Origin: Rugalucina vietnamica
Lineage: Eukaryota; Mollusca; Bivalvia; Lucinida; Lucinidae
DNA length: 64,000 nucleotides
Assembly (NCBI GenBank): GCA_964017185.1
Contig: OZ024870.1
Location: forward strand, 67,146,312-67,210,311
Direction: 5' to 3'
The notes under the pieces are model-generated. The model was given only the letters and a program-made list of their open reading frames with translations, was not told where the DNA came from and searched no databases. Both the position numbers and the translations under genes were made by a program. Below are positions 1 to 64,000 of the stretch, piece by piece (position 1 is the first letter of the stretch; every line of letters begins with the position of its first letter).

Positions 1-325
1 CAATACTTCTTGCATGTGCGGCACTGGAACCTGGGGCCTGGGTTCATTTCTATATCTCCAGCCAAAATAATAAGAATCAACAAGTTTGTTCCCTTGGAAG
101 GATTGAAACTGTGTAATCCTTCGGAGCCTCTTCGGTTACCAATTTTCCTTGTGAGAGCCAAGCTCTGAGCAATTCCTCCAACTGATTTACCAAATCCTAT
201 ACTACAGTCCTGGTTCGCATCTAAAATATCTCCTGATGTTGTCCACTTCCAAACACAGAGCCCGAAAACCAACAACAAAGCCAACCTGAGGAGCAGCGGA
301 CAAGACTTCGGTGTATGGAAAGGCT

Positions 326-465
326 GAGGCTATCCGCACGACGGTCGTGCCGATAAGAGGCGTTATCCACACGACAGTCGTGCCGATAAGCGGCGTTATC
401 GGCCCGACCGTCGTGCGGATAGCCAATGCTACAGGTATTGGCTATCGGCACGACGGGAGTATAAG
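326..465. repeat. Cluster of CGCACGACNGTCGTGC palindromes
   Basis: Short units of the type TATCCGCACGACGGTCGTGC alternate with GATAAGMGGCGTTATC, each self-complementary and repeated about every 30 bp. The block ends GGATAGCCAATGC. A related block lies at 980-1075. Confidence 0.75.
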
Positions 466-979
466 ATTTTCTTACAAGCTTACGAATGCATTAAACTATT
501 AATTTGTCATTAAACAAATAATTTTTGGTTTTAGCTATAATATAGAAATACATTCGAAATTAACATTTTTGTTAATTATGACTAAGAAAACTAGTTTGAT
601 TTGATTTATCCAGCTGATGTAAACTGAATCACAGCAGAGGAGAAAAATATAATCATTGCAATTATTTTAATTGTGTAACTGTTCAAAATGTTTCCATACT
701 TCATTGTTAAAGTCAAAGGCTGTTTATTCTGTTGGATTACCACATTCTTTTAATATTTAGGTTACGATAATTACTTTCTCATTTACGCATACGCATGACT
801 GATTTTTACAGGTAAATTCACAGGTAAGCCAATTTCAGCAAAATTACAAATTTGTTAATTAAAAAGTAAAAAATTCCTGCATGTGTAATATTCTGTTTCA
901 GTTTTGAAGCCAGTGTAATATATTTATCAACTTTAAATGTATCCATTTGTAGACATTTTTAACATTTGGATATCGATTT
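466..979. other. AT-rich spacer between two palindrome clusters
   Basis: No gene, exon or known repeat recognised. It may be the body of an element whose ends are the two palindrome clusters, but clean terminal repeats and a target-site duplication were not found. Confidence 0.4.
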
Positions 980-1075
980 CCCTGTCGTGCGGATAACGCC
1001 GCTTATCCGCACGACGGTCGTGCCGATAAGCGGTGTTATCGGCACGACCGTCGTGCGGATAGCCAGTGTCATATG
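980..1075. repeat. Second cluster of CGCACGAC palindromes
   Basis: Same units as 326-465: CCGCACGACGGTCGTGCCGA, then GGCACGACCGTCGTGCGGAT, ending GGATAGCCAGTG like the first cluster. Confidence 0.75.
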
Positions 1076-2120
1076 GAAACAACATACCAGCTCTTTTCCA
1101 CCCCGAAAAGTAAACCGCCCCACAGTTGGACCGACAAAACCTGAAGCCATGAGTTCCAATTCAAATGATTAAACAAAAAGACCTTCAATCACTATATGAA
1201 AAAAGTGGGTGGGGGAAGTTCAAACCAGAAAAACTATTCAGATTCTTTAAATTTTATGACAGATCGTTGCAGCCCTGCTAGAGCCGTTTAATGTCACTGT
1301 CAATGAAGCTTGAACAAATTCTGGTCCAAAAGCTTGTCAGCTCTCAGGCCAAAAAGTTTCAAGAAAAGAAATTTTCAAGTAAAGTACGAATCATTTTGGC
1401 GCGAATCGCACGACTAAGAAAATCGATGCTTAGACTCTTAATTTGGGGGAAAACAGCGACCAACAATGAGAAATTGCAGGTCCCAAACTTCTTGACCTAA
1501 AGTCGGGAAGTTTTACAAACAAAAACAATGGGAAATTCGAAAAATAATAGAAAAAAACTTCTCTTTCAAATTCTGTGTCCGTGTCGCCGAACAGAACCGA
1601 ACCATCAATCGAAAATATCTGAAAACATATCGCTTCAAGCAAAACTTTAAAAGAGTGCTCAGTCTATTATATTAAAGATCATGTCAAGTGTTTGAACAGA
1701 ATTTTAACAGCAATTTAAAAAGAAATGACAAGAAAATACTCTTGCTGTGACTGACAAGAAAAAGGGCGATTACCGATTACAATAACTATAACTGCAACTG
1801 CACTTTTATCCGCTATAACTGCAACTCCACTTTTACCGGAATGGGTCTAACTACCGGAATATGGACTGCCGGAATGGATTTTTTTACTACGCATTGTGCA
1901 CTTTAATACATTTTACATGCATAAAAATATTTCATTAATCATATGCATCAGAGATCGCCAGATAAGTTTCCATCTTGAATATCAGAAGCAACACTGACTT
2001 TCTATTGTGTTTTTACCTAGCTGGAGATGGTATGGGGTTCCATGTTCTTGTATAAAAATACTGAATCAGGGGTTTCATTGATCATAATACATAGGCCTAG
2101 AGGTCATCAGAGGTTTATTT
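1076..2120. other. Intergenic stretch without recognised features
   Basis: Reading frames are short and lack domains. Nothing supported. Confidence 0.5.
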
Positions 2121-2126
2121 ACATCA

Positions 2127-2300
2127 AGAACAAGGGCTACATTACGAAAACATGCCTATCATCGTTAATATACACTCTGAGGTTTTTTAAGTTGTAAAAA
2201 TTGAAAATTTCGATGGAAAAAAAATACGATAGTTTAAATATTTTCGCTCAAAACATTCGATTTAGGTACACGTTAGAACCGCCTCGCCGATACAATGTAT
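2127..2300. mobile_element. Family-3 inverted-repeat element, half copy
   Basis: Starts ACATTACGAAAACATGCC and reaches GTACACGTTAGAACCGCCTC, the central part of a MITE family met repeatedly here (full copies at 35975-36228 and 48800-49065). Truncated at a T-run belonging to a LINE. Confidence 0.7.
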
Positions 2301-2340
<40 letters not shown>

Positions 2341-3238
2341 TCTTTTTTTTATCTTCTGATACTGAGTCGATCAATTTCTGATCATCACCTCAGGTGTGGG
2401 GTGGGTGGCTAAATTTAGAATTTAGTCAAGGGAGAAAAACATTTGGGGTGGGCCATTAAAACTATTTACAAGATATAGATAGAGGCATACTAAAACGCAT
2501 GCCTCTGGGCATATGATTAAATAGAAGCCTTAAATTCCTCAATGGTCTTAGATGAGACCGACTATTCCAAACCGAAATAGTTCTGGGGAAAATGAGTTTT
2601 TCAGGGCATCACTATAGGCAAATTGTCTTGTATACTGTAATTCATGCGATGCCCGAGTTCGCCTTAGGTTTGGTGCCGGGGTCAGGTATTTGTCTTTATC
2701 AAGAGACACTGTACCGGAGTGTATCTTGTAGAAGAAGGTTAAGGAGGACCGCTCTCTGCGGGACTGCAGGGATGGCCACTCAAGCTCGTCAAGCATATCA
2801 CCGACGCTACTGGAGTTCCTCCATCTCCTGCAGGTCCACCTGGCTGCAGTCTTCTGCACCTTCTCCACCTTAGCAGTCTGAGTTTCATTATAGGGATGCC
2901 AAATAGGAGCTGCATACTCAAGTTGAGGACGAACCAATGTTTTGTATGCAACTTCTTTTGTATGCCTTGGTGCCAATGCCAAATTGCGCCGAAGAAAGCC
3001 CAAAGTCTTAGTTGCCTTGCATGTAATTTCCGAAATATGTTGACCCCAATCAAGGTTGTGATAGTTAAACCTAGGTATTTAGCGGACTGAACCTGTTCTA
3101 ATGTTTGCTGGTGCAGTGTGTAGCTGAACTGTATGTGATTGCTTGGGTGTAGCCGAGTCACCCTCATTGAATGACATTTGCTAACATTAAATTTCATTTG
3201 CCAATCCGTTTCCCATTTGGCCAAGCTTTTTGGATCAA
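2301..3238 (-). mobile_element. 5'-truncated non-LTR retrotransposon (LINE), RT C-terminal part
   Basis: On the minus strand two frames (3224-3050, then 3003-2548) encode KSLAKWETDWQMKFNVSKC, SAKYLGLTI, LGFLRRNL, YKTLVRPQLEYAAPIWHPY and EWPSLQSRRERS. This is the conserved region after the reverse-transcriptase palm in CR1/jockey-type LINEs. A frameshift separates the frames near 3040. The T-run at 2302-2339 is the reverse of a poly(A) tail. The palm (YADD) is missing. Not functional. Confidence 0.88.
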
Positions 3239-3345
3239 AAATGAGAAAATTAGGTGAAAGTAGGGAAAAAAGTCACAGGAAAAAAAGTCACGGAAAAAGT
3301 CACAAATTTGGGTAGGAAAAAAGTCACAGGAAAAAAGTCACAAAC

Positions 3346-3386
<41 letters not shown>

Positions 3387-3451
3387 CAACTTTACATTAG
3401 AAATGGACATTATTATTTTCATTATTACCAAAAGTAGATGAATCGCCTTCA

Positions 3452-6150
3452 TGGCGCGGTAAAGTTAGCAAACTGGCAGAATGAGCAGAATGAAATGGTA
3501 AAGTTAGCAAACTGGCAGAACGAGCAGAATGAAACGGTAAAGTTAGCAAACTGGCAGAATGAGCAGAATGAAACGGTAAAGTAAGCAAACTGGCAGAATG
3601 AGCAGAATGAAAAATGTCTTTGTCGATTTTCTCATTCTGCCCATTCTGCCCATTCTGCTGGCAGAATGAAACGGTAAAGTTAGCAAAATAGTAGAATGAG
3701 CAGAATGAGCAGAATGAAAATGTCTTTGTCGAATTTCTCATTCTGCCCATTCTGTCCATTCTGCTGGCAGAATGAAACGGTAAAGTTAGCAAAATAGCAG
3801 AATGAGCAGAATGAGAAAATCTTTGTCGATTTTCCCATTCTGCCCATTCTGCTGGCAGAATGAAACGGTAAAGTAGCAAAATAGCAGAATAAGCAGAATG
3901 AAAATGTCTTTGTCGATTTTCTCATTCTGCCCATTCTGCTGGCAGAATGAAACGGTAAAGTTAGCAAAATAGCAGAATGAGCAGAATGTGCAGAATGAAA
4001 ATGACTTTGTCGATTTTCCCATTCTGCCCATTCTGCTGGCATTCTGCTCATTCTGCCAGTTTGCTAACTTTACCGTTTCATTCTGCTCGTTCTGCCAGTT
4101 TGCTCTGCAGAATGGGCAGAATGAGAAAATCGACATAGACATTTTCATTCTGCTCATTCTGCTCATTTTGCTAACTTTACCGGTTCATTTTGCCAGCAGA
4201 ATGGGCAGAATGGGAAAATCGACAAAGACATTTTCATTCTGCTCATTCTGCTACTTTGCTAACTTTACCGTTTCATTCTGCCAGCAGAATGGGCAGAATG
4301 GGCAGAATGAGAAAATCGACAAAGTCATTTTCATTCTGCTCATTCTGCTATTTTGCTAACTTTACCGTTTCATTCTGCCAGCAGAATGGACAGAATGGGC
4401 AGAATGAGAAAATCGACAAAGACATTTTCATTCTGCTCATTCTGCTATTTTGCTATTTTGTCGATTTTCCCATTCTGCCCATTCTGCTGGCAGAATGAAA
4501 CGGTAAAGTAGCAAAATAGCAGAATAAGCAGAATGAAAATGTCTTTGTCGATTTTCTCATTCTGCCCATTCTGCTGGCAGAATGAAACGGTAAAGTTAGC
4601 AAAATAGCAGAATGAGCAGAATGTGCAGAATGAAAATGACTTTGTCGATTTTCCCATTCTGCCCATTCTGCTGGCATTCTGCTCATTCTGCCAGTTTGCT
4701 AACTTTACCGTTTCATTCTGCTCGTTCTGCCAGTTTGCTCTGCAGAATGGGCAGAATGAGAAAATCGACATAGACATTTTCATTCTGCTCATTCTGCTCA
4801 TTTTGCTAACTTTACCGGTTCATTTTGCCAGCAGAATGGGCAGAATGGGAAAATCGACAAAGACATTTTCATTCTGCTCATTCTGCTACTTTGCTAACTT
4901 TACCGTTTCATTCTGCCAGCAGAATGGGCAGAATGGGCAGAATGAGAAAATCGACAAAGTCATTTTCATTCTGCTCATTCTGCTATTTTGCTAACTTTAC
5001 CGTTTCATTCTGCCAGCAGAATGGACAGAATGGGCAGAATGAGAAAATCGACAAAGACATTTTCATTCTGCTCATTCTGCTATTTTGCTAACTTTACCGT
5101 TTCATTCTGCCAGCAGAATGGGCAGAATGGGAAAATCGACAAAGTCATTATCATTCTGCTCATTCTGCTATTTTGCTAACTTTACCGATTCATTCTGCCA
5201 GCAGAATGGGCAGAATGAGAAAATCGACAAAGACATTTTCATTCTGCTCATTCTGCTATTTTGCTAACTTTACCGTTTCATTCTGCCAGCAGAATGGACA
5301 GAATGGGCAGAATGAGAAAATCGACAAAGACATTTTCATTCTGCTCATTCTGCTATTTTGCTAACTTTACCGTTTCATTCTGCCAGCAGAATGGGCATAA
5401 TGGGAAAATCGACAAAGTCATTTTCATTCTGCTCATTCTGCTATTTTGCTAACTTTACCGTTTCATCCTGCCAGCAGAACTTGGGCAAAATGAGGAAATC
5501 GACAAAGACATTTTCATTCTGCTCATTCTGCTATTTTGCTAACTTTACCGTTTCATTCTGCCAGCAGAATGGGCAGAATGGGAAAATCGACAAAGTCATT
5601 TTGATTCTGCTCATTCTGCTCATTCTGCTATTTTGCTAACTTTACCGTTTCATTCTGCCAGCAGAATGGGCAGAATGGGCAGAATGAGAAAATCGACAAA
5701 GTCATTATCATTCTGCTCATTCTGCTATTTTGCTAACTTTACCGTTTCATTCTGCCGAATGGGCAGAATGAGAAAATCGACAAAGACATTTTCATTCTGC
5801 TCATTCTGCTCATTCTGCTGTTTTGCTAACTTTACCGTTTCATTCTGCCAGCAGAATGGGCAGAATGGGCAGAATGGGAAAATCGACAAAGTCATTTTCA
5901 TTCTGCTCATTCTGCTATTTTGCTAACTTTACCGTTTCATTCTGCCAGCAGAATGGGCAGAATGTGCAGAATGAGAAAATCGACAAAGACATTTTTCATT
6001 CTGCTCATTCTGCCAGTTTGCTAACTTTACCGTTTCATTCTGCTCGTTCTGCCAGTTTGCAAACTTTACCGTTTCATTCTGCTCGTTCTGCCAGTTTGCT
6101 AACTTTACCATTTCATTCTGCTCATTCTGCTAGTTTGCTAACTTTACCGG
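3452..6150. repeat. CAGAATG-based tandem array with internal inversions
   Basis: Units of about 88-97 bp contain CAGAATG runs, AATCGACAAAGACATTTTC and GCTAACTTTACCGTTTCATT. Orientation flips near 4036, 4452 and 4673. Many overlapping frames on both strands are by-products of the repeat, not genes. Confidence 0.92.
3826..5085. repeat. Recent 635-bp tandem duplication inside the array
   Basis: 3826-4450 is repeated at 4461-5085 with an offset of 635 bp, including the inversion point. 123-residue translations from the two copies are identical, so the duplication is recent. Confidence 0.85.
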
Positions 6151-6611
6151 CTTCGCCTTCATAGGCTTTTGTTATTACTAAAACATTACATGCATTATTA
6201 AAATATTTTTGTTTGGGTTGATAATTTACGTTCTGATCAACAATTTTCAGTCATGCCTTGATGGAGCCAATGCTTCCTGAGTATTAAACTAGTTCTTTGG
6301 GAGCTTATTAGAGGCTTGTTCAAGCGCAGAACATGTATATATTGCAGCTTTAGGTTTCCACCCCTTTTCTCTGGCTCCATGGTCTTCCATTGTACGACTG
6401 TGCCCCACTTATACTAGGGTGGTTCCCATCTTTTATTTGTTTCAGTTATTTTCAAGTTCTAGAGCAGGATTTGAGTTTTAATAGTGACAGTTCCTCATCA
6501 TTTCTCACATTAAACATGAAAATTATATCCTACTTCATGTATGTTCAGATTGTATGTATTTTCTTTTAATCTTTTATTGTTGTGACTTTTTTTTCCTGTG
6601 ACTTTTTTTCC

Positions 6612-6969
6612 GTCCACCAATTGGTATACCCCTGCACCCCTCTCTTTGGTTTACGGGGTATACATTTATGGACATGTTTTCCTGATGATTTTTAAATGGG
6701 TTGAGCATACATGTATACATATATGTGTTGATAAATGAGTACACACTCAACAGCTAAGTTCATATCGAGTTGGTCGTAACGGACATTCCAAAAGCAAATT
6801 TCATGTACTTGAAGTGCACATTTCTTTAATCCTGGTTTCCACGGAAAATTTTTCTTTGGCGAAGATTATTTGTCACGGAAACTTTGGCAATGAGTTTGTG
6901 TTCACACAGAGCAAAGAATTTGTGCGACAAACCTACGTTGTCAGAGAAAAATTGTCCATGGAAATGAGG
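6612..6969. other. Intergenic spacer
   Basis: No gene or recognised repeat. Confidence 0.4.
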
Positions 6970-7213
6970 CCTTATGCACCAGTCATGTGTACCCCCCCCC
7001 CCCCCCCCGGGACCGGGGAATAGTAAAAGCAACGCCCTGCGGGGGCAAATATTTGGTTTGGTTAAACCCCTGGTAAAAGCCCCGGTCCCCGGGGACTGAC
7101 TATATAATGAGGAACAACAAATGACCTTAATGTTGTTTGAATAATCTTAAATCATCTATTCCATGGTGGTGAGATTAGGCATAAGTTGGCATTGTGGTTT
7201 CAGAGAATTTGAA

Positions 7214-7267
<54 letters not shown>

Positions 7268-7773
7268 GAGTCTTTGGCATTATTAAAATGGAATTAATAC
7301 ATGTTCTTGAAATTGTGCTTACTAGAATACAACAGATTCGACTTGTTTTCATGAAATTAAATGTGAAAATGCAGCTAAATGGTTCTGGCAGTTAATGCGA
7401 GACATTTATGTTTGAAAGTGTGGTTGGATACAAAAAATGCAAGAAATGAATCAATGAGTGTTGACAGAGGCCAAATATATCTGTAAATGTTGCATATAGC
7501 AATGGAAGAGGACAAACCTTGCTTACATTACAGTTTCTGCAGACCCTTTTATTTCCAACCTGATACACACATACGAGTATATAGCAAAACTGAATGGAAC
7601 TACTACATGATTTTTCCCCGCTATATTGGCGGGAGGTTAGAACCCCGGCACATCCCCGGCACTGCCGGGATACATCGGAGGTTAAACCCCAGCACTTAAG
7701 CCCCGCTATACCCCCGCTATCCCCGGTCCCGGGGGGGGGGGGCGGGGATACAAATGACTGGTGCATTAAATGT
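6970..7773. mobile_element. Inverted-repeat element with C-run ends
   Basis: ATGCACCAGTCATGTGTACC plus a C-run and GGGACCGGGGA at the left (from about 6974) is mirrored by TCCCCGGTCCC, a G-run and ACAAATGACTGGTGCAT at the right (to about 7771). No transposase frame, so non-autonomous. A CA microsatellite (7217-7265) lies inside. Confidence 0.8.
7217..7265. repeat. (CA)n microsatellite
   Basis: Uninterrupted CA dinucleotides over about 49 bp. Confidence 0.97.
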
Positions 7774-7780
7774 AAATTGC

Positions 7781-8112
7781 TATAGCTCGGCAAATGGGTC
7801 ACTGTATGGGCGGCAACTTTAATATTCATATCTGGGCGTGGTCGGCTAGTCCATCTGTTCAAGTAGGGAGATAATAGAAAAGTCGTATTCAGTCAGCCTA
7901 GAGCGCTGTCACATATTTTACCGTTAAAGATCAGCTACCTATTTGGTCCAATCCAGTAAACTAGACAAACTCAGATTTTCATTCTAACGGACAACATGTG
8001 AGTTGAGTCTTTCAACTGTATACCTTTTACTTTTACCTAGGTCAAAAGTAGACCATACCTAATAACGTATTCATAAGATAACGCCCATACAGTGACCTAT
8101 TTGCCGAGTATA
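7781..8112. mobile_element. Family-5 MITE, copy 1
   Basis: TATAGCTCGGCAAATGGGTC at the left is mirrored by GACCTATTTGCCGAGTATA at the right; length about 330 bp. A near-identical copy lies at 8816-9123 in the same orientation. Confidence 0.85.
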
Positions 8113-8530
8113 CAAACATGACAAATTGAGAAATGAGCCTGTGCATGAGAAAAACAACAATTTGGGGTACCGTCCAAGTCTGACACAAATTAGGCTGTGC
8201 AGTCACAGAAGCAGGCTAGAAGCTTGAAATTTCAAGAGAGATTGTACCATGGGCGGATCCAGAGGGGGGGGGCAGGTGGTCCGGACCCCCCCCCCCCCCC
8301 CTGGAATTGCCAGATTATTAATTTTGCCATGTTGAAATTTTCTGTCAGACCCCTTCTGGGAATTTGACCCCCCCCCCCCCCCCCCTCCTGAGAAAATTTT
8401 CTGGATCCGCGCATGTTGTACTATTCCTATAGCGAAACCAAAGGCGATTATCAGCTGTGCAGTTACTGCACAGCTAATCTGCGCCTTTGGTTTCGCATAT
8501 GCAAATTGTTGGTTTGCTGATGCACTGGCT
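8113..8530. mobile_element. Family-4 MITE, copy split by a 168-bp element
   Basis: Ends AATGAGCCTGTGCATGAGAA and TGATGCACTGGCTCAAATG. The centre is a palindrome, CAGCTGTGCAGTTACTGCAC continuing AGCT. Family 4 occurs at least 12 times in this window. Confidence 0.8.
8248..8415. mobile_element. 168-bp inverted-repeat element with 6-bp target duplication
   Basis: CATGGGCGGATCCAGA and its mirror TCTGGATCCGCGCATG are flanked by TTGTAC on both sides (8242-8247 and 8416-8421). It contains a G-run and two C-runs. Confidence 0.8.
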
Positions 8531-8815
8531 CAAATGTTGTTGAGATATCGAGAAATGTTGTTCTTGGATCCGCATTAGGGAAAGGATTGTCATCGAAATA
8601 CCATAATTATTTAGCCAAAACTTGAAACAATTCATCGGAGCAGGTTGTTTGAGTAGTTAGAGTTTTCAAATAATTCTATGTCGGCCTAAGAAAAAAAAAC
8701 AAAGCCCACGGGACCTCACTCTTGCCGATGAAATTAACTGTTTCGTAAAAAAAAGTCACGGTCACTGTTAGCCTGGTACTAGGTCACTGTATCATCAGAC
8801 ACCAGTATAGCTCGG

Positions 8816-9123
8816 CAAATGGGTCACTGTATGGGCGGCAACTTTAATATTCATATCTGGGCGTGGTCGGCTAGTCCATCTGTTCAAGTAGGGAGATAAT
8901 AGAAAAGTCGTATTCAGTCAGCCTAGAGCACTGTCACATATTTTACCGTTAAAGATCAGCAATCCAGTAAACTAGACAAACTCAGATTTTCACTCTAACG
9001 GACAACATGTGAGTTGAGTCTTTCAACTGTATACCTTTAACTTTTACCTAGGTCAAAAGTAGACCATACCCAATAACGTGTTCATAAGATAACGCCCATA
9101 CAGTGACCTATTTGCCGAGCTAT
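8816..9123. mobile_element. Family-5 MITE, copy 2
   Basis: Same ends and interior as 7781-8112, with a short internal deletion. Right end GCCGAGCTATAG. Confidence 0.85.
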
Positions 9124-9143
9124 AGTTTTCAATATGCACGAGC

Positions 9144-9362
9144 ATTAATGAGCCACGACGCAGGAAACCCGGTCTACGAGGTTTCCGACTAGGTCAAACA
9201 CAAACCAGACTATGCAGCCAAACAAGATGGCTAGAAGCTTGAAATTTCAGATTTAAGAAGAAGAGGAATTGTACTATCAGAGTAGCGAAAACAAAGGCGC
9301 TGATCAGCTGTGCAGTTACTTCGCACAGGCAAAATCCAGTTTTCTCATGACGCGGCTCTTTA
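9144..9362. mobile_element. Family-4 MITE upstream of the protease start
   Basis: AATGAGCCACGACGCAGGAAA to TTTTCTCATGACGCGGCTC with the AAAGGCGCTGATCAGCTG centre. It ends about 100 bp before the start codon, so it lies in the likely 5' UTR or promoter. Confidence 0.75.
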
Positions 9363-9466
9363 TCTTGTAGTTTAACGGTAACTGATGTGTTTCAGAGCAT
9401 GCAAAAATGTGTGATTAAAACATAACCGTTCCTTGAATAAAGTTCTGAGAATATGAAGCCCCAACA

Positions 9467-9535
9467 ATGATGTCTTCTCGAATTTTGTTGGTTTTTCTTC
9501 TTGCCGATTCCTTGCTTCCGTCCTTCCAGCAAAAC
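9467..9535 (+). CDS. Protease exon 1: start and signal peptide
   Basis: Two consecutive ATG codons (9467 and 9470) open a hydrophobic leader (ILLVFLLADSLL core) ending at an AAC|GTAAGT donor. 69 nt, phase 0. The leader fits a cleavable signal peptide. No convincing TATA box was found; inverted-repeat elements fill the upstream 300 bp. Confidence 0.85.
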
Positions 9536-12500
9536 GTAAGTTTAAACTTTCATAATGAAATTTAAGTCAGATTTAATGCAGCGATACTTTCCCATATAAG
9601 TTTCAATTACTATCATTTGAGCCGCATCATGAGAAAACCGGATTTGTGCCAATGCGAAAACAAAGACGCAGATCAGCTGTGCAGTTCCGATTCACGGATA
9701 ATATGATCCCTCTTCTTTTAAAATCCGAAATGTCAAGCTTCTCAGCCTGATTCTGTGACTCCACGGGCTGGTTTGAGTCGGACCTGGTCGGAAACCCCGA
9801 AGGCCGAGTCTCTGGCATCGCGGCTCATTTGTTCCTGTCTTTAGTGCCACCCTTTCTTTACAGATTAACAACTCAACCATCCTACAGAGCAATATAGACG
9901 TTGAAGGGAACAGGATTTACAAGGTAAGCTGATGACTGACGGATCAAATAAAATAAAAACCCAAAGGAAAATGTAATCTGCACTGTGGGTGATGTACGGA
10001 GAGACTTTAAGGGCCACCACAAGGCACAACAAGTATCCAAACTATGACTAAGACAAATTATCATGTTACATACGAATTTAGTTTGACTTTAATGAGTCAT
10101 TGGGTTAGATACTTTCGTTTTGATGTGAGACTAGGTCCTTTTTTGATCGACAAACTCTGACCTCCTTGTCTCTGCCTTGATAATTCCGAATTAACACACA
10201 TATGTCTAAGATGTCTAGATCTGGAGCCAATTGGCTTGCCATTACGAAATTTTGCCCATGCAATATAAAATTTAGAGATTTTTTTTCAAAAGCAAAAACT
10301 GAAAATTTCATTGGATTTTTTTTTTTTTTGGTATTTTTTTCTTTAATAATTTTGCTTAAAACATTAATTGTGGGTACACGTTAGAACCGCCTCGTCGAGT
10401 ACTCACAATCTTTGTCTATAAATACCATATTGCTAAGTCTCGGTCAAAATCACCAAAAACAGATATCAAATAGGTTTCTTTATTTCAGTACATTTTCAAC
10501 AAGTTCATTGACAAGGAGCCGGAGGTATCACGGTCGAACGCAGCTGCAAGTCTGGAAACGGGGGACCAGATAATACCAACGGATCAAACGGTAATAGGCC
10601 TAAACTGGTCCAGTGATTATGTATTTTTTCATGCTCAGCTTAAAATAGCTGAGACTAAAATTGATCATGCTCATAAATGTTAAAATCATACGCGTACGTC
10701 ACGCAAGATTATTGTTCGCCACAAAAGTGACAAATGAGCCGCCTCGTGGGAAAACCAACAATGTGGTTTCCGAACAGGTCCCACACAAACCGGCATGTAC
10801 AAGCACAGAAAGGAGCTAGAAGCTTGAAATTTCGGATTTAAGTAGAAGAGGAATTATACTATCCGAGGGGCGAAAACAAAGGCGCTGATCAGCTTCGCGG
10901 TTACCGCGAAGCTGATCTGCGTCTTTGTTTTCGCCTATGCAGATTGTTTGTTTTCCCATGAGGCGGCTCAAATGCTTTTAAAGTAAGAACAGAAACACAG
11001 GAACTGATACAATTAAATTCAAAATCCCAACCCAGAACCTCGCGGGAAAGAAGTTTCAACACGAAACATATCAAAAAATGTTACGACAATATTGCTAGCT
11101 CTTTCCCAACAAGATAACCTTTCGACTGGCATCAACCAAATGCAAAGGTGACGAGTACAACAGAGATTTAGTCAGAATGAAGATAAATCAAAAGAAATCC
11201 GTCTTGGAATGGCTTAAATTAATTTTACGGGGCGCCAATTCTCGCACTGTCATTGAAACAACAAGTATTGTTCGGTTGGAACTATGTTTAAAACCATTAA
11301 AACGTAGGGTACAATTTCAGGAGACTTCACAGAGACTGGACTCCCGTAAACTGATCGAATACCAGACGATGTTATGGCCTCAACGTACTGTACCATACTA
11401 CATTTCCCATCAATTCAGTAAGTCTGTATGCATCAGTCCAGGGTTTCTCTAGCTGAAACTAATTAACTGTTTCAGAAGTCTTGGAACCTACCCTCTGTAT
11501 GCAACCCGCTATTGAAAACACTGTTTCTTAAGATCACATCAGGAAAAACATGTCTGAAGTTTTATGTTGTTCCATCATGACCCACCTGAGTGACCTTGAG
11601 GTCAAGGTCATGGGTCATAGATTTTAACAGATGTAGTGGCAAAGCACAAGTCAGGCGAGCTACGCTGTCCTGCGACAGCTCTTATTTTCCAATAGAATTT
11701 TAAATTTTTGCTTCTGAAAAAGATCTTTGTATATTGCATGGGCAAGTTTTCGTAATGCTTTGTTTAGGTAGTGACGCTAGAGCGAAGATCTTAGCTGGAA
11801 TCAAACACTGGGAGTCTGTTACGTGTTTGACGTTTATCCCCAAAGATGAAATCAGTGTCAAGCGGTGGGGAGAACTGCGCCATAGCAACTATCTGAATAT
11901 AGTCAATGCAAGAGGGTAAGGCACATGCATGTAAATATATAATCGAATGGACTAAAACGTTATCAGCTGAGTTCACTTTCATTTTAAGGGCATTTTATTT
12001 CAATTTTGAAATTCCTCTAAGCAAACAGAAAGGCCCCAGATGTAACTGTTTTGTCCATGTCCTTCAAAAAGAGCACAAGGCTTATTCGGATAAATCTGAA
12101 ACTAGCTTTTCACTCGGTTATACTTTGTGACAAATACACGACCATAAGGCGGGTACAAAAATTCCAACTATCAAAAGCAGATCTTTAAGGTATGCAATTT
12201 TTGGAGCATGCATGTGTCATTTTTGAGTCAATGAAATTGGGTTCTGTATCTAGAGTTTTTATAACAACAAGAACGCTGTTCATTTGTGCCCAGCTATTCT
12301 CACTTGTGTTACATCGCGTGTTCAAAAAATACTGACCATATAAGATGCAATGCACGACGTTTCTCTCGACTGAAAAAAAAAACTATATCCGGTGTGCGTT
12401 GGTGTACGGCGTACACGTAAAAGTCCAATTCAATCTCTTGCAGATGCGCATCGTATGTGGGTTTTCAGCCAGGAAGATCTGGGCAGTACGTGTTCCTGAA

Positions 12501-15500
12501 GCAGTCTAGTTGTATGAAGATAAGTGTCAGTTATCTGATGAGCAAAATGCAATTGAATGATATGTCAATTATACATAATGTGTAGAATGATGTGTCATTG
12601 TATATATTATAAGTAGAACGATGGGTAAGCTTTTATACATTATAGGTTGTGTCAACTATACATTATAGGTAGACTTATGTGTCAATTATACATTATAAAT
12701 AGAATAATATATTATATACATTTGTGTCATTTATAAATACACCACATGTAGAATAATGTGTCAGTTATACATCACAAGTAGAATGATGTGTCAATTATAC
12801 ATTATGAGTAGAATGATGTGTCAACTATACATTATAGGTAGAATGATGTGTCACTTACACATTATGAGCAGAATGATGTCAGCTATACATTTTAGGTAGA
12901 ATGATGTGTCAACTATACATTTTAGGTAGAATGATGTGTCAACTATACATTTTAGGTAGAATGATGTGTCAACTATACATTATGAGTAGAATGTTGTGTC
13001 ATCTAGAATGATGTGTCAGCGCCTTTGTTTTCGCTACATGGATAGTACAATCCCTCTCCTTCCCTCAGTCATCCGAAATTTCAATCTTCTAGCTATCTTC
13101 TGTGAATGTACAGCCCGGTTTGTGTCTGACCTGGTCGGAAACCCAAATTGTTGGTTTTCTCACGCACCGGCTCATTTTATTTGTGGCTACGCAGGTACGA
13201 TTCTTCACGAACTTGGACACGCTGTTGGCTTCTACCATGAGCAAAACCGAGGTGATAGAGACGAATATATAAAAGTAAATTTGGAGAACGTGAAACCCGG
13301 ACACGAACACAACTTTGGAATTTTTCCGTCACTGAATAACGTCACATACGATTACAACTCTGTAATGCACTATGGGAGGACGGTAAATATGACACATTGG
13401 ATATAGGTATAAATGGAGCAGGCGCCATCGCAGCTGATAAAACGTGACGTGGTATTGTATACATACAAACCGGTAAATGAACGGTGACGCACAATGCAAT
13501 TCTGCCCGAAGTTGAGATGAAAAATTCGAGTTTTTCTCCTATACCATTTACTCTATTGACTGATAGATAGGCGCAGTCCATGCAGAAATTGAACATTTAT
13601 TAAATGAAAGTATTATAAGAAATCCAGGTTATTTCGTTTTCGCCAACACTTCCGCCCCATGAACATATAGTGCTTCCAACACAATAACATTGAAGTGTTT
13701 GCGAAAACGAAATAACCGGGATTTTTGTTGTTACTGTTTTTCAATAAATGTTCAATTTCTGCATTGACTGCACCTATTTATCAGTCAGTATAATCCCATT
13801 ATGTAAACATGTCGTGGCAAAGGTCACTTTGGTTCCGTGTTCCGTTAACTTAACAGGTAAACGGGACACAGTTGGTCACGGGGAGGTGACAATCAACAAT
13901 GCGCGGATTATAGAAGAAACGTTGTAGGTGAAAACACGAAGAAGCATTGACCATTTCTACATTTCTATTTAAAAATGCCTATGGTTTTTGGAAAAACAAA
14001 AAGCTGGTAATCTGTCTTCTTATGCACATGTTAACTTCCCTGAACAATGCACTACTGTATAACAGAATTTGTTTTCCATGTTTCGTGCCACAGGATCGGG
14101 ATTTTTGGCTAGAACAATCATTTTTGTATGAAATATATAGTAATTAGGAAAAAGTTTTTTTAGAGTATTGTTCCCCCCCCCCCCCCCCCCCCCCCCGAGA
14201 ACCAACAAAAGCTTTTGCATGCATATGTGTTGCCATGCATTACACAATATATGAAAGTGGCATGTTGGTTCTTTGGGGGGAACGATACTGTAGAGCCCAA
14301 AAACCAGAGCCCAAATATTATAAACAGGTATAGCCACTCATTCAGGCAAAGCTAACATATTATAAGTAATGGAAAATGAAAAAGTATAACATGGTCATAA
14401 TTTGCACTATTGGAAATGTTATTTACTTGAAACCGGATGCTGCAGAATCAACTTTCATCAGTTGGGCTCGAGCATTAATAGTGTGCATCATTTTATGGTA
14501 CAAAATTTTGGAGACACACTGTACAAACATTCCCTTGTTTTTTTGCACGGCCTCTAATCTATAGTATTTGTATCTCTGTTTTATTATTTCCATACTTTGA
14601 GCACAGGTTTTCAGATCTGATTTTACTAGTTTATGGTTTTTGCTCAATACATCATGAATGGGTTTGGCTAGCATATGTTAAGTGCAGTCCAATTAATCTA
14701 GTTTTGTTGCATTCGATACTTGATCTTTTGAAGATGCATTTCATTGTTGAACTATGGAGTTGTTGAACTATGGAGATAGGTAGCCGTGTTAGTAGTATAG
14801 CTGGTGTAAATGTCTGTTATGCTACATTGGACATGACCAAATAGGTAGAATTTATCATACATATTTGGCCACAATAATTCAATTGTACATGTTAATGTCA
14901 AACAAATTTGTTGCAATAACATGCTTCTCATGTCACATAGAGTTTTGACTTCTTAAAGAGTTTTTACTGATTCCAGATTGGAAACGGCACTTTTTGCAAC
15001 TTTTATTTATAGAATATATATGGTATTCTAATATTCAATATGCAGAAATGCTATACAGGTACCTCCTAAAAGTTTTCTAAACAATGTTTCATACTGCAAA
15101 TATTTAAAGATTTTCTGCGCATTTTTACATGATTCATGCATGTTTCTGTCGAATGAATGCTCTAAAATACAAACATTATTAACAACAATCGTCACCATGC
15201 AAGAAAAAAACAAAATTTCTACCTTTTTGTAGTCAAGAAATTTTGACCCCAACCCCACGGAAACCTAAATTTCTACGAAATGATGACAGGATTTGTAAAT
15301 ATCTTAACACATATCAATTCATAAGACATGGAACTATTGTTTTCAGTTTACAGGATCAGCATCTGGAGCTTAATATCAGTGTTCTGGGCCGCTAAAGTAT
15401 AGGCATATGCAGGCCATATAGTCAACACTCCTTTTTCATCTCAACTTCGTTCTCAATTGAGTGTGTCACCGATCATTTATCGGTTTGTAGGTATACAATA

Positions 15501-18500
15501 CCACGTGATTGTCAGTAGTGACTATGCTAGTCGTGAAGCAAGACATGGCGAAACAAACAATTTACAAAATTTTGCTTTCTGGTTTTCAAGACGAGTGGCT
15601 TAATCGCAAGGCCCTAGAAGTATCTGTACTTACATTATTGTAGCATATTCATTCAGATAGCCAAGCATGTGAGTACCATGCTTGATCCTTGGCTGTTTGT
15701 TGATTGGTTAGCTTGAGGCTTACACAATTTGATATTTTAGATACAGTTTGGTGTAAATATGAATTACAACCCATGTTTCTGCCCCTAGCAATCATTCAGA
15801 TTTTGATTTTTGAAATGGTCGTTTGCAACATCCCATAGATATTTTGCACGAGTCATCGTCTGAGCGGACATACCTTTTTTCAAGTTGTTCCTTTTCGTTG
15901 TATGCAAGTTGTGTTTCTTTGGCAGTATTTCAGCAGCAACGATTTAGAGACGATGATATCAAAAGACCAGAACCTTGGTTTTCTTCTCGGCAATGATGAA
16001 GATTTGACGTTTTACGACATAAAGACGGCTAACTTGGCGTACGATTGTGGCGGTAAATACTTCTCTATCAGTTCTCTGCCCGGGGGGGGGGGGGGGGGGG
16101 GGCACTCCCTGGTAAGCAGTGTACCGATGCGTGATCAAAAAAACGATGAGAAAGGGTACTTTTTTTCAAGAAGGGCAGTGCGCAGCGCTGACATCATTTA
16201 GGGTAGGCAAAATGTCGTTTTTGTGGAAAAAGGGTATGTTTTTTACAATTCTGCTAAAACGCTGTGAAAAGGGGTGGACCGAGGCGTCCTTGGCCGATAT
16301 GTTTTGGGCCGAAATGACTAAAATGTCTAAAACCTAAGGGATAAGATATGATTTTCCCTTTCTGTTCAACAATGTGTGTTGCTTCAATAGAAATTATTGT
16401 TTCTGCTAATTGAGTAGTTCATACAAATAAAAATGGTTTGTATTAAATCTTGTCTTTTGTACCCTGCTCTCCATAATGCTTGCTATATGTAAGTGCTTGG
16501 TATTTATCTACTATATCAAGATTTATTTCAAGTATGTATAGAAGCCTAGTGGTGTAGTGGGAAAGCTGCTTGCCTTGTAAACCAGGGGTCAATTCCAGGC
16601 TTCTCCAGTTTTTCGTACAAGACTTAAACTAATTTCCTATCGCCATATTACCTTAGCTGTTTAGTGGGACAAAACACAAAAATTAACCAACCAACCATTA
16701 TTTCATATATATTTGTGTCAATTTTCTGTGTACATTTGAACAAATTCAGATGCTGAGGGCAAAGCTTGAAAGCCCTGAAACAATTTAAACCCCCAATACT
16801 TTATTACTGACAGTTCCAAGGCGATACTCCGGGGCGATACTTCCTCTGTGGTTAGTCTGTTTCTCGTTTCAGTGATGACAATTTCTTTTGTATGTGCATT
16901 TTAAGGTTTACCATCTTTTCTAAATTTTGTACCTGTATGTTGCCTATTTGTAACTTTAGCTATTTCATGTGTTGATTGCATGACCAAATGTTTGTTTATG
17001 ATCATATCAGTTCCACATTTTTAAGCATTTTAACTCAACAGAGCCAAAGTCTCAAAGGTGATCTTATAGGATAGGCAGGTACCTGGCATCCATCTTCCGT
17101 TACTGTAGTCTGTCTATATTTTAAAATTACTTCTCTGAAGCCATCAGGCAGATTGTTTGCATATTACACATATAGCATCTTCACGTGGTTATAAAAGAAT
17201 TATTGCATTCCAGTGTTTTAGTTGACTACAGTGGAAAGGGGTACTTTTTGACGGGACACAGTGGAAAGGGTCACATTTTAAAGCAAACACAGTGAAAAGG
17301 GGGGTCAAATTTTAAATGTCGATCACACTGTTTAGGGTATGTTCAACAATCCTTTGATCACGCATCGGTACACTGCTTACCAGGGAGTGCCCCCCCCCCC
17401 CCCCCCCCCGGGGTTCTCTGACGTCTTGATTTAACGAATCGCATACGATAGTCGTTCAACTGCTTTATTATACCTCATTAATATTCATTGGCTGAGTGTC
17501 GATTTTGATTGGCCCAGAGTAGGTCTATTCTGTCATGTCGCGTGATCATATTACCATCTGACGTCATATCTGCCTAAAACGTGCAACTGCACTTGAAGTC
17601 ACATGCGTTTGTTTACAGTGCACGCGGAGGGTGCTATATTCTGTCATGTTGCATGATCATATTACCCTTTGTCGTCATATACGACTAAATGTGCAGTTGC
17701 ACTTGTGTTTGTCCTGTGGTATGTCGCTATTTCCAAAAGGCTTCAGTATAATAAAACAATTGTTGCCATTGAGTGAGGGTGACATGACGATTTGTTCACC
17801 CTCGACAGGCCATATCGCCCTCGGGCAATATCACCTGCCTCTGGTGAACAAATCGTCATGTCACCCTCACTCAAGGGCAACAATTGTATATTAACAGACA
17901 GAATCGTACCTTTATCCTCATTTCTAGAAAATGATTTTGAAAACTTTTTATACACTGGTGCTTCAACGTGTCATGGAACAAGCACGATACATTTGCTTTG
18001 TTCCATCGTTTTGAAGACTTTGACTAAGTAACACTTGAGCCGCGACGCGAGAAAACCGGTCTTCGGGGTTTCCGGCCCGGTCCAACACAAACAGGCCTGT
18101 ACAGTCACAGACAAAAAGCTAGAATCTTGAAATTTTGGATTTAAGTGGAAGAGAAATTGTACTATCCGAGCAGCGAAAACAAAGGCGCAGATCAGCTGTG
18201 CAGTTACTGCACAGCTGATCTGCGTCTTTGTGTTTTTCTTATGCAACGGCCCATTTACGTAAATAACTTTTACACCATGTTTTTACCATTTAAATCATCT
18301 TTTTCGCAAAAGTGACACCTTTAACGTTCAAAATATTTTCTTCCAGCGCAGTGTAGTACAGGATCAGCCACTGTGTGTGACAATGGCGGATATATAGATG
18401 CATCCTGTAGCTGCCGCTGCCCGGATGTTCTAGAGGGAGAACGATGTGAGCGCTTAGCTTCACTCTTGGACAAAGAAGGTATGATACTGATGTACCAAGT

Positions 18501-21500
18501 TTGCCCATTGAGTAAAAGCATATTAGCCAGGGTACTGGCTGAGTGAACCACAATTCTTAGTAATCACGATATAATGGCTAAATGTTTAAAGAACTTCGAC
18601 CAGTGGTGTAAAAGTGTACAAAATGATTTAAGCTAACTCTGAAAAATGTTAATTAGCTATTAACGATGCATTTTCTTTCCAGAATGTGGTTCCAAAGTGA
18701 TCACGCTGGGAGCTAATGAAAAAAATACGATAACCTCACCCAACTACCCCGCTCACTATCCAAACAACGTCACATGCGGTTGGATTATAAAGGTAGGAGA
18801 ATTTAGTTACGATATGATTTTATGATAAACATGGTTACGCGTTAAACCGGGAGTTCACTGCTATTAAGATGGAAGTGACTTTGGACTTGCTAAAACTGCT
18901 GTTGAAAATCTTCCAAAATAATTCATACCGCGCATACTCACTGAGTCTATCACGTAAGCATACATTATGTGTTTAATAAAACCCTAGTAGTAATGCACAA
19001 AAGATAAAATTAACGATTCTCTAAAATTACAATGAGAACTGCATCTGCCACTGGTACTTGGGAGGGAGTGGCCTTTGCCACCCATTTCAATGTTGTAGGG
19101 TGTCAACTTCAACTATTTTAAAATATTTTCGAAAATGATTAAAATTTTCGATGCACACAACGATAAAATTATACTATTCTGATTGCTTACATATTTCCAG
19201 AGTCCGCCTGGAACTACTATGACAGTTGCTATAATGCTGGATGATATTCCGAGAAACACTAGAACCCACAAATGCTATCATAGTCTTGAACTGAGGTACA
19301 ATCTGATCGGACAACCAGGGCCAAGGTATGCACATTACAACGACAAATGACCCGCCTCATGAGAAAACCAACAATGTGGTTTCCGAACAGGTTTAATTAC
19401 CACAGAAGCAGGCTAGAGGCTTGAAATTTCGGATTTAAGAAGAAAAGGAAGTTTACTATCCGTGTAGCGAAAACAAAGGCGATGATCAGCTTCGCGTTTA
19501 CCGGGAAGCTGATCTGCGTCTTTGTTTTCGCCTATGAAAATTGTTGGTTTTCCCATGTTAAGGGACTGAGGCCTACGGCTGACATGAATATTACATATCA
19601 TTAAGCAAGAAACTTGGTCCACATTGTTCCACTAGTGCGGGTTAAAACCCAACTCCAATATGCAACTTGACGTCATGAACTACATTTATCATATCCAGTG
19701 GATAACGCCATGTCATAAAATCATAAGATAAGATAAGATATTTATTTACCAATCATGGACCACTCTTCGTGGTATACAATCAAATAAAAAAAATACATAT
19801 AATTGGACAATTGGTAGAAAGCATAAAAGAAAAGCATAAATATTTATACACGAATGTCAATTGTTAAAATACTCTTAATATCAATACCATTGATTGGCCC
19901 ATAAAATCATATGACCACACGTGTATTAATTAACACTTTTGCGGGAATAGGTAACGTTATTGACGACGTCCGTAACAACAATGTAAATTTTCATTGAATA
20001 TGTCCACTTCGAAGGCGGTAAAATTCTATTTTGAAAGTCATATTATAAAACGAATCTTACACGAGTGGTCATTTCATATGAAATTTATTAAATTCGCCGA
20101 AGGCACGTTTAATAAATTTCATATGAAATGGCCACTCGTGTAAGATCCTCTATGTACTAGGCTACAAGATCTGTATTAATTCTGTCTACTATCATCATTG
20201 TTAAGATAGATTTTGTTTAACTTTGGTATGTAACGACATACAAACAGTAGCCGTTAAGGCTATTTTACCGAAAAACGACTTGTTTCTTCAAATCAAGATG
20301 ACCTGTCAAAAGAAGACAAAAGAAACGTCGTGCTAAAATCAAGTAACAATCATTGTCCGTGACTGTTGCATTATTGTCTGTGTTCACTAATTCGTCGTGT
20401 ATCTCGGGGTCTTTTCCATTGACTTATCAATGTACCAGGTACAGTTCTTTCTAAACAGTACTTTCACGAAATATTTCTACTGCCCCCTCTAACCAACCTT
20501 GACCAACCTTTGATAAACCAATTTCTTGCACACCAGACAGAAATTGCCACACTTTTTGCCTGGGTGATAAAATTGCATCTCACCCAGGTGTTCTCACCCA
20601 GGCTAAAAAAAACAAACATGCAAAACCTTGAAATAAACCAGATTTTTGGGGTTGTTGTGCAAGAAAAAGAATCTAATATGGTGTTCTGTTCTAGATGGAA
20701 GTTTCCAACTCAAGGGATGACCGTGCTGAGCGGAACCTCGGCGTAGCCTCGGTTCCGCTCAGCACGGTCATCCCTTGGGTTGGAAACTTCCATCTAGAAC
20801 AGAACACCATATAAGATTCTTATAATCATACCCCCTTGCGAAGACTTCAAATCAAGACTGTACAGCCATACGCAGACACTATGAGTTAATTTCAAAATTT
20901 AATGTTGGGCTAAAGACGCTAAATGTTGGGCTAAAGATGGTTTTCAGAACCAGAATTTTATGGTGACTTGGTTTACAAATTTAAGAAATTTATAGGAAGG
21001 AATAATTTTTCTTTTCAGTTCAAAACACTCGTACCACGTCACAGATGTATAGGTTATAACTTGAATGTTATGCAACAGTCTGTGTGCTTAGTTATTAACC
21101 TAATCATGGTCGATAACCATGCTGCCTTCTTTAATTGCACGCTGGTGGGTCGGGCGTCAGACTCTATGATGGCCTCGACATAAAGCTATCCATTTTAGTT
21201 GGTTGGGGCCGGAGCTTCTTGTCTGTTGCTTGGGCCACCGGGGTTCAACTGGTGTTTTTCTTTTGCTCCGGGTTTCAGTAAGTTATTCGGCGCTCAGGAT
21301 CTCCATCGTCGCGCAGTCCTCGTTTTTGATTCATCAGGGTTTTTTTTTTCATGATTTATTTGTTTGTTCTTGATGATTTATTGACTAGTGAATGAGCTTC
21401 ACTTTGAGGACAAAACAACTAACTAAATGTTGTGAACCACTGCAGAAGATGGGGTTGAGGTTAGGCGCCTGAAAAATCGATTTGAGTCCCCCAGTAATTC

Positions 21501-23602
21501 TATATTACTGATCATTCCAAGGCGCTATTTCTCTTGTGGTTCTTTTTGTTTAATGTTTTAAAGTCAAATTTTAGTGCTGTTTGAACCTTATATACGTTTT
21601 CATATTTTTTAAGTTCCGGTGACTAAGTGGCCACCTATTTGGGAAATAGCTGGTCACTCGGCTTACGATATGTTTTCTGAGTATAAGTACCTAATTGTCA
21701 ATTTAGTTTTTCCCACCTCGGTTTTTGGAGTGGGAATTTCTTTCTTATTGTGCCTTTTCCTGATCGTTGCCTACTTGTACTTTTCCGGAAATCTGCAAAA
21801 TTCTCTATTATCTAGTCTCAAACATCTATAATTAAATCATTGCTGAAGACATGGTGAGCCGAGATTGTCACAGTTTTCAGTGTATTCCTCAAATGTACAA
21901 TAGAAAGGCGCCTTAGCATTCTTCTTTTTCTGTCAAATGTGCCTGGCCATCGCGGAGCTGGAGAATAAATCGCCAATAATAGATGATAATAGCTACGAGG
22001 CCCTACAAATCGCACTTCCCTTCACGAGTAACTCTTTCATCAGTGTACATGTTAAATAAAGTCGACCCTGGCGACAAAAACTATCACTTATTAGATTCCA
22101 ATTTTAACCTCGGTTCATGTTAAGTTGACAGACCACCGTATAGCTGTTTCATCTTTTCGTCGAACGTTTTCCTGGTATACTAAGCAAATTGTTTAGGCTA
22201 TCCCACACAAAACTGTTTAAACCTACCTTTTAAATGTGGTTGGTGAGTTACATATGCCGAATGGCGAGATATTTAACTCAAAAGAGCATTTTCTACTGAT
22301 GAATGTTGTTTTCTTTTTGTCTTCTCGGTCAAGTTGTTTGTGCGATTTTTCTATCCCATGCAGTTTATAAGCGTCTTTTATTGTTCCGACATTCAGTCTG
22401 TAACAATCAACTCAAAAGTCTTTTCTTGCATCCTATTCATTGACAACAACATTGCCAATACATATCATACATCCTCAATTGTCTCGTTCATCCCTTTCTG
22501 TATACAAAATGGAACCATTCTGAGCGTCAGTTAGATTGGCTATGCAGCCGCTGTTGGTATCCTATGCCAGTCCTATTGTGCCAATATTTTGTAAAGAATA
22601 AAAATGAGAACGGGTAATGTGGATCTATTCGTTTCTGTTATTTTCTTTCTAATTGTACCGTTTCCTGGTCATTGCCTACTTTTACCTACTTATTTCTGTT
22701 AGTGTCTAGCCATTATTTTTTCTTTTGGCACAATCAATCAAATGACATCGAAATGCCCTTCTATTTGCTTTAGCTACGTTCTTTACTTTTTGTCGTCGGT
22801 AGAAAAGACATTTGCTATATTTGTTCCAGGATAAGTGAACTACAAGATCATTGGTTGCATATTTTCACCGATTATAATCTGAGCTTTTCATTACCGTTCC
22901 CAACTTATTGCGATTGATAAGAATGCCATTGATTTTTCAACCACCTAGATTATGTGGAAGCACGGACCACCAACTCCATCTACAGACCACCGGCAACACT
23001 TCTGTGGCGATACTGCACACTGGTGGTGACTATTACGGGGCTGGGTTTGTTATTACGTTTAGCACAGGTGTGTATGATAATACACCCTACTTTTTCATTT
23101 GTAGTCTTTAAAATAATTAAGTATCTACATGAAGTTCTTAATGTTAATCGACAAGTAAAACTTGTCAAATATTTTTTGTTAATTATTTACGCTTTGGTCA
23201 CATTTCACACATACTTGTACATGTTTTACAACAAAGAAAACAGAAACCAAAAAAAGAAAGATAAAAAGAAAAAAAAATATAATTACGACAAATGCACTTA
23301 TAAATCCAAATGTGTTTGGCATTTAGGACAACGTGCCAGCGTATGCATCCCCAACCCCTGCAAAAATGCCGATGAGGTTTGCCAGGAGACTTTACTTGGA
23401 AGTTACGAGTGTAAATGCCCTTTACATTTAAAAGGACAACACTGCGATATTGTTGGTACGTACTCATACATTTAAAGGGACAACACTGCAATATTGTTGG
23501 TACGTACTTATTAAACACGTCAGTCAAAACGTGTCAGTACGAAAACACGCCATGTAATATACATTTTTTTTTCAAAATTTTAAAAAATTGAAAGTTTTCA
23601 GT

Positions 23603-23650
<48 letters not shown>

Positions 23651-26600
23651 TTAAATATAGAGTGTGGGTACACGTTAGAACCATCTCGAAGAGGCGGTTC
23701 TAACGAGTACCCTCACTATGTTTTTGAGCAAAACTAAGAAAAATAAGAATACCCAAGTTTTACTATAAAAAGTGGGGTAAAAGGGGGTAAACATTTCACG
23801 GACATGTTTTCCTGATGTAAATAGATAACTATAAAATAAATAAATGAACTAAAAATGAAATTCATTATTTTCATTTTTCACATATTTCATGTATTATTTT
23901 CTCAAATTCTAACTGTGTTCATGCATTACAGATACAATCACATGTAATTTCGATGTTCCAATGGGACCTGAAGAGCTCTGTCTGTTTTCTCAGAGTTCAC
24001 ATGACAATATTGACTGGAGAAGAAAGCAGGTGAGGTTTTCCCATGACGCAGCTCAGACATTGCAGAAATGAGCTAAATTTCAATTGCTATGGTAATTTTG
24101 TACACCCCATTGTTTTTGTTTTACCCAGGGAAGTATCTCTTCTTCGGACGCAGGGCTTGGTGAAGACATTACTTGTAACGCATCCTATTACCTGTCCATA
24201 TTTTAATAAGCTTCAGATTTTTTTAAAAAGCTATAAAATGAACATTTACAGTTGATTTTTTTAGCTCGACTGCACGAAGTGCATAGAGCTATTGCAGTCA
24301 CCCCGGTCGTCCACGTTCCCGTGCGCGTTCCCGTGCGCGTCACACTTGTGTTAAAATTTTCTAGAAGTCCATATCTTGACAACCAGAAAGCATTCATACT
24401 TGGACCATAGATATCCTGTAGGGTTAGCTTTCATTCCATGGCATCGGGCCCCTGGGTCCAGGCCAGGGGGTGGGGCTGGAGGTTAAAATCTAGAACACCT
24501 TCAAAAATGGCAATTCTTGTGTTAAAGTTTTCTAGAAGTCCATATCTTGACAACCACTCATCAGAAAGCATTGATACTTGAGCCATTGACACCCTGTAGG
24601 GTCGGCTTTCATTCCATGGCATCAGATCTCTGGGTCCATGCCAGGGGGTGGGGCTAGAGGTTAAAATCTAGAACACCATTAATAATAATGACTTTTCTGT
24701 GATATAGTATTCTTGAAGTCTATACCTTGAAAACTTTTTATCAGAGGGCTTTCATACTCGGACCATAGGTACCCTGTAGGGTTGAGTTTCATTTCATGGC
24801 ATCGGATCTCTGGGTCCATGCCTGAGGGGTGGGGCTGGAGGTTAAAAACTAGAACATTGTAAAAAATAGATGTACTGCTATGTAACTTTTACAAGGAGTC
24901 CATATCTTGACAACAACTTATCATAAAGCATTCATACTTCATACACTTTAGGTTCCATGACATCGGACCTCAGGGTCGGAGTTAGGGGGGCGGGGCTAGA
25001 GGTCAAAATCTAGAACTCCCTGAATTTTTTTCTTTTTATTTCTTAATAGAAACAACTTAAGAAGATGGTTGGTCATTCATCTTTTGACTTTGTGACACTG
25101 ACTTGTGTGTCATGACGGTAAGGGTCGGTTGACCTACTTTCCATGGTTCAGTGATTTTGCCTTATATCTTGACACTCAATTAGTATATTTTCTTACTTCT
25201 TTCAGATTATGAGTGAGTACGACCAGGCCATTGACCCCAATATACTTATAGGTCACTGTGACCTAATTTCACGGTTCAGTGATTTTGCCTTATATCTTGA
25301 CACTCAATTAGTATATTTTCATACTTTTTTTCAGATTATGAGTGAGTATGACCAGACCTTTGACCCCAATATACTTATAGGTCACTGTGACCTAATTTCA
25401 CGGTTCAGTGGTTTTGCCTTATATCTCGGTACTCAAATGGTTTATAAACAAACTTCTTTCAAAGTATGTTTGCGTATGACAAGACTTTTGACCCTGAAGT
25501 AGTCCTAGGTCACTGTGACTTAATTTCACGGTTCAGTGATTTTGCCTTATATCTTGACACTCAATTAGTATATTTTCATACTTTTTTCAGATTGAGTGAG
25601 TATGACCAGACCTTTGACCCAAATATACTTATAGGTCACTGTGACCTAATTTCACGGTTCACTGACTCTTCCTTATATCTCAGCACACAAGTGGTTTATG
25701 AACAAACTTCTTTCACACTATGTTTGCGTATGACAAGACCTTTGACCCTAAAGTAGTCCTAGGTCAATATGACCTTATTTCACGGTTCAGTGATTTTCCT
25801 TTATATCTCGGCACTCAGTTGGTATATGGACATACTTCTTTCACGATATGTATAAGTATGACAAGACCTTTGACCGTAAAGTATTCCTGGGTCACTGTGA
25901 CCTAATTTCATGGTTCAGTGATTTTGCCTTATATCTCGACACTCAGTTGGTATTTTTTCATATTTCTTTCTAATTATGAATGAGTATGACCAGACCTTTA
26001 ACCCAAATATACTTATAGGTCACTATGACCTAATTTCATGGTTCAGTGATTTTGCTTTATATCTCAACACTGAATGGGTATATGATAATATTTCTTTCAC
26101 ATTATGAGTAAGTATCACTAGACCTTTGACCCTGAAATACGTACAGGTCAGTGTGACCTTATTTCACAGTTCAGTGATTTTGCCTTGTGTTTTGGCACTC
26201 AGTTGGTATATGAACACACTTCTTTCACAATATGAGTGAGACCTCTAAATCTTAGGTAGTTATAGTTAACTTTCATGGTTCAGTGATTTTGCCTTATTGC
26301 ATCAAGGCAAAAAGATGTATGAGCATAATGCTTTGGGTTACTGGTCGGGTTTGGCCTTATGTTTGACAAAGGTCAGAAGCAGTCGAGCACGCTGTCCTGC
26401 GACATCTCTTATTAAACAAATGTTTTATATATTTTTGATAAAAACATAGATTGTGGGTAAACATTAGAACCGCCTGGCCGAGTACCCACAATCTATATTT
26501 TAGAAAAATATAAACCCAATATTTACTATACAAATGGGGCAGGGGGACGGGGCGAAAGGGTATTCATTTCACCGGACATTTTTTCCTGATGTTTTACCTT

Positions 26601-29600
26601 AGGGTAGTACCGCCTCCTCTGGGACGGGACCTGATGACGACATAACTGGTGGAGGATCCTATTTGTTCATAGAGGCGTCAAAGCCAACTCAAACTGGAGA
26701 CAAAGCTGTGCTGAGAAGTGCTAAAATAACCGGTATTCTACATATGAGCCGCGACGTGGGAAAACCGGTATTCGGTGTTTCAGACAAGGTCTGACACAAA
26801 CCGTGCTGTGCAGCTACAGAAAATGGCTAGACGCTTGAAATTTCGGGTTTAGGAAGAAGAGCAATTGTACTATATGTGTAGCAAAAACAAAGGCGCTGAT
26901 CAGTTGTGCAGTAACTGCTCAGCTGATCTACGCCTTTGTTTTTTGGCAAAGGCACAAATCCGGTTTTCGCATGACGCGGCTCAAATTAATAAATTAACTG
27001 ATTTTCAAATACTAGTAGTAACCAGTCGGATAACATATTTTTATTTAACAAACCAACAAGTGATGGGTGTTTGAATCAAGTTTCCAACACGGTACACAGG
27101 GACCCAACTCTGGTACACCCAGAGGGAAAACAAGTCTTATTTAGCGCTGACTTAAATTTTATATTACTGGCCGTTCCACGTCGACACTCTGTGGTGGTTC
27201 TAATCGTTAAAAAAATAAATTTTGATGTTGAATTTTTGTGGAGTTTGCGCCTTACGTACGCTTTCATATCTTTAATTAAGTTTGGGTGGCCGCCCATTGG
27301 GAAATAGCTGCTCACTCGGCTTACGATGTGTTTTCTTAGTATAGGTACCTGATTGTTAGTGTGTTTTTCCAGCTCGGTAATTGGAGTGGGAATTTCTCTC
27401 TGATTGTGCCATTTCCTGATCACCGCCTACTTTTACCTTTATACCCAATGATGTTCGATGATTCGACGATGCGTTTCATTTTGCTGTCAGTATATTAAAA
27501 AGGGAACTGTTTCGACCTAGAAACATCACTTATGCCATGTTCAGTGGAGACAGGGGAATCGAGTTATGTGTATTATTACAAAATATAAAGAAGTATGGCA
27601 CTACTTTATTAGTTTTCTTTTTGAGACGACCCTGAACTTTATCTTTGATTTCAAACGAAGTTCGATGTCCGTTTCCGCCACCGCCTTAATCCGCAAATGT
27701 CAATTAAAAAGACACTCAGTTCTCGTTTAAAGGTAAAACGGATGGCAAATGTCATTAGTTCCATATTGATTGGAATATAAAGTTACATTTCAGGCGGTAT
27801 CAAATGTCTGTCGTTCTATTATCATATGTATGGCTCGTCAACTGGGCAGCTCCACGTGCTAACTCTACCCACGAGTAAATCCATGCCATGGGTGGTTTCA
27901 GGCGAGCAAGGGCCTGACTGGATTGAGGCGAAAATTGATCTGAACATGACTAAAATCTTTATGGTAAGTAACTTTTGTTTCCAGTTTATATATTTAATTG
28001 GAGCTTTGCCATTTTCAGATTTTTATTAATATTTTAAAATATAATTACAATTATTTGCTGGAAATTGCTAGCTACATTTATTTTACAATGAATATACACA
28101 TTTATCGCTATTCTCGAGTTATTGAAGCATTATTACTGTTGATGTCGCATCAAATAAGCATTTATCAGGCACTCCAACTCAGTGACATCTCGAGACTATG
28201 TAATATATGGGTCATTATCAAAAAATGGAGCAATCCAGAAAGGCAAAACGAAAAAAATTAATTGTCCATTTTTTCTTTTTTAATGGGATAGTTTTATTAA
28301 CAGGAGCATATAGAATATAGAAATAAAATATGCCGAGTTTAACTGAACAAATACTGCACCAGCATTAATTAATTGTATGGTACCCTTGAAAAAATATCAG
28401 TGCTGTCACGAACAAACTTTCTTGCGTAACGCGCTCATTTGATAAGACTTCCCCAATCTGTAAGTGGGGGCATATATAACTTGTCACGAACAATAGTTCA
28501 CACAAACCTTAAATACTTTCAATGAATTAACGGGGAAGAGATCTTCAATGAAAATGCACATACTGTGATTTGTTCTGTTTCTGAAACGCTTTATTTTTGT
28601 AGACATTATCTTGTTGGATTAAACCAAAAATAAGTTCTGCTAAATGTTTACTATTTCAGTATAGTATCATAACATACCAAAAGCAATTACTTTTATATGG
28701 TGCGTTTTAGTATTTTAAATAATTATGACCGTGACAGCACTGATATCGTGACAGCACTGATGTTGTCGTGACAGCACTGATAATTATCCGATCTCGCCTT
28801 TTTCATTCCAATGTGTGCGAAAATGATTAATTTCTGACCATTTACCGATGAGCTTAGGGGCAGTGACTCACTTAAGGTAGCAACCAACGAAGCCTTTGCT
28901 GTTGCTCTAACCAGGGACACCTTTTGCGTAGATCCAATGCTCAAAAAACATGTTCGCTTCACGCAAACCAAACGCGATGTAACACGTAAAGCGCAGTAGA
29001 AGCGCTGTTCATCTTAAGCAGCAGCATGAGAAAATGTGTCTTTGGGGCTTTCGACCAGGTCTAAGACAACCAGGATAGTTCACGACAAAAGACCGCATTA
29101 AATTTAGGACCCTATCACGGATTTTAGGGAGCTGGGTAGCAGGGCCATTTTGTTTGTTTGTGTTTCTGTTGGGGCTTAACGTCCCAGTCAACAATTTATT
29201 AGTCATGTCGGGACGGAGCCAACGCTTCCTAAGTTTAACCAGTACTGTAGGGAATTAATGTGTCTTGCCCAAGGACACATCACGGTGACGCCTGTGGTGA
29301 TCGTACCCAGGACCTCTCGATTCGGAGTCCGACGCTATACCACTACGCCACCGCGCTCCCCACGGCCATATTGTTTTCAGGGAGCTTGGGAAAACTGGAA
29401 ATCAATTGAAGGGAATTGAGGATTACTAGAAGAGAACACTCTTGGTTTAAGGAAGCTGGGAGCAAGGAAAAGATTTTTAGGGAGCTAGGGAGAAAGGTCA
29501 TTTTTCTTTTAGTGAACTTGGATCTAATACCTCCTTGGATGGGCCTCAACTTTAGGTTAACTTGCAGCTGAGCAGCACATTTGCTTTCACATATATCCCA

Positions 29601-32600
29601 TTAAATCCCACTTTTATGTAGTGACGTATACAGGGTAAAATGAGGTATACAATGTTACTGCTTTTTGTTTCTAAAATTTGACAATCAGATATATTTTTTT
29701 CTTCAATTTTTAAAGCTAAAAAAATCTCTGTATATTGCATGGGTAACACACTTTCGTAATGGTATGCAACATACAAACACACTGAAAGACACATGCGTCA
29801 GCAAAGGTTAAAATTTGCGTATTTTCATTGAAAGTACCATAGACCCCTAGTGTGTATATTACCGGGTCCCTTTTTTCGAGGTGTATGCATTTGGTAGGGT
29901 TTACGGCACATCCGTACTTGCATTACCCCGAGTGCCCCTCCCACCCCTCGAGGAAAGGGATTGCGTTTTAAACAAAAAGGCGATTTTTCCGTATAAAGTT
30001 GGGGCTTAAAATGTCTTTTTTTTACTGAAAAGGGGTAATCTAATTTGAAATGGACCGCCAAAAAGGGCATTTATCGTGCGACATACACAAACTATCTAAA
30101 TATCATTATGGGAGTACCACCCCCGGGGCTATTTGTTTACCGTGGTCGACGAAGCATTTTGAATTTGTAGTTTTGTATCACCCACACACAGTCACACACC
30201 TCAAACGTTTTTTAAAGCGATATGAATTGGCCACTTCTGGCTGCTGCTGGCGTTAGTAGCTGAGACCCTCTGGTGAAAGGCGACCTAACTCTTGTCAGCC
30301 TAGGAAATTACCTGAATCCACAACTGCTGACAGAAGTCAACTCAGTGCTGTCACATCACTGTCACGACCGTGACAGCACTGATCCGTGACAGTACTGAGT
30401 TTCACACAGAAATTTAATTCTAGTGACTAACAACAGAATGCAGGATGAAAACTTTGCATGTTTATTCTTACTGCTCCTAAGTTGAAATTCAGTCATGGTT
30501 TTAAAATGTATGTGATATTTACAATAAGTGGCAAAATGCGCGTGATAGGACTGATGCTTGTAAAATTCCCACTCCAATTCTGACATGTCTTTATGGTATA
30601 GCAACGGAGTAATGCAATTTGTTCAAAAGTTTTTTACCGTAACTTCTTCAGCTTGATGTCGTCTACAAAACGCGATTGTTTTGATCCGGGAAAATGATTT
30701 GTAACTCTGGTCAAAATCGATTTTCAATAACTGTGACAGCACTGATACGTTTTCCAGGGACAACACTATATATGTGCCCCCACCCTTAAATAGCACTTTA
30801 TATATCATAAGATTTTTGAATTTGACTTCAATAACATTCTATGCAATAGATGGTCACAGAAATTATGATTTCTGTCAAGCTTCTTTTGCAATGGAAACAA
30901 ATAAAACTACTTACCCTGACCCAGGGACACGGTAAAAATCGATAAAATAGCACTTCTAGCATCTCTTTTTTGCAAATAACGTACTCGGAAACGTGAAATC
31001 GCGTGTGGTTCTAGAAAAGCACCGCGGAAACTAATATTTTACATGGAAAAAGCAAACCTCGGACATCGCGCTTGCGAGAAAACCATCAAGGACAAGGATT
31101 GCTCCATTTTTTGATAATGACCCATATAGAGGATATTTGCTTTTTTGAGGTGAATACCAAATATATTTCATCGAGTGAGTTGAAAACATCAGAATTTTCA
31201 CGAGTGCGCAGCACGAGTGAAAATTATTATGTTTTCAACTCACGAGATGAAATATATTTGGTATTCACCGAAAAAAAGCAAAGAATCTCGGAAGAATTCT
31301 ATTGTGAGGTTGCCCAAGAAATTTTCAAAATCTCACGTTCCAGGCACTGAAATGAAGTGTATTGCAGTCGAAAAATAAGTTTCTGTTGTATTTAGACATG
31401 TAATGTTGTGTGTGAGTCAAGCAGTGACTTCTATGAAAAATGGACAAAATCTTTCAATTTAACATAGATTCATATAGGAATTAGGAAACGTTTTATAAGA
31501 CCATGTTCCCCCCCTTGCCCAATCAAAATATTTTGAGTACAACTGTATTTTTGTAATTGACATATTATATCAAAATGCCATGTTTGGGCAAGGGGGGGAA
31601 GGCTGTCAAAAAGCCACAAAACCCATTAATGGGCTCAGCACAATTATATGTAATGTACTAAGGCTATGGAAATATACTGTATATGTATGTTCTACCTGAA
31701 TGAACAGACTACCTGTCCTATTTTAACAGGTATACACAAAGTGTACACACTATGATGCATATAAGTATACTGTGCAGAATATGTTTATCCATTTCTGACG
31801 CTTTATGTTTGTTTTATTTGAGATATGACTCAGTGGACTTAAAATCTAATGTCACTTCAGCACCACACAATGAATGATTTTACCCTAATAAGATGCATGC
31901 AAGATATTGTCAGAAGAACTTGCCATATGGAGTCAATGTTCAAAAGTAAAAGTTGATTAATATATTTTGCACAGTTTATTTAAGGTACAGGTATTTGCAT
32001 AAGTAATGGACAGTGTTATTTACAGTTATCAATCTAGTAAAGATTATGTACATGTTTTTTCCTGCATTAATCATTTCAACCCAAAATTTTAGGTTGCAAT
32101 AAGCATATTACTGTATTTTCTTAAGAATCTATGGCAAAATTTGTTTTTTGACAAAATATTTTTTTTGAAAAAATCTGACCCCCTCCATCTTTGACACAGA
32201 TTTATGTTGCCGGTATGTAACATCAAGAGGTTTCAACCATGTTGTTGCATTTATCAAATGTTATATTTTACTGAGAATGCAACAGATATTCTATACAAAT
32301 AACACAGAAGCCGCCAGAAACGCTCAAAATTTAGGCGGGAAACATAGACTTTCTTCCGAGATCCTTTTCTTTTTATTTTAAACAATGCACAGGCATTTTC
32401 CAATGCACAAGGTAGGCGGTGAAAATGCAAAAGCAATTTTTTTTTGAAAACACGAATAATTTTGGTACCACATTGTTTCTTATGTTCTAACTAAGAAAAT
32501 GAATACCCACACTTTATGTTTTCGTTCATAAATAACGGAATTATAGGCGTTTGAATTTCTGAAGTGAGACACATTTAATGACGTCAAGTAAATGGAAACG

Positions 32601-35600
32601 TCAGAAGTAATCCAAAAAATCTGACGTCATTACAGTGACGATATAGGCTGATATCAGTCATTAGTGACTTTTGATATCAGTGAGATTTGATATCAGTGAA
32701 ATTTCATACCAATGAAAATACCAATTTTATCAAGTTTTGATATACATTGGGTTTCACTGTAAAGTATAAAATAAACTTCTTATCTGTCGCAGTACTTTTC
32801 ACTGATCAGCTGACTAACATTCACTCCGATCCACTTCGGTACCTCGTTCTACTTCTGTAACAGCATCACGGAACACCGACGGGAACAACATGTCCACTTC
32901 ACCACATTACGAAAACATGTCCTTGCTTTATAAATAATTTTCTAGTGGCTGTAACTGAAAATAAAAACATGGTATAGGCGATGCGGTTTAAAAGAGCACA
33001 CGCAATCTATGTTTTGAAGCGAAATAAAGAAAAAAAAACTGAAAGGCGGTATATATTACACGGACATATTATCCTGACACTCAGGGCCCAGTTGCAGTTG
33101 TTCAAAACTTTGTTAGCCTCTTCAAGACAGATGTACGTAATTGAAGGCGCTCAAAGGAACGTGCGTATCTTAGGGTCGAAACGTCATTTTTACGCCGCAT
33201 TCGTAACGTCAGTTTTCGCTCGAAACGTCATTTCTAGCGTCAGTTTACGTTCGGAATACGAAACTATATCCATACAATTATGCAGAGGACTTCAGAAATG
33301 TAAAAAGTTTGATATTATTTATTATTTTTGCTTAAAATATAGATTGTGGACATGTTATCCCGAAAAAAAAAAACAACATTTCCGCGACAGTTAGCAATAT
33401 TGAATACTAAACAGAGTCGGAAATTTTGGCGCAAAATCGACGTCGCGCGTAAGACGTACTGAATTCAGCAACGACTACCTCTCTTCGAACGCCTATAGCA
33501 GGAAAACGAATCCGGTAACTAAGGACTTTCTCGTTATCTATATGTAGTTCAGGAACTTCTCTAATACATATCAGTTTTTTAAAAAATCCTACCGTGGATT
33601 TTTTTAAATATATCAAGAAAATTAACAAAAAAAAGGGGTCTAAAAATCGCATTTTATGTTGACGTCAATGTATTTTCGCTCTCAAATTTGACGATTTTGA
33701 AGGCCGATATCTCGAAAACAAGCTCGGAACGGTATCGATTTCTTTTCATTTTCGTATGTAGGACATCAAAATACACTCACATGCAAAAAATAAAAAATTT
33801 CTACCGTGAGGTCAATTACGTACATCTGGCTTTAACGTCATCGTTAAGACCTCAACTCTTTAAGTAAATGTAGACTACATAAGCAAATACACTGTTATTT
33901 TTGTTGATCCTTTGCAATGCAAAGGATTCTCACATTTTATCAACAAAAAATAACAGTGTATTTGTAATATTCATGTTTGAAATTTTAACGAATCGTTAAC
34001 TAACGATGTCGTTAATTTTGAACATCTGGGCCCAGATTGAGATAGAGGCTGTACGAGGAAGCGGGTACCAATCCGACATCGCCATCGACTCTGTTCATCT
34101 CACGAACGGAAAATGTGAGACAGGCGTGGATGTCCGTGATATCGGTCTGGAGCATACTGATACAGGCGAAATAGGCGAATCTTTCCAATCATGTTCTGGG
34201 CATCTACTCGGGGATAAATGTGACCATATTAGTAAGTACCGTAGTGTTGAGTAATGTTCCGAAAGTAAGTGGAGGAATGCCTATCAATATTTGGATGTCA
34301 TTGTATGCAATGTATTCTTTATTTATTCATTATCATCAAGCTGTTTCTTTTCATAACTGTGTGCTGGTAATGACCTTAGATTTTCTCCACCAAAGCTAAA
34401 CACTGAGCAACATTATACTAGCAGGAAAATATTCAAACCAAGCAGCCATGTAAATTAAACGTTAAAATAATAACAAATTTAAGGTAAATAGTTACACCCC
34501 CATTGGTGGTTTGCCTTTATTACGTCAGGATGACTGTTGTCACCAGCATGACAGGCATTTGCCAGCCGGCTATCAAACCTGCACCATACTGTCTGATTGC
34601 TTTAAGCGAAGTATCAATTAGACCACGCGGGGCAGTAAACTAAATTGTAAAACAAGGTTAACACTCCAACTAGGGTAGAGTATACTATACTAAATAATTA
34701 AAAAAAAAAAAAAAAAAAAAACGCTACATACGTAGGTCATTCAAAAAGTAATGCAATATGTTGCGTATTTTTGTGTATTTTTATCTGACAGAGATAATGA
34801 CAGAGATAGTAGTATTGATTTGATTCCAGCTAGAGATAATGTTTTAAATTTATGAAAGTTTTATACAATCTGCATTCAGGAAAATAAACATCAACTGAAT
34901 CGGACCATACACTTTATGTTGCTTAGCAACCATAGAACGGCAGCAAAGGTGTCATGGCCGCGAAAACCACTTTTCAAAAATCAAATAAATATAAACATAA
35001 AGCTTTGGTATTTCTTTGGTGGTGTTTTAAATAGCTATCTATTAACATGTTTGTGTAATGTCACCTTAGCCAGAACTTTCTAGGCAATGCAATGTTCATA
35101 CAGCCCCATGCATGCCAACTGTTGCTTAGCAACGCCAGAACCTATGCAATTTCGATTCATGCATTTTTCGTAAATTTTGGTTGCTAGGCAACGAAATATG
35201 TTATCTGAGAATTGCATTTTATAGCAAGTAGTTTACAAAGCGTCAGTGGCAGAAACAAATAGGCGTATACATATTCGATTAAACAAACTAGATGTCAAAC
35301 TGTAGTAGAAATTGTATCTCTACCCCCATTTTTCACCCTTCGAAAGATAAATTTTAGTCATTTTTTCAACTTTGATTGGGTGTCATTTAAAATATATCGA
35401 TCAAATTACATTATCTTGAACACTAAATGCAACTATTTTAAGTTCGGTGTAAGAAAATAAAGTGAATATATTTAATTTGGTTTTCCTGTTACCATGGCAA
35501 CGGGTTTTAGAGTCGTGGCCAAGTGCCTTTTCCTAGTGTTCTATTGTTGCTAGGCAACAGGAAGTCGAGCATGTGACTAGGTGTTGAACTGTCTCGCAGA

Positions 35601-38600
35601 GGGCGAATTGAATTTATGTTTCAAGAAAGCCAAATCAAACTTTAATAACGTGTTCAAACAAAAATATATGGTCAATATTGCATTACTTATTGAATGACCC
35701 TCGTATAAAAAAAATTAACGTGTGTTTTTAAGTGTACTATACATGCTACATGAAAGTTATTGTGATCAAAAGAATAAGTTAAAAGATCCAACTGAGCAGC
35801 CATGTAACATGTAGATTGTAACAAAATGTAAACTACAACAAAGCAGTGATGTAAACTAAATATTGTCATTGTAACAAACTGTGGTAAACCTTAAAAGGTA
35901 AATATACGATTTCAGAATCAGAAAAGTTTAATCTTGGTGAAACACCAAATTGACAATGTCACATACTGCAACCATGGAAGACTTGCCCATGCAATAAACA
36001 GTAATTTTTGAGCTTTAGAAATTGAAAATTTTGAGCTGTTTTTTTTTTTTATTTTTGCCCAAAACATAGATTGTGGGTACACGTCACCGAGGCTGTTCTA
36101 ACGAGTACCCACAATCTATGTTTTGGAGCAAAATAAGAAAAATAGGTAACCCCCCTGCATACCCCAGTTTTGCTATATAAAAGTGGGGTATAAGGGGGTA
36201 TACATTTCACGGACATGTTTTCCTGATGATATTCGTATCTTTTTAGGTGACATACTTTGCGACTTTGATGACGACTCTGACAATGGGGGATGGTGTATAT
36301 TCCGGAATGACTCCAGCAGCGACATTAACTGGATTAGATATAAGGTACAATGTAGTAAGTTTGGATTGCATAAAGCATGAGTAGTATACGGGCCACTTCA
36401 GGGCCAATGACGTCACACATTGGTCGCACAGATGGCCTTTCAAAAAACTTTCCATTTCTAAGTAACCTACTTTGTTTTCTTTCGAGCCAAGAATATACCG
36501 GTATCTGAGCTATTTTCTTCGAAATATTTTTATTTACAGTCGAATTGTCCCAAGGTTTTGTTTTTGAATACTTTGGTTATATTGCACAGAACTACCTTTT
36601 TTCTTCTTTGTACTTTGACAGTTTGTATTTCCACAGACATTGGTTTTAGACATAGAGACCAACTTGCACGCAGGATGTCTCCCTAAAAACCTACTACTGT
36701 GTCTTATAGGGTGAAACTCAGACGGACTACACAGGACCTTCGTCTGATGTGTCTGGTAGTGGGTACTATCTTTATGTGGACGCTACAGAGCCTGCAAAAC
36801 AAGGCGATGCGGCAACGATAGTTACACCCTTAATACACGGTATAGTATACTGATTAGTGTTTGCATTGGGATTTGGTTTCATTCAATGTCTGTTCCGTGT
36901 ACCAAATTATTCACGATGCTAGCTTAAATATACCTACTCTTACCAACCTTTTCATTTAACCATGACTTTGTTTATCAGCAAAAATGAATAATTACATTGT
37001 TCAGAGGATCCTTTCGTTCTCACAAGCTGGCGCTCTTCAAAGGCATGACATTCTTAGTCATTCAGAAATACCACCGTTCATTATTTTTTACAGATGGACA
37101 TAGCTGTATCGATTTCTATATCCATATGTATGGAGATGAACAGAACATGGGCACACTCAACGTGACCTTTATTGATACAGAGAAGAATTTTCAATCGTTT
37201 ATAACGTCTAGTAACCATGGCAACGCTTGGAGCCACTGTCGTTTCTCTGTAAAAAGCGACTTTCTGTTTAACGTATGTATGGTAGTCATCTACTTAAAGC
37301 CTCCGAGCGTACAGAATTTGTAGAGCATAATTTTAAATGCCTCAGGTCCCGAGGTTATAAAACTTTTTTTTTATGCTCAGCTCAGCTGAGACTACAATTT
37401 ATCCTGCTCATAAATGTTACAATGGCAACGATTGTTGGTATTTTAACATTCATGAGCAGAATAAATTACTAGTTTTAGGGTTTTGAACCTGAATTTTCCA
37501 CTAATTTTCGTAGTGGTAGAGCGTCAGACTCCGAATAGAGAGGTCCTGGGTTCGATCCCCACAGGCGTCACCGTGTTGTGTCCTTGAGCGAGACACATTA
37601 ACTCCCTACAGTACTGGTTTAACCCAGGAAGATGACGGCAAAATTGTTGACTGGGACGTTTTAAGCCTCAATACGAACAAACATATTTTCCACTAATTTT
37701 GACAATTTCAAAATTTATGAGCAGTTGAAATTTCATGCTCAGTTGAGCTGCGCTTGAAAAAAGTTTTATAATTCTGATTGGCTCCAACGCTTGGCCTACA
37801 TTTCCTTACTATTAGATAGAATTTTACATTTTGTTAATCAGTCTCTTGATTGGGCAAATACGTTAACATGCATTTCTTGATATAAGTTATAAGTCGCTGC
37901 AAACATGTAAAGCGTTGTAAGTTAATAGTTTTTAGCTCGCCTGTACGAAAGTACAGGAAGAGCTATTGCAGTCACGTCGGCGTCGGCGTCGGCGTTGCTC
38001 AAAATGTTAAAGTTTTTGGTTAAAGTTTTTATGAGTCTATATCTCTTGAAGTTGTTGATGGATCAAGTTGATACTTTGCATGTTGGTAGATATTGGTCTG
38101 AAGTTTTATGCTGTACCATCATGACTCACCTGGGTGACCTTGAGGTCAAGGTCACGGACTTAGAAATTTTTTGTTAAAGTTTTTGGTTAAACTTTTTATA
38201 AGTCTATATCTCTTGAAGTTGTTGATGGATCAGGTTTTTATAAGTCTATATCTCTTGAATATGTAGAGGGATTTAGTTGATACTTTGCATTTTTTTTTTT
38301 TTTCACATCTCTCCATATTTATTCTAGATAATTACAACATCAAGTACAGAGCACAAATACAATTTTCATGAATATTACTTCCGCACCACTCACATCCATC
38401 TTAGCACCTTACTGAATATTTTTCGAGCTACCACTGTATAATACACTTTAATGGCTAAATAATGTGATTTGTATAAGTACAACCATTTATTTATATATAC
38501 ATGTTTTGAATTTACAAATTTAATGAAGAGATATTTATATGTATTCAGTTCTATTCAGCATGACACCTCCCATCCATTTTTACCTACTTTTAAAATAAGA

Positions 38601-41600
38601 CTTCAATAGTTATTGTAATATGCACTTTTAAGAATTTAATGTGGATGTGTTTTGTTTTGATGTATGGTTTTGTTTTGTCATTGTTTTTTATATTAATTTT
38701 TAGCTCACCTGAGCCGTCAGGCTCACAAGGTGAGCTTATAGTATACCCATGCTCCGGCGTCCGTCCGTCCGTCCGTCGTCCGTCGTCCGTCCGTCGTCCA
38801 CCATTTTCAAAGATCTTCTCCTCTGAAACCGCTTGGCCAATCAAAGCCAAATTTTACATGAAGCATCTATGGGAAGGGGGAACCAATGTGTATATAAATA
38901 ATCCAGGTCACATGACCAAGATGGCCGCCATGCCCATATATGGTAAAAACCCTTCAAAAATCTTCTTCTCCGGAACCACTGGACCGATTTCAACCAAACT
39001 TGGCATGAAGTATTAATGGCTCAAGCACTACAATGTATATATAAATCATGACCCTATGATGACCTTGACCTATTTTACGGCAAGGTCAACATAGGTCGCG
39101 AATGCATTTGAATGGGAAAAATTGTTAGATTGTCATTTAAAGGAAAAATCTTGCAGAAAATGAGCAGTAGGACTGAATATTAATGATTCTGAAAAAAATT
39201 GGGCACCAGGGGCTCATCCGCCCCCACCCCGGGGCAATATACATGTATATCTCCATAATATTCAAACATCTTCTCCTCTGAAACCGCTTGGCCAATCAAA
39301 GCGAAATTTTATGTGAAGCATCAATAGGAAGGGGTAACAAATATGTATATAAAAAATCCAGGTCACATGACCAAGATGGCCGCCATGCCCATATATGGTA
39401 AAAACCGTTCAAAAATCTTTTTCTCCAGAACCGGTTGACCGATTTCAACGAAACTTGGCATGAAGCATGGATGGCTCAAGCACTACAATGTGTATATAAA
39501 TCATGACCCTGTGATGACCTTGACCTATTTTACGGGAAGGTCAACATAGGTCACCAATGCATTTGAATGGGGAAAACTTTTAAAATGTCATTTAAAGTGA
39601 AAGTCTTGCAGGAAATGGGCAGTAGGACTGGATATTAATGATTCTGAAAAAAATTGGACCTCAGGGGCTCATGTGCCCCCACCCCGGGGCAATATACATG
39701 TATATTTCCATAACATTCAAACGTCTTCTCCTCTGAAACCGCTTGGCCAAACAAAGCCAAATTTTAAGTGAAGCATCTATAGAATGGGGGAATCAATGTG
39801 TATATAAATAATCTAGGTCACATGACCAAGATGGCCGCCATGCCCATATATGGTAAAAACCCATCAAAAATCATCTTCTCTGAAACCAATAGACTGATTT
39901 CAAGGAAACTTGGCGTGAGGCATTGATGGCTAAAGTACTCCAATGTATATATAAATCATGACCCTGTGATGACCTTTATGGCAAGGTCAACATGGGTTGC
40001 CTGTGCATCTGAATTGGGAAAACTGTTAAAATGTCATTTGAAGGAAAAAGCCAACAGGAAATTGGCAAATGGACAGAATATTGAAGATTCTGAAAAAAGA
40101 AAATGGCCCAAGGGCTTATCTGCCCCTGCACTGGAGTTAAATACCATAATATTCAAACATGTTTATTGGTATATGCAGCTGATCTCAGGTGAGCGTTTAC
40201 AGGACCATTGGTCCTCTGGTTGCATTTTGTTTTCATCTGCCTTGAAAGAAATTGTTTAGACAAGACCATTTGGCATTGAATTGTTCTTGATTATTGTGAA
40301 TTTTTGAAATGTACTTTTCATTTTGGTATTTTCTTTTCACATAACATATGAATGTTTCGATACTGATGAAATTCGATGAAAATTTTCTTTTGTATATAAA
40401 ATACCTAGCCAATAGGAGTAAGTAATTTAACAAATTGTTCTTTGTTTGACCTGGGAATAGAGCATGTTTTATTGTCACTTCAAAAGTTATATTGGCTTCT
40501 GTTTGCAACCAGTTTTGAAGAGTTGACCAAAATTCTTTTATTTTGCTACAGTTGTAGAAAATATGTGATTTGGTTTCAGAGTCTTGGTTACAGTACGAAC
40601 ATCTATCATTATCGACTTTGTTTATTAACTCACCTGAGCCGAAGGCTCACAGGTGAGCTTATAGTATACCCATGCTCCGGCGTCCGTCCGTCGTCGTCCA
40701 CAATTTCAAAGATCTTCTTCTCTGAAACCGCTTGGCCGATCAAGTTGAAATTTTATGTGGAGGCTCCTTGGGTAGTGGCATTTCAAGTTTGATCGCGAAA
40801 TCCAGGTCACATGACCAAGATGGCCGCCACGCCCATATATGGTAAAAACCCTTCAAAAATCTTCTTCTCCAGAACCGGTGGGCCGATTTCCACGAAACTT
40901 GGTATGTAACATTGGGGACTTCAGCCCATCATAGTTTGATAAAATGATGACCCATGGATGACCTTGACCTATTTTACGGCAAGGTCAAATTTGGAAACAT
41001 AGGCTTTTACATGGGAAAAAGTGAAAACTATGGATTTTTTGAAATCTATTGCAGCCTGAGGCCTGAAAAGTGGTAGATGCAAACAACTAATGGAGTAGAT
41101 GAAGGTATGTGATTAATTTAGGTCAAGGTCATCTCTTGACCTTGGCCAGTCTGTCGTCCATACACACTTTTCAAAGATTTTCTTCTCTGAAACTGCTGGG
41201 CCAATCAAAGTGAAATTTTATGTGGAGCATCCATGGGTAGGGGAGACGAAAGTTTGATCGCGAAATCCAGGTCACATGACCAAGATGGCCGCCACGCCCA
41301 TATATGGTAAAAACCACTCAAAAATCTTCTTCTCCAGAACCGGCAGGCCGATTTTCATGAAACTCGGTATGTAGCATTTGGGACTCCAGCCCATCATAGT
41401 TTGATAAAATGATGACCCTAGGATGACCTTGACCTAATTTACAGCAAGGTCAATTTTGGAAACATATGCTTTTACATGGGAAAAAGTGAAAACTATGGAT
41501 TTTTTTGAAAACTATTGCAGCCTGATGCCTGAAAAGTGGTAGATGCAAACAACTAATGGAGTAGATGAAGGTATGTGATTAATGTAGGTCAAGGTCATCT

Positions 41601-44600
41601 CTTGACCTTGGCCAGTCTGTCGTCCATACACACTTTTCAAAGATCGTCTTCTCTGAAACTGCTGGGCCAATCAAAGTGAAATTTTATGTGGAGCGTCCAT
41701 GGGTAGGGGAGACGAAAGTTTGATCGCGAAATACAGGTCACATGACCAAGATGGCTGCCACGCTCATATATGGTAAAAACCACTCAAAAATCTTCTTCTC
41801 CAGAACCGGCAGGCCGATTTTCATGAAACTTGGTATGTAGCATTTGGGACTCCAGCCCATCATAGTTTGATAAAATGATGACCCTAGGATGACCGTGACA
41901 TATTTTACGGCAAGGTCAATTTTGGAAACATAGGCTTTTACATGGGAAAAAGTAAAAACTATGGATTTTTTGAAAACTATTGCAGCCTGATGCTTGAAAA
42001 GTGGTAGATGCAAACAACTAATGGAGTAGATGAAGGTATATGATTAATTTAGGTCAAGGTCATCTCTTGACCTTGGCCAGTCTGTCATCCATACACACTT
42101 TTCAAAGATCTTCTTCTCTGAAACTGCTGGGCCAATCAAAGTGAAATTTTATGTGGAGCATCCATGGGTAGGGGAGACGAAAGTTTAATCGCGAAATCTA
42201 GGTCACATCACCTAGATGGCCGCCACGCCCATATATGGTAAAAACCACTCAAAAATTTTCTTCTCCAGAACCGGCAGGCCAATTTTCGCGAAACTTGGTA
42301 TGTAGCATTTGGGACTCCAGCCCATCATAGTTTGATCAAATGATGACCATAGGATGACCTTGACCTGTTTTACGGCAAGGTCAATTTTGGAAACATAGGC
42401 TTTTACATGGGAAAAGGCGAAAACAATGGATATTTTGGAAACTATTGCAGTCTGAGACCTAAAAGTTGCTAGATGCTAGTGTTGGGCCATCGGTTTGAAA
42501 TTACAATCGATTATCGGTTTATAATGGGATAGACTAATACCCTGTTTAGACTAGAGTTTTAAATCGAATCGAATCCGAATTCGCTTCGAATTAACTGTTT
42601 ACATTAGAAGTTCTAATTCGAATTAAAAAACTAATTCGAAGTAAACTAATCCAGCTTAGCACCTTGGATCGAAACCGAATTAACTTTTACTTCGGTATTA
42701 AAGTCATGTCTAAACAGTTAACCGAAGCGAATTCGCATTAAATGTTATTTTCATACTGACCTTTTGCATGTTGGGGTTATGTTTACATTTACACATGCTT
42801 CTTTTCCCGCGAAATATTCTGAGTCAACACAACAGATAAAAATGGCGAAAATGGCTGTAGCAAAGGACAGTGACAGGGGATTAACCTGGACTTACGATGA
42901 GACGCGGGCCCTAATACGATTATGGGCGGATAGCGAGATACAAAAGGACTTTGAAGAAATGCTTCCATTTATGAAAAGCTAGCGACACGGCTCAGGGACA
43001 GCGGGTTTGAGCGCACAGCGAGCCAATGCCGTACAAAAGTAAAAAGCTTGAGAGCGGATTATAATGCAACCAAAACAGAAAATTAAAAAAAAATCTTCAG
43101 TTTTAACGGAGAATTTCAGATGTGTCTAAACAGACAAGTGGATTCGATCCGGATTACCTTACAGCGACGTAACTTGCATCGAATCGAAAACGGTTTAGTT
43201 CGTTTTAGTGTAAACAGGGTATAAACCAACTAGCTATCGATTGTGTAATCGGTTGAACTAGCTATACTTTGCATTTGCCTTTCATGCATGTCATAACCAT
43301 GGTGACAGTTTCATTGCCCACTGAGTGGGTCAATAAAAGAGCTTTTAATTGCCTTATCTGTTTAGAACACATTCCACTTAGAACAGATCACTGATTTAGG
43401 AATTTCTACCTTTCTGTCCTGATATTCTAGGTAAATGAAAAAGACATATTGATGCTCAGGTTACATATATAATGGACCAGAACAGCTTCAGTTACATTGT
43501 AACTTTGGGATATCCATGTTAGATCTACTTTGAAACCTAAATGGTACACCTTTTTCAGATATAAACCCCTTAAAATATTATTTCTACATTATGAATATTG
43601 CAACCGATTACAATCGATTGCTGCATTTTACTATCGATTATCTTAATCGGAAGGCCAAACCAACTGACTTTCGATTATAATCGATCATCGGCCCATCACT
43701 ACTAGATGCAGACAACCAATGGAGTCAATGAAGGTAAGTAATTAATGAAGGCCAAGGTCATTTCTTGACCTTGACCCAAGGTCATTTAAATATCAAAATT
43801 AAAATTATGGTTTTCTCAGAAATCACTGGGTTTGGAAAACTATTGCAGCCTGAGACCTGAAACTTTGCAGATGCAGACAACTTGTGAAGTCAATAAAGTT
43901 GTGTTAGTATTCAAGGTCAAGGTCATTTCATGATGACTTAATACTCCAGGATCAGGCTTCAGGTGAGCGTTCTCAGGACCAATGGTCCTCTGGTCTTAAA
44001 AAGGAATGACTTTGTCACTATGATATGGTTATTGACTTTAAACTGAAAATCTTTTAACTTCACCTCTTTTATCTTTTTTGTTTCGGTATTTATCTTATTC
44101 CATTCTTCTTGTGTTATATTTCCTACACTGTTTACCCATGATTGTACTGGTAAGGTTGGCTCTTTGTTACTGATAAGAATATCATAAAATCTTCTGCTTC
44201 CCTTTTTATCTTTACTTAATTTTTTTACATACAAATTTCGCTCTACATTATTTTTTAATTCTTGACAAGTTTTAATCTATTTTGATTTATCTTAGTTCTC
44301 CAGTCGGCTGGTATTTTACGAAGTATGGAATGATAGTCTAGAAACGTTCCCTGAATGTTGTATGTAACTTTTAGTTCATCCAGCTGATAAAAAAAAAAGT
44401 TGATACTTTGCATGTTGGTAGATATTGGTCTGAAGTTTTATGCTGTACCATCATTACCCACCTGGGTGACCTTGAGGTCAAGGTTACGGACTTAGAAATT
44501 TTGTGTTAGAGATTTTGGTTAAAGTTTTTATAAGTCAATATCTCTTGAATATGTAGAGGGATCAAGTTGATACTTTGCATGTTGGTAGATATTGGTCTGA

Positions 44601-47090
44601 AGTTTTATGCTGTACCATCATGACCCACCTGGGTGACCTTGAGTTCAAGGTCACAGACTTTGAAATTTTATGTTAAAGCTTTTGCTTAAAGTGTTTTTAA
44701 CTGTATATTGCTGGAACAGATGGATGGATCTAGTTGATACTTTGCTGTTAGATATTATTCTTTTATTATGCTGTAGCATCTTGACTCACCTGTGGTCAAG
44801 GTGACAGACTTAGATTTTAGGTTATAAGTCTATATCAAATATGCAGATGGATCAAGTTGAACTTAGCATGTTGGTAGATATTGGTCTGAAGTTTTGTGCT
44901 GTACCATCACAACCCACCTGAGTGACAATGAGGTCAATGTCTTTGGTCGTAGATTTAATAGATTTAGTGACAAAGCACAAGTCAGGCGAACTACGCTGTC
45001 CTGCGACAGCTCTTATTATGTGTTTCAGGTTGTGTTTAGCTATATTGTAGGCTCTGGATTTCGTGGTGATCTAGCCGTCGACAATTTCAGCGTAGCCCAT
45101 GGCTCTTGTACACATCCGTCAAATCAGGCATCCCTACCTGGTGAGCTTGCTCTTCATCGCATGTTTTTGTGAGATCTGGCGATATTCCATTATGAAAACA
45201 CGTCAATGTACAAAAATGTAATATACATGTAGAAGTAAAATTTTTATGCCCCCAACTTCGGAAGAAGTTGAGGGGGCATATTGGTTTGGGTCTGTTGGTG
45301 CAGTGCAGTGAGTGCAGTCAGTCAGTCAGTCAGTCAGTCTGTCTGTGATGCGTGAGCACTCGGTCAGGAACCATTAGAGCTAGGATCTTCAAATTTGGTA
45401 TGTAGTTTGTACATGAAAATTAAGAGGACCCGTATTTTTTTTCAGGTAAATTCAAGGGGCTAGGGGCCAATTCTGTGAGAGTTATTTCCCTTTTTAATTC
45501 TTGATAAAGTGAATATATAGTGGATACCTTGTGTGCGCAACTCCTCCTACAGTTTTATTCCGATTCTCTTCAAACTTTACAGATGTTGTGACCATGCTTT
45601 GAAGATATGCATGTGGTTTGGATCTAATCCTCAGATTAATTTTTGTCACTTTTTTCGCAATTTGAACTTAGCCATTTTTCGGGCATTTTGACAATGAAAG
45701 TGAATGGGCAGTGGGTACCTTGTGTGCGCAACTCCTCCTACAGTTTCATGCCAATTCAGTTAAAACTTTACATGTATTATGGGCATGGTCTGAAGATATG
45801 CATGTGGTTTGGACATAATCCTTGGATTATTTTATGTCATTTTTTTTCACAATTTGAACTTAGTCATTTTGTCGGGCATTTTAGTGGATGGATAGAGGGT
45901 ACCTTGTGTGCGCAACTCCTCTTACAATTTAATACCGATACTTTTGAAACTTTGCAGACATTGTGACCATGCTTTGAAGATATGCATGTGGTTGGGATAT
46001 ACTCCTCAGATTAATTTTTGTCACTTTTTTTACTATTTGAACTTAGTCATTTTTTGGACATTTGTACATCTTGAAAGTGGCTTACCAGTTGGTGGCATAG
46101 TGTTTCATAAACACATTTTTAGTTTACTATTTTTCTTGTTCTTTGATCAAAACATTGATTGTGGGTACACGTTAGAACCGCCTCAACGAGAACCCCCACA
46201 ATCTATGTTTTGGATCAAAAATAAGAAAAAGTTAACCTCTCTGAACCCCACTTTCATTATATAGTTTTCCCCGTGGTGTCGGTATAATCCTTAATACTCG
46301 TCCATACGAGTATCAAAACCAACTCGTAGTCAATACAGTAAATTATCCAGTTCCGGGTCACTTTTTTTCGAAGTGGTTTCCAGATAATTGCTCACAGCAA
46401 ACTAGGTTTCGACCTTACCATAAGAAAGTATAATCCTTCTTCTAAATAATGAACTTTAGTCTGATTAATCGTGAATATTCTGTGGGCCATACGATGGCTT
46501 TGAAGCAGACCACCAATTTATCCAGTTCCGAATCATTTATCCAGTTCCGAATCACTTGCGATAATTTTTAAACAGGACACTCTCTGGCGCTATTGCGTTA
46601 TGATTTTGAGTTTGTAGCGTCATTACTTCTTTATAAAACAAGACTTACACACAGTTTACCATTTCAGATAGAAAAAGTGTCAAAAAACTGTGTACATGTA
46701 TACGACGTATAACTTACGTTCTGGATATTGGCGTCAATCGAAAACAAATACATGTTCTAAGTCGATAATGGCGTAACTGGTTCCAGATTTTTGCAGTTAA
46801 GAGCTGGTAATCATGGGCTGTGCATTGGTTATTTTAATTTTTGTTTGTTTGTTTGTTTTGTTGTTGATGTTTTATGAGTTTAACTTTCACCTGTTTGATT
46901 AACATTGAATTTCAAACACAGCTTTAATGTTGCGTAAACAGAGATATCTAACAGGAGTATGTCAACTAGACTAGAAATCCAGACAGCATGTTTTGTTCGC
47001 GATGCAGATTGACTGCACAAAGAATCACCTGTGTAAGGAAACGACCGTTTGATTTTTATTATTGGGGAGGGGGGGGGGGGGGTCTGTAAG

Positions 47091-47130
<40 letters not shown>

Positions 47131-47662
47131 AGGATCCAATTTTGGCCGAAAAACATATCTAGGGCAGAGTAAATTCTGTATTACTATCTTACGTATTGTA
47201 ATATATACCAATAAAAAGACAGGACCGCGTCGTGAGAGAAAAATAATATCCAGGCCCGGAAACACCTTCCAGCTCCCCCCCCCCCTCTTAAAATTCATTC
47301 ATTTATTTATCTATCTATCTTGGGTCAGTTTACGTCCCTTTTAAGATCATTTAGCTCATATGAGACGAGCCAGTCAGTTGGTGTGGTGAAAACGGGCGAA
47401 CCCCGAGAAAAAAAGGGGGGAAAAACCCTGGCATATCTCCAAGCAGAACTTGTCTCACATGAGCCCACAACAAACACAGCGGTGAGACGATCGAATTAAA
47501 CGCGTTAATGAAATCAGCCCTTCACCACTCGGCAACGGGGAGGGGGGTTTGGCATTCATTTATTTAGTTAAGTTTTGGTAAATGCATAGCCACTTTTTAG
47601 GAAACAGCTACTCACTAGACTACTATGTCAAAAGAAGAAATCAAAATAATAGATAGAACAAT

Positions 47663-47731
<69 letters not shown>

Positions 47732-48223
47732 AGATGTTGCTAGATTCCTTATATGAGGACCAAAAAGCATAACTCGGCGCTCAACGTCAGGATCGAACCC
47801 AGTGTCCTTCTTGGCTTTGTTGTGTGGTTATATTTGAAACACGTTTAGTTTAGGATGTCAGGGCATCCTAACTTGCCCCCCCCCCTTTTTTTTTGATTCA
47901 GTTTAACGTCCCTTTCATGATTATTTCAGCTCATATGAGACCCGCCAATCAGTAGGTGGGACGAAAACGGGAGAACCCCGAGAAAAACAAAACCACCTGA
48001 CACGCTCGCAAGCAGAACTTGGTTTGTCTCACATGGCCAGAGCGGGGTTCGAACCCACACTAGACACAGCGATGAGAACTTTTGGCACAAGTCCCATAAA
48101 ATGGGGGCAAAGTCCTGACATGACCATAGCTGTGGACTATAACGTTGAGCATCAATTCAAACAAACTGCATTGCAAATGAAAGACTGTGGTATTGTGGCG
48201 ACACCGGCACGCACGCACACACG

Positions 48224-48258
<35 letters not shown>

Positions 48259-49599
48259 CAAATAAAATACTTACTGAGATTTAAACACTCCCTCCTCAGT
48301 TCCTTTAGGTTTAGCGCTAAGACGTGTACTGCGATATTAATAGATTTACGAGTACATGTACTATGTCGACACAATTAATTTTTACTGACCCGAAACTAGC
48401 TAAATTGGTAGATAAAATTAACAAGCTCCTACGCAACAGAAAATCAATAAATGAAGTTCAGTTTTCCTGGTGTGTTATAATTAATGTTGGAACGCATGTT
48501 GGAACCAAAAGTGTAAAAAAATAATGTTCAAGGTTCATGCATTTTGCGGAAACCTGCACCTTGCGGATAATTACACAAGTGCAATATACATTCTAATTCG
48601 ACAGGTCATCTCGAAGAACAGATTTATTGTTAGCATGCAGATAAGTTTTCAAAATCTGACTTCGTGTAGAGGAAGAGAAAAAGATAGACTTCATGACCAT
48701 ACAAAATATTTGTTTTTTAATTGAACAGCTGCTGTGTAGTTCGTGACGATACGACCACTTGATTCGGAACTGGATAAGATTCGAAACCGGATAAATTACT
48801 GTACAAATACGAAAACATGCCCATGCAATAAATAGAGATTTTTTAGCTTTAAAAATTGAAAATTATCAGCTGAAAAAGTTTGATATTTTTCTTATTTTTT
48901 CTCAAAACATAGATTGTGGATACACGTTAGAACCCCGCCTCTCCGAGGCGGTTCTAACGAGTACCCACAATTTATGTTTTGGAGCAAAAATAAGAAAAAT
49001 AGGTATACCCCTGCAAACCCCATTTTTCTATATTAAAGTGGGGTTTAAGGGGGTATTCATTGCACGATGCTGGAGCCATTTTCACTCAGTGTAAGAAAAT
49101 GCTGCTCTTAAATGGCGAGTCTACTTTCATTTTAGATTTTAGGGCCACCCTTACTAGTGAGTGATTTTACACAATTCAGACTTTTTTCTTCGATAAAATT
49201 CCTCCTGCGGCGTCACATCTTGGGCTATATCATTTGCCTATGTCACATAAATAAATGAGCCTTCGCATGGGAAAACCAACAATCTGCATAGGCGAAAACA
49301 AAGACGCAGATCAGCTTCGCGGTAACCGCGAAGCTGATCAGCGCCTTTGTTTTCGCTACTCGGATAGTACAATTCCTCTTCTACTTAAATCCGAAATTTC
49401 AAGCCTCTAGCCTTCTTCTGTGACGGTACAGCCCGGTTTGTGTCGGACCTGTTCGGAATCCAAATTGTTGGTTTTCTCACGCACAGGCTCAAATGGGTTG
49501 ATGTCTAACCTTTGTGGCTAGTCATAGTTGCTGTACCCGGCTCTTCTATATATTTCAGAAAACCATGGTCAGAAGGGCCAACTTCTCACGACTGACTAG
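9467..49599 (+). CDS. Secreted astacin-family metalloprotease, EGF-CUB-EGF-MAM-MAM (22 exons)
   Basis: Twenty-two exons with GT-AG borders and matching phases join into 2,640 nt (879 residues plus stop). Order: signal peptide (1 to about 21), propeptide with an ETGD aspartate-switch-like motif (66-69), astacin domain (about 95-290), EGF-like (293-324), CUB (336-452), EGF (about 459-492), MAM1 (about 497-665), linker, MAM2 (about 695-855), tail. The zinc site HELGHAVGFYHEQ (190-202) has ligands H190, H194, H200 and catalytic E191. The Met-turn SVMHYGR is at 241-247 with Y245. C129/C289 and C160/C182 fit the two conserved astacin disulfides. Astacins are zinc endopeptidases of the secretory pathway that cut matrix, hatching and growth-factor substrates; the substrate here is unknown. 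No membrane segment is seen. Meprins carry MAM and BP10/SPAN/tolloid types carry EGF and CUB; this mix differs from both. Exon borders were read by eye; the donor of exon 6 and exon 22 are the least certain. Confidence 0.9.
9616..9832. mobile_element. Family-4 MITE in intron 1
   Basis: TTTGAGCCGCATCATGAGAA to GGCATCGCGGCTCATTTG, reverse arrangement of the family centre (AAAGACGCAGATCAGCTGTG). Confidence 0.8.
9864..9923 (+). CDS. Protease exon 2: propeptide
   Basis: Acceptor TTTACAG and donor AAG|GTAAGC frame 60 nt, phase 0 to 0. It holds an N-glycosylation sequon (NNST) and begins the propeptide. Confidence 0.8.
10218..10400. mobile_element. Family-3 element in intron 2
   Basis: CCATTACGAAATTTTGCCCA through GTGGGTACACGTTAGAACCG and GAGTACTCACAATC; right arm shortened. 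Confidence 0.7.
10489..10590 (+). CDS. Protease exon 3: propeptide with ETGD motif
   Basis: 102 nt, phase 0 to 0, acceptor TTATTTCAG, donor ACG|GTAATA. LETGDQI (65-71) resembles the F-x-G-D motif of astacin propeptides, whose aspartate (here D69) caps the catalytic zinc in the zymogen. That role is inferred from the family. Confidence 0.8.
10732..10975. mobile_element. Family-4 MITE in intron 3
   Basis: AATGAGCCGCCTCGTGGGAA to TTCCCATGAGGCGGCTCAAA, with the centre CAGCTTCGCGGTTACCGCGA and its continuation forming a long hairpin. Confidence 0.85.
11321..11417 (+). CDS. Protease exon 4: activation site and start of catalytic domain
   Basis: 97 nt, phase 0 to 1. Contains LWPQRTVPYYISHQF, the typical N-terminal edge of astacin domains. 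Activation cleavage is expected close upstream of WPQR. Confidence 0.9.
11540..11690. mobile_element. 3' end of a hairpin-headed family-2 element (intron 4)
   Basis: Carries TGACCTTGAGGTCAAGGTCA (11591-11610) and ends AAGTCAGGCGAGCTACGCTG / TCCTGCGACAGCTCTTATT, the same terminus seen at 26413 and 45017. The 5' part is missing. Confidence 0.75.
11700..11757. mobile_element. Family-3 element end next to exon 5
   Basis: AAGATCTTTGTATATTGCAT through AGTTTTCGTAATG, the outer end of family 3, stopping about 10 bp before the exon 5 acceptor. Confidence 0.65.
11768..11915 (+). CDS. Protease exon 5: catalytic N-lobe
   Basis: 148 nt, phase 1 to 2. Contains IKHWESVTCLTFIP with C129, the first conserved astacin cysteine. 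The end of a small inverted-repeat element (TTTTCGTAATG) lies about 10 bp before the acceptor AG. Confidence 0.9.
12444..12523 (+). CDS. Protease exon 6: catalytic N-lobe, second disulfide
   Basis: 80 nt, phase 2 to 1. CASYVGFQPG and SSCMKI give C160 and C182. The donor is read as ATAA|GTGTCA because it keeps frame and gives the family spacing between C182 and the HELGH helix. It is a weak donor, so moderate certainty. Confidence 0.75.
12535..13015. repeat. Intron 6 minisatellite, period about 30 bp
   Basis: Repeated units of the type AGAATGATGTGTCAACTATA / CATTATAGGT, about 14 degenerate copies. Confidence 0.9.
13013..13180. mobile_element. Family-4 MITE half, abutting exon 7
   Basis: GCGCCTTTGTTTTCGCTACA through TTTTCTCACGCACCGGCTCA, ending about 15 bp before the acceptor of the active-site exon. 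Left half missing. Confidence 0.75.
13195..13382 (+). CDS. Protease exon 7: zinc-binding active site and Met-turn
   Basis: 188 nt, phase 1 to 0, acceptor GCAG, donor ACG|GTAAAT. It carries both HELGHAVGFYHEQNRGDRD and SVMHYGRT, so all zinc ligands are intact. An RGD tripeptide (204-206) follows the third histidine; whether it is exposed is unknown. An inverted-repeat element ends about 15 bp before the acceptor. Confidence 0.95.
13559..13785. mobile_element. MITE with long arms in intron 7
   Basis: ACTGATAGATAGGCGCAGTC is mirrored by GACTGCACCTATTTATCAGT. Arms run about 95 bp, including GGTTATTTCGTTTTCGC and its complement. 227 bp in all, no coding capacity. Confidence 0.85.
14173..14196. 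repeat. Poly(C) run in intron 7
   Basis: About 23 C residues; TTCTTTGGGGGGAACGATACTG at about 14268 mirrors the GTATTGTTCCCC border, so an inverted-repeat element may be present. Confidence 0.6.
14350..15900. other. Distal intron 7, nothing recognised
   Basis: AT-rich with short frames and no domain, tRNA-like sequence or clear repeat seen. Confidence 0.5.
15926..16052 (+). CDS. Protease exon 8: end of catalytic domain
   Basis: 127 nt, phase 0 to 1. Ends NLAYDCG with C289, the closing astacin cysteine. A transposable element starts 26 bp after the donor. Confidence 0.88.
16542..16725 (+). mobile_element. tRNA-Thr-headed SINE
   Basis: GAAGCCTAGTGGTGTAGTGG starts a tRNA-like head with a CTTGTAA anticodon loop (TGT), a B-box-like GGTCAATTCCA and a closing AGGCTTCTCCA. 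The tail ends in AACC repeats. The stem mismatches and tail make a SINE more likely than a tRNA gene. Confidence 0.65.
16745..17060. repeat. Dispersed repeat fragment
   Basis: CTTTATTACTGACAGTTCCAAGGCG and following text resembles 21470-21830 and 27110-27440. Class unknown. Confidence 0.4.
17754..17890. repeat. Long hairpin in intron 8
   Basis: ACAATTGTTGCC...GTGAGGGTGACATGACGATT is mirrored by AATCGTCATGTCACCCTCAC...GGCAACAATTGT with arms near 55 bp and few mismatches. Confidence 0.85.
18029..18257. mobile_element. Family-4 MITE upstream of exon 9
   Basis: TTGAGCCGCGACGCGAGAAA through the CAGCTGTGCAGTTACTGCAC centre to ACGGCCCATTTA. Confidence 0.75.
18347..18478 (+). CDS. Protease exon 9: EGF-like domain 1
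   Basis: 132 nt, phase 1 to 1. Six cysteines at 293, 301, 311, 313, 315 and 324 with a C-S-C-R-C-P cluster, as in the EGF-like module that follows many invertebrate astacin domains. Confidence 0.88.
18683..18792 (+). CDS. Protease exon 10: CUB domain, first part
   Basis: 110 nt, phase 1 to 0. ECGSK then ITSPNYPAHYPNNVTCGW is the CUB signature, with C336 and C366 as the first disulfide pair. Confidence 0.92.
19201..19325 (+). CDS. Protease exon 11: CUB domain, middle
   Basis: 125 nt, phase 0 to 2. HKCYHSLELRY matches the C-x-x-D-x-L region of CUB domains, but serine replaces the usual calcium-linked aspartate. An inverted-repeat element begins about 19 bp past the donor. Confidence 0.85.
19344..19570. 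mobile_element. Family-4 MITE next to the exon 11 donor
   Basis: AAATGACCCGCCTCATGAGA through CAGCTTCGCGTTTACCGGGA to TTTTCCCATGTTAAGGGA. Starts about 19 bp after the donor. Confidence 0.8.
19726..19860. repeat. GATAA repeats and LINE-like 3' end
   Basis: ATAAGATAAGATAAGATATTT followed by ATTTACCAATCATGGACCA. Short 5-bp repeats at such a junction are seen at some LINE 3' ends; assignment is tentative. Confidence 0.35.
20055..20146. repeat. Near-perfect hairpin
   Basis: ATCTTACACGAGTGGTCATT...AAATTTATTAAA and its complement, loop TTCGCCGAAGGCACG. Arms about 38 bp. Confidence 0.88.
20668..20821. repeat. Near-perfect hairpin, arms about 75 bp
   Basis: AGAATCTAATATGGTGTTCT...ATGACCGTGCTGAGCGGAAC and its complement meet at CCTCGGCGTAGCCTCGG. 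Very few mismatches, so the arms are either young or still corrected against each other. Confidence 0.92.
21420..21840. repeat. Dispersed repeat, about 400 bp
   Basis: Contains GGGAAATAGCTGGTCACTCG and ATTGTGCCTTTTCCTGATCG; the same order is present at 27110-27440, and fragments at 22640-22700. Class not recognised. Confidence 0.55.
22949..23067 (+). CDS. Protease exon 12: CUB domain, end
   Basis: 119 nt, phase 2 to 1. LCGSTDH and GAGFVITFST are the last CUB strands. Intron 11 before it is about 3.6 kb and rich in repeats. Confidence 0.85.
23327..23455 (+). CDS. Protease exon 13: EGF domain 2
   Basis: 129 nt, phase 1 to 1. Classical EGF spacing: VCIPNPCKN, EVCQET, YECKCP, GQHC. Its last 31 nt and donor are tandemly duplicated just downstream (see 23425-23512). 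Confidence 0.92.
23425..23512 (+). repeat. 44-bp tandem duplication covering the exon 13 donor
   Basis: The stretch from CATTTAAAAGGACAACACTG through the donor GTTG|GTACGTACT is repeated after 44 bp with few changes. Two donors result (after 23455 and after 23499). Use of the second adds 44 nt and meets a TAA at 23473-23475. Confidence 0.85.
23535..23818. mobile_element. Family-3 element in intron 13
   Basis: AGTACGAAAACACGCCATGT to TTTCACGGACATGTTTTCCT. Centre GTGTGGGTACACGTTAGAAC paired with GGTTCTAACGAGTACCCTCA. A T-run of about 42 interrupts it (23606-23647). Confidence 0.8.
23932..24029 (+). CDS. Protease exon 14: MAM1, first exon
   Basis: 98 nt, phase 1 to 0. TCNFDVPMGPEELCLF and NIDWRRKQ match the start of MAM domains. 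Same length and phase as exon 18 of MAM2. A terminal piece of an inverted-repeat element begins 3 bp after the donor GT starts. Confidence 0.87.
24033..24055. mobile_element. Family-4 MITE terminal fragment on the exon 14 donor
   Basis: AGGTTTTCCCATGACGCAGC followed by TCA matches the family terminus. The donor GT is at 24030-24031, so the element starts directly behind it. Confidence 0.6.
24129..24206 (+). pseudogene. Decayed or poison copy of the second MAM exon
   Basis: After TTTTACCCAG the frame reads GSISSSDAGLGEDIT, then SYYLSIF and TAA (24204-24206). It aligns without gaps to the start of exon 15 (GSTASSGTGPDDDIT...SYLF) at roughly 10 of 25 positions. Acceptor and frame are kept, but a stop and lost similarity follow. 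It is either a relict exon or an alternative exon giving an early stop. Confidence 0.65.
24261..26413. mobile_element. Hairpin-headed family-2 element with two tandem arrays (intron 14)
   Basis: Starts TTAGCTCGACTGCACGAAGT / GCATAGAGCTATT (hairpin) and ends GAGCACGCTGTCCTGCGACA / TCTCTTATT. Interior: about four units of roughly 178 bp (24340-25020) and about nine of roughly 128 bp (25120-26290). No coding. The layout recalls bivalve pearl-like or Helentron-derived elements with internal arrays; that link is inference. Confidence 0.75.
25213..26290. repeat. About 128-bp tandem array, one ERE-like palindrome per unit
   Basis: Units run ATGACCAGACCTTTGACCC... AGGTCACTGTGACCTAATTT... CGGTTCAGTGATTTTGCC. 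Palindromes start at 25250, 25379, 25507, 25633, 25761, 25889, 26017 and 26145. Six match AGGTCAnnnTGACCT exactly; 25507 and 25889 have one change each. Confidence 0.93.
26395..26591. mobile_element. Family-3 element abutting exon 15 acceptor
   Basis: GATTGTGGGTAAACATTAGA with GAGTACCCACAATCTATATT in the centre, ending CACCGGACATTTTTTCCTGA about 11 bp before the acceptor AG. The pyrimidine tract is thus partly element-derived. Confidence 0.75.
26603..26732 (+). CDS. Protease exon 15: MAM1, second exon
   Basis: 130 nt, phase 0 to 1, equal to exon 19. Contains SGTGPDDDITGGGSYLFIEA, the usual glycine-rich Y-x-x-x-E stretch of MAM. Inverted-repeat elements abut both its acceptor and its donor. 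Confidence 0.88.
26741..26985. mobile_element. Family-4 MITE abutting exon 15 donor
   Basis: TATGAGCCGCGACGTGGGAA begins about 10 bp after the donor; ends TTTTCGCATGACGCGGCTCA. Confidence 0.8.
27110..27440. repeat. Dispersed repeat, second copy
   Basis: GGGAAATAGCTGCTCACTCG and ATTGTGCCATTTCCTGATCA match 21420-21840. Confidence 0.5.
27794..27963 (+). CDS. Protease exon 16: MAM1, third exon
   Basis: 170 nt, phase 1 to 0. KCLSFYYHMYGSSTGQLHVL is the canonical MAM central motif (C-L-x-F-x-Y-H-M-Y-G). Confidence 0.93.
28396..28755. mobile_element. Small element with TATCAGTGCTGTCACG ends
   Basis: TATCAGTGCTGTCACGAACA at the left is mirrored by CGTGACAGCACTGATA at the right. Two more GTGACAGCACTGAT copies follow directly (to 28782). 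No coding. Confidence 0.7.
29018..29095. mobile_element. Family-4 MITE fragment
   Basis: AGCATGAGAAAATGTGTC, TTTCGACCAGGTCTAAGACA; degenerate end only. Confidence 0.45.
29150..29362 (-). mobile_element. tRNA-Arg-headed SINE (minus strand)
   Basis: Read on the minus strand: GCGGTGGCGTAGTGGTATAG (A box), CTCCGAA anticodon loop (CCG), GGTACGATCACC in the B-box position, then a body ending TTGACTGGGACGTTAAGCCC and a CAAA-rich tail. Same family as 37500-37690. Confidence 0.85.
29680..29765. mobile_element. Family-3 element end fragment
   Basis: TTTTTAAAGCTAAAAAAATC, TGTATATTGCATGGGTAACA, TTTCGTAATGG. Confidence 0.55.
30330..30755. mobile_element. Second element with AGTGCTGTCAC ends
   Basis: TCAGTGCTGTCACATCACTG at the left and ACTGTGACAGCACTGATACG at the right, with GTGACAGCACTGATCCGTGA inside the left end. 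Related to 28396-28755. Confidence 0.6.
31134..31294. repeat. Hairpin in intron 16
   Basis: GGTGAATACCAAATATATTT...AACATCAGAATTTTCACGAG mirrored by CTCGTGAAAATT...AAATATATTTGGTATTCACC, loop TGCGCAGC. Arms about 70 bp. Confidence 0.85.
31330..32890. other. Intron 16 interior, mostly unrecognised
   Basis: A small C/G-run inverted repeat (TTCCCCCCCTTGCCCAATCA near 31505 and TGGGCAAGGGGGGGAA near 31587) is visible. Otherwise AT-rich, no domain-bearing frame. Confidence 0.45.
32895..33070. mobile_element. Degenerate family-3 element
   Basis: CACATTACGAAAACATGTCC at the left and ATTACACGGACATATTATCC at the right; interior eroded. Confidence 0.55.
33879..33967. repeat. Hairpin before exon 17
   Basis: CAAATACACTGTTATTTTTG and its complement around TCCTTTGCAATGCAAAGGA. 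Arms about 30 bp. Confidence 0.8.
34036..34231 (+). CDS. Protease exon 17: end of MAM1 and linker
   Basis: 196 nt, phase 0 to 1. RGSGYQSDIAIDSVHLTNGKC closes MAM1. A linker of about 40 residues with two cysteines (QSC and DKC) leads to MAM2. The acceptor GGGCCCAG has a poor pyrimidine tract. Confidence 0.85.
34731..35703. mobile_element. Tc1/mariner-type non-autonomous element
   Basis: CGTAGGTCATTCAAAAAGTA with ATGCAAT at the left is mirrored by ATTGCATTACTTATTGAATG / ACCCTCG at the right; TA dinucleotides flank (34729-34730 and 35704-35705). No transposase frame. It contains five GTTGC..GCAAC palindromes. Confidence 0.85.
35975..36228. mobile_element. Family-3 element just before exon 18
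   Basis: GACTTGCCCATGCAATAAAC to TTTCACGGACATGTTTTCCT; centre GATTGTGGGTACACGTCACC and GAGTACCCACAATCTATG. Ends about 18 bp from the acceptor. Confidence 0.8.
36247..36344 (+). CDS. Protease exon 18: MAM2, first exon
   Basis: 98 nt, phase 1 to 0. LCDFDDDSDNGGWCIFRND and DINWIRYK start the second MAM domain. An inverted-repeat element ends about 18 bp before the acceptor. Confidence 0.9.
36710..36839 (+). CDS. Protease exon 19: MAM2, second exon
   Basis: 130 nt, phase 0 to 1. GPSSDVSGSGYYLYVDATEP is the second MAM block. Confidence 0.9.
37094..37272 (+). CDS. Protease exon 20: MAM2, third exon
   Basis: 179 nt, phase 1 to 0. SCIDFYIHMYGDEQNMGTL is the MAM central motif, followed by a C in WSHCRF. 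Confidence 0.92.
37500..37690 (+). mobile_element. tRNA-Arg-headed SINE in intron 20
   Basis: GTAGTGGTAGAGCGTCAGAC, CTCCGAA loop, GGTTCGATCCCC B box, then GACTGGGACGTTTTAAGCC and a CAAA tail. Same family as 29150-29362, opposite strand. Confidence 0.85.
38701..40219. mobile_element. Hairpin-headed family-1 element, copy A (3 units of 455 bp)
   Basis: TAGCTCACCTGAGCCGTCAG / GCTCACAAGGTGAGC (hairpin) to AGGACCATTGGTCCTCTGGT. GTCCGTC repeats follow the head. Three 455-bp units each hold CAAGATGGCCGCC and CCATATATGG (starts 38934, 39389, 39844). Confidence 0.85.
42538..43221. mobile_element. PIF/Harbinger-type element, 684 bp, TAA target duplication
   Basis: TACCCTGTTTA and TAAACAGGGTA ends flanked by TAA (42535-42537, 43222-43224). 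GAATTCG-rich subterminal repeats. It holds a broken Myb/SANT-like gene, which matches the second protein of Harbinger elements. Confidence 0.85.
42842..43085 (+). pseudogene. Frameshifted Myb/SANT-like DNA-binding protein
   Basis: ATG at 42842 gives LTWTYDETRALIRLWADSEI and QKDFEEML; a 1-nt shift near 42965 leads to YEKLATRLRDSGFERTASQC and RTKVKSLRADYN. W/L spacing is that of trihelix/Myb domains carried by Harbinger transposons, where the protein helps bring the nuclease to DNA. Broken here. Confidence 0.75.
45029..45140 (+). CDS. Protease exon 21: end of MAM2
   Basis: 112 nt, phase 0 to 1. VGSGFRGDLAVDNFSVAHGSC is the MAM end motif. It follows a 7.8-kb intron filled by nested elements; the outermost element ends about 11 bp before this acceptor. 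Confidence 0.88.
45245..46110. mobile_element. Another hairpin-headed element with tandem units (intron 21)
   Basis: Head TATGCCCCCAACTTCGGAAG / AAGTTGAGGGGGCATA, CAGT repeats, then about three units of roughly 165-220 bp around TTGTGTGCGCAACTCCTCCT. Ends near GTGTTTCATAAACAC. Layout parallels families 1 and 2. Confidence 0.7.
46120..46262. mobile_element. Family-3 element, part
   Basis: GATTGTGGGTACACGTTAGA, ACCCCCACAATCTATGTTTT. Confidence 0.65.
47094..47129. repeat. Poly(A) run after a G-run
   Basis: G-run at about 47067-47081, then about 36 A residues with one interruption region before it. Confidence 0.9.
47305..47500 (-). mobile_element. SINE-like repeat, copy 1
   Basis: GTCAGTTTACGTCCCTTTTA, AGCTCATATGAGACGAGCCA, GGGCGAACCCCGAGAAAAA, TGTCTCACATGAGC. 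The AACGTCCC-type end is the reverse of the SINE tail. Paired with 47890-48070. Confidence 0.6.
47667..47727. repeat. (GA)n microsatellite
   Basis: About 30 uninterrupted GA units. Confidence 0.97.
47890..48070 (-). mobile_element. SINE-like repeat, copy 2, with tRNA B box
   Basis: CAGTTTAACGTCCCTTTCAT to GCGGGGTTCGAACCCACACT. GGGTTCGAACCC is a B box read on the minus strand. Confidence 0.7.
48222..48257. repeat. (CA)n microsatellite
   Basis: CGCACACACGCACGCACACA followed by a clean CA run. Confidence 0.95.
48800..49065. mobile_element. Family-3 element, near-complete
   Basis: AATACGAAAACATGCCCATG to GGGGGTATTCATTGCACG. Arms of the centre: GTACACGTTAGAACC-like and GGCGGTTCTAACGAGTACCC. Confidence 0.82.
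49252..49497. mobile_element. Family-4 MITE, complete, before exon 22
   Basis: AATGAGCCTTCGCATGGGAA to TTTTCTCACGCACAGGCTCA; centre CAGCTTCGCGGTAACCGCGA. Ends about 60 bp before the last exon. Confidence 0.88.
49559..49599 (+). CDS. Protease exon 22: C-terminal tail and stop
   Basis: After acceptor TATTTCAG the frame continues as ENHGQKGQLLTTD then TAG (49597-49599), keeping the phase left by exon 21. No domain. An AATAAA lies 42 bp downstream, which supports a terminal exon, but a short tail like this could also be chance. Confidence 0.6.
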
Positions 49600-49640
49600 A
49601 AAATATATTGTACAGAATATGTTGACAAGATATACCTAAA

Positions 49641-49646
49641 AATAAA
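49641..49646 (+). terminator. Poly(A) signal of the protease gene
   Basis: AATAAA about 40 bp after the predicted stop, followed by a T-rich stretch. Consistent with 3' end formation. Confidence 0.55.
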
Positions 49647-49743
49647 ACATATAGAGTTTTAGTTAGTTTATCAATGTACACGTGGGTCGAGCTGCAGACC
49701 AATATCATTTTAGCATCCATTTTCATTTTGCTTTTTGCGCTAA

Positions 49744-49922
49744 TAAAGGAGCCGCTGCATAAGAAAACCACCTTTGTTTTCGCTACATGGATAGTGCAAT
49801 CCCTCTTCTTCCTTCATCCGAAATTTCAAGCTTCTAGCTATCTTCTGTGACTGTACATCCCTCTTTGTGTCGGACCTGGTCGGAACCCAAACTGTTGGTT
49901 TTCTCACGCACAGGCTCAGAGA
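49744..49922. mobile_element. Family-4 MITE with central deletion, after the gene
   Basis: AAGGAGCCGCTGCATAAGAA joins directly to CCTTTGTTTTCGCTACATGG, losing one arm of the hairpin; ends TTCTCACGCACAGGCTCA. Confidence 0.8.
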
Positions 49923-50194
49923 TGGTCTGAGTCACAAAAAAACTTTGTGTAGCCGCTCTCATCATTCGAAGTTTTCACAAAATGTTACGCATTTGAAAAC
50001 TAACAACCATAGCTTGTAGTCATATTCCCTGATTTATGAAATCAGACAAAAATTTCAGCAATCGCCATTCATTTGCGTTCCAAGATGCTGCGTTTCTTTG
50101 TTGACGTCAGCTTGAACCGTCACTTTACTTTTCTAAAAGTCGTCACAAGTACATGATGGCGCGCGATAGGGTCGCGATATTTTTAACCAAACAT

Positions 50195-50420
50195 TACCAT
50201 CAGGAAAACATGTCCGTGTAATATATACCCCCTTAAACCCCACTTTTATATTGCAAAACTGGGGAATGCAGGGGTATAACTTTTTTTTTCTTATTTTTGC
50301 TCCAAAACATAGATTGTGCGTACCCACAATCTATGTTTTGAGCAAAAATAAGAAAAATATCAAATTTTTTCTGCTGAAAATTTTCAATTTTTAACGCTAA
50401 AAATGTCTGTTAATGGCATC
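50195..50420. mobile_element. Family-3 element, inverted orientation
   Basis: ATTACCATCAGGAAAACATG, then ATAGATTGTGCGTACCCACA (centre shortened), to AACGCTAAAAATGTCTGTT. Confidence 0.78.
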
Positions 50421-50614
50421 TGTAACGTCAGAACTAAAATTCTAACACATCTCGCCTATAATGGCGTCTGAGATAATAATTATTACAGAAATGGGGGTTG
50501 CCATAGAACTTTTACGATATATATTGAACATCACAATTTTAATCACAAGAGTAATCGTTTAATTTTTGCATTGAATTAAAGCCAATGCATACAAATTGTC
50601 CATATTTTGTTGTT

Positions 50615-50932
50615 GTTGTTGTTTGTTTGGGTTTAATGTCGCTTTCAACATTATCTGTCATATCACGACGGTGTCTGGTCAATGCTCACTTATATAGTGC
50701 TGCCTCACTGTGGTATCAGATCCCAGACACCTTTACCTGATACCACCCCCAGTCACATTATACTGACACCGGGGCGACCAGTCCTAGCCCTACCCCGAAA
50801 ATCTGAGTGCCAAGCGGGGAGCAACTAGTACCATTGTTAACGACTTTGGTATGCTGCGGCCCGGGATCGAACCCGGTACCTCCCGATCTCGGAGCGGACA
50901 CTCTACCTACTGAGCTACCGAGGCCGGTTTGT
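50615..50932 (-). mobile_element. Long tRNA-headed SINE
   Basis: On the minus strand GGCCTCGGTAGCTCAGTAGG (A box), CTCCGAG loop, GGGTTCGATCCCGG (B box) begin the repeat; it runs to GACATTAAACCCAAACAAAC. Length about 315 bp excludes a plain tRNA gene. Confidence 0.82.
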
Positions 50933-50984
50933 CCGTATTTTAATCACAAAGCCGGTAATTACCGAAAAGTTGCAAAGTTACAGG

Positions 50985-52312
50985 CACAATAATATTAAGT
51001 GTAGACTTAAAATTGCCTTAATCAGCCACAAAGAAAAAACATTAGACAATTAAATGTCTAGAAATTATAGTCTTTTTCAGTACTATTATAGAGGCATAGA
51101 GAAAAGATGAGATAAAACACAGCGATATAATAAGTTTTCATGATTCAAAGATAACTGTCCAAACTACGCGTATAATAATGAAAATGAAAATAGTGCAGCG
51201 GAAACGGCTGTGCTTTGAGAGAATATTGCATTTCCGGATATAAGAAGATACAGATACATACATTTATTTAAGTCTCACTTCTGTACATACATTACAAACA
51301 CATAAAACCTGGTATCTTATAAAAATATACAGAACCATTCTAAAAGAATTATGAGAGACTGTAAAAGAATTAAGATCATACGGTTAAAACACATGTAACT
51401 TTTAGAATATGTTCTTCATACATTTCTTGTGAATACTTGCTCGTTGGCCATTTTAAGATTTCCCATTTTCAAGACGGCTAACGCAATTTATTAGATTTTA
51501 CAGTGATTGACAAACTGGTTAATTTAGACGGAATATTTCCATCGGTATTCCGTTAAACCTCTCCATACCAGGAAAGTGGAACGAGGTACCGAAGTGGAGC
51601 GGAATGACAGTTAGCCAGGTGATTATCCGAATCTGTAAATTGGTGTTTTACTGCACTGCCAAAATACATTGTTCAACTAAGGAATTGTTACAACGTTTAA
51701 TATATATTCCACACCATTCGGATAATACTAGTCATTGTACCGACTTCCCTGATGAAAGTTTCAAAATTACGGTCATTCTCTTTGGCTCTATGTTGCGAAA
51801 ACTCAAGGGTCACTGGCGAGGCTTAAGTAATTAAAAACATCACCTTTCTCATTAATATGTTCACTGCTCTTAAAAGATCTTAATTTAATTTTCATTTACA
51901 ATTAAATTGAAAACCCGGACCCAGACACCAAGCGGGAAAGAAATGACAGCGCAAATTGTCACAAAAATATTACAGCACGCATGAAGAGCAAGATGACTAG
52001 CTCTTTCTCAACAAGGTAGTCATCTGGTTAGCACCATACTATCTTTTTTCATGATTTGATTGTAGTTAACAACAATAAATAAATTTAGATTGGATTAACA
52101 CATCTGCTCGTACCCGGAAGTGCATGATTCTTGTCATTTCCCGCTTCACTAAAGTAAAAAAAATCAAATCTTTATCATTTTCGCAAGCCACATAACTTAT
52201 CAGTTTTCGTCGCGATTTGTACTTGTATTATTATGGATATGATGTTAAAATTAATGCGCCGAATGTCAGTTAATATTCGGACCAATAAATAAATATTATT
52301 TCTCGTCGTTGT
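50985..52312. other. Intergenic, scattered repeat ends only
   Basis: AACGAGGTACCGAAGTGGAG (51580-51600) is mirrored by text near 32825-32850, and GCGGGAAAGAAATGACAGC... ACTAGCTCTTTCTCAACAAG (51930-52020) resembles 11040-11120. No gene recognised. Confidence 0.4.
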
Positions 52313-54836
52313 TAGCTCACCTGAGCCGAAGGCTCACAAGGTGAGCTTATAGGATGTCCGTCCGTCCGTCGTCCACAATTTCAAAGATCTTCTTCTCTGA
52401 AACCGCTTGGTCGATCTACTTGAAATTTTATGTGGAGCATCCATGGGTAGGGGGAACAGAAGTTTGATCGCGAGATCTGGGTCACATGACCAAGATGGCC
52501 GCCACGCCCATATATGGTAAAAACCACTCAAAAATCTTCTTCTCCAGTACCGGTGGGCCGATTTCCACGAAACTTGGTATGTAGCATCGAGGACCTCAGC
52601 CCATCATAGTTTGGCAAGGTCAAATTTGGAAACATAGGCTTTTACATAGGAAAAAGTGAAAACTATGGATTTTTTTGAAAACTATTGCAGCCTGAGGCCT
52701 GAAAAGTGGTAGATGCAAACAACTAATGGAGTAGATGAAGGTATGTGATTAATATAGGTCAAGGTCACCTCTTGACCTTGGCCAGTCTGTTGCCCATACA
52801 CACTTTTCAAAGATTTTCTTCTCTGAAACTGCTTGGCCAATTAAAGTGAAATTTTATGTGAAGCATCCATGGGTAGGGGAGACGAGAGTTTGATCGCGAA
52901 ATCCAGGTCACATGACCAAGATGGCCGCCACGCCCATATATGGTAAAAACCACTCAAAAATCTTCTTCTCCAGAACCGGTGGGCCGATTTCCACGAAACT
53001 TAGTATGTAGCATCAAGGACCTCAGCCCATAATAGTTTGATAAAATGATGACCCTTGGATGACCTTGACCTATTTTACGGCAAGGTCAAATTTGGAAACA
53101 TAGGCTTTTACATAGGAAGAAGTGAAAACTATGGATTTTTGAAAACTATTGCAGCCTGAGGCCTGAAAAGTGGTAGATGCAAACAACTAATAGAGTAGAT
53201 GAAGGTATGTGATTAATATAGGTCAAGGTCATCTCTTGACCTTGGCCAGTCTGTCGTCCATACACACTTTTCAAAGATCTTCTTCTCTGAAACTGCGCGA
53301 GCAATCAAAGTGAAATTTTATGTGGAGCATCCATGGGTAGGGGAGACGAAAGTTTGATCGCGAAATCCAGGTCACATGACCACGATGGTCGCCACGCCCA
53401 TATATGGTAAAAACCACTCAAAAATCTTCTTCTCCAGAATCGGTGGGCCGCTTTCCACGAAACTTGGTATGTAGCATTGAGGACCTCAGCCCATCATAGT
53501 TTGATAAAATGATGACCCTTGGATGACCTTGACCTATTTTACGGCAAGGTCAAATTTGGAAACATAGGCTTTTACATATGAAGAAGTGAAAACTATGGAT
53601 TTTTCGAAAACTATTGCAGCCTGAGGCCTGAAAAGTGGTAGATGCAAACAACTAATGGAGTAGATGAAGGTATGTGATTAATATAGGTCAAGGTCATCTC
53701 TTGACCTTGGCCAGTCTGTTTTTCCATACACACTTTTCAAAGATCTTCTTCTCTGAAACTGTGTAGCCAATCAAAGTGAAATTTTATGTGGAGCATCCAT
53801 GGGTAGGGGAGACGAAAGTTTGATCGCGAAATCTAGGTCACATGACCAAGATGGCCGCCACGCCCATATATGGTAAAAACCACTCAAAAATCTTCTTCTC
53901 CAGAACCGGTGGGCCGATTTCCACGAAACTTGGTATGTAGCATCAAGGGCCTCAGCCCATCATAGTTTGATAAAATGATGACCCTTGAATGACCTTGATC
54001 TATTTTACGGCAAGGTCAAATTTGGAAACATAGGCTTTTACATAGGAAGAAGTGAAAACTATGGATTTTTCGAAAACTATTGCAGCCTGAGGCCTGAAAG
54101 TGGTAGATGCAAACAAATAATGGAGTAGATGAAGGTATGTGATTAATATAGGTCAAGGTTATCTCTTGACCTTGGTCAGTCTGTTGTCCATACACACTTT
54201 TCAAAGATCTTCTTCTCTGAAACTGCTTGGCAAATCAAAGTGAAATTTTGTGTGGAGCATCCATGGGTAGGGGAGACGAAAGTTTTTAGCGAAATCCAGG
54301 TCACGTGACCAAGATGGCCGCCACGCCCATATATGGTAAAAACCACTCAAAAATCTTCTTCTCCAGACCGGCAGGCCAATTTTCATGAAACTTGGTATGT
54401 AGCATTTGGGACTCCAGCCCACCATAGTTTGTTGAAATGATGCCCCTATGATGACCTTGACCTATTTTACGGCAAGGTCAATTTGGAAACATAGGCTTTT
54501 ACATGGAAAAAGGCGAAAACAAACTGTTGCAGCCTGAGACCTGAAAGTTGCTAGATGCAGACAACTAATGGAGTCAATGAAGGTAAGTAATTAATATAGG
54601 CCAAGGTCATGTCTTGACCTTGGCCCAAGGTCATTTAAATATTAAAATTATGGTTTTCTCAGAAATCTCTGGGTTTGGAAACTATTGCAGCCTGAGACCT
54701 GAAACTTTGCAGATGCAGACAACTTATGAAGTCAATAAAGGTGTGTGAGTATTCAAGGTCAAGGTCATTTCATTATGACTTAATACTCCAAGATCAGGCT
54801 TCAGGTGAGCGTTCTCAGGACCAATGGTCCTCTGGT
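52313..54836. mobile_element. Family-1 element, copy C (5 units of about 465 bp)
   Basis: TAGCTCACCTGAGCCGAAGG / CTCACAAGGTGAGC head, GTCCGTCCGTC, end AGGACCAATGGTCCTCTGGT. CCATATATGG at 52508, 52934, 53398, 53864 and 54327. The first spacing is short (426), a deletion. Confidence 0.88.
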
Positions 54837-54977
54837 ATAATAATTGTAACATGTATCTTTATTTTGTGGATTTGCAGGTTAATTTTATTAATACCACCCG
54901 TGTGTTTTGCAACGTCAGCGCAAACTAGCAAAAATGAAAAGTAATCTATCGTACCCACATAAAACACTAACAACACG

Positions 54978-55101
54978 GCCACCAATCCAGCTCTTTCATA
55001 GCAAAATGCAATGATAATAAATTCATTTGCGGTACTTCACACTATGCAGCTGCGTGGTTCGAAACGTGCATTTTGCTATGAAAGAGCTGGATTGGTGGCT
55101 G
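54978..55101. repeat. Hairpin with 35-bp arms
   Basis: CCACCAATCCAGCTCTTTCA / TAGCAAAATGCA and its complement around a 50-bp loop. Confidence 0.85.
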
Positions 55102-55119
55102 TGTAATAAGATGTGGGCG

Positions 55120-56230
55120 TTTATGTCGCTGTGCGTTACCTCTGTAAGACAATGCTATATATGCTGTTTTTATATGAGAGTCAATATGACGTCACTATTC
55201 CTGTAGCACTATAAGAAGCAAATGATATGAATTTGAAAATGAAAAGTAACAAGATTATCTTGTACAAGAACGCTGCCAGTTGAGTTGAGATTATTCACAA
55301 ACGACATTGATTAGCTATGATTTATAGTGGACCATTAGTACAGGTAAATTAAAGTCAAATTAAAAAAGTAAATTATAAATAAAAAAAAAAATATTATTGT
55401 TATTATTATCATTATTATTAATTAGTGATGTTTGGCGAACATATCCAGTTCTAGTTATTAAGGCAAAAAGTATAATATTTCAGATAAAATAATGGGGTAC
55501 TAAGAATGCATATCTAGATTCGCCACGCGAGTGTTCATTTAATATGATACTATGAATACATTGCAAGCTAATAATTTTAGCAAATGCCTCGGTGGCGTAT
55601 TGTTGTGTTAGGCCTACTTGACTATATATGGGTATGTTGGCCATCTGGTGGAGATGGAAATGACATGAATCCTGCACTTCCGGATACAAGTATGAAACTT
55701 GGCAGATGTGTTCATCAACATGAATTATTTGAAATTTTCTCGTAAACCAATCAAAATTAATCCAATGTTCAAGATGGCGGCTTAAAAATCCAAGATGGCT
55801 GCCAAAAATAAACATAAAATCAGGATATTACGTTCTAATCACTTGCAAAAATAAAAATAATGATGAAAATGGCATTTTTGGATTAGTTCTAACATCAGAA
55901 TACTATTCAATGTAAAATAAACATTGTTGCATTAAAGGAGAATAAAATGTGGGGCCCACAATGGGGAAAAGGACCTTAACGATAACTTGTTGAAATAGCT
56001 GCTTTGCAACAATACACCTTATAAACTAAGTAAAACCAATCTAAATTCATTTCTTATAGAAAAGAACCATTTAATCATGAATGTTTATCCTTCAAAAGAT
56101 ATTGGAAAAAAAAGTCTCTTTGAAAAATGGGGTGCTGATTGGGGGGCAAGTAATGTATGAAAAATAGAGTTGCTAATTTGCAAAATCATGAAATCTTTAA
56201 ATTTATTTGTACTGGGCAATACTTACTGCA
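55120..56230. other. Intergenic, nothing recognised
   Basis: A pair of CAAGATGGCGGC / CAAGATGGCTGC motifs near 55770-55800 recalls family-1 units, but the rest does not match. No gene. Confidence 0.4.
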
Positions 56231-56247
56231 CTGCACACATAGCTTAA

Positions 56248-56276
56248 TAATAATAATAATAATAATAATACACAGC

Positions 56277-56321
<45 letters not shown>
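56248..56321. repeat. (AAT)n microsatellite
   Basis: Two blocks of TAA/AAT repeats separated by TACACAGC. Confidence 0.95.
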
Positions 56322-56448
56322 TAGGGTTATTGCACTGATATCGGTGAATATTGTCCCGAGTTGGGATATCGAAGGACGCGAGCTTGCGAGCGTCCGTAGA
56401 TATCCCAACGACGGACAATATTCACCGATATCAGTGCAATAACCCTTT
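56322..56448. repeat. Near-perfect hairpin
   Basis: AGGGTTATTGCACTGATATC / GGTGAATATTGTCC and its complement, loop with GACGCGAGCTTGCGAGCGTC, itself a small hairpin. Arms about 50 bp. Confidence 0.9.
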
Positions 56449-56451
56449 TAT

Positions 56452-56963
56452 TATATAGCTATAAATATCTGCTTCTCATATTTGATGTTTTGTTGAGAGT
56501 TATCCTTACAAAATTGAAATATCTACACGAAGGCCGCGATAATATCCATAAGTGATATAATTTTTGCACTAGTGCAATATCAGATGATATCATTTTTGCA
56601 CTGTTACTTTTCGGAAGCACATTTTGCAATTGGATCAATATTGTTGACATTTTGTTTTCTTTTTTCGGCTTAAATTGCTTAAATCTGAATGTGACAAACT
56701 TCAGCTGACGTTTCGGCTAGGTATGACGTCATTTTCCACGCGACGTCAGATGAAGATGACGTCATAAGAGTTGACGTCCCAATTTTACAATTTTGCACGA
56801 TGACCCTCAAGTCAACAATTTGGCAATTTTTCATAAACAGAATTTTTCGCTTTTAACAAAGTTTGCAATATCAAGTAAGTGTGCAGATATCGTCTGAGAT
56901 CTGCACACTTGTTACTCGGCTTTTATCCCTATGTTTTAATCATTTGATATTTATAGCTATATA
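56452..56963. mobile_element. 512-bp element with perfect 18-bp ends
   Basis: TATATAGCTATAAATATC at 56452-56469 and its exact complement at 56946-56963. The inside contains GTGCAGATATC / GATCTGCAC palindromes. No coding. Confidence 0.75.
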
Positions 56964-57092
56964 ATAATAATAATTAAATTAACTGCAAATAATTTGCAAA
57001 GGCACTGCTTAGCACGATATTAAAACTAATGTTGCCTGCTGACGCTTCTAAAGAGGTTTCTTTCTCATCATCAATGAAAAGAGAAACAAGTA

Positions 57093-57109
57093 CAACAACA
57101 ACAACAACA

Positions 57110-57153
<44 letters not shown>

Positions 57154-57155
57154 TA
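57093..57155. repeat. (ACA)n(ACT)n compound microsatellite
   Basis: About eight ACA units followed by about 15 ACT units. Confidence 0.95.
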
Positions 57156-57375
57156 CACATCAAATACTATGTTTATACATCATTTGTAAATTTGTTTGCA
57201 TACTTCTGATGCTTTAAATCAAAGTATATTTAAACAAAAAGCCTTGATATAATCAATACAAACAAGTAACCAGATAACCCCAATTATATTGATTCAATCT
57301 TGGTACATTGTTACTCCAAACCTTTCTGTTTTGTCATATTTCAAAGAAATAGTGAATAGATATACCAGATTGTGT

Positions 57376-57681
57376 TCAGTCTACTTGGCATGTACAACTG
57401 CAAAGTGCTGAACAGGTAAGTCCTGGCTTGAAGCATTTGCAGTTGCCGGAACAAGCACGTTTCTTACATTCACATTTCGCAAGTTCTTGACAGCAGGCTG
57501 CTATTGCTGGTAATGATGTCCGGTGAGGTTTCCAACATTGGAAAGCATCTTTTGTCCATCCCCATTCATCAGGTGTAGGATTAAGAGGTTCAGGAATCAA
57601 AGTTTGACCCCATATATGACCCGCTTGGTATGCTGCCCGTTTGGCATGTTCTAACAGGGCTGCCTGAGATGGTGATTTCAT
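57376..57681 (-). pseudogene. Transposase-like gene, C-terminal CXC-like cysteine cluster
   Basis: HAKRAAYQAGHIWGQTL, then ACCQELAKCECKKRACSGNC / KCFKPGLTCSALCSCTC. Cysteine pattern resembles tesmin/TSO1 CXC zinc-binding regions. Confidence 0.75.
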
Positions 57682-57691
57682 TAAATTTGAA

Positions 57692-58286
57692 CCTCAACGT
57701 GACAAAATGTACCTTCGGGCATTCTGACGTTACTATTAGAAAATTGCAAAAATGCGGGAAAATCATGTAATTTATGTTTTAGAAATAACAATGTATTTGT
57801 AATCTATGAACACTGGACTACAAAATAAAAGGGTTTAAAAACATATATATTCCCAATATTTGGAGTTATCTGCCCTTGTTTTAGCCCATAATTTACGTCA
57901 TTTTCCTATATGTGTCGTCAAACGGTAACAATAGCAACAACAAGGTCACAATAATAGACAAAATAATTTCGACAGATTCCTTGTAATGATAATATTATTC
58001 CATCTAAACAATAGTTACTGACCAATATATAAACAATTTTCAGCGAATACTTTAGTTTTGTAGGCATCCCTAACATGCAAAATTGCATTTTGCAACTTTG
58101 ACGTCACTTTTGAGAACAATGCCATTTCTAGGGTTCATGCAGTAAACATATCATAACTCAAAAAAGTAATTAAATTAATCCGGTCAAATAAAGACTATTG
58201 GATGCAAGAAACAATATACTTTCAAAGTAAAATTGATTTTCTAATAGACAAAATATTGTCCGAAGGTACATTTTCTTGCGTTGTGG
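57692..58286. mobile_element. 595-bp inverted-repeat element inside the transposase pseudogene
   Basis: CCTCAACGTGACAAAATGTA / CCTTCGGGCA at 57692-57721 mirrors TGTCCGAAGGTACATTTTCT / TGCGTTGTGG at 58257-58286 (about 26 of 30 match). Homology of the host gene stops at RQRSYEMG and resumes at SPSQAALLEHAKRAA, so this is an insertion. No coding. Confidence 0.82.
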
Positions 58287-58289
58287 CCC

Positions 58290-59519
58290 ATTTCGTATGA
58301 TCTTTGCTTCCGCGCAAACATATCCAATCTAGCTTCATTCACTCGTTTTGAGGAACTCGATCGGTCATATAGAATCACCACAAACTGCTCAAGGATATTT
58401 TATCATCTTCCGATATAGAAGCTGGCGTACTGCTCAATCTTCTAAACACATCCCAGGCTTGCCACGCAGACTTTTTTTCCTTTACCATGGAAAGCAGATA
58501 CTGCATCGCATCCAGTGAATGCATGAAAGAATGGAAGAGCCTTTGCTCTTGGTCCTAAGGACGAACACATTTCATGTATTGGAATCCATCTAAAGTCTTT
58601 CCCTTTACCGAAGGCAACCCAGAGTTTTTCTATGTTCAAGTCACTGAAGCAGGCTATGGCAATCACAACTACGTCCGTGTCCGTGCTGCTTATTGTGATT
58701 TTCTTGAACCCCTCCTTGGAGGCATCTTTGGCATGTAAGAAAAGCCTGGTGTCAGCCTCCTAGTGCGTGCAAGGTGACAAATCGTGCTTATCTATATCAG
58801 TATTGCTAATAACATCCTCCCCTTTAGTCACTACAACTTTGTGGAGTGTCTCAGTTCTTTCTATATGAGCTGCAAGAAACTCAAACAGCTCTCGTTTTAT
58901 TGTCATCCTGGCGTAAGAAATTATTCCAGCTGCTTGGGACGCGGCTCGCACCCACAACTTTACGCCTTTTTCCTGTTTCCCTTCTCTCTCTTGTTGATGA
59001 TTTCAGGCTGTCGGGTCTGTATATATCAAATACAAGATCTGTTCTCTGGTACTTTCTAGTGTACGTTTCAATGACCGGTAAAATAACGTCTGTGGCATAG
59101 TCGTCAAATAACCTTGCTGCTCCGGGTGATTTCTGATTTATTAAAGCTGCGCCATCGATGATGATTGCCTCGGCATTCGGTTTGGAATCGGGCATTGTAA
59201 TACCTGTTTGGAGAATGCCCATGAGGTCAGACTTTGTTCCGGTATTTAAGCATCCATTTTAACTCAGCGATGGTGGAGCGTTCTGATTCTCATGCATAAA
59301 GAACTCATTCAGGTCACATTGTCGGCTTTGGCATGATATGAAAAGCCGTGAGAATAATTTGCAATCATCCTTTATGCCGAGAAGCTTTGATTTACTTGCA
59401 GTTACATCTGTTGTAGGTTTCCTGCTGAAAAGCGGTAGTTTGTTCCTTTTAAGAGGGCCATAGAATGAAGAGGTTCCATCTGACATAACCCTTGAAAATC
59501 GTTCATACTGTTCCATCAC
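58290..59519 (-). pseudogene. Transposase-like gene, XPG/FEN-like nuclease block
   Basis: LVFDIYRPDSLKSSTRERR resembles the FEN1 stretch after its first acidic cluster. EADTRLFLHA and STDTDVVVIA supply paired acidic residues as in XPG-I. GCDAVSAFHGKGKK parallels the FEN1 GCDY...GIGPK turn. Stops at 59259 and 58760 and shifts near 58892, 58470 and 58395 break it. Confidence 0.7.
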
Positions 59520-59583
59520 AAGTTCAATAATTGTCTATGTGATTCAGAGACTTTGATATCAACGATTTCTTTTGAATCCAGCA

Positions 59584-61263
59584 CTATATCAAGTCTTTTG
59601 TTTCTTCTATGAATGGATTTCCCAACTCATCCAGGCTTCTAGCCATCTGTTTAACACTTGTCAGAAAGCTGGTCTGGTTTGATTCCGTTTCCTCATGATG
59701 ACGGAAACCTGCTCTGAATGTGCCATATTCATAATCAAACTCTTCAATAAGGCGACCTATTTCTGGACCTGCAGCCATCCATCTTCGAAGTGCAGAAGGA
59801 TCTACAGTCAAACCTACTGCTCCGCCGTCACCTTTCACAACTTTATTGTTCTGTTCGTGAGCTTGGTCAATTGCAATAGCTGAAAAATTCCGTGCAGTTT
59901 TATGTACAGCAAAGTGACCATTCTTGAATGCCTGTGCAACGTCAGGATGATTTGTTTCAATTAAAGCCATATCCCGCAAATGCACTGGTAGCTATCGAGC
60001 ATAGTTTGTGTGGTCCAAGGCAAAAACGTAGGGCACAAGCTCAGACAAAGACTCTCTGTAGAGTTCAAAGTTTGTTTCTCTGATGGACCGTATAAAGCCA
60101 AGGATAAGAAGCTAAAATGTCAAAATCTGACTCCAAAATTGAAACTGTGGATTACTTTCCTCCTTCATTTTACAACAGAATTCAAAACTATCCTCTTCAA
60201 AGCCTGTAACAACATTGTCGCTTTGATACTGTTCATATGCTCGCTGGAGTAGATTGAAAAGCGCACATGCTGTTACTTGGTGAGCAAGTCTTGTTTTTGC
60301 TACACTGGAAGCAGAAAGAAATGAGTCTGCGGTTCCAGAGGACGCCACACCTGCTTCAGTCAGGGCTGCCGTCCATCCACTGTCTTTGAGCAAACCACCA
60401 ATCGCTTTAAATGCAGCCATTTCTATATGCAGCCCACCAAACATTATAATGAATTTGTCCTCCCCATATGTCTCAGGCCATTGCCACTGAATTTGCTTAG
60501 CTACCGCAAACAAGGGCTGATCTGCAGTAACCACCGGTATTTGATCTGCATTCAGATATTGTGTTGCTTCTTTGATCTTATTCATAGCATGCTTAACTGT
60601 AGCAATAGAGTGTGCCTGTTCTGGCAAGAGAGGCAACAGTGCAGATATGCACGGCCTAAATCGCAGTCCCCGATGTTTAGAAGCATGATGAGCCGCCCAT
60701 GTCACTGTTACTCCACCTTCTACATCTTCTGTTACATTCACATGTTCAAGCCACCGGTGTTCCATTTTCAAGTTCTGATACAGGATTTCAGGCTTCAAAG
60801 GAAGCACATTTTCACTTGTAGATGGAACAGGGGCAGCATCCTTGAAATATGCTGGCCTTACATTTGTATATGCTTCTGGCAGTGACGGAACTTTCCTGGT
60901 GGCTGGACTCCCAGCTATATGAAGTAGTTCTCGTTGGTCACCTCTTTCAGAGTTTGTTGGATGTTGAAACAATGAAATTCCTGTACCATGGAAAGACGAC
61001 TTTGCTGTGGTTGCGCTTGGATGGTGATCGATATTGTCAAGCGCACCTACAGCGAAGAGTCCCTTTCGGAGTGCAGACGGACAGACAACACCTTCTTCTA
61101 GGAAACGTTCCACAAGTGCTGTTCCCATTTGTGATGAAATTTCAAGTACTCTGTCATACGAGGTACAGATACCAAACCGGTGGAGTGTATCAATCAAATG
61201 ACGTTTTCCTGATCTTTGCCTACTTGTACTTTCTTGTCCTCGCATACAGCAACAATCCAACAT
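59584..61263 (-). pseudogene. Transposase-like gene, central RNase H-like block
   Basis: One frame interrupted by two TAG codons. Candidate catalytic acids: D in VVTADQPLFA, E in GGLHIEMA, E in DQAHEQNNK. LDHTNYAR*LPVHLRDM shows a tryptophan-to-stop change, since the conserved text has W there. Assignment as a DDE-type core is inference. Confidence 0.65.
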
Positions 61264-62317
61264 ATATCACAAAAGGTGTCTCACGATCCTTTGAATGGTA
61301 CCTAATAGATGTTGCCCTTTTTCTTTGAGACTGGTGGTAATTGTAATGTATGATTTGTGCAACTGCAAGGTCTGGCATTATTATTTCGTTGTCAATCTGT
61401 GATTGTATGTCAGGACCATGCTCAATCATACTGACAAGTTCAACGAGTGAAGCCGGTAGACAGTTTTCCTCAAAATGGCCATCAAAGTTTGCGCTGCATT
61501 TCAAAATGTCTTTCCGAACAAGCTGTGCTGTTCTTGAAACATCTGTTAGTTCAAAAGCTCTTGACAAGGTGGGTCCTACATCATCTTTGAAGGCCAGAAG
61601 AACATTCCTGCCTTGTTGGTGAGCTTTTAATTCCGGTATGCGTTCAAGAAGCTGATCCTTGACCCTGGTTACATGAAGCTGGGGTTCTTCATAACCTAGC
61701 TGTTTCATCCTTTTTGTCATCAAATCTGTTAGATCAGATAGTTTAAAGACATTCCCTCCCTCATTACTTCTCTGTGTTTCAATTATATATGTAACAAGTT
61801 CAGCAAATGCTCTATCATATGCTTGTCTGTCGTGCTGGTGTTGTTCTTCTTGTTTTTGCTGTCTAAGAAATGAACGCTCTCTATTGTATACAGATGTCAA
61901 GCAAATTAGATGATACTTAACTTCTTGTGCAACAAGATCCCCAGCACTTAATTTGGCAAGGAGTTTTGTATCTTGTAGTAATGTGGCACATGCCTTCAGT
62001 CGTTCATATATGTTTTTCGTTATGGCTTTCCGACCTGCTTTGTCAATTTCTTTTTCACAGAAGAAGCACAGATTTTCATTATCAGTCACAGATGAAATTG
62101 AACGACGTGTACATGTACATTTACTTGGGCCTGCTTCCTCGGTAGGTTTGTGGGACATTGGCCGTTTCTGAGCACGGCCCAGCTTGTTGTTAAACATCAT
62201 TCTGCAACTTTGGTGGTATTTTGCATTGTTCTGTCTCAATGTTAGTTCAATTCCAGATCCGTCATCTATCCGTTTTGGCTCTAACGGTATCGGGAGAGCG
62301 TTGATCTCAACAAACAA
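61220..62317 (-). pseudogene. Transposase-like gene, N-terminal block
   Basis: 365-codon open segment. YHQSCRMMFNNKLGRAQ and LCFFCEKEIDKAGRKA give candidate zinc-binding cysteines; the rest is helical and charged (QEEQHQHDRQAYDRAFAEL). A 17-bp tandem duplication (62326-62359) and a 1-nt shift separate it from the start region MSKDIELPAAAEAKW at 62500. Confidence 0.75.
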
Positions 62318-62509
62318 AGGGACGTTTGTGGCTATATTTTTATTGTGGCTATATTTTTATAGCCATCATGCTCTGTGGTGTGAAGTGCTTGATGGACATT
62401 TTATGCCCTCTTTTTTGTCTTGTTGACACAAGCAACACTTCTCCCAATCTGTTTGCCATTTTGCCTCTGCTGCAGCAGGCAGCTCGATGTCTTTGGACAT
62501 TATGATTAT

Positions 62510-63035
62510 TTTGATAAACAAGGTACTATATTAACTATTGTTCTAATTGTTACTTTCAGAAATAGCCTTTAAACAGCCCGAGGGACTACCCTTTTACCAT
62601 CTGAATAAAGGTTGCACTTTAGTGTATGGGATATAACTAGGGTGAAATTATTACATTCTACACCTAGCCCGATCGTTCATCCAACAGAAAACCTCCCGTG
62701 CGATCTGTACACCTTCCGGAAAACCAAGACCCCGTTTTCCTTGGCTCAGCTATCCCGCGCTGGCACCTCCCGTCGATTCGGGTGCCCAGACAGTATTTGG
62801 GAGACTATACTAACTGTTTATGTGGTTCAAAAATACAACTGAATAATACTACCTACAATGTTGACCATCCATTCCTACATATCATACATACCGACTGTAG
62901 CTAAAGATACCCCTATACTACTATTATGAAATAAAAAAAACCTGTATGCCCATCTCTTAGAATTTAGTTAATTTTCTTTCAAATTTCCTGATTCTGCAAA
63001 AATATACATTCTATTTTTATAAACATTCTGCCTTG
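62510..63035. other. Spacer upstream of the transposase pseudogene
   Basis: No gene. Any terminal repeat of the parent transposon should lie here or further out but was not identified. Confidence 0.4.
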
Positions 63036-63039
63036 ACTT

Positions 63040-63287
63040 TCAAATGAGCCTGTGCATGAGAAAACCAACAATTTGGGGTTCCGACCAGGTCTGACACAAA
63101 CCAGGCTGCACAGTCACAGAAGCAGGCTAGAATCTTGAAATTTCGGATTTAAGAAGAAGAGGAAGTGTACAATCCGTGTAGCGAAAACAAAGGCGCTGAT
63201 CAGCTTCGCGGTCACCGCGAAGCTGATCTGCGTCTTTGTTTTCGCCTATGCAAATTGTTGGTTTTCTCATGCACAGGCTCAAATACT
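63040..63287. mobile_element. Family-4 MITE, complete
   Basis: AATGAGCCTGTGCATGAGAA to TTTTCTCATGCACAGGCTCA; centre CAGCTTCGCGGTCACCGCGA with complement. A good reference copy of the family. Confidence 0.9.
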
Positions 63288-63654
63288 ATTTTTCTCAGAG
63301 GAATCAAGTTTTTGATTTGCAGGCGGGTATGAGTTGAAATACCCTCTGCTGTATTTAAGGTTACAATTGATACATGTTTTAAACATGGCTTTAATTAATA
63401 ATTTATGTGTATTTTAAACTCTAAAAATGCCTTATACCATCTTTTATCTTCTTTCGTTTCGTACTGGGAACTTTGATGGTCGTTTGAAGGTGTATTGTTG
63501 ATTTTCCACGAAAATATGACAATTTACGGTAATATGTGTCCACAAAATCAGTTTTAAAGCTTCTGTTGGACCCCATGCTGAGTCAAACAGCAGTGGTTTC
63601 ACCAATGTGTCTTGGTAGTGCAAAGAAAACCACTCATTTACATATAAATTGTAT

Positions 63655-64000
63655 TGTGGTATAAGTTAATTAAATTGGTTTAAGGGGTAATATTTTAGAA
63701 ATTATTAAATCAATGTATGAAAATGCAAAATCGAAGGTAAAATTTTGTAATGAAATAGGTAATGAATTCTTTTGCTCTCTAGGAGTAAGGCAGGGCGAAT
63801 GTCTTTCTCCAATTTTATTCTCTTTATTTTTAAATGATATTGAAGAGCAGTTCATTGTTTCTGGGTTTGAAGGGATAGAGCTTAATATGTTTAAACTTTT
63901 TATGCTGCTGTATGCCGACGATATAGTTATCTTCCCAAATACAGCAGAGGAACTTCAATATGGTTTAAATCTACTGTCAGATTACTGCTTAAAGTGGAAA
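63655..64000 (+). mobile_element. LINE reverse-transcriptase fragment, runs off the window
   Basis: The frame reads NILEIIKSMYENAKSKVKFC, LGVRQGECLSPILFSLFLND and LLYADDIVIFPNTAEELQYG. These are RT palm motifs including the YADD catalytic pair. A stop upstream (near 63670) indicates a frameshift; the downstream end is outside the window. Confidence 0.9.

Follow-up and report, generated by a model that had tools for sequence, protein, structure and literature searches.

The window, the 64-kb stretch of DNA analysed here, comprises part of the Rugalucina vietnamica genome and includes, on the forward strand, an astacin/CUB/MAM protease gene. An array of oestrogen response elements (EREs) is located in the intron between two MAM exons of this gene, in agreement with a sequence-only reading of the same DNA that had placed the array inside a protease gene. 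Domain searches covering the + strand of positions 10001-38901 identified astacin (E=3.6e-21) and MAM (E=8.4e-18) domains on the same strand, along with a CUB domain lying just under its curated cut-off (E=6.8e-4; 20.4 bits, cut-off 21.4), and the two exons flanking the array yield a MAM match of E=1.3e-9 when joined. All eight AGGTCAnnnTGACCT palindromes reported in that reading are present at their positions, six of them exact and two with one change, and successive distances of 129, 128, 126, 128, 128, 128 and 128 bp agree with the spacing of 126-129 bp that it gave. Its assignment to the consensus ERE was likewise correct, with the full AGGTCAnnnTGACCT in six of the eight sites and the 10-base core GGTCAnnnTGACC in seven. 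At a tolerance of up to two mismatches, the window contains 16 ERE sites, eight of which are the array sites, compared with a mean of 2.35 and a maximum of eight in 100 dinucleotide shuffles. Coordinates of all features are collected in Table 1.

Table 1 Features of the window surrounding the ERE array, with positions counted from the first base of the window.
Feature	Position	Strand	Description
Upstream host-gene exon	23952..24029	+	MAM domain start; limits set by eye from splice signals
Whole HINE-type element	24263..26413	+	2151 bp, AGCTCGACTGC...CTCTTATT; ends common to copies elsewhere in the genome
Left flank	24264..24299	+	5' subTIR GCTCGACTGC (24264-24273); partial inverse GCAGTC (24294-24299); HINE-like layout
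Left-flank microsatellite	24314..24340	+	CGTTCCCGTGCG (TRF); varies among copies
First tandem array	24345..24939	+	~180-bp unit, 3.4 copies (TRF); exact AGGTCA absent from the single unit tested
Second tandem array	25130..26240	+	128-bp unit, 8.7 copies (TRF); one ERE in each of eight units
ERE 1	25250..25264	.	AGGTCACTGTGACCT, exact
DR1-like nuclear-receptor site	25354..25366	-	AGACCTTTGACCC (reverse GGGTCAAAGGTCT); one mismatch to RGGTCAnRGGTCA
ERE 2	25379..25393	.	AGGTCACTGTGACCT, exact
ERE 3	25507..25521	.	AGGTCACTGTGACTT, one change (TGACTT), core broken
ERE 4	25633..25647	.	AGGTCACTGTGACCT, exact
ERE 5	25761..25775	.	AGGTCAATATGACCT, exact
ERE 6	25889..25903	.	GGGTCACTGTGACCT, one outer change (GGGTCA), core GGTCAnnnTGACC intact
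ERE 7	26017..26031	.	AGGTCACTATGACCT, exact
ERE 8	26145..26159	.	AGGTCAGTGTGACCT, exact
Right flank	26379..26413	+	3' subTIR GCAGTCGAGC (26379-26388); palindrome GCTGTC-CTGC-GACATC (26391-26406); end TCTTATT
Downstream host-gene exon	26603..26731	+	MAM domain continued; limits set by eye
167-bp array	44397-44749		Followed by a HINE-like 3' palindrome at 44995; TGACCTTGAgtTCAAGGTCA at 44634

An origin as eight independent EREs was rejected. The window EREs are copies of one motif within a single 128-bp tandem array and therefore represent one ancestral event, not eight. The chance of an exact ERE amounts to ~4.5e-6 per 128-bp unit, for a motif that was picked after the fact. Mean column identity among the eight ERE-bearing units is 0.80. 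The one-base change of ERE 3 is absent from the corresponding unit in 11 other elements compared (two of the 11 being identical to each other), and element L014 carries TGACT in a different unit, whereas all 12 compared elements have the GGGTCA variant of ERE 6 in a single unit, and both subfamily consensuses contain it as well. Apart from the ERE, the unit consensus contains a single other receptor-type pair at one mismatch or less, the DR1-like site, which at 25354 precedes an ERE start by 25 bases. This block is exact in four of the eight window units (25354, 25608, 25736 and 26120) and altered in the other four. Shuffling the 113 non-ERE bases of the unit produced any such pair (DR0-5, IR0-5 and ER0-8, up to one mismatch) in 11 of 1500 trials. 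An anchor sequence of the 128-bp unit had no exact match in viral contigs or in prokaryote genome contigs.

The array forms the centre of a 2.15-kb element built like a non-autonomous Helentron (HINE), and the proposal that a transposable element carries the array is borne out by ends shared with copies on another contig. In Cg_HINE of the Pacific oyster, the left flank holds a 5' subTIR, its inverse and a microsatellite, and the right flank a 3' subTIR and a palindrome (PMC7492417). The element described here displays subTIRs at both ends, an inverse of the left subTIR with a microsatellite, a 3' palindrome and internal satellite arrays with units of 180 bp and 128 bp. When the region was compared by BLAST with eleven contig 1 stretches, ten of them produced long matches, whose edges mostly lie near 24256 and 26414; one match extends to 26510, into the adjoining repeat. 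In the alignment of element ends, AGCTCGACTGCACGAAGTGCATAGAGCTATTGCAGTCACCC follows a run of T on the left and most rows end with GCAGTCGAGCACGCTGTCCTGCGACAGCTCTTATT on the right, beyond which flanks are unrelated. Ten of 12 aligned right ends (two rows identical) carry the palindrome GCTGTC-CTGC-GACAGC, its arm being changed in the window copy and in L006; the last arm reads GACATC in the window copy and GACAGC in most other aligned copies. A 6-bp stem is predicted for this palindrome, yet 61 of 200 shuffles fold as well or better, and the predicted fold of the window copy's own 3' end does not form the stem.

One copy of the element is inserted in a 167-bp repeat. Comparison with empty copies of that repeat, which concerns this one insertion site, revealed no duplicated target sequence, except possibly for a single T. 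Of ten empty copies, four have GGTTAAAGTTTTTAAAAG and two GGTTAAAGTTTTTTAAAAG, with variants in the rest. Insertion between two T residues fits if the target had six T (TTTTTTAAAAG, two of the ten empty copies); four empty copies have five T and the others differ. Across 43 copies, left flanks are T-rich and right flanks varied.

The sequence-only reading had proposed a genome-wide count as a check. In a search of 1.09 Gb in 47 contigs, exact AGGTCAnnnTGACCT was identified at 22,978 places, compared with ~47 expected from the base composition of the window; the confirmed observation thereby grows from eight sites to ~23,000. The reversed ERE pattern, serving as control, occurs at 20 places, and an IR4 arrangement, its spacer one base wider, at 260. 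Among the 83 ERE places listed, which cover the first 2.65 Mb of contig 1, we counted 82 in 128-bp-spaced arrays and one solitary site. The right-end 25-mer of the element has 1,072 exact copies in the genome. Both element ends were found together in 43 distinct copies derived from 60 sources (59 loci and the window), a sample biased towards young copies located on contig 1. Forty of the regions were taken via the right-end 25-mer (41 of 100 listed places) and other element loci via exact EREs. Seventeen sources lack a full element, namely eight Helentron loci, one lone ERE and eight array loci without paired ends; one locus yielded two elements and one duplicate was dropped. The 43 elements range from 1970 to 4325 bases and contain 3 to 10 exact EREs each. 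Relative to an anchor lying outside the ERE, an exact ERE sits at the fixed offset in 307 of 458 units and the 10-base core in 350, and units deviating at that offset include degenerate end units and shifted units. Two classes were aligned: class A comprises 16 copies that have eight ERE-core sites (0.979 mean identity to their consensus) and class B 12 copies that have ten (0.991), leaving 15 other copies outside these alignments.

Between consensus units of the two classes, mean identity of the 12 ERE bases is 0.979 and 0.983, compared with 0.831 and 0.826 elsewhere in the unit; among 128 circular placements, the ERE ranks fourth and second, respectively. Eleven of the 12 bases are invariant among the consensus units that bear an ERE (eight in class A, ten in class B); two of ten anchored units in class A and one of 11 in class B are devoid of an ERE. 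The block TTTCAnGGTTCAGTGATTTTGC (0.958 and 0.957) and the DR1-like block AGACCTTTGACCC (0.942 and 0.938) are nearly as conserved, and the ERE is therefore not uniquely constrained but part of a conserved core. These comparisons support constraint on an ERE-containing core during diversification of the unit inside the element. The ERE spacer varies between units (CTG, AAT, CTA and GTG), a pattern that suits a receptor site and a loop equally well.

Conservation between units does not extend to a significant protection of EREs after insertion. Relative to invariance-matched columns, singleton changes in the sampled copies were not significantly depleted in ERE bases (12/2,717 versus 90/14,056, P=0.28). 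Unmatched comparisons had seemed positive, with 7/1,116 versus 173/10,509 in a first comparison (P=0.007), 10/1,524 versus 175/13,811 in class A (P=0.035) and 3/1,440 versus 75/13,124 in class B (P=0.085). Unit exchange, however, introduces changes solely in columns where the units differ, and with the significance of the difference lost after matching, post-insertion selection on the EREs was rejected.

These data also bear on whether the insertion serves the protease gene as a host-selected, receptor-driven enhancer. An intronic position and the retention of the 10-base core in seven of eight sites would be in line with such a role, but the core of ERE 3 was lost by a change that the same unit does not carry in other compared copies, and the sampled copies display no significant excess of ERE retention after insertion. 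The window copy is moreover ordinary, sharing 2112 of 2150 aligned bases (98.2%) with a 16-copy consensus in which it is itself included. With 1,072 exact right-end 25-mers genome-wide, one intronic insertion is unremarkable. We consider host selection for an enhancer the weakest of the alternatives and highly improbable. Concerning the mobile nuclear-receptor switch that had been postulated, the mobile ERE array is supported, whereas a switch acting on this gene finds no support, as ERE bases decay much like matched columns.

A second repeat in the window, with a 167-bp unit, is HINE-like as judged from its right end; a left end was not found for it within the window. It contains TGACCTTGAgtTCAAGGTCA at 44634, with single examples at 11591 (palindrome at 11664) and 38135. 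Its palindromic TCAAGGTCA, which we take to be an extended half-site of the ERR/SF-1 type, is present at 10,906 exact places genome-wide, compared with none for the control. The idea that the 128-bp unit shares its origin with the 167-bp unit (score 20, maximum of 100 shuffles 33) or with the 465-bp unit (24, maximum 29) was rejected, and comparison of the 167- and 465-bp units gave a weak hint (26, maximum 24 in 100 shuffles). Single units from two 465-bp arrays contain seven AGGTCA half-sites (shuffle means 0.25 and 0.27) and one 455-bp unit contains four (shuffle mean 0.16), counts that none of 2000 shuffles reached; the tested 180-, 191-, 30- and 106-bp families contain none. Outside arrays, 41 AGGTCA are found in the window, compared with a shuffle mean of 22.7 and a largest value of 35, hence the background of the window is not neutral. 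Several of the arrays, though not every one, are thus enriched in receptor-type half-sites, and the window outside them is mildly so.

The strongest rival to a receptor-related role, and a serious one, is an amplified coincidence. An ERE-bearing monomer would have become the satellite of a HINE, and rolling-circle copying together with unequal exchange would have spread the motif; ER might bind it in vitro, with no role having kept the sites. All array sites derive from one motif in one unit, EREs decay after insertion like matched columns, and neighbouring blocks without a known receptor motif are nearly as conserved as the ERE. HINEs carry assorted satellites, and taking the 393 clusters of the oyster as reported in the accessible text (PMC7492417), a chance of 4.5e-6 would translate into ~0.2% for a family with the exact motif. 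Many other motifs would equally have caught a reader's eye, and the AGGTCA excess outside arrays points in the same direction. Such a history is quite possible, but it sits less easily with an ERE that ranks 2-4 of 128 in conservation among diverged units, with the DR1-like site that accompanies it in the unit consensus and with a second, unrelated satellite whose palindromic ERR-type site is present 10,906 times.

The palindrome might also have been kept for a reason other than a receptor, for example as a hairpin or recognition site of the Helentron Rep/helicase, as a recombination hot spot in array maintenance or as the site of another DNA-binding protein. As single-stranded DNA, the ERE is predicted to form a 7-bp stem of -5.2 kcal/mol, a stability that 10 of 200 shuffles equalled or exceeded. 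Helentrons transpose via single strands, and the second repeat is likewise palindromic. A hairpin needs complementarity only, yet the letters of the arms themselves are kept, given the 11 invariant bases out of 12. On balance, we regard this explanation as unlikely.

A reader for the sites is suggested by the receptors that the genome encodes. The pattern CE(G/A)CKAFFKR, which misses domains with an intron inside that stretch, occurs at two places, both within zf-C4 matches (75 in the genome), one of them ER-type and the other ERR-type according to a P-box rule that we assume to apply to these two exons. The ER-type DNA-binding domain contains the P-box CEGCKA and finds its best solved-structure match in AncSR1, followed by the oestrogen receptor. 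The genome therefore encodes a receptor of the ERE-binding family, for which we infer ERE binding from family membership. As far as the accessible text of a study on gastropods goes, the gastropod ER binds GGTCAnnnTGACC without ligand and is constitutively active without a response to oestradiol, although genistein at high concentration raised its activity (PMC3778743), so that a hormone switch in a mollusc is doubtful. According to the same text, which does not display the data, the ERE was apparently not bound by the snail ERR, and this would make ERR an unlikely reader of the IR3 sites; the authors profess ignorance on EREs in mollusc genomes (PMC3778743).

The reading that we prefer, with a probability of roughly 0.4, is that the satellite array of the HINE exploits the host ER-type receptor for the element's own mobilisation. 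An autonomous Helentron, the presumed enzyme source, would move the HINE by rolling-circle transposition. Each of the eight 128-bp units would offer an ERE (IR3), accompanied in four of them by an intact DR1-like site. A host ER-type receptor, perhaps along with other nuclear receptors, would dock on the row of EREs wherever it is active, possibly in the gonad or germline, and docking may keep the chromatin of the element open and thereby favour mobilisation, a selfish benefit. New insertions, the intronic one included, would by default constitute free docking sites without a selected role in host genes. The models for this proposed exploitation are the HSF-1 sites carried by Caenorhabditis Helitrons and the MSL sites of Drosophila helitrons.

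Candidate sources of the enzyme are plentiful. Helentron-type proteins (Helitron_like_N) were identified in 409 candidates, of which 150 were scored and all 150 exceeded the cut-off, with open frames of up to 3542 aa. The element's right end has 1,804 exact matches, and the 100 of these that were listed extend to 57.9 Mb of contig 1. None of the 100 is located within 50 kb of the seven Helentron matches listed for that stretch, and they revealed no Helentron with matching ends. Stretches of 3.4-3.6 kb at eight Helentron loci contained neither a partner with the same termini nor IR3 sites.

A broader proposal would extend exploitation to at least two Helentron-type satellites with unrelated units. 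These would independently have gained and kept different palindromic receptor sites (~23,000 IR3 EREs and ~11,000 TCAAGGTCA), exploiting ER and ERR, among others, for access to the germline and thereby creating the bulk of the consensus receptor-binding sites of the host. We consider it distinctly doubtful; if true, it would explain the main binding targets of ligand-independent lophotrochozoan ERs.

Parallels exist in other transposons. Cg_HINE shares the flank layout with the element described here, as well as internal satellite arrays, two successive ones in some cases, and dispersal of arrays in thousands; it differs in comprising 13 clusters with monomers of 138-181 bp and, in the accessible part of that report, no mention of receptor sites (PMC7492417), whereas the 128-bp unit here carries an ERE, with 3 to 10 exact sites per copy. 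Caenorhabditis Helitrons are similarly rolling-circle transposons with dense clusters of sites for a conserved host transcription factor, and their authors speculate on a selfish use of HSF-1 for mobilisation (PMC6927752). The sites there are heat-shock elements for which HSF-1 binding was demonstrated, whereas the nuclear-receptor sites reported here are predicted from sequence. The ISX/ISXR helitrons of Drosophila also spread a ready-made regulatory motif, the MSL site, but account for 77 functional sites, located on a single young X chromosome (PMC4384637), as opposed to ~23,000 predicted sites throughout a genome. Alu-borne DR2 retinoic-acid response elements represent another transposon-driven, genome-wide expansion of consensus nuclear-receptor elements, in that case by a SINE in primates (PMC1785376), unlike the DNA transposon with a tandem IR3 array found here. 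These comparisons draw on the accessible portions of the respective sources.

Judging by titles and the starts of abstracts, the open-licence literature on EREs in connection with mollusc or oyster repeats, transposons or Helitrons yielded no report of EREs within HINEs, and a search for the motif letters in literature text matched solely the name BIV160. HINEs themselves are known; what is new here is a HINE whose satellite is an array of predicted nuclear-receptor sites. For genomes of this kind, the finding carries a warning that a transposon may swamp motif scans for oestrogen-responsive genes. It makes testable what invertebrate oestrogen receptors, often ligand-independent, bind in vivo, and whether rolling-circle transposons recruit host receptors for their spread.

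Palindromic sites of the nuclear-receptor type also occur outside the 128-bp array. A second repeat, built of 167-bp units and ending on the right like a non-autonomous Helentron (HINE), carries the palindromic TCAAGGTCA, whose halves are ERR/SF-1-type half-sites; genome-wide, this palindrome was counted at 10,906 exact places. Three tandem arrays of 455-465-bp units are rich in half-sites, with 4 to 7 AGGTCA/TGACCT motifs, including AGGTCAAGGTCA and TGACCTTGACCT, in the unit tested vs 0.16 to 0.27 in shuffles. Further features are a large nested array and two overlapping open frames, the window's longest in the stop-to-stop list.

Repeats and open frames in the window
Feature	Position	Strand	Remark
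Nested array, CATTCTGCC/GCAGAATGG units	3457-6149	both orientations	
Second-repeat site	11591		palindrome at 11664
Second-repeat site	38135		
167-bp repeat	44397-44749		HINE-like right-end palindrome at 44995
Tandem arrays, 455-465-bp units	38806-40098, 40704-42476, 52613-54625		
Open frames, 384 and 378 aa	60112-61266, 61220-62356	minus	

Around the element in the protease gene, a decayed additional copy of the MAM exon (26603-26731) was recognized by eye at 24129-24197, close to the left end of that element. The inverted repeats TGAGCCGCGACGTGGGAAAACC (26745-26766) and GGTTTTCGCATGACGCGGCTCA (26962-26983) likely delimit a small TIR element (26745-26983), and an arm resembling them is also found at 24034-24055.

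Elsewhere in the host genome, seven matches to a nuclear-receptor first zinc finger lie at 82 bp spacing (G000:C4:30355688-30356251, C4 denoting the contig), where a receptor exon has apparently been tandem-duplicated.
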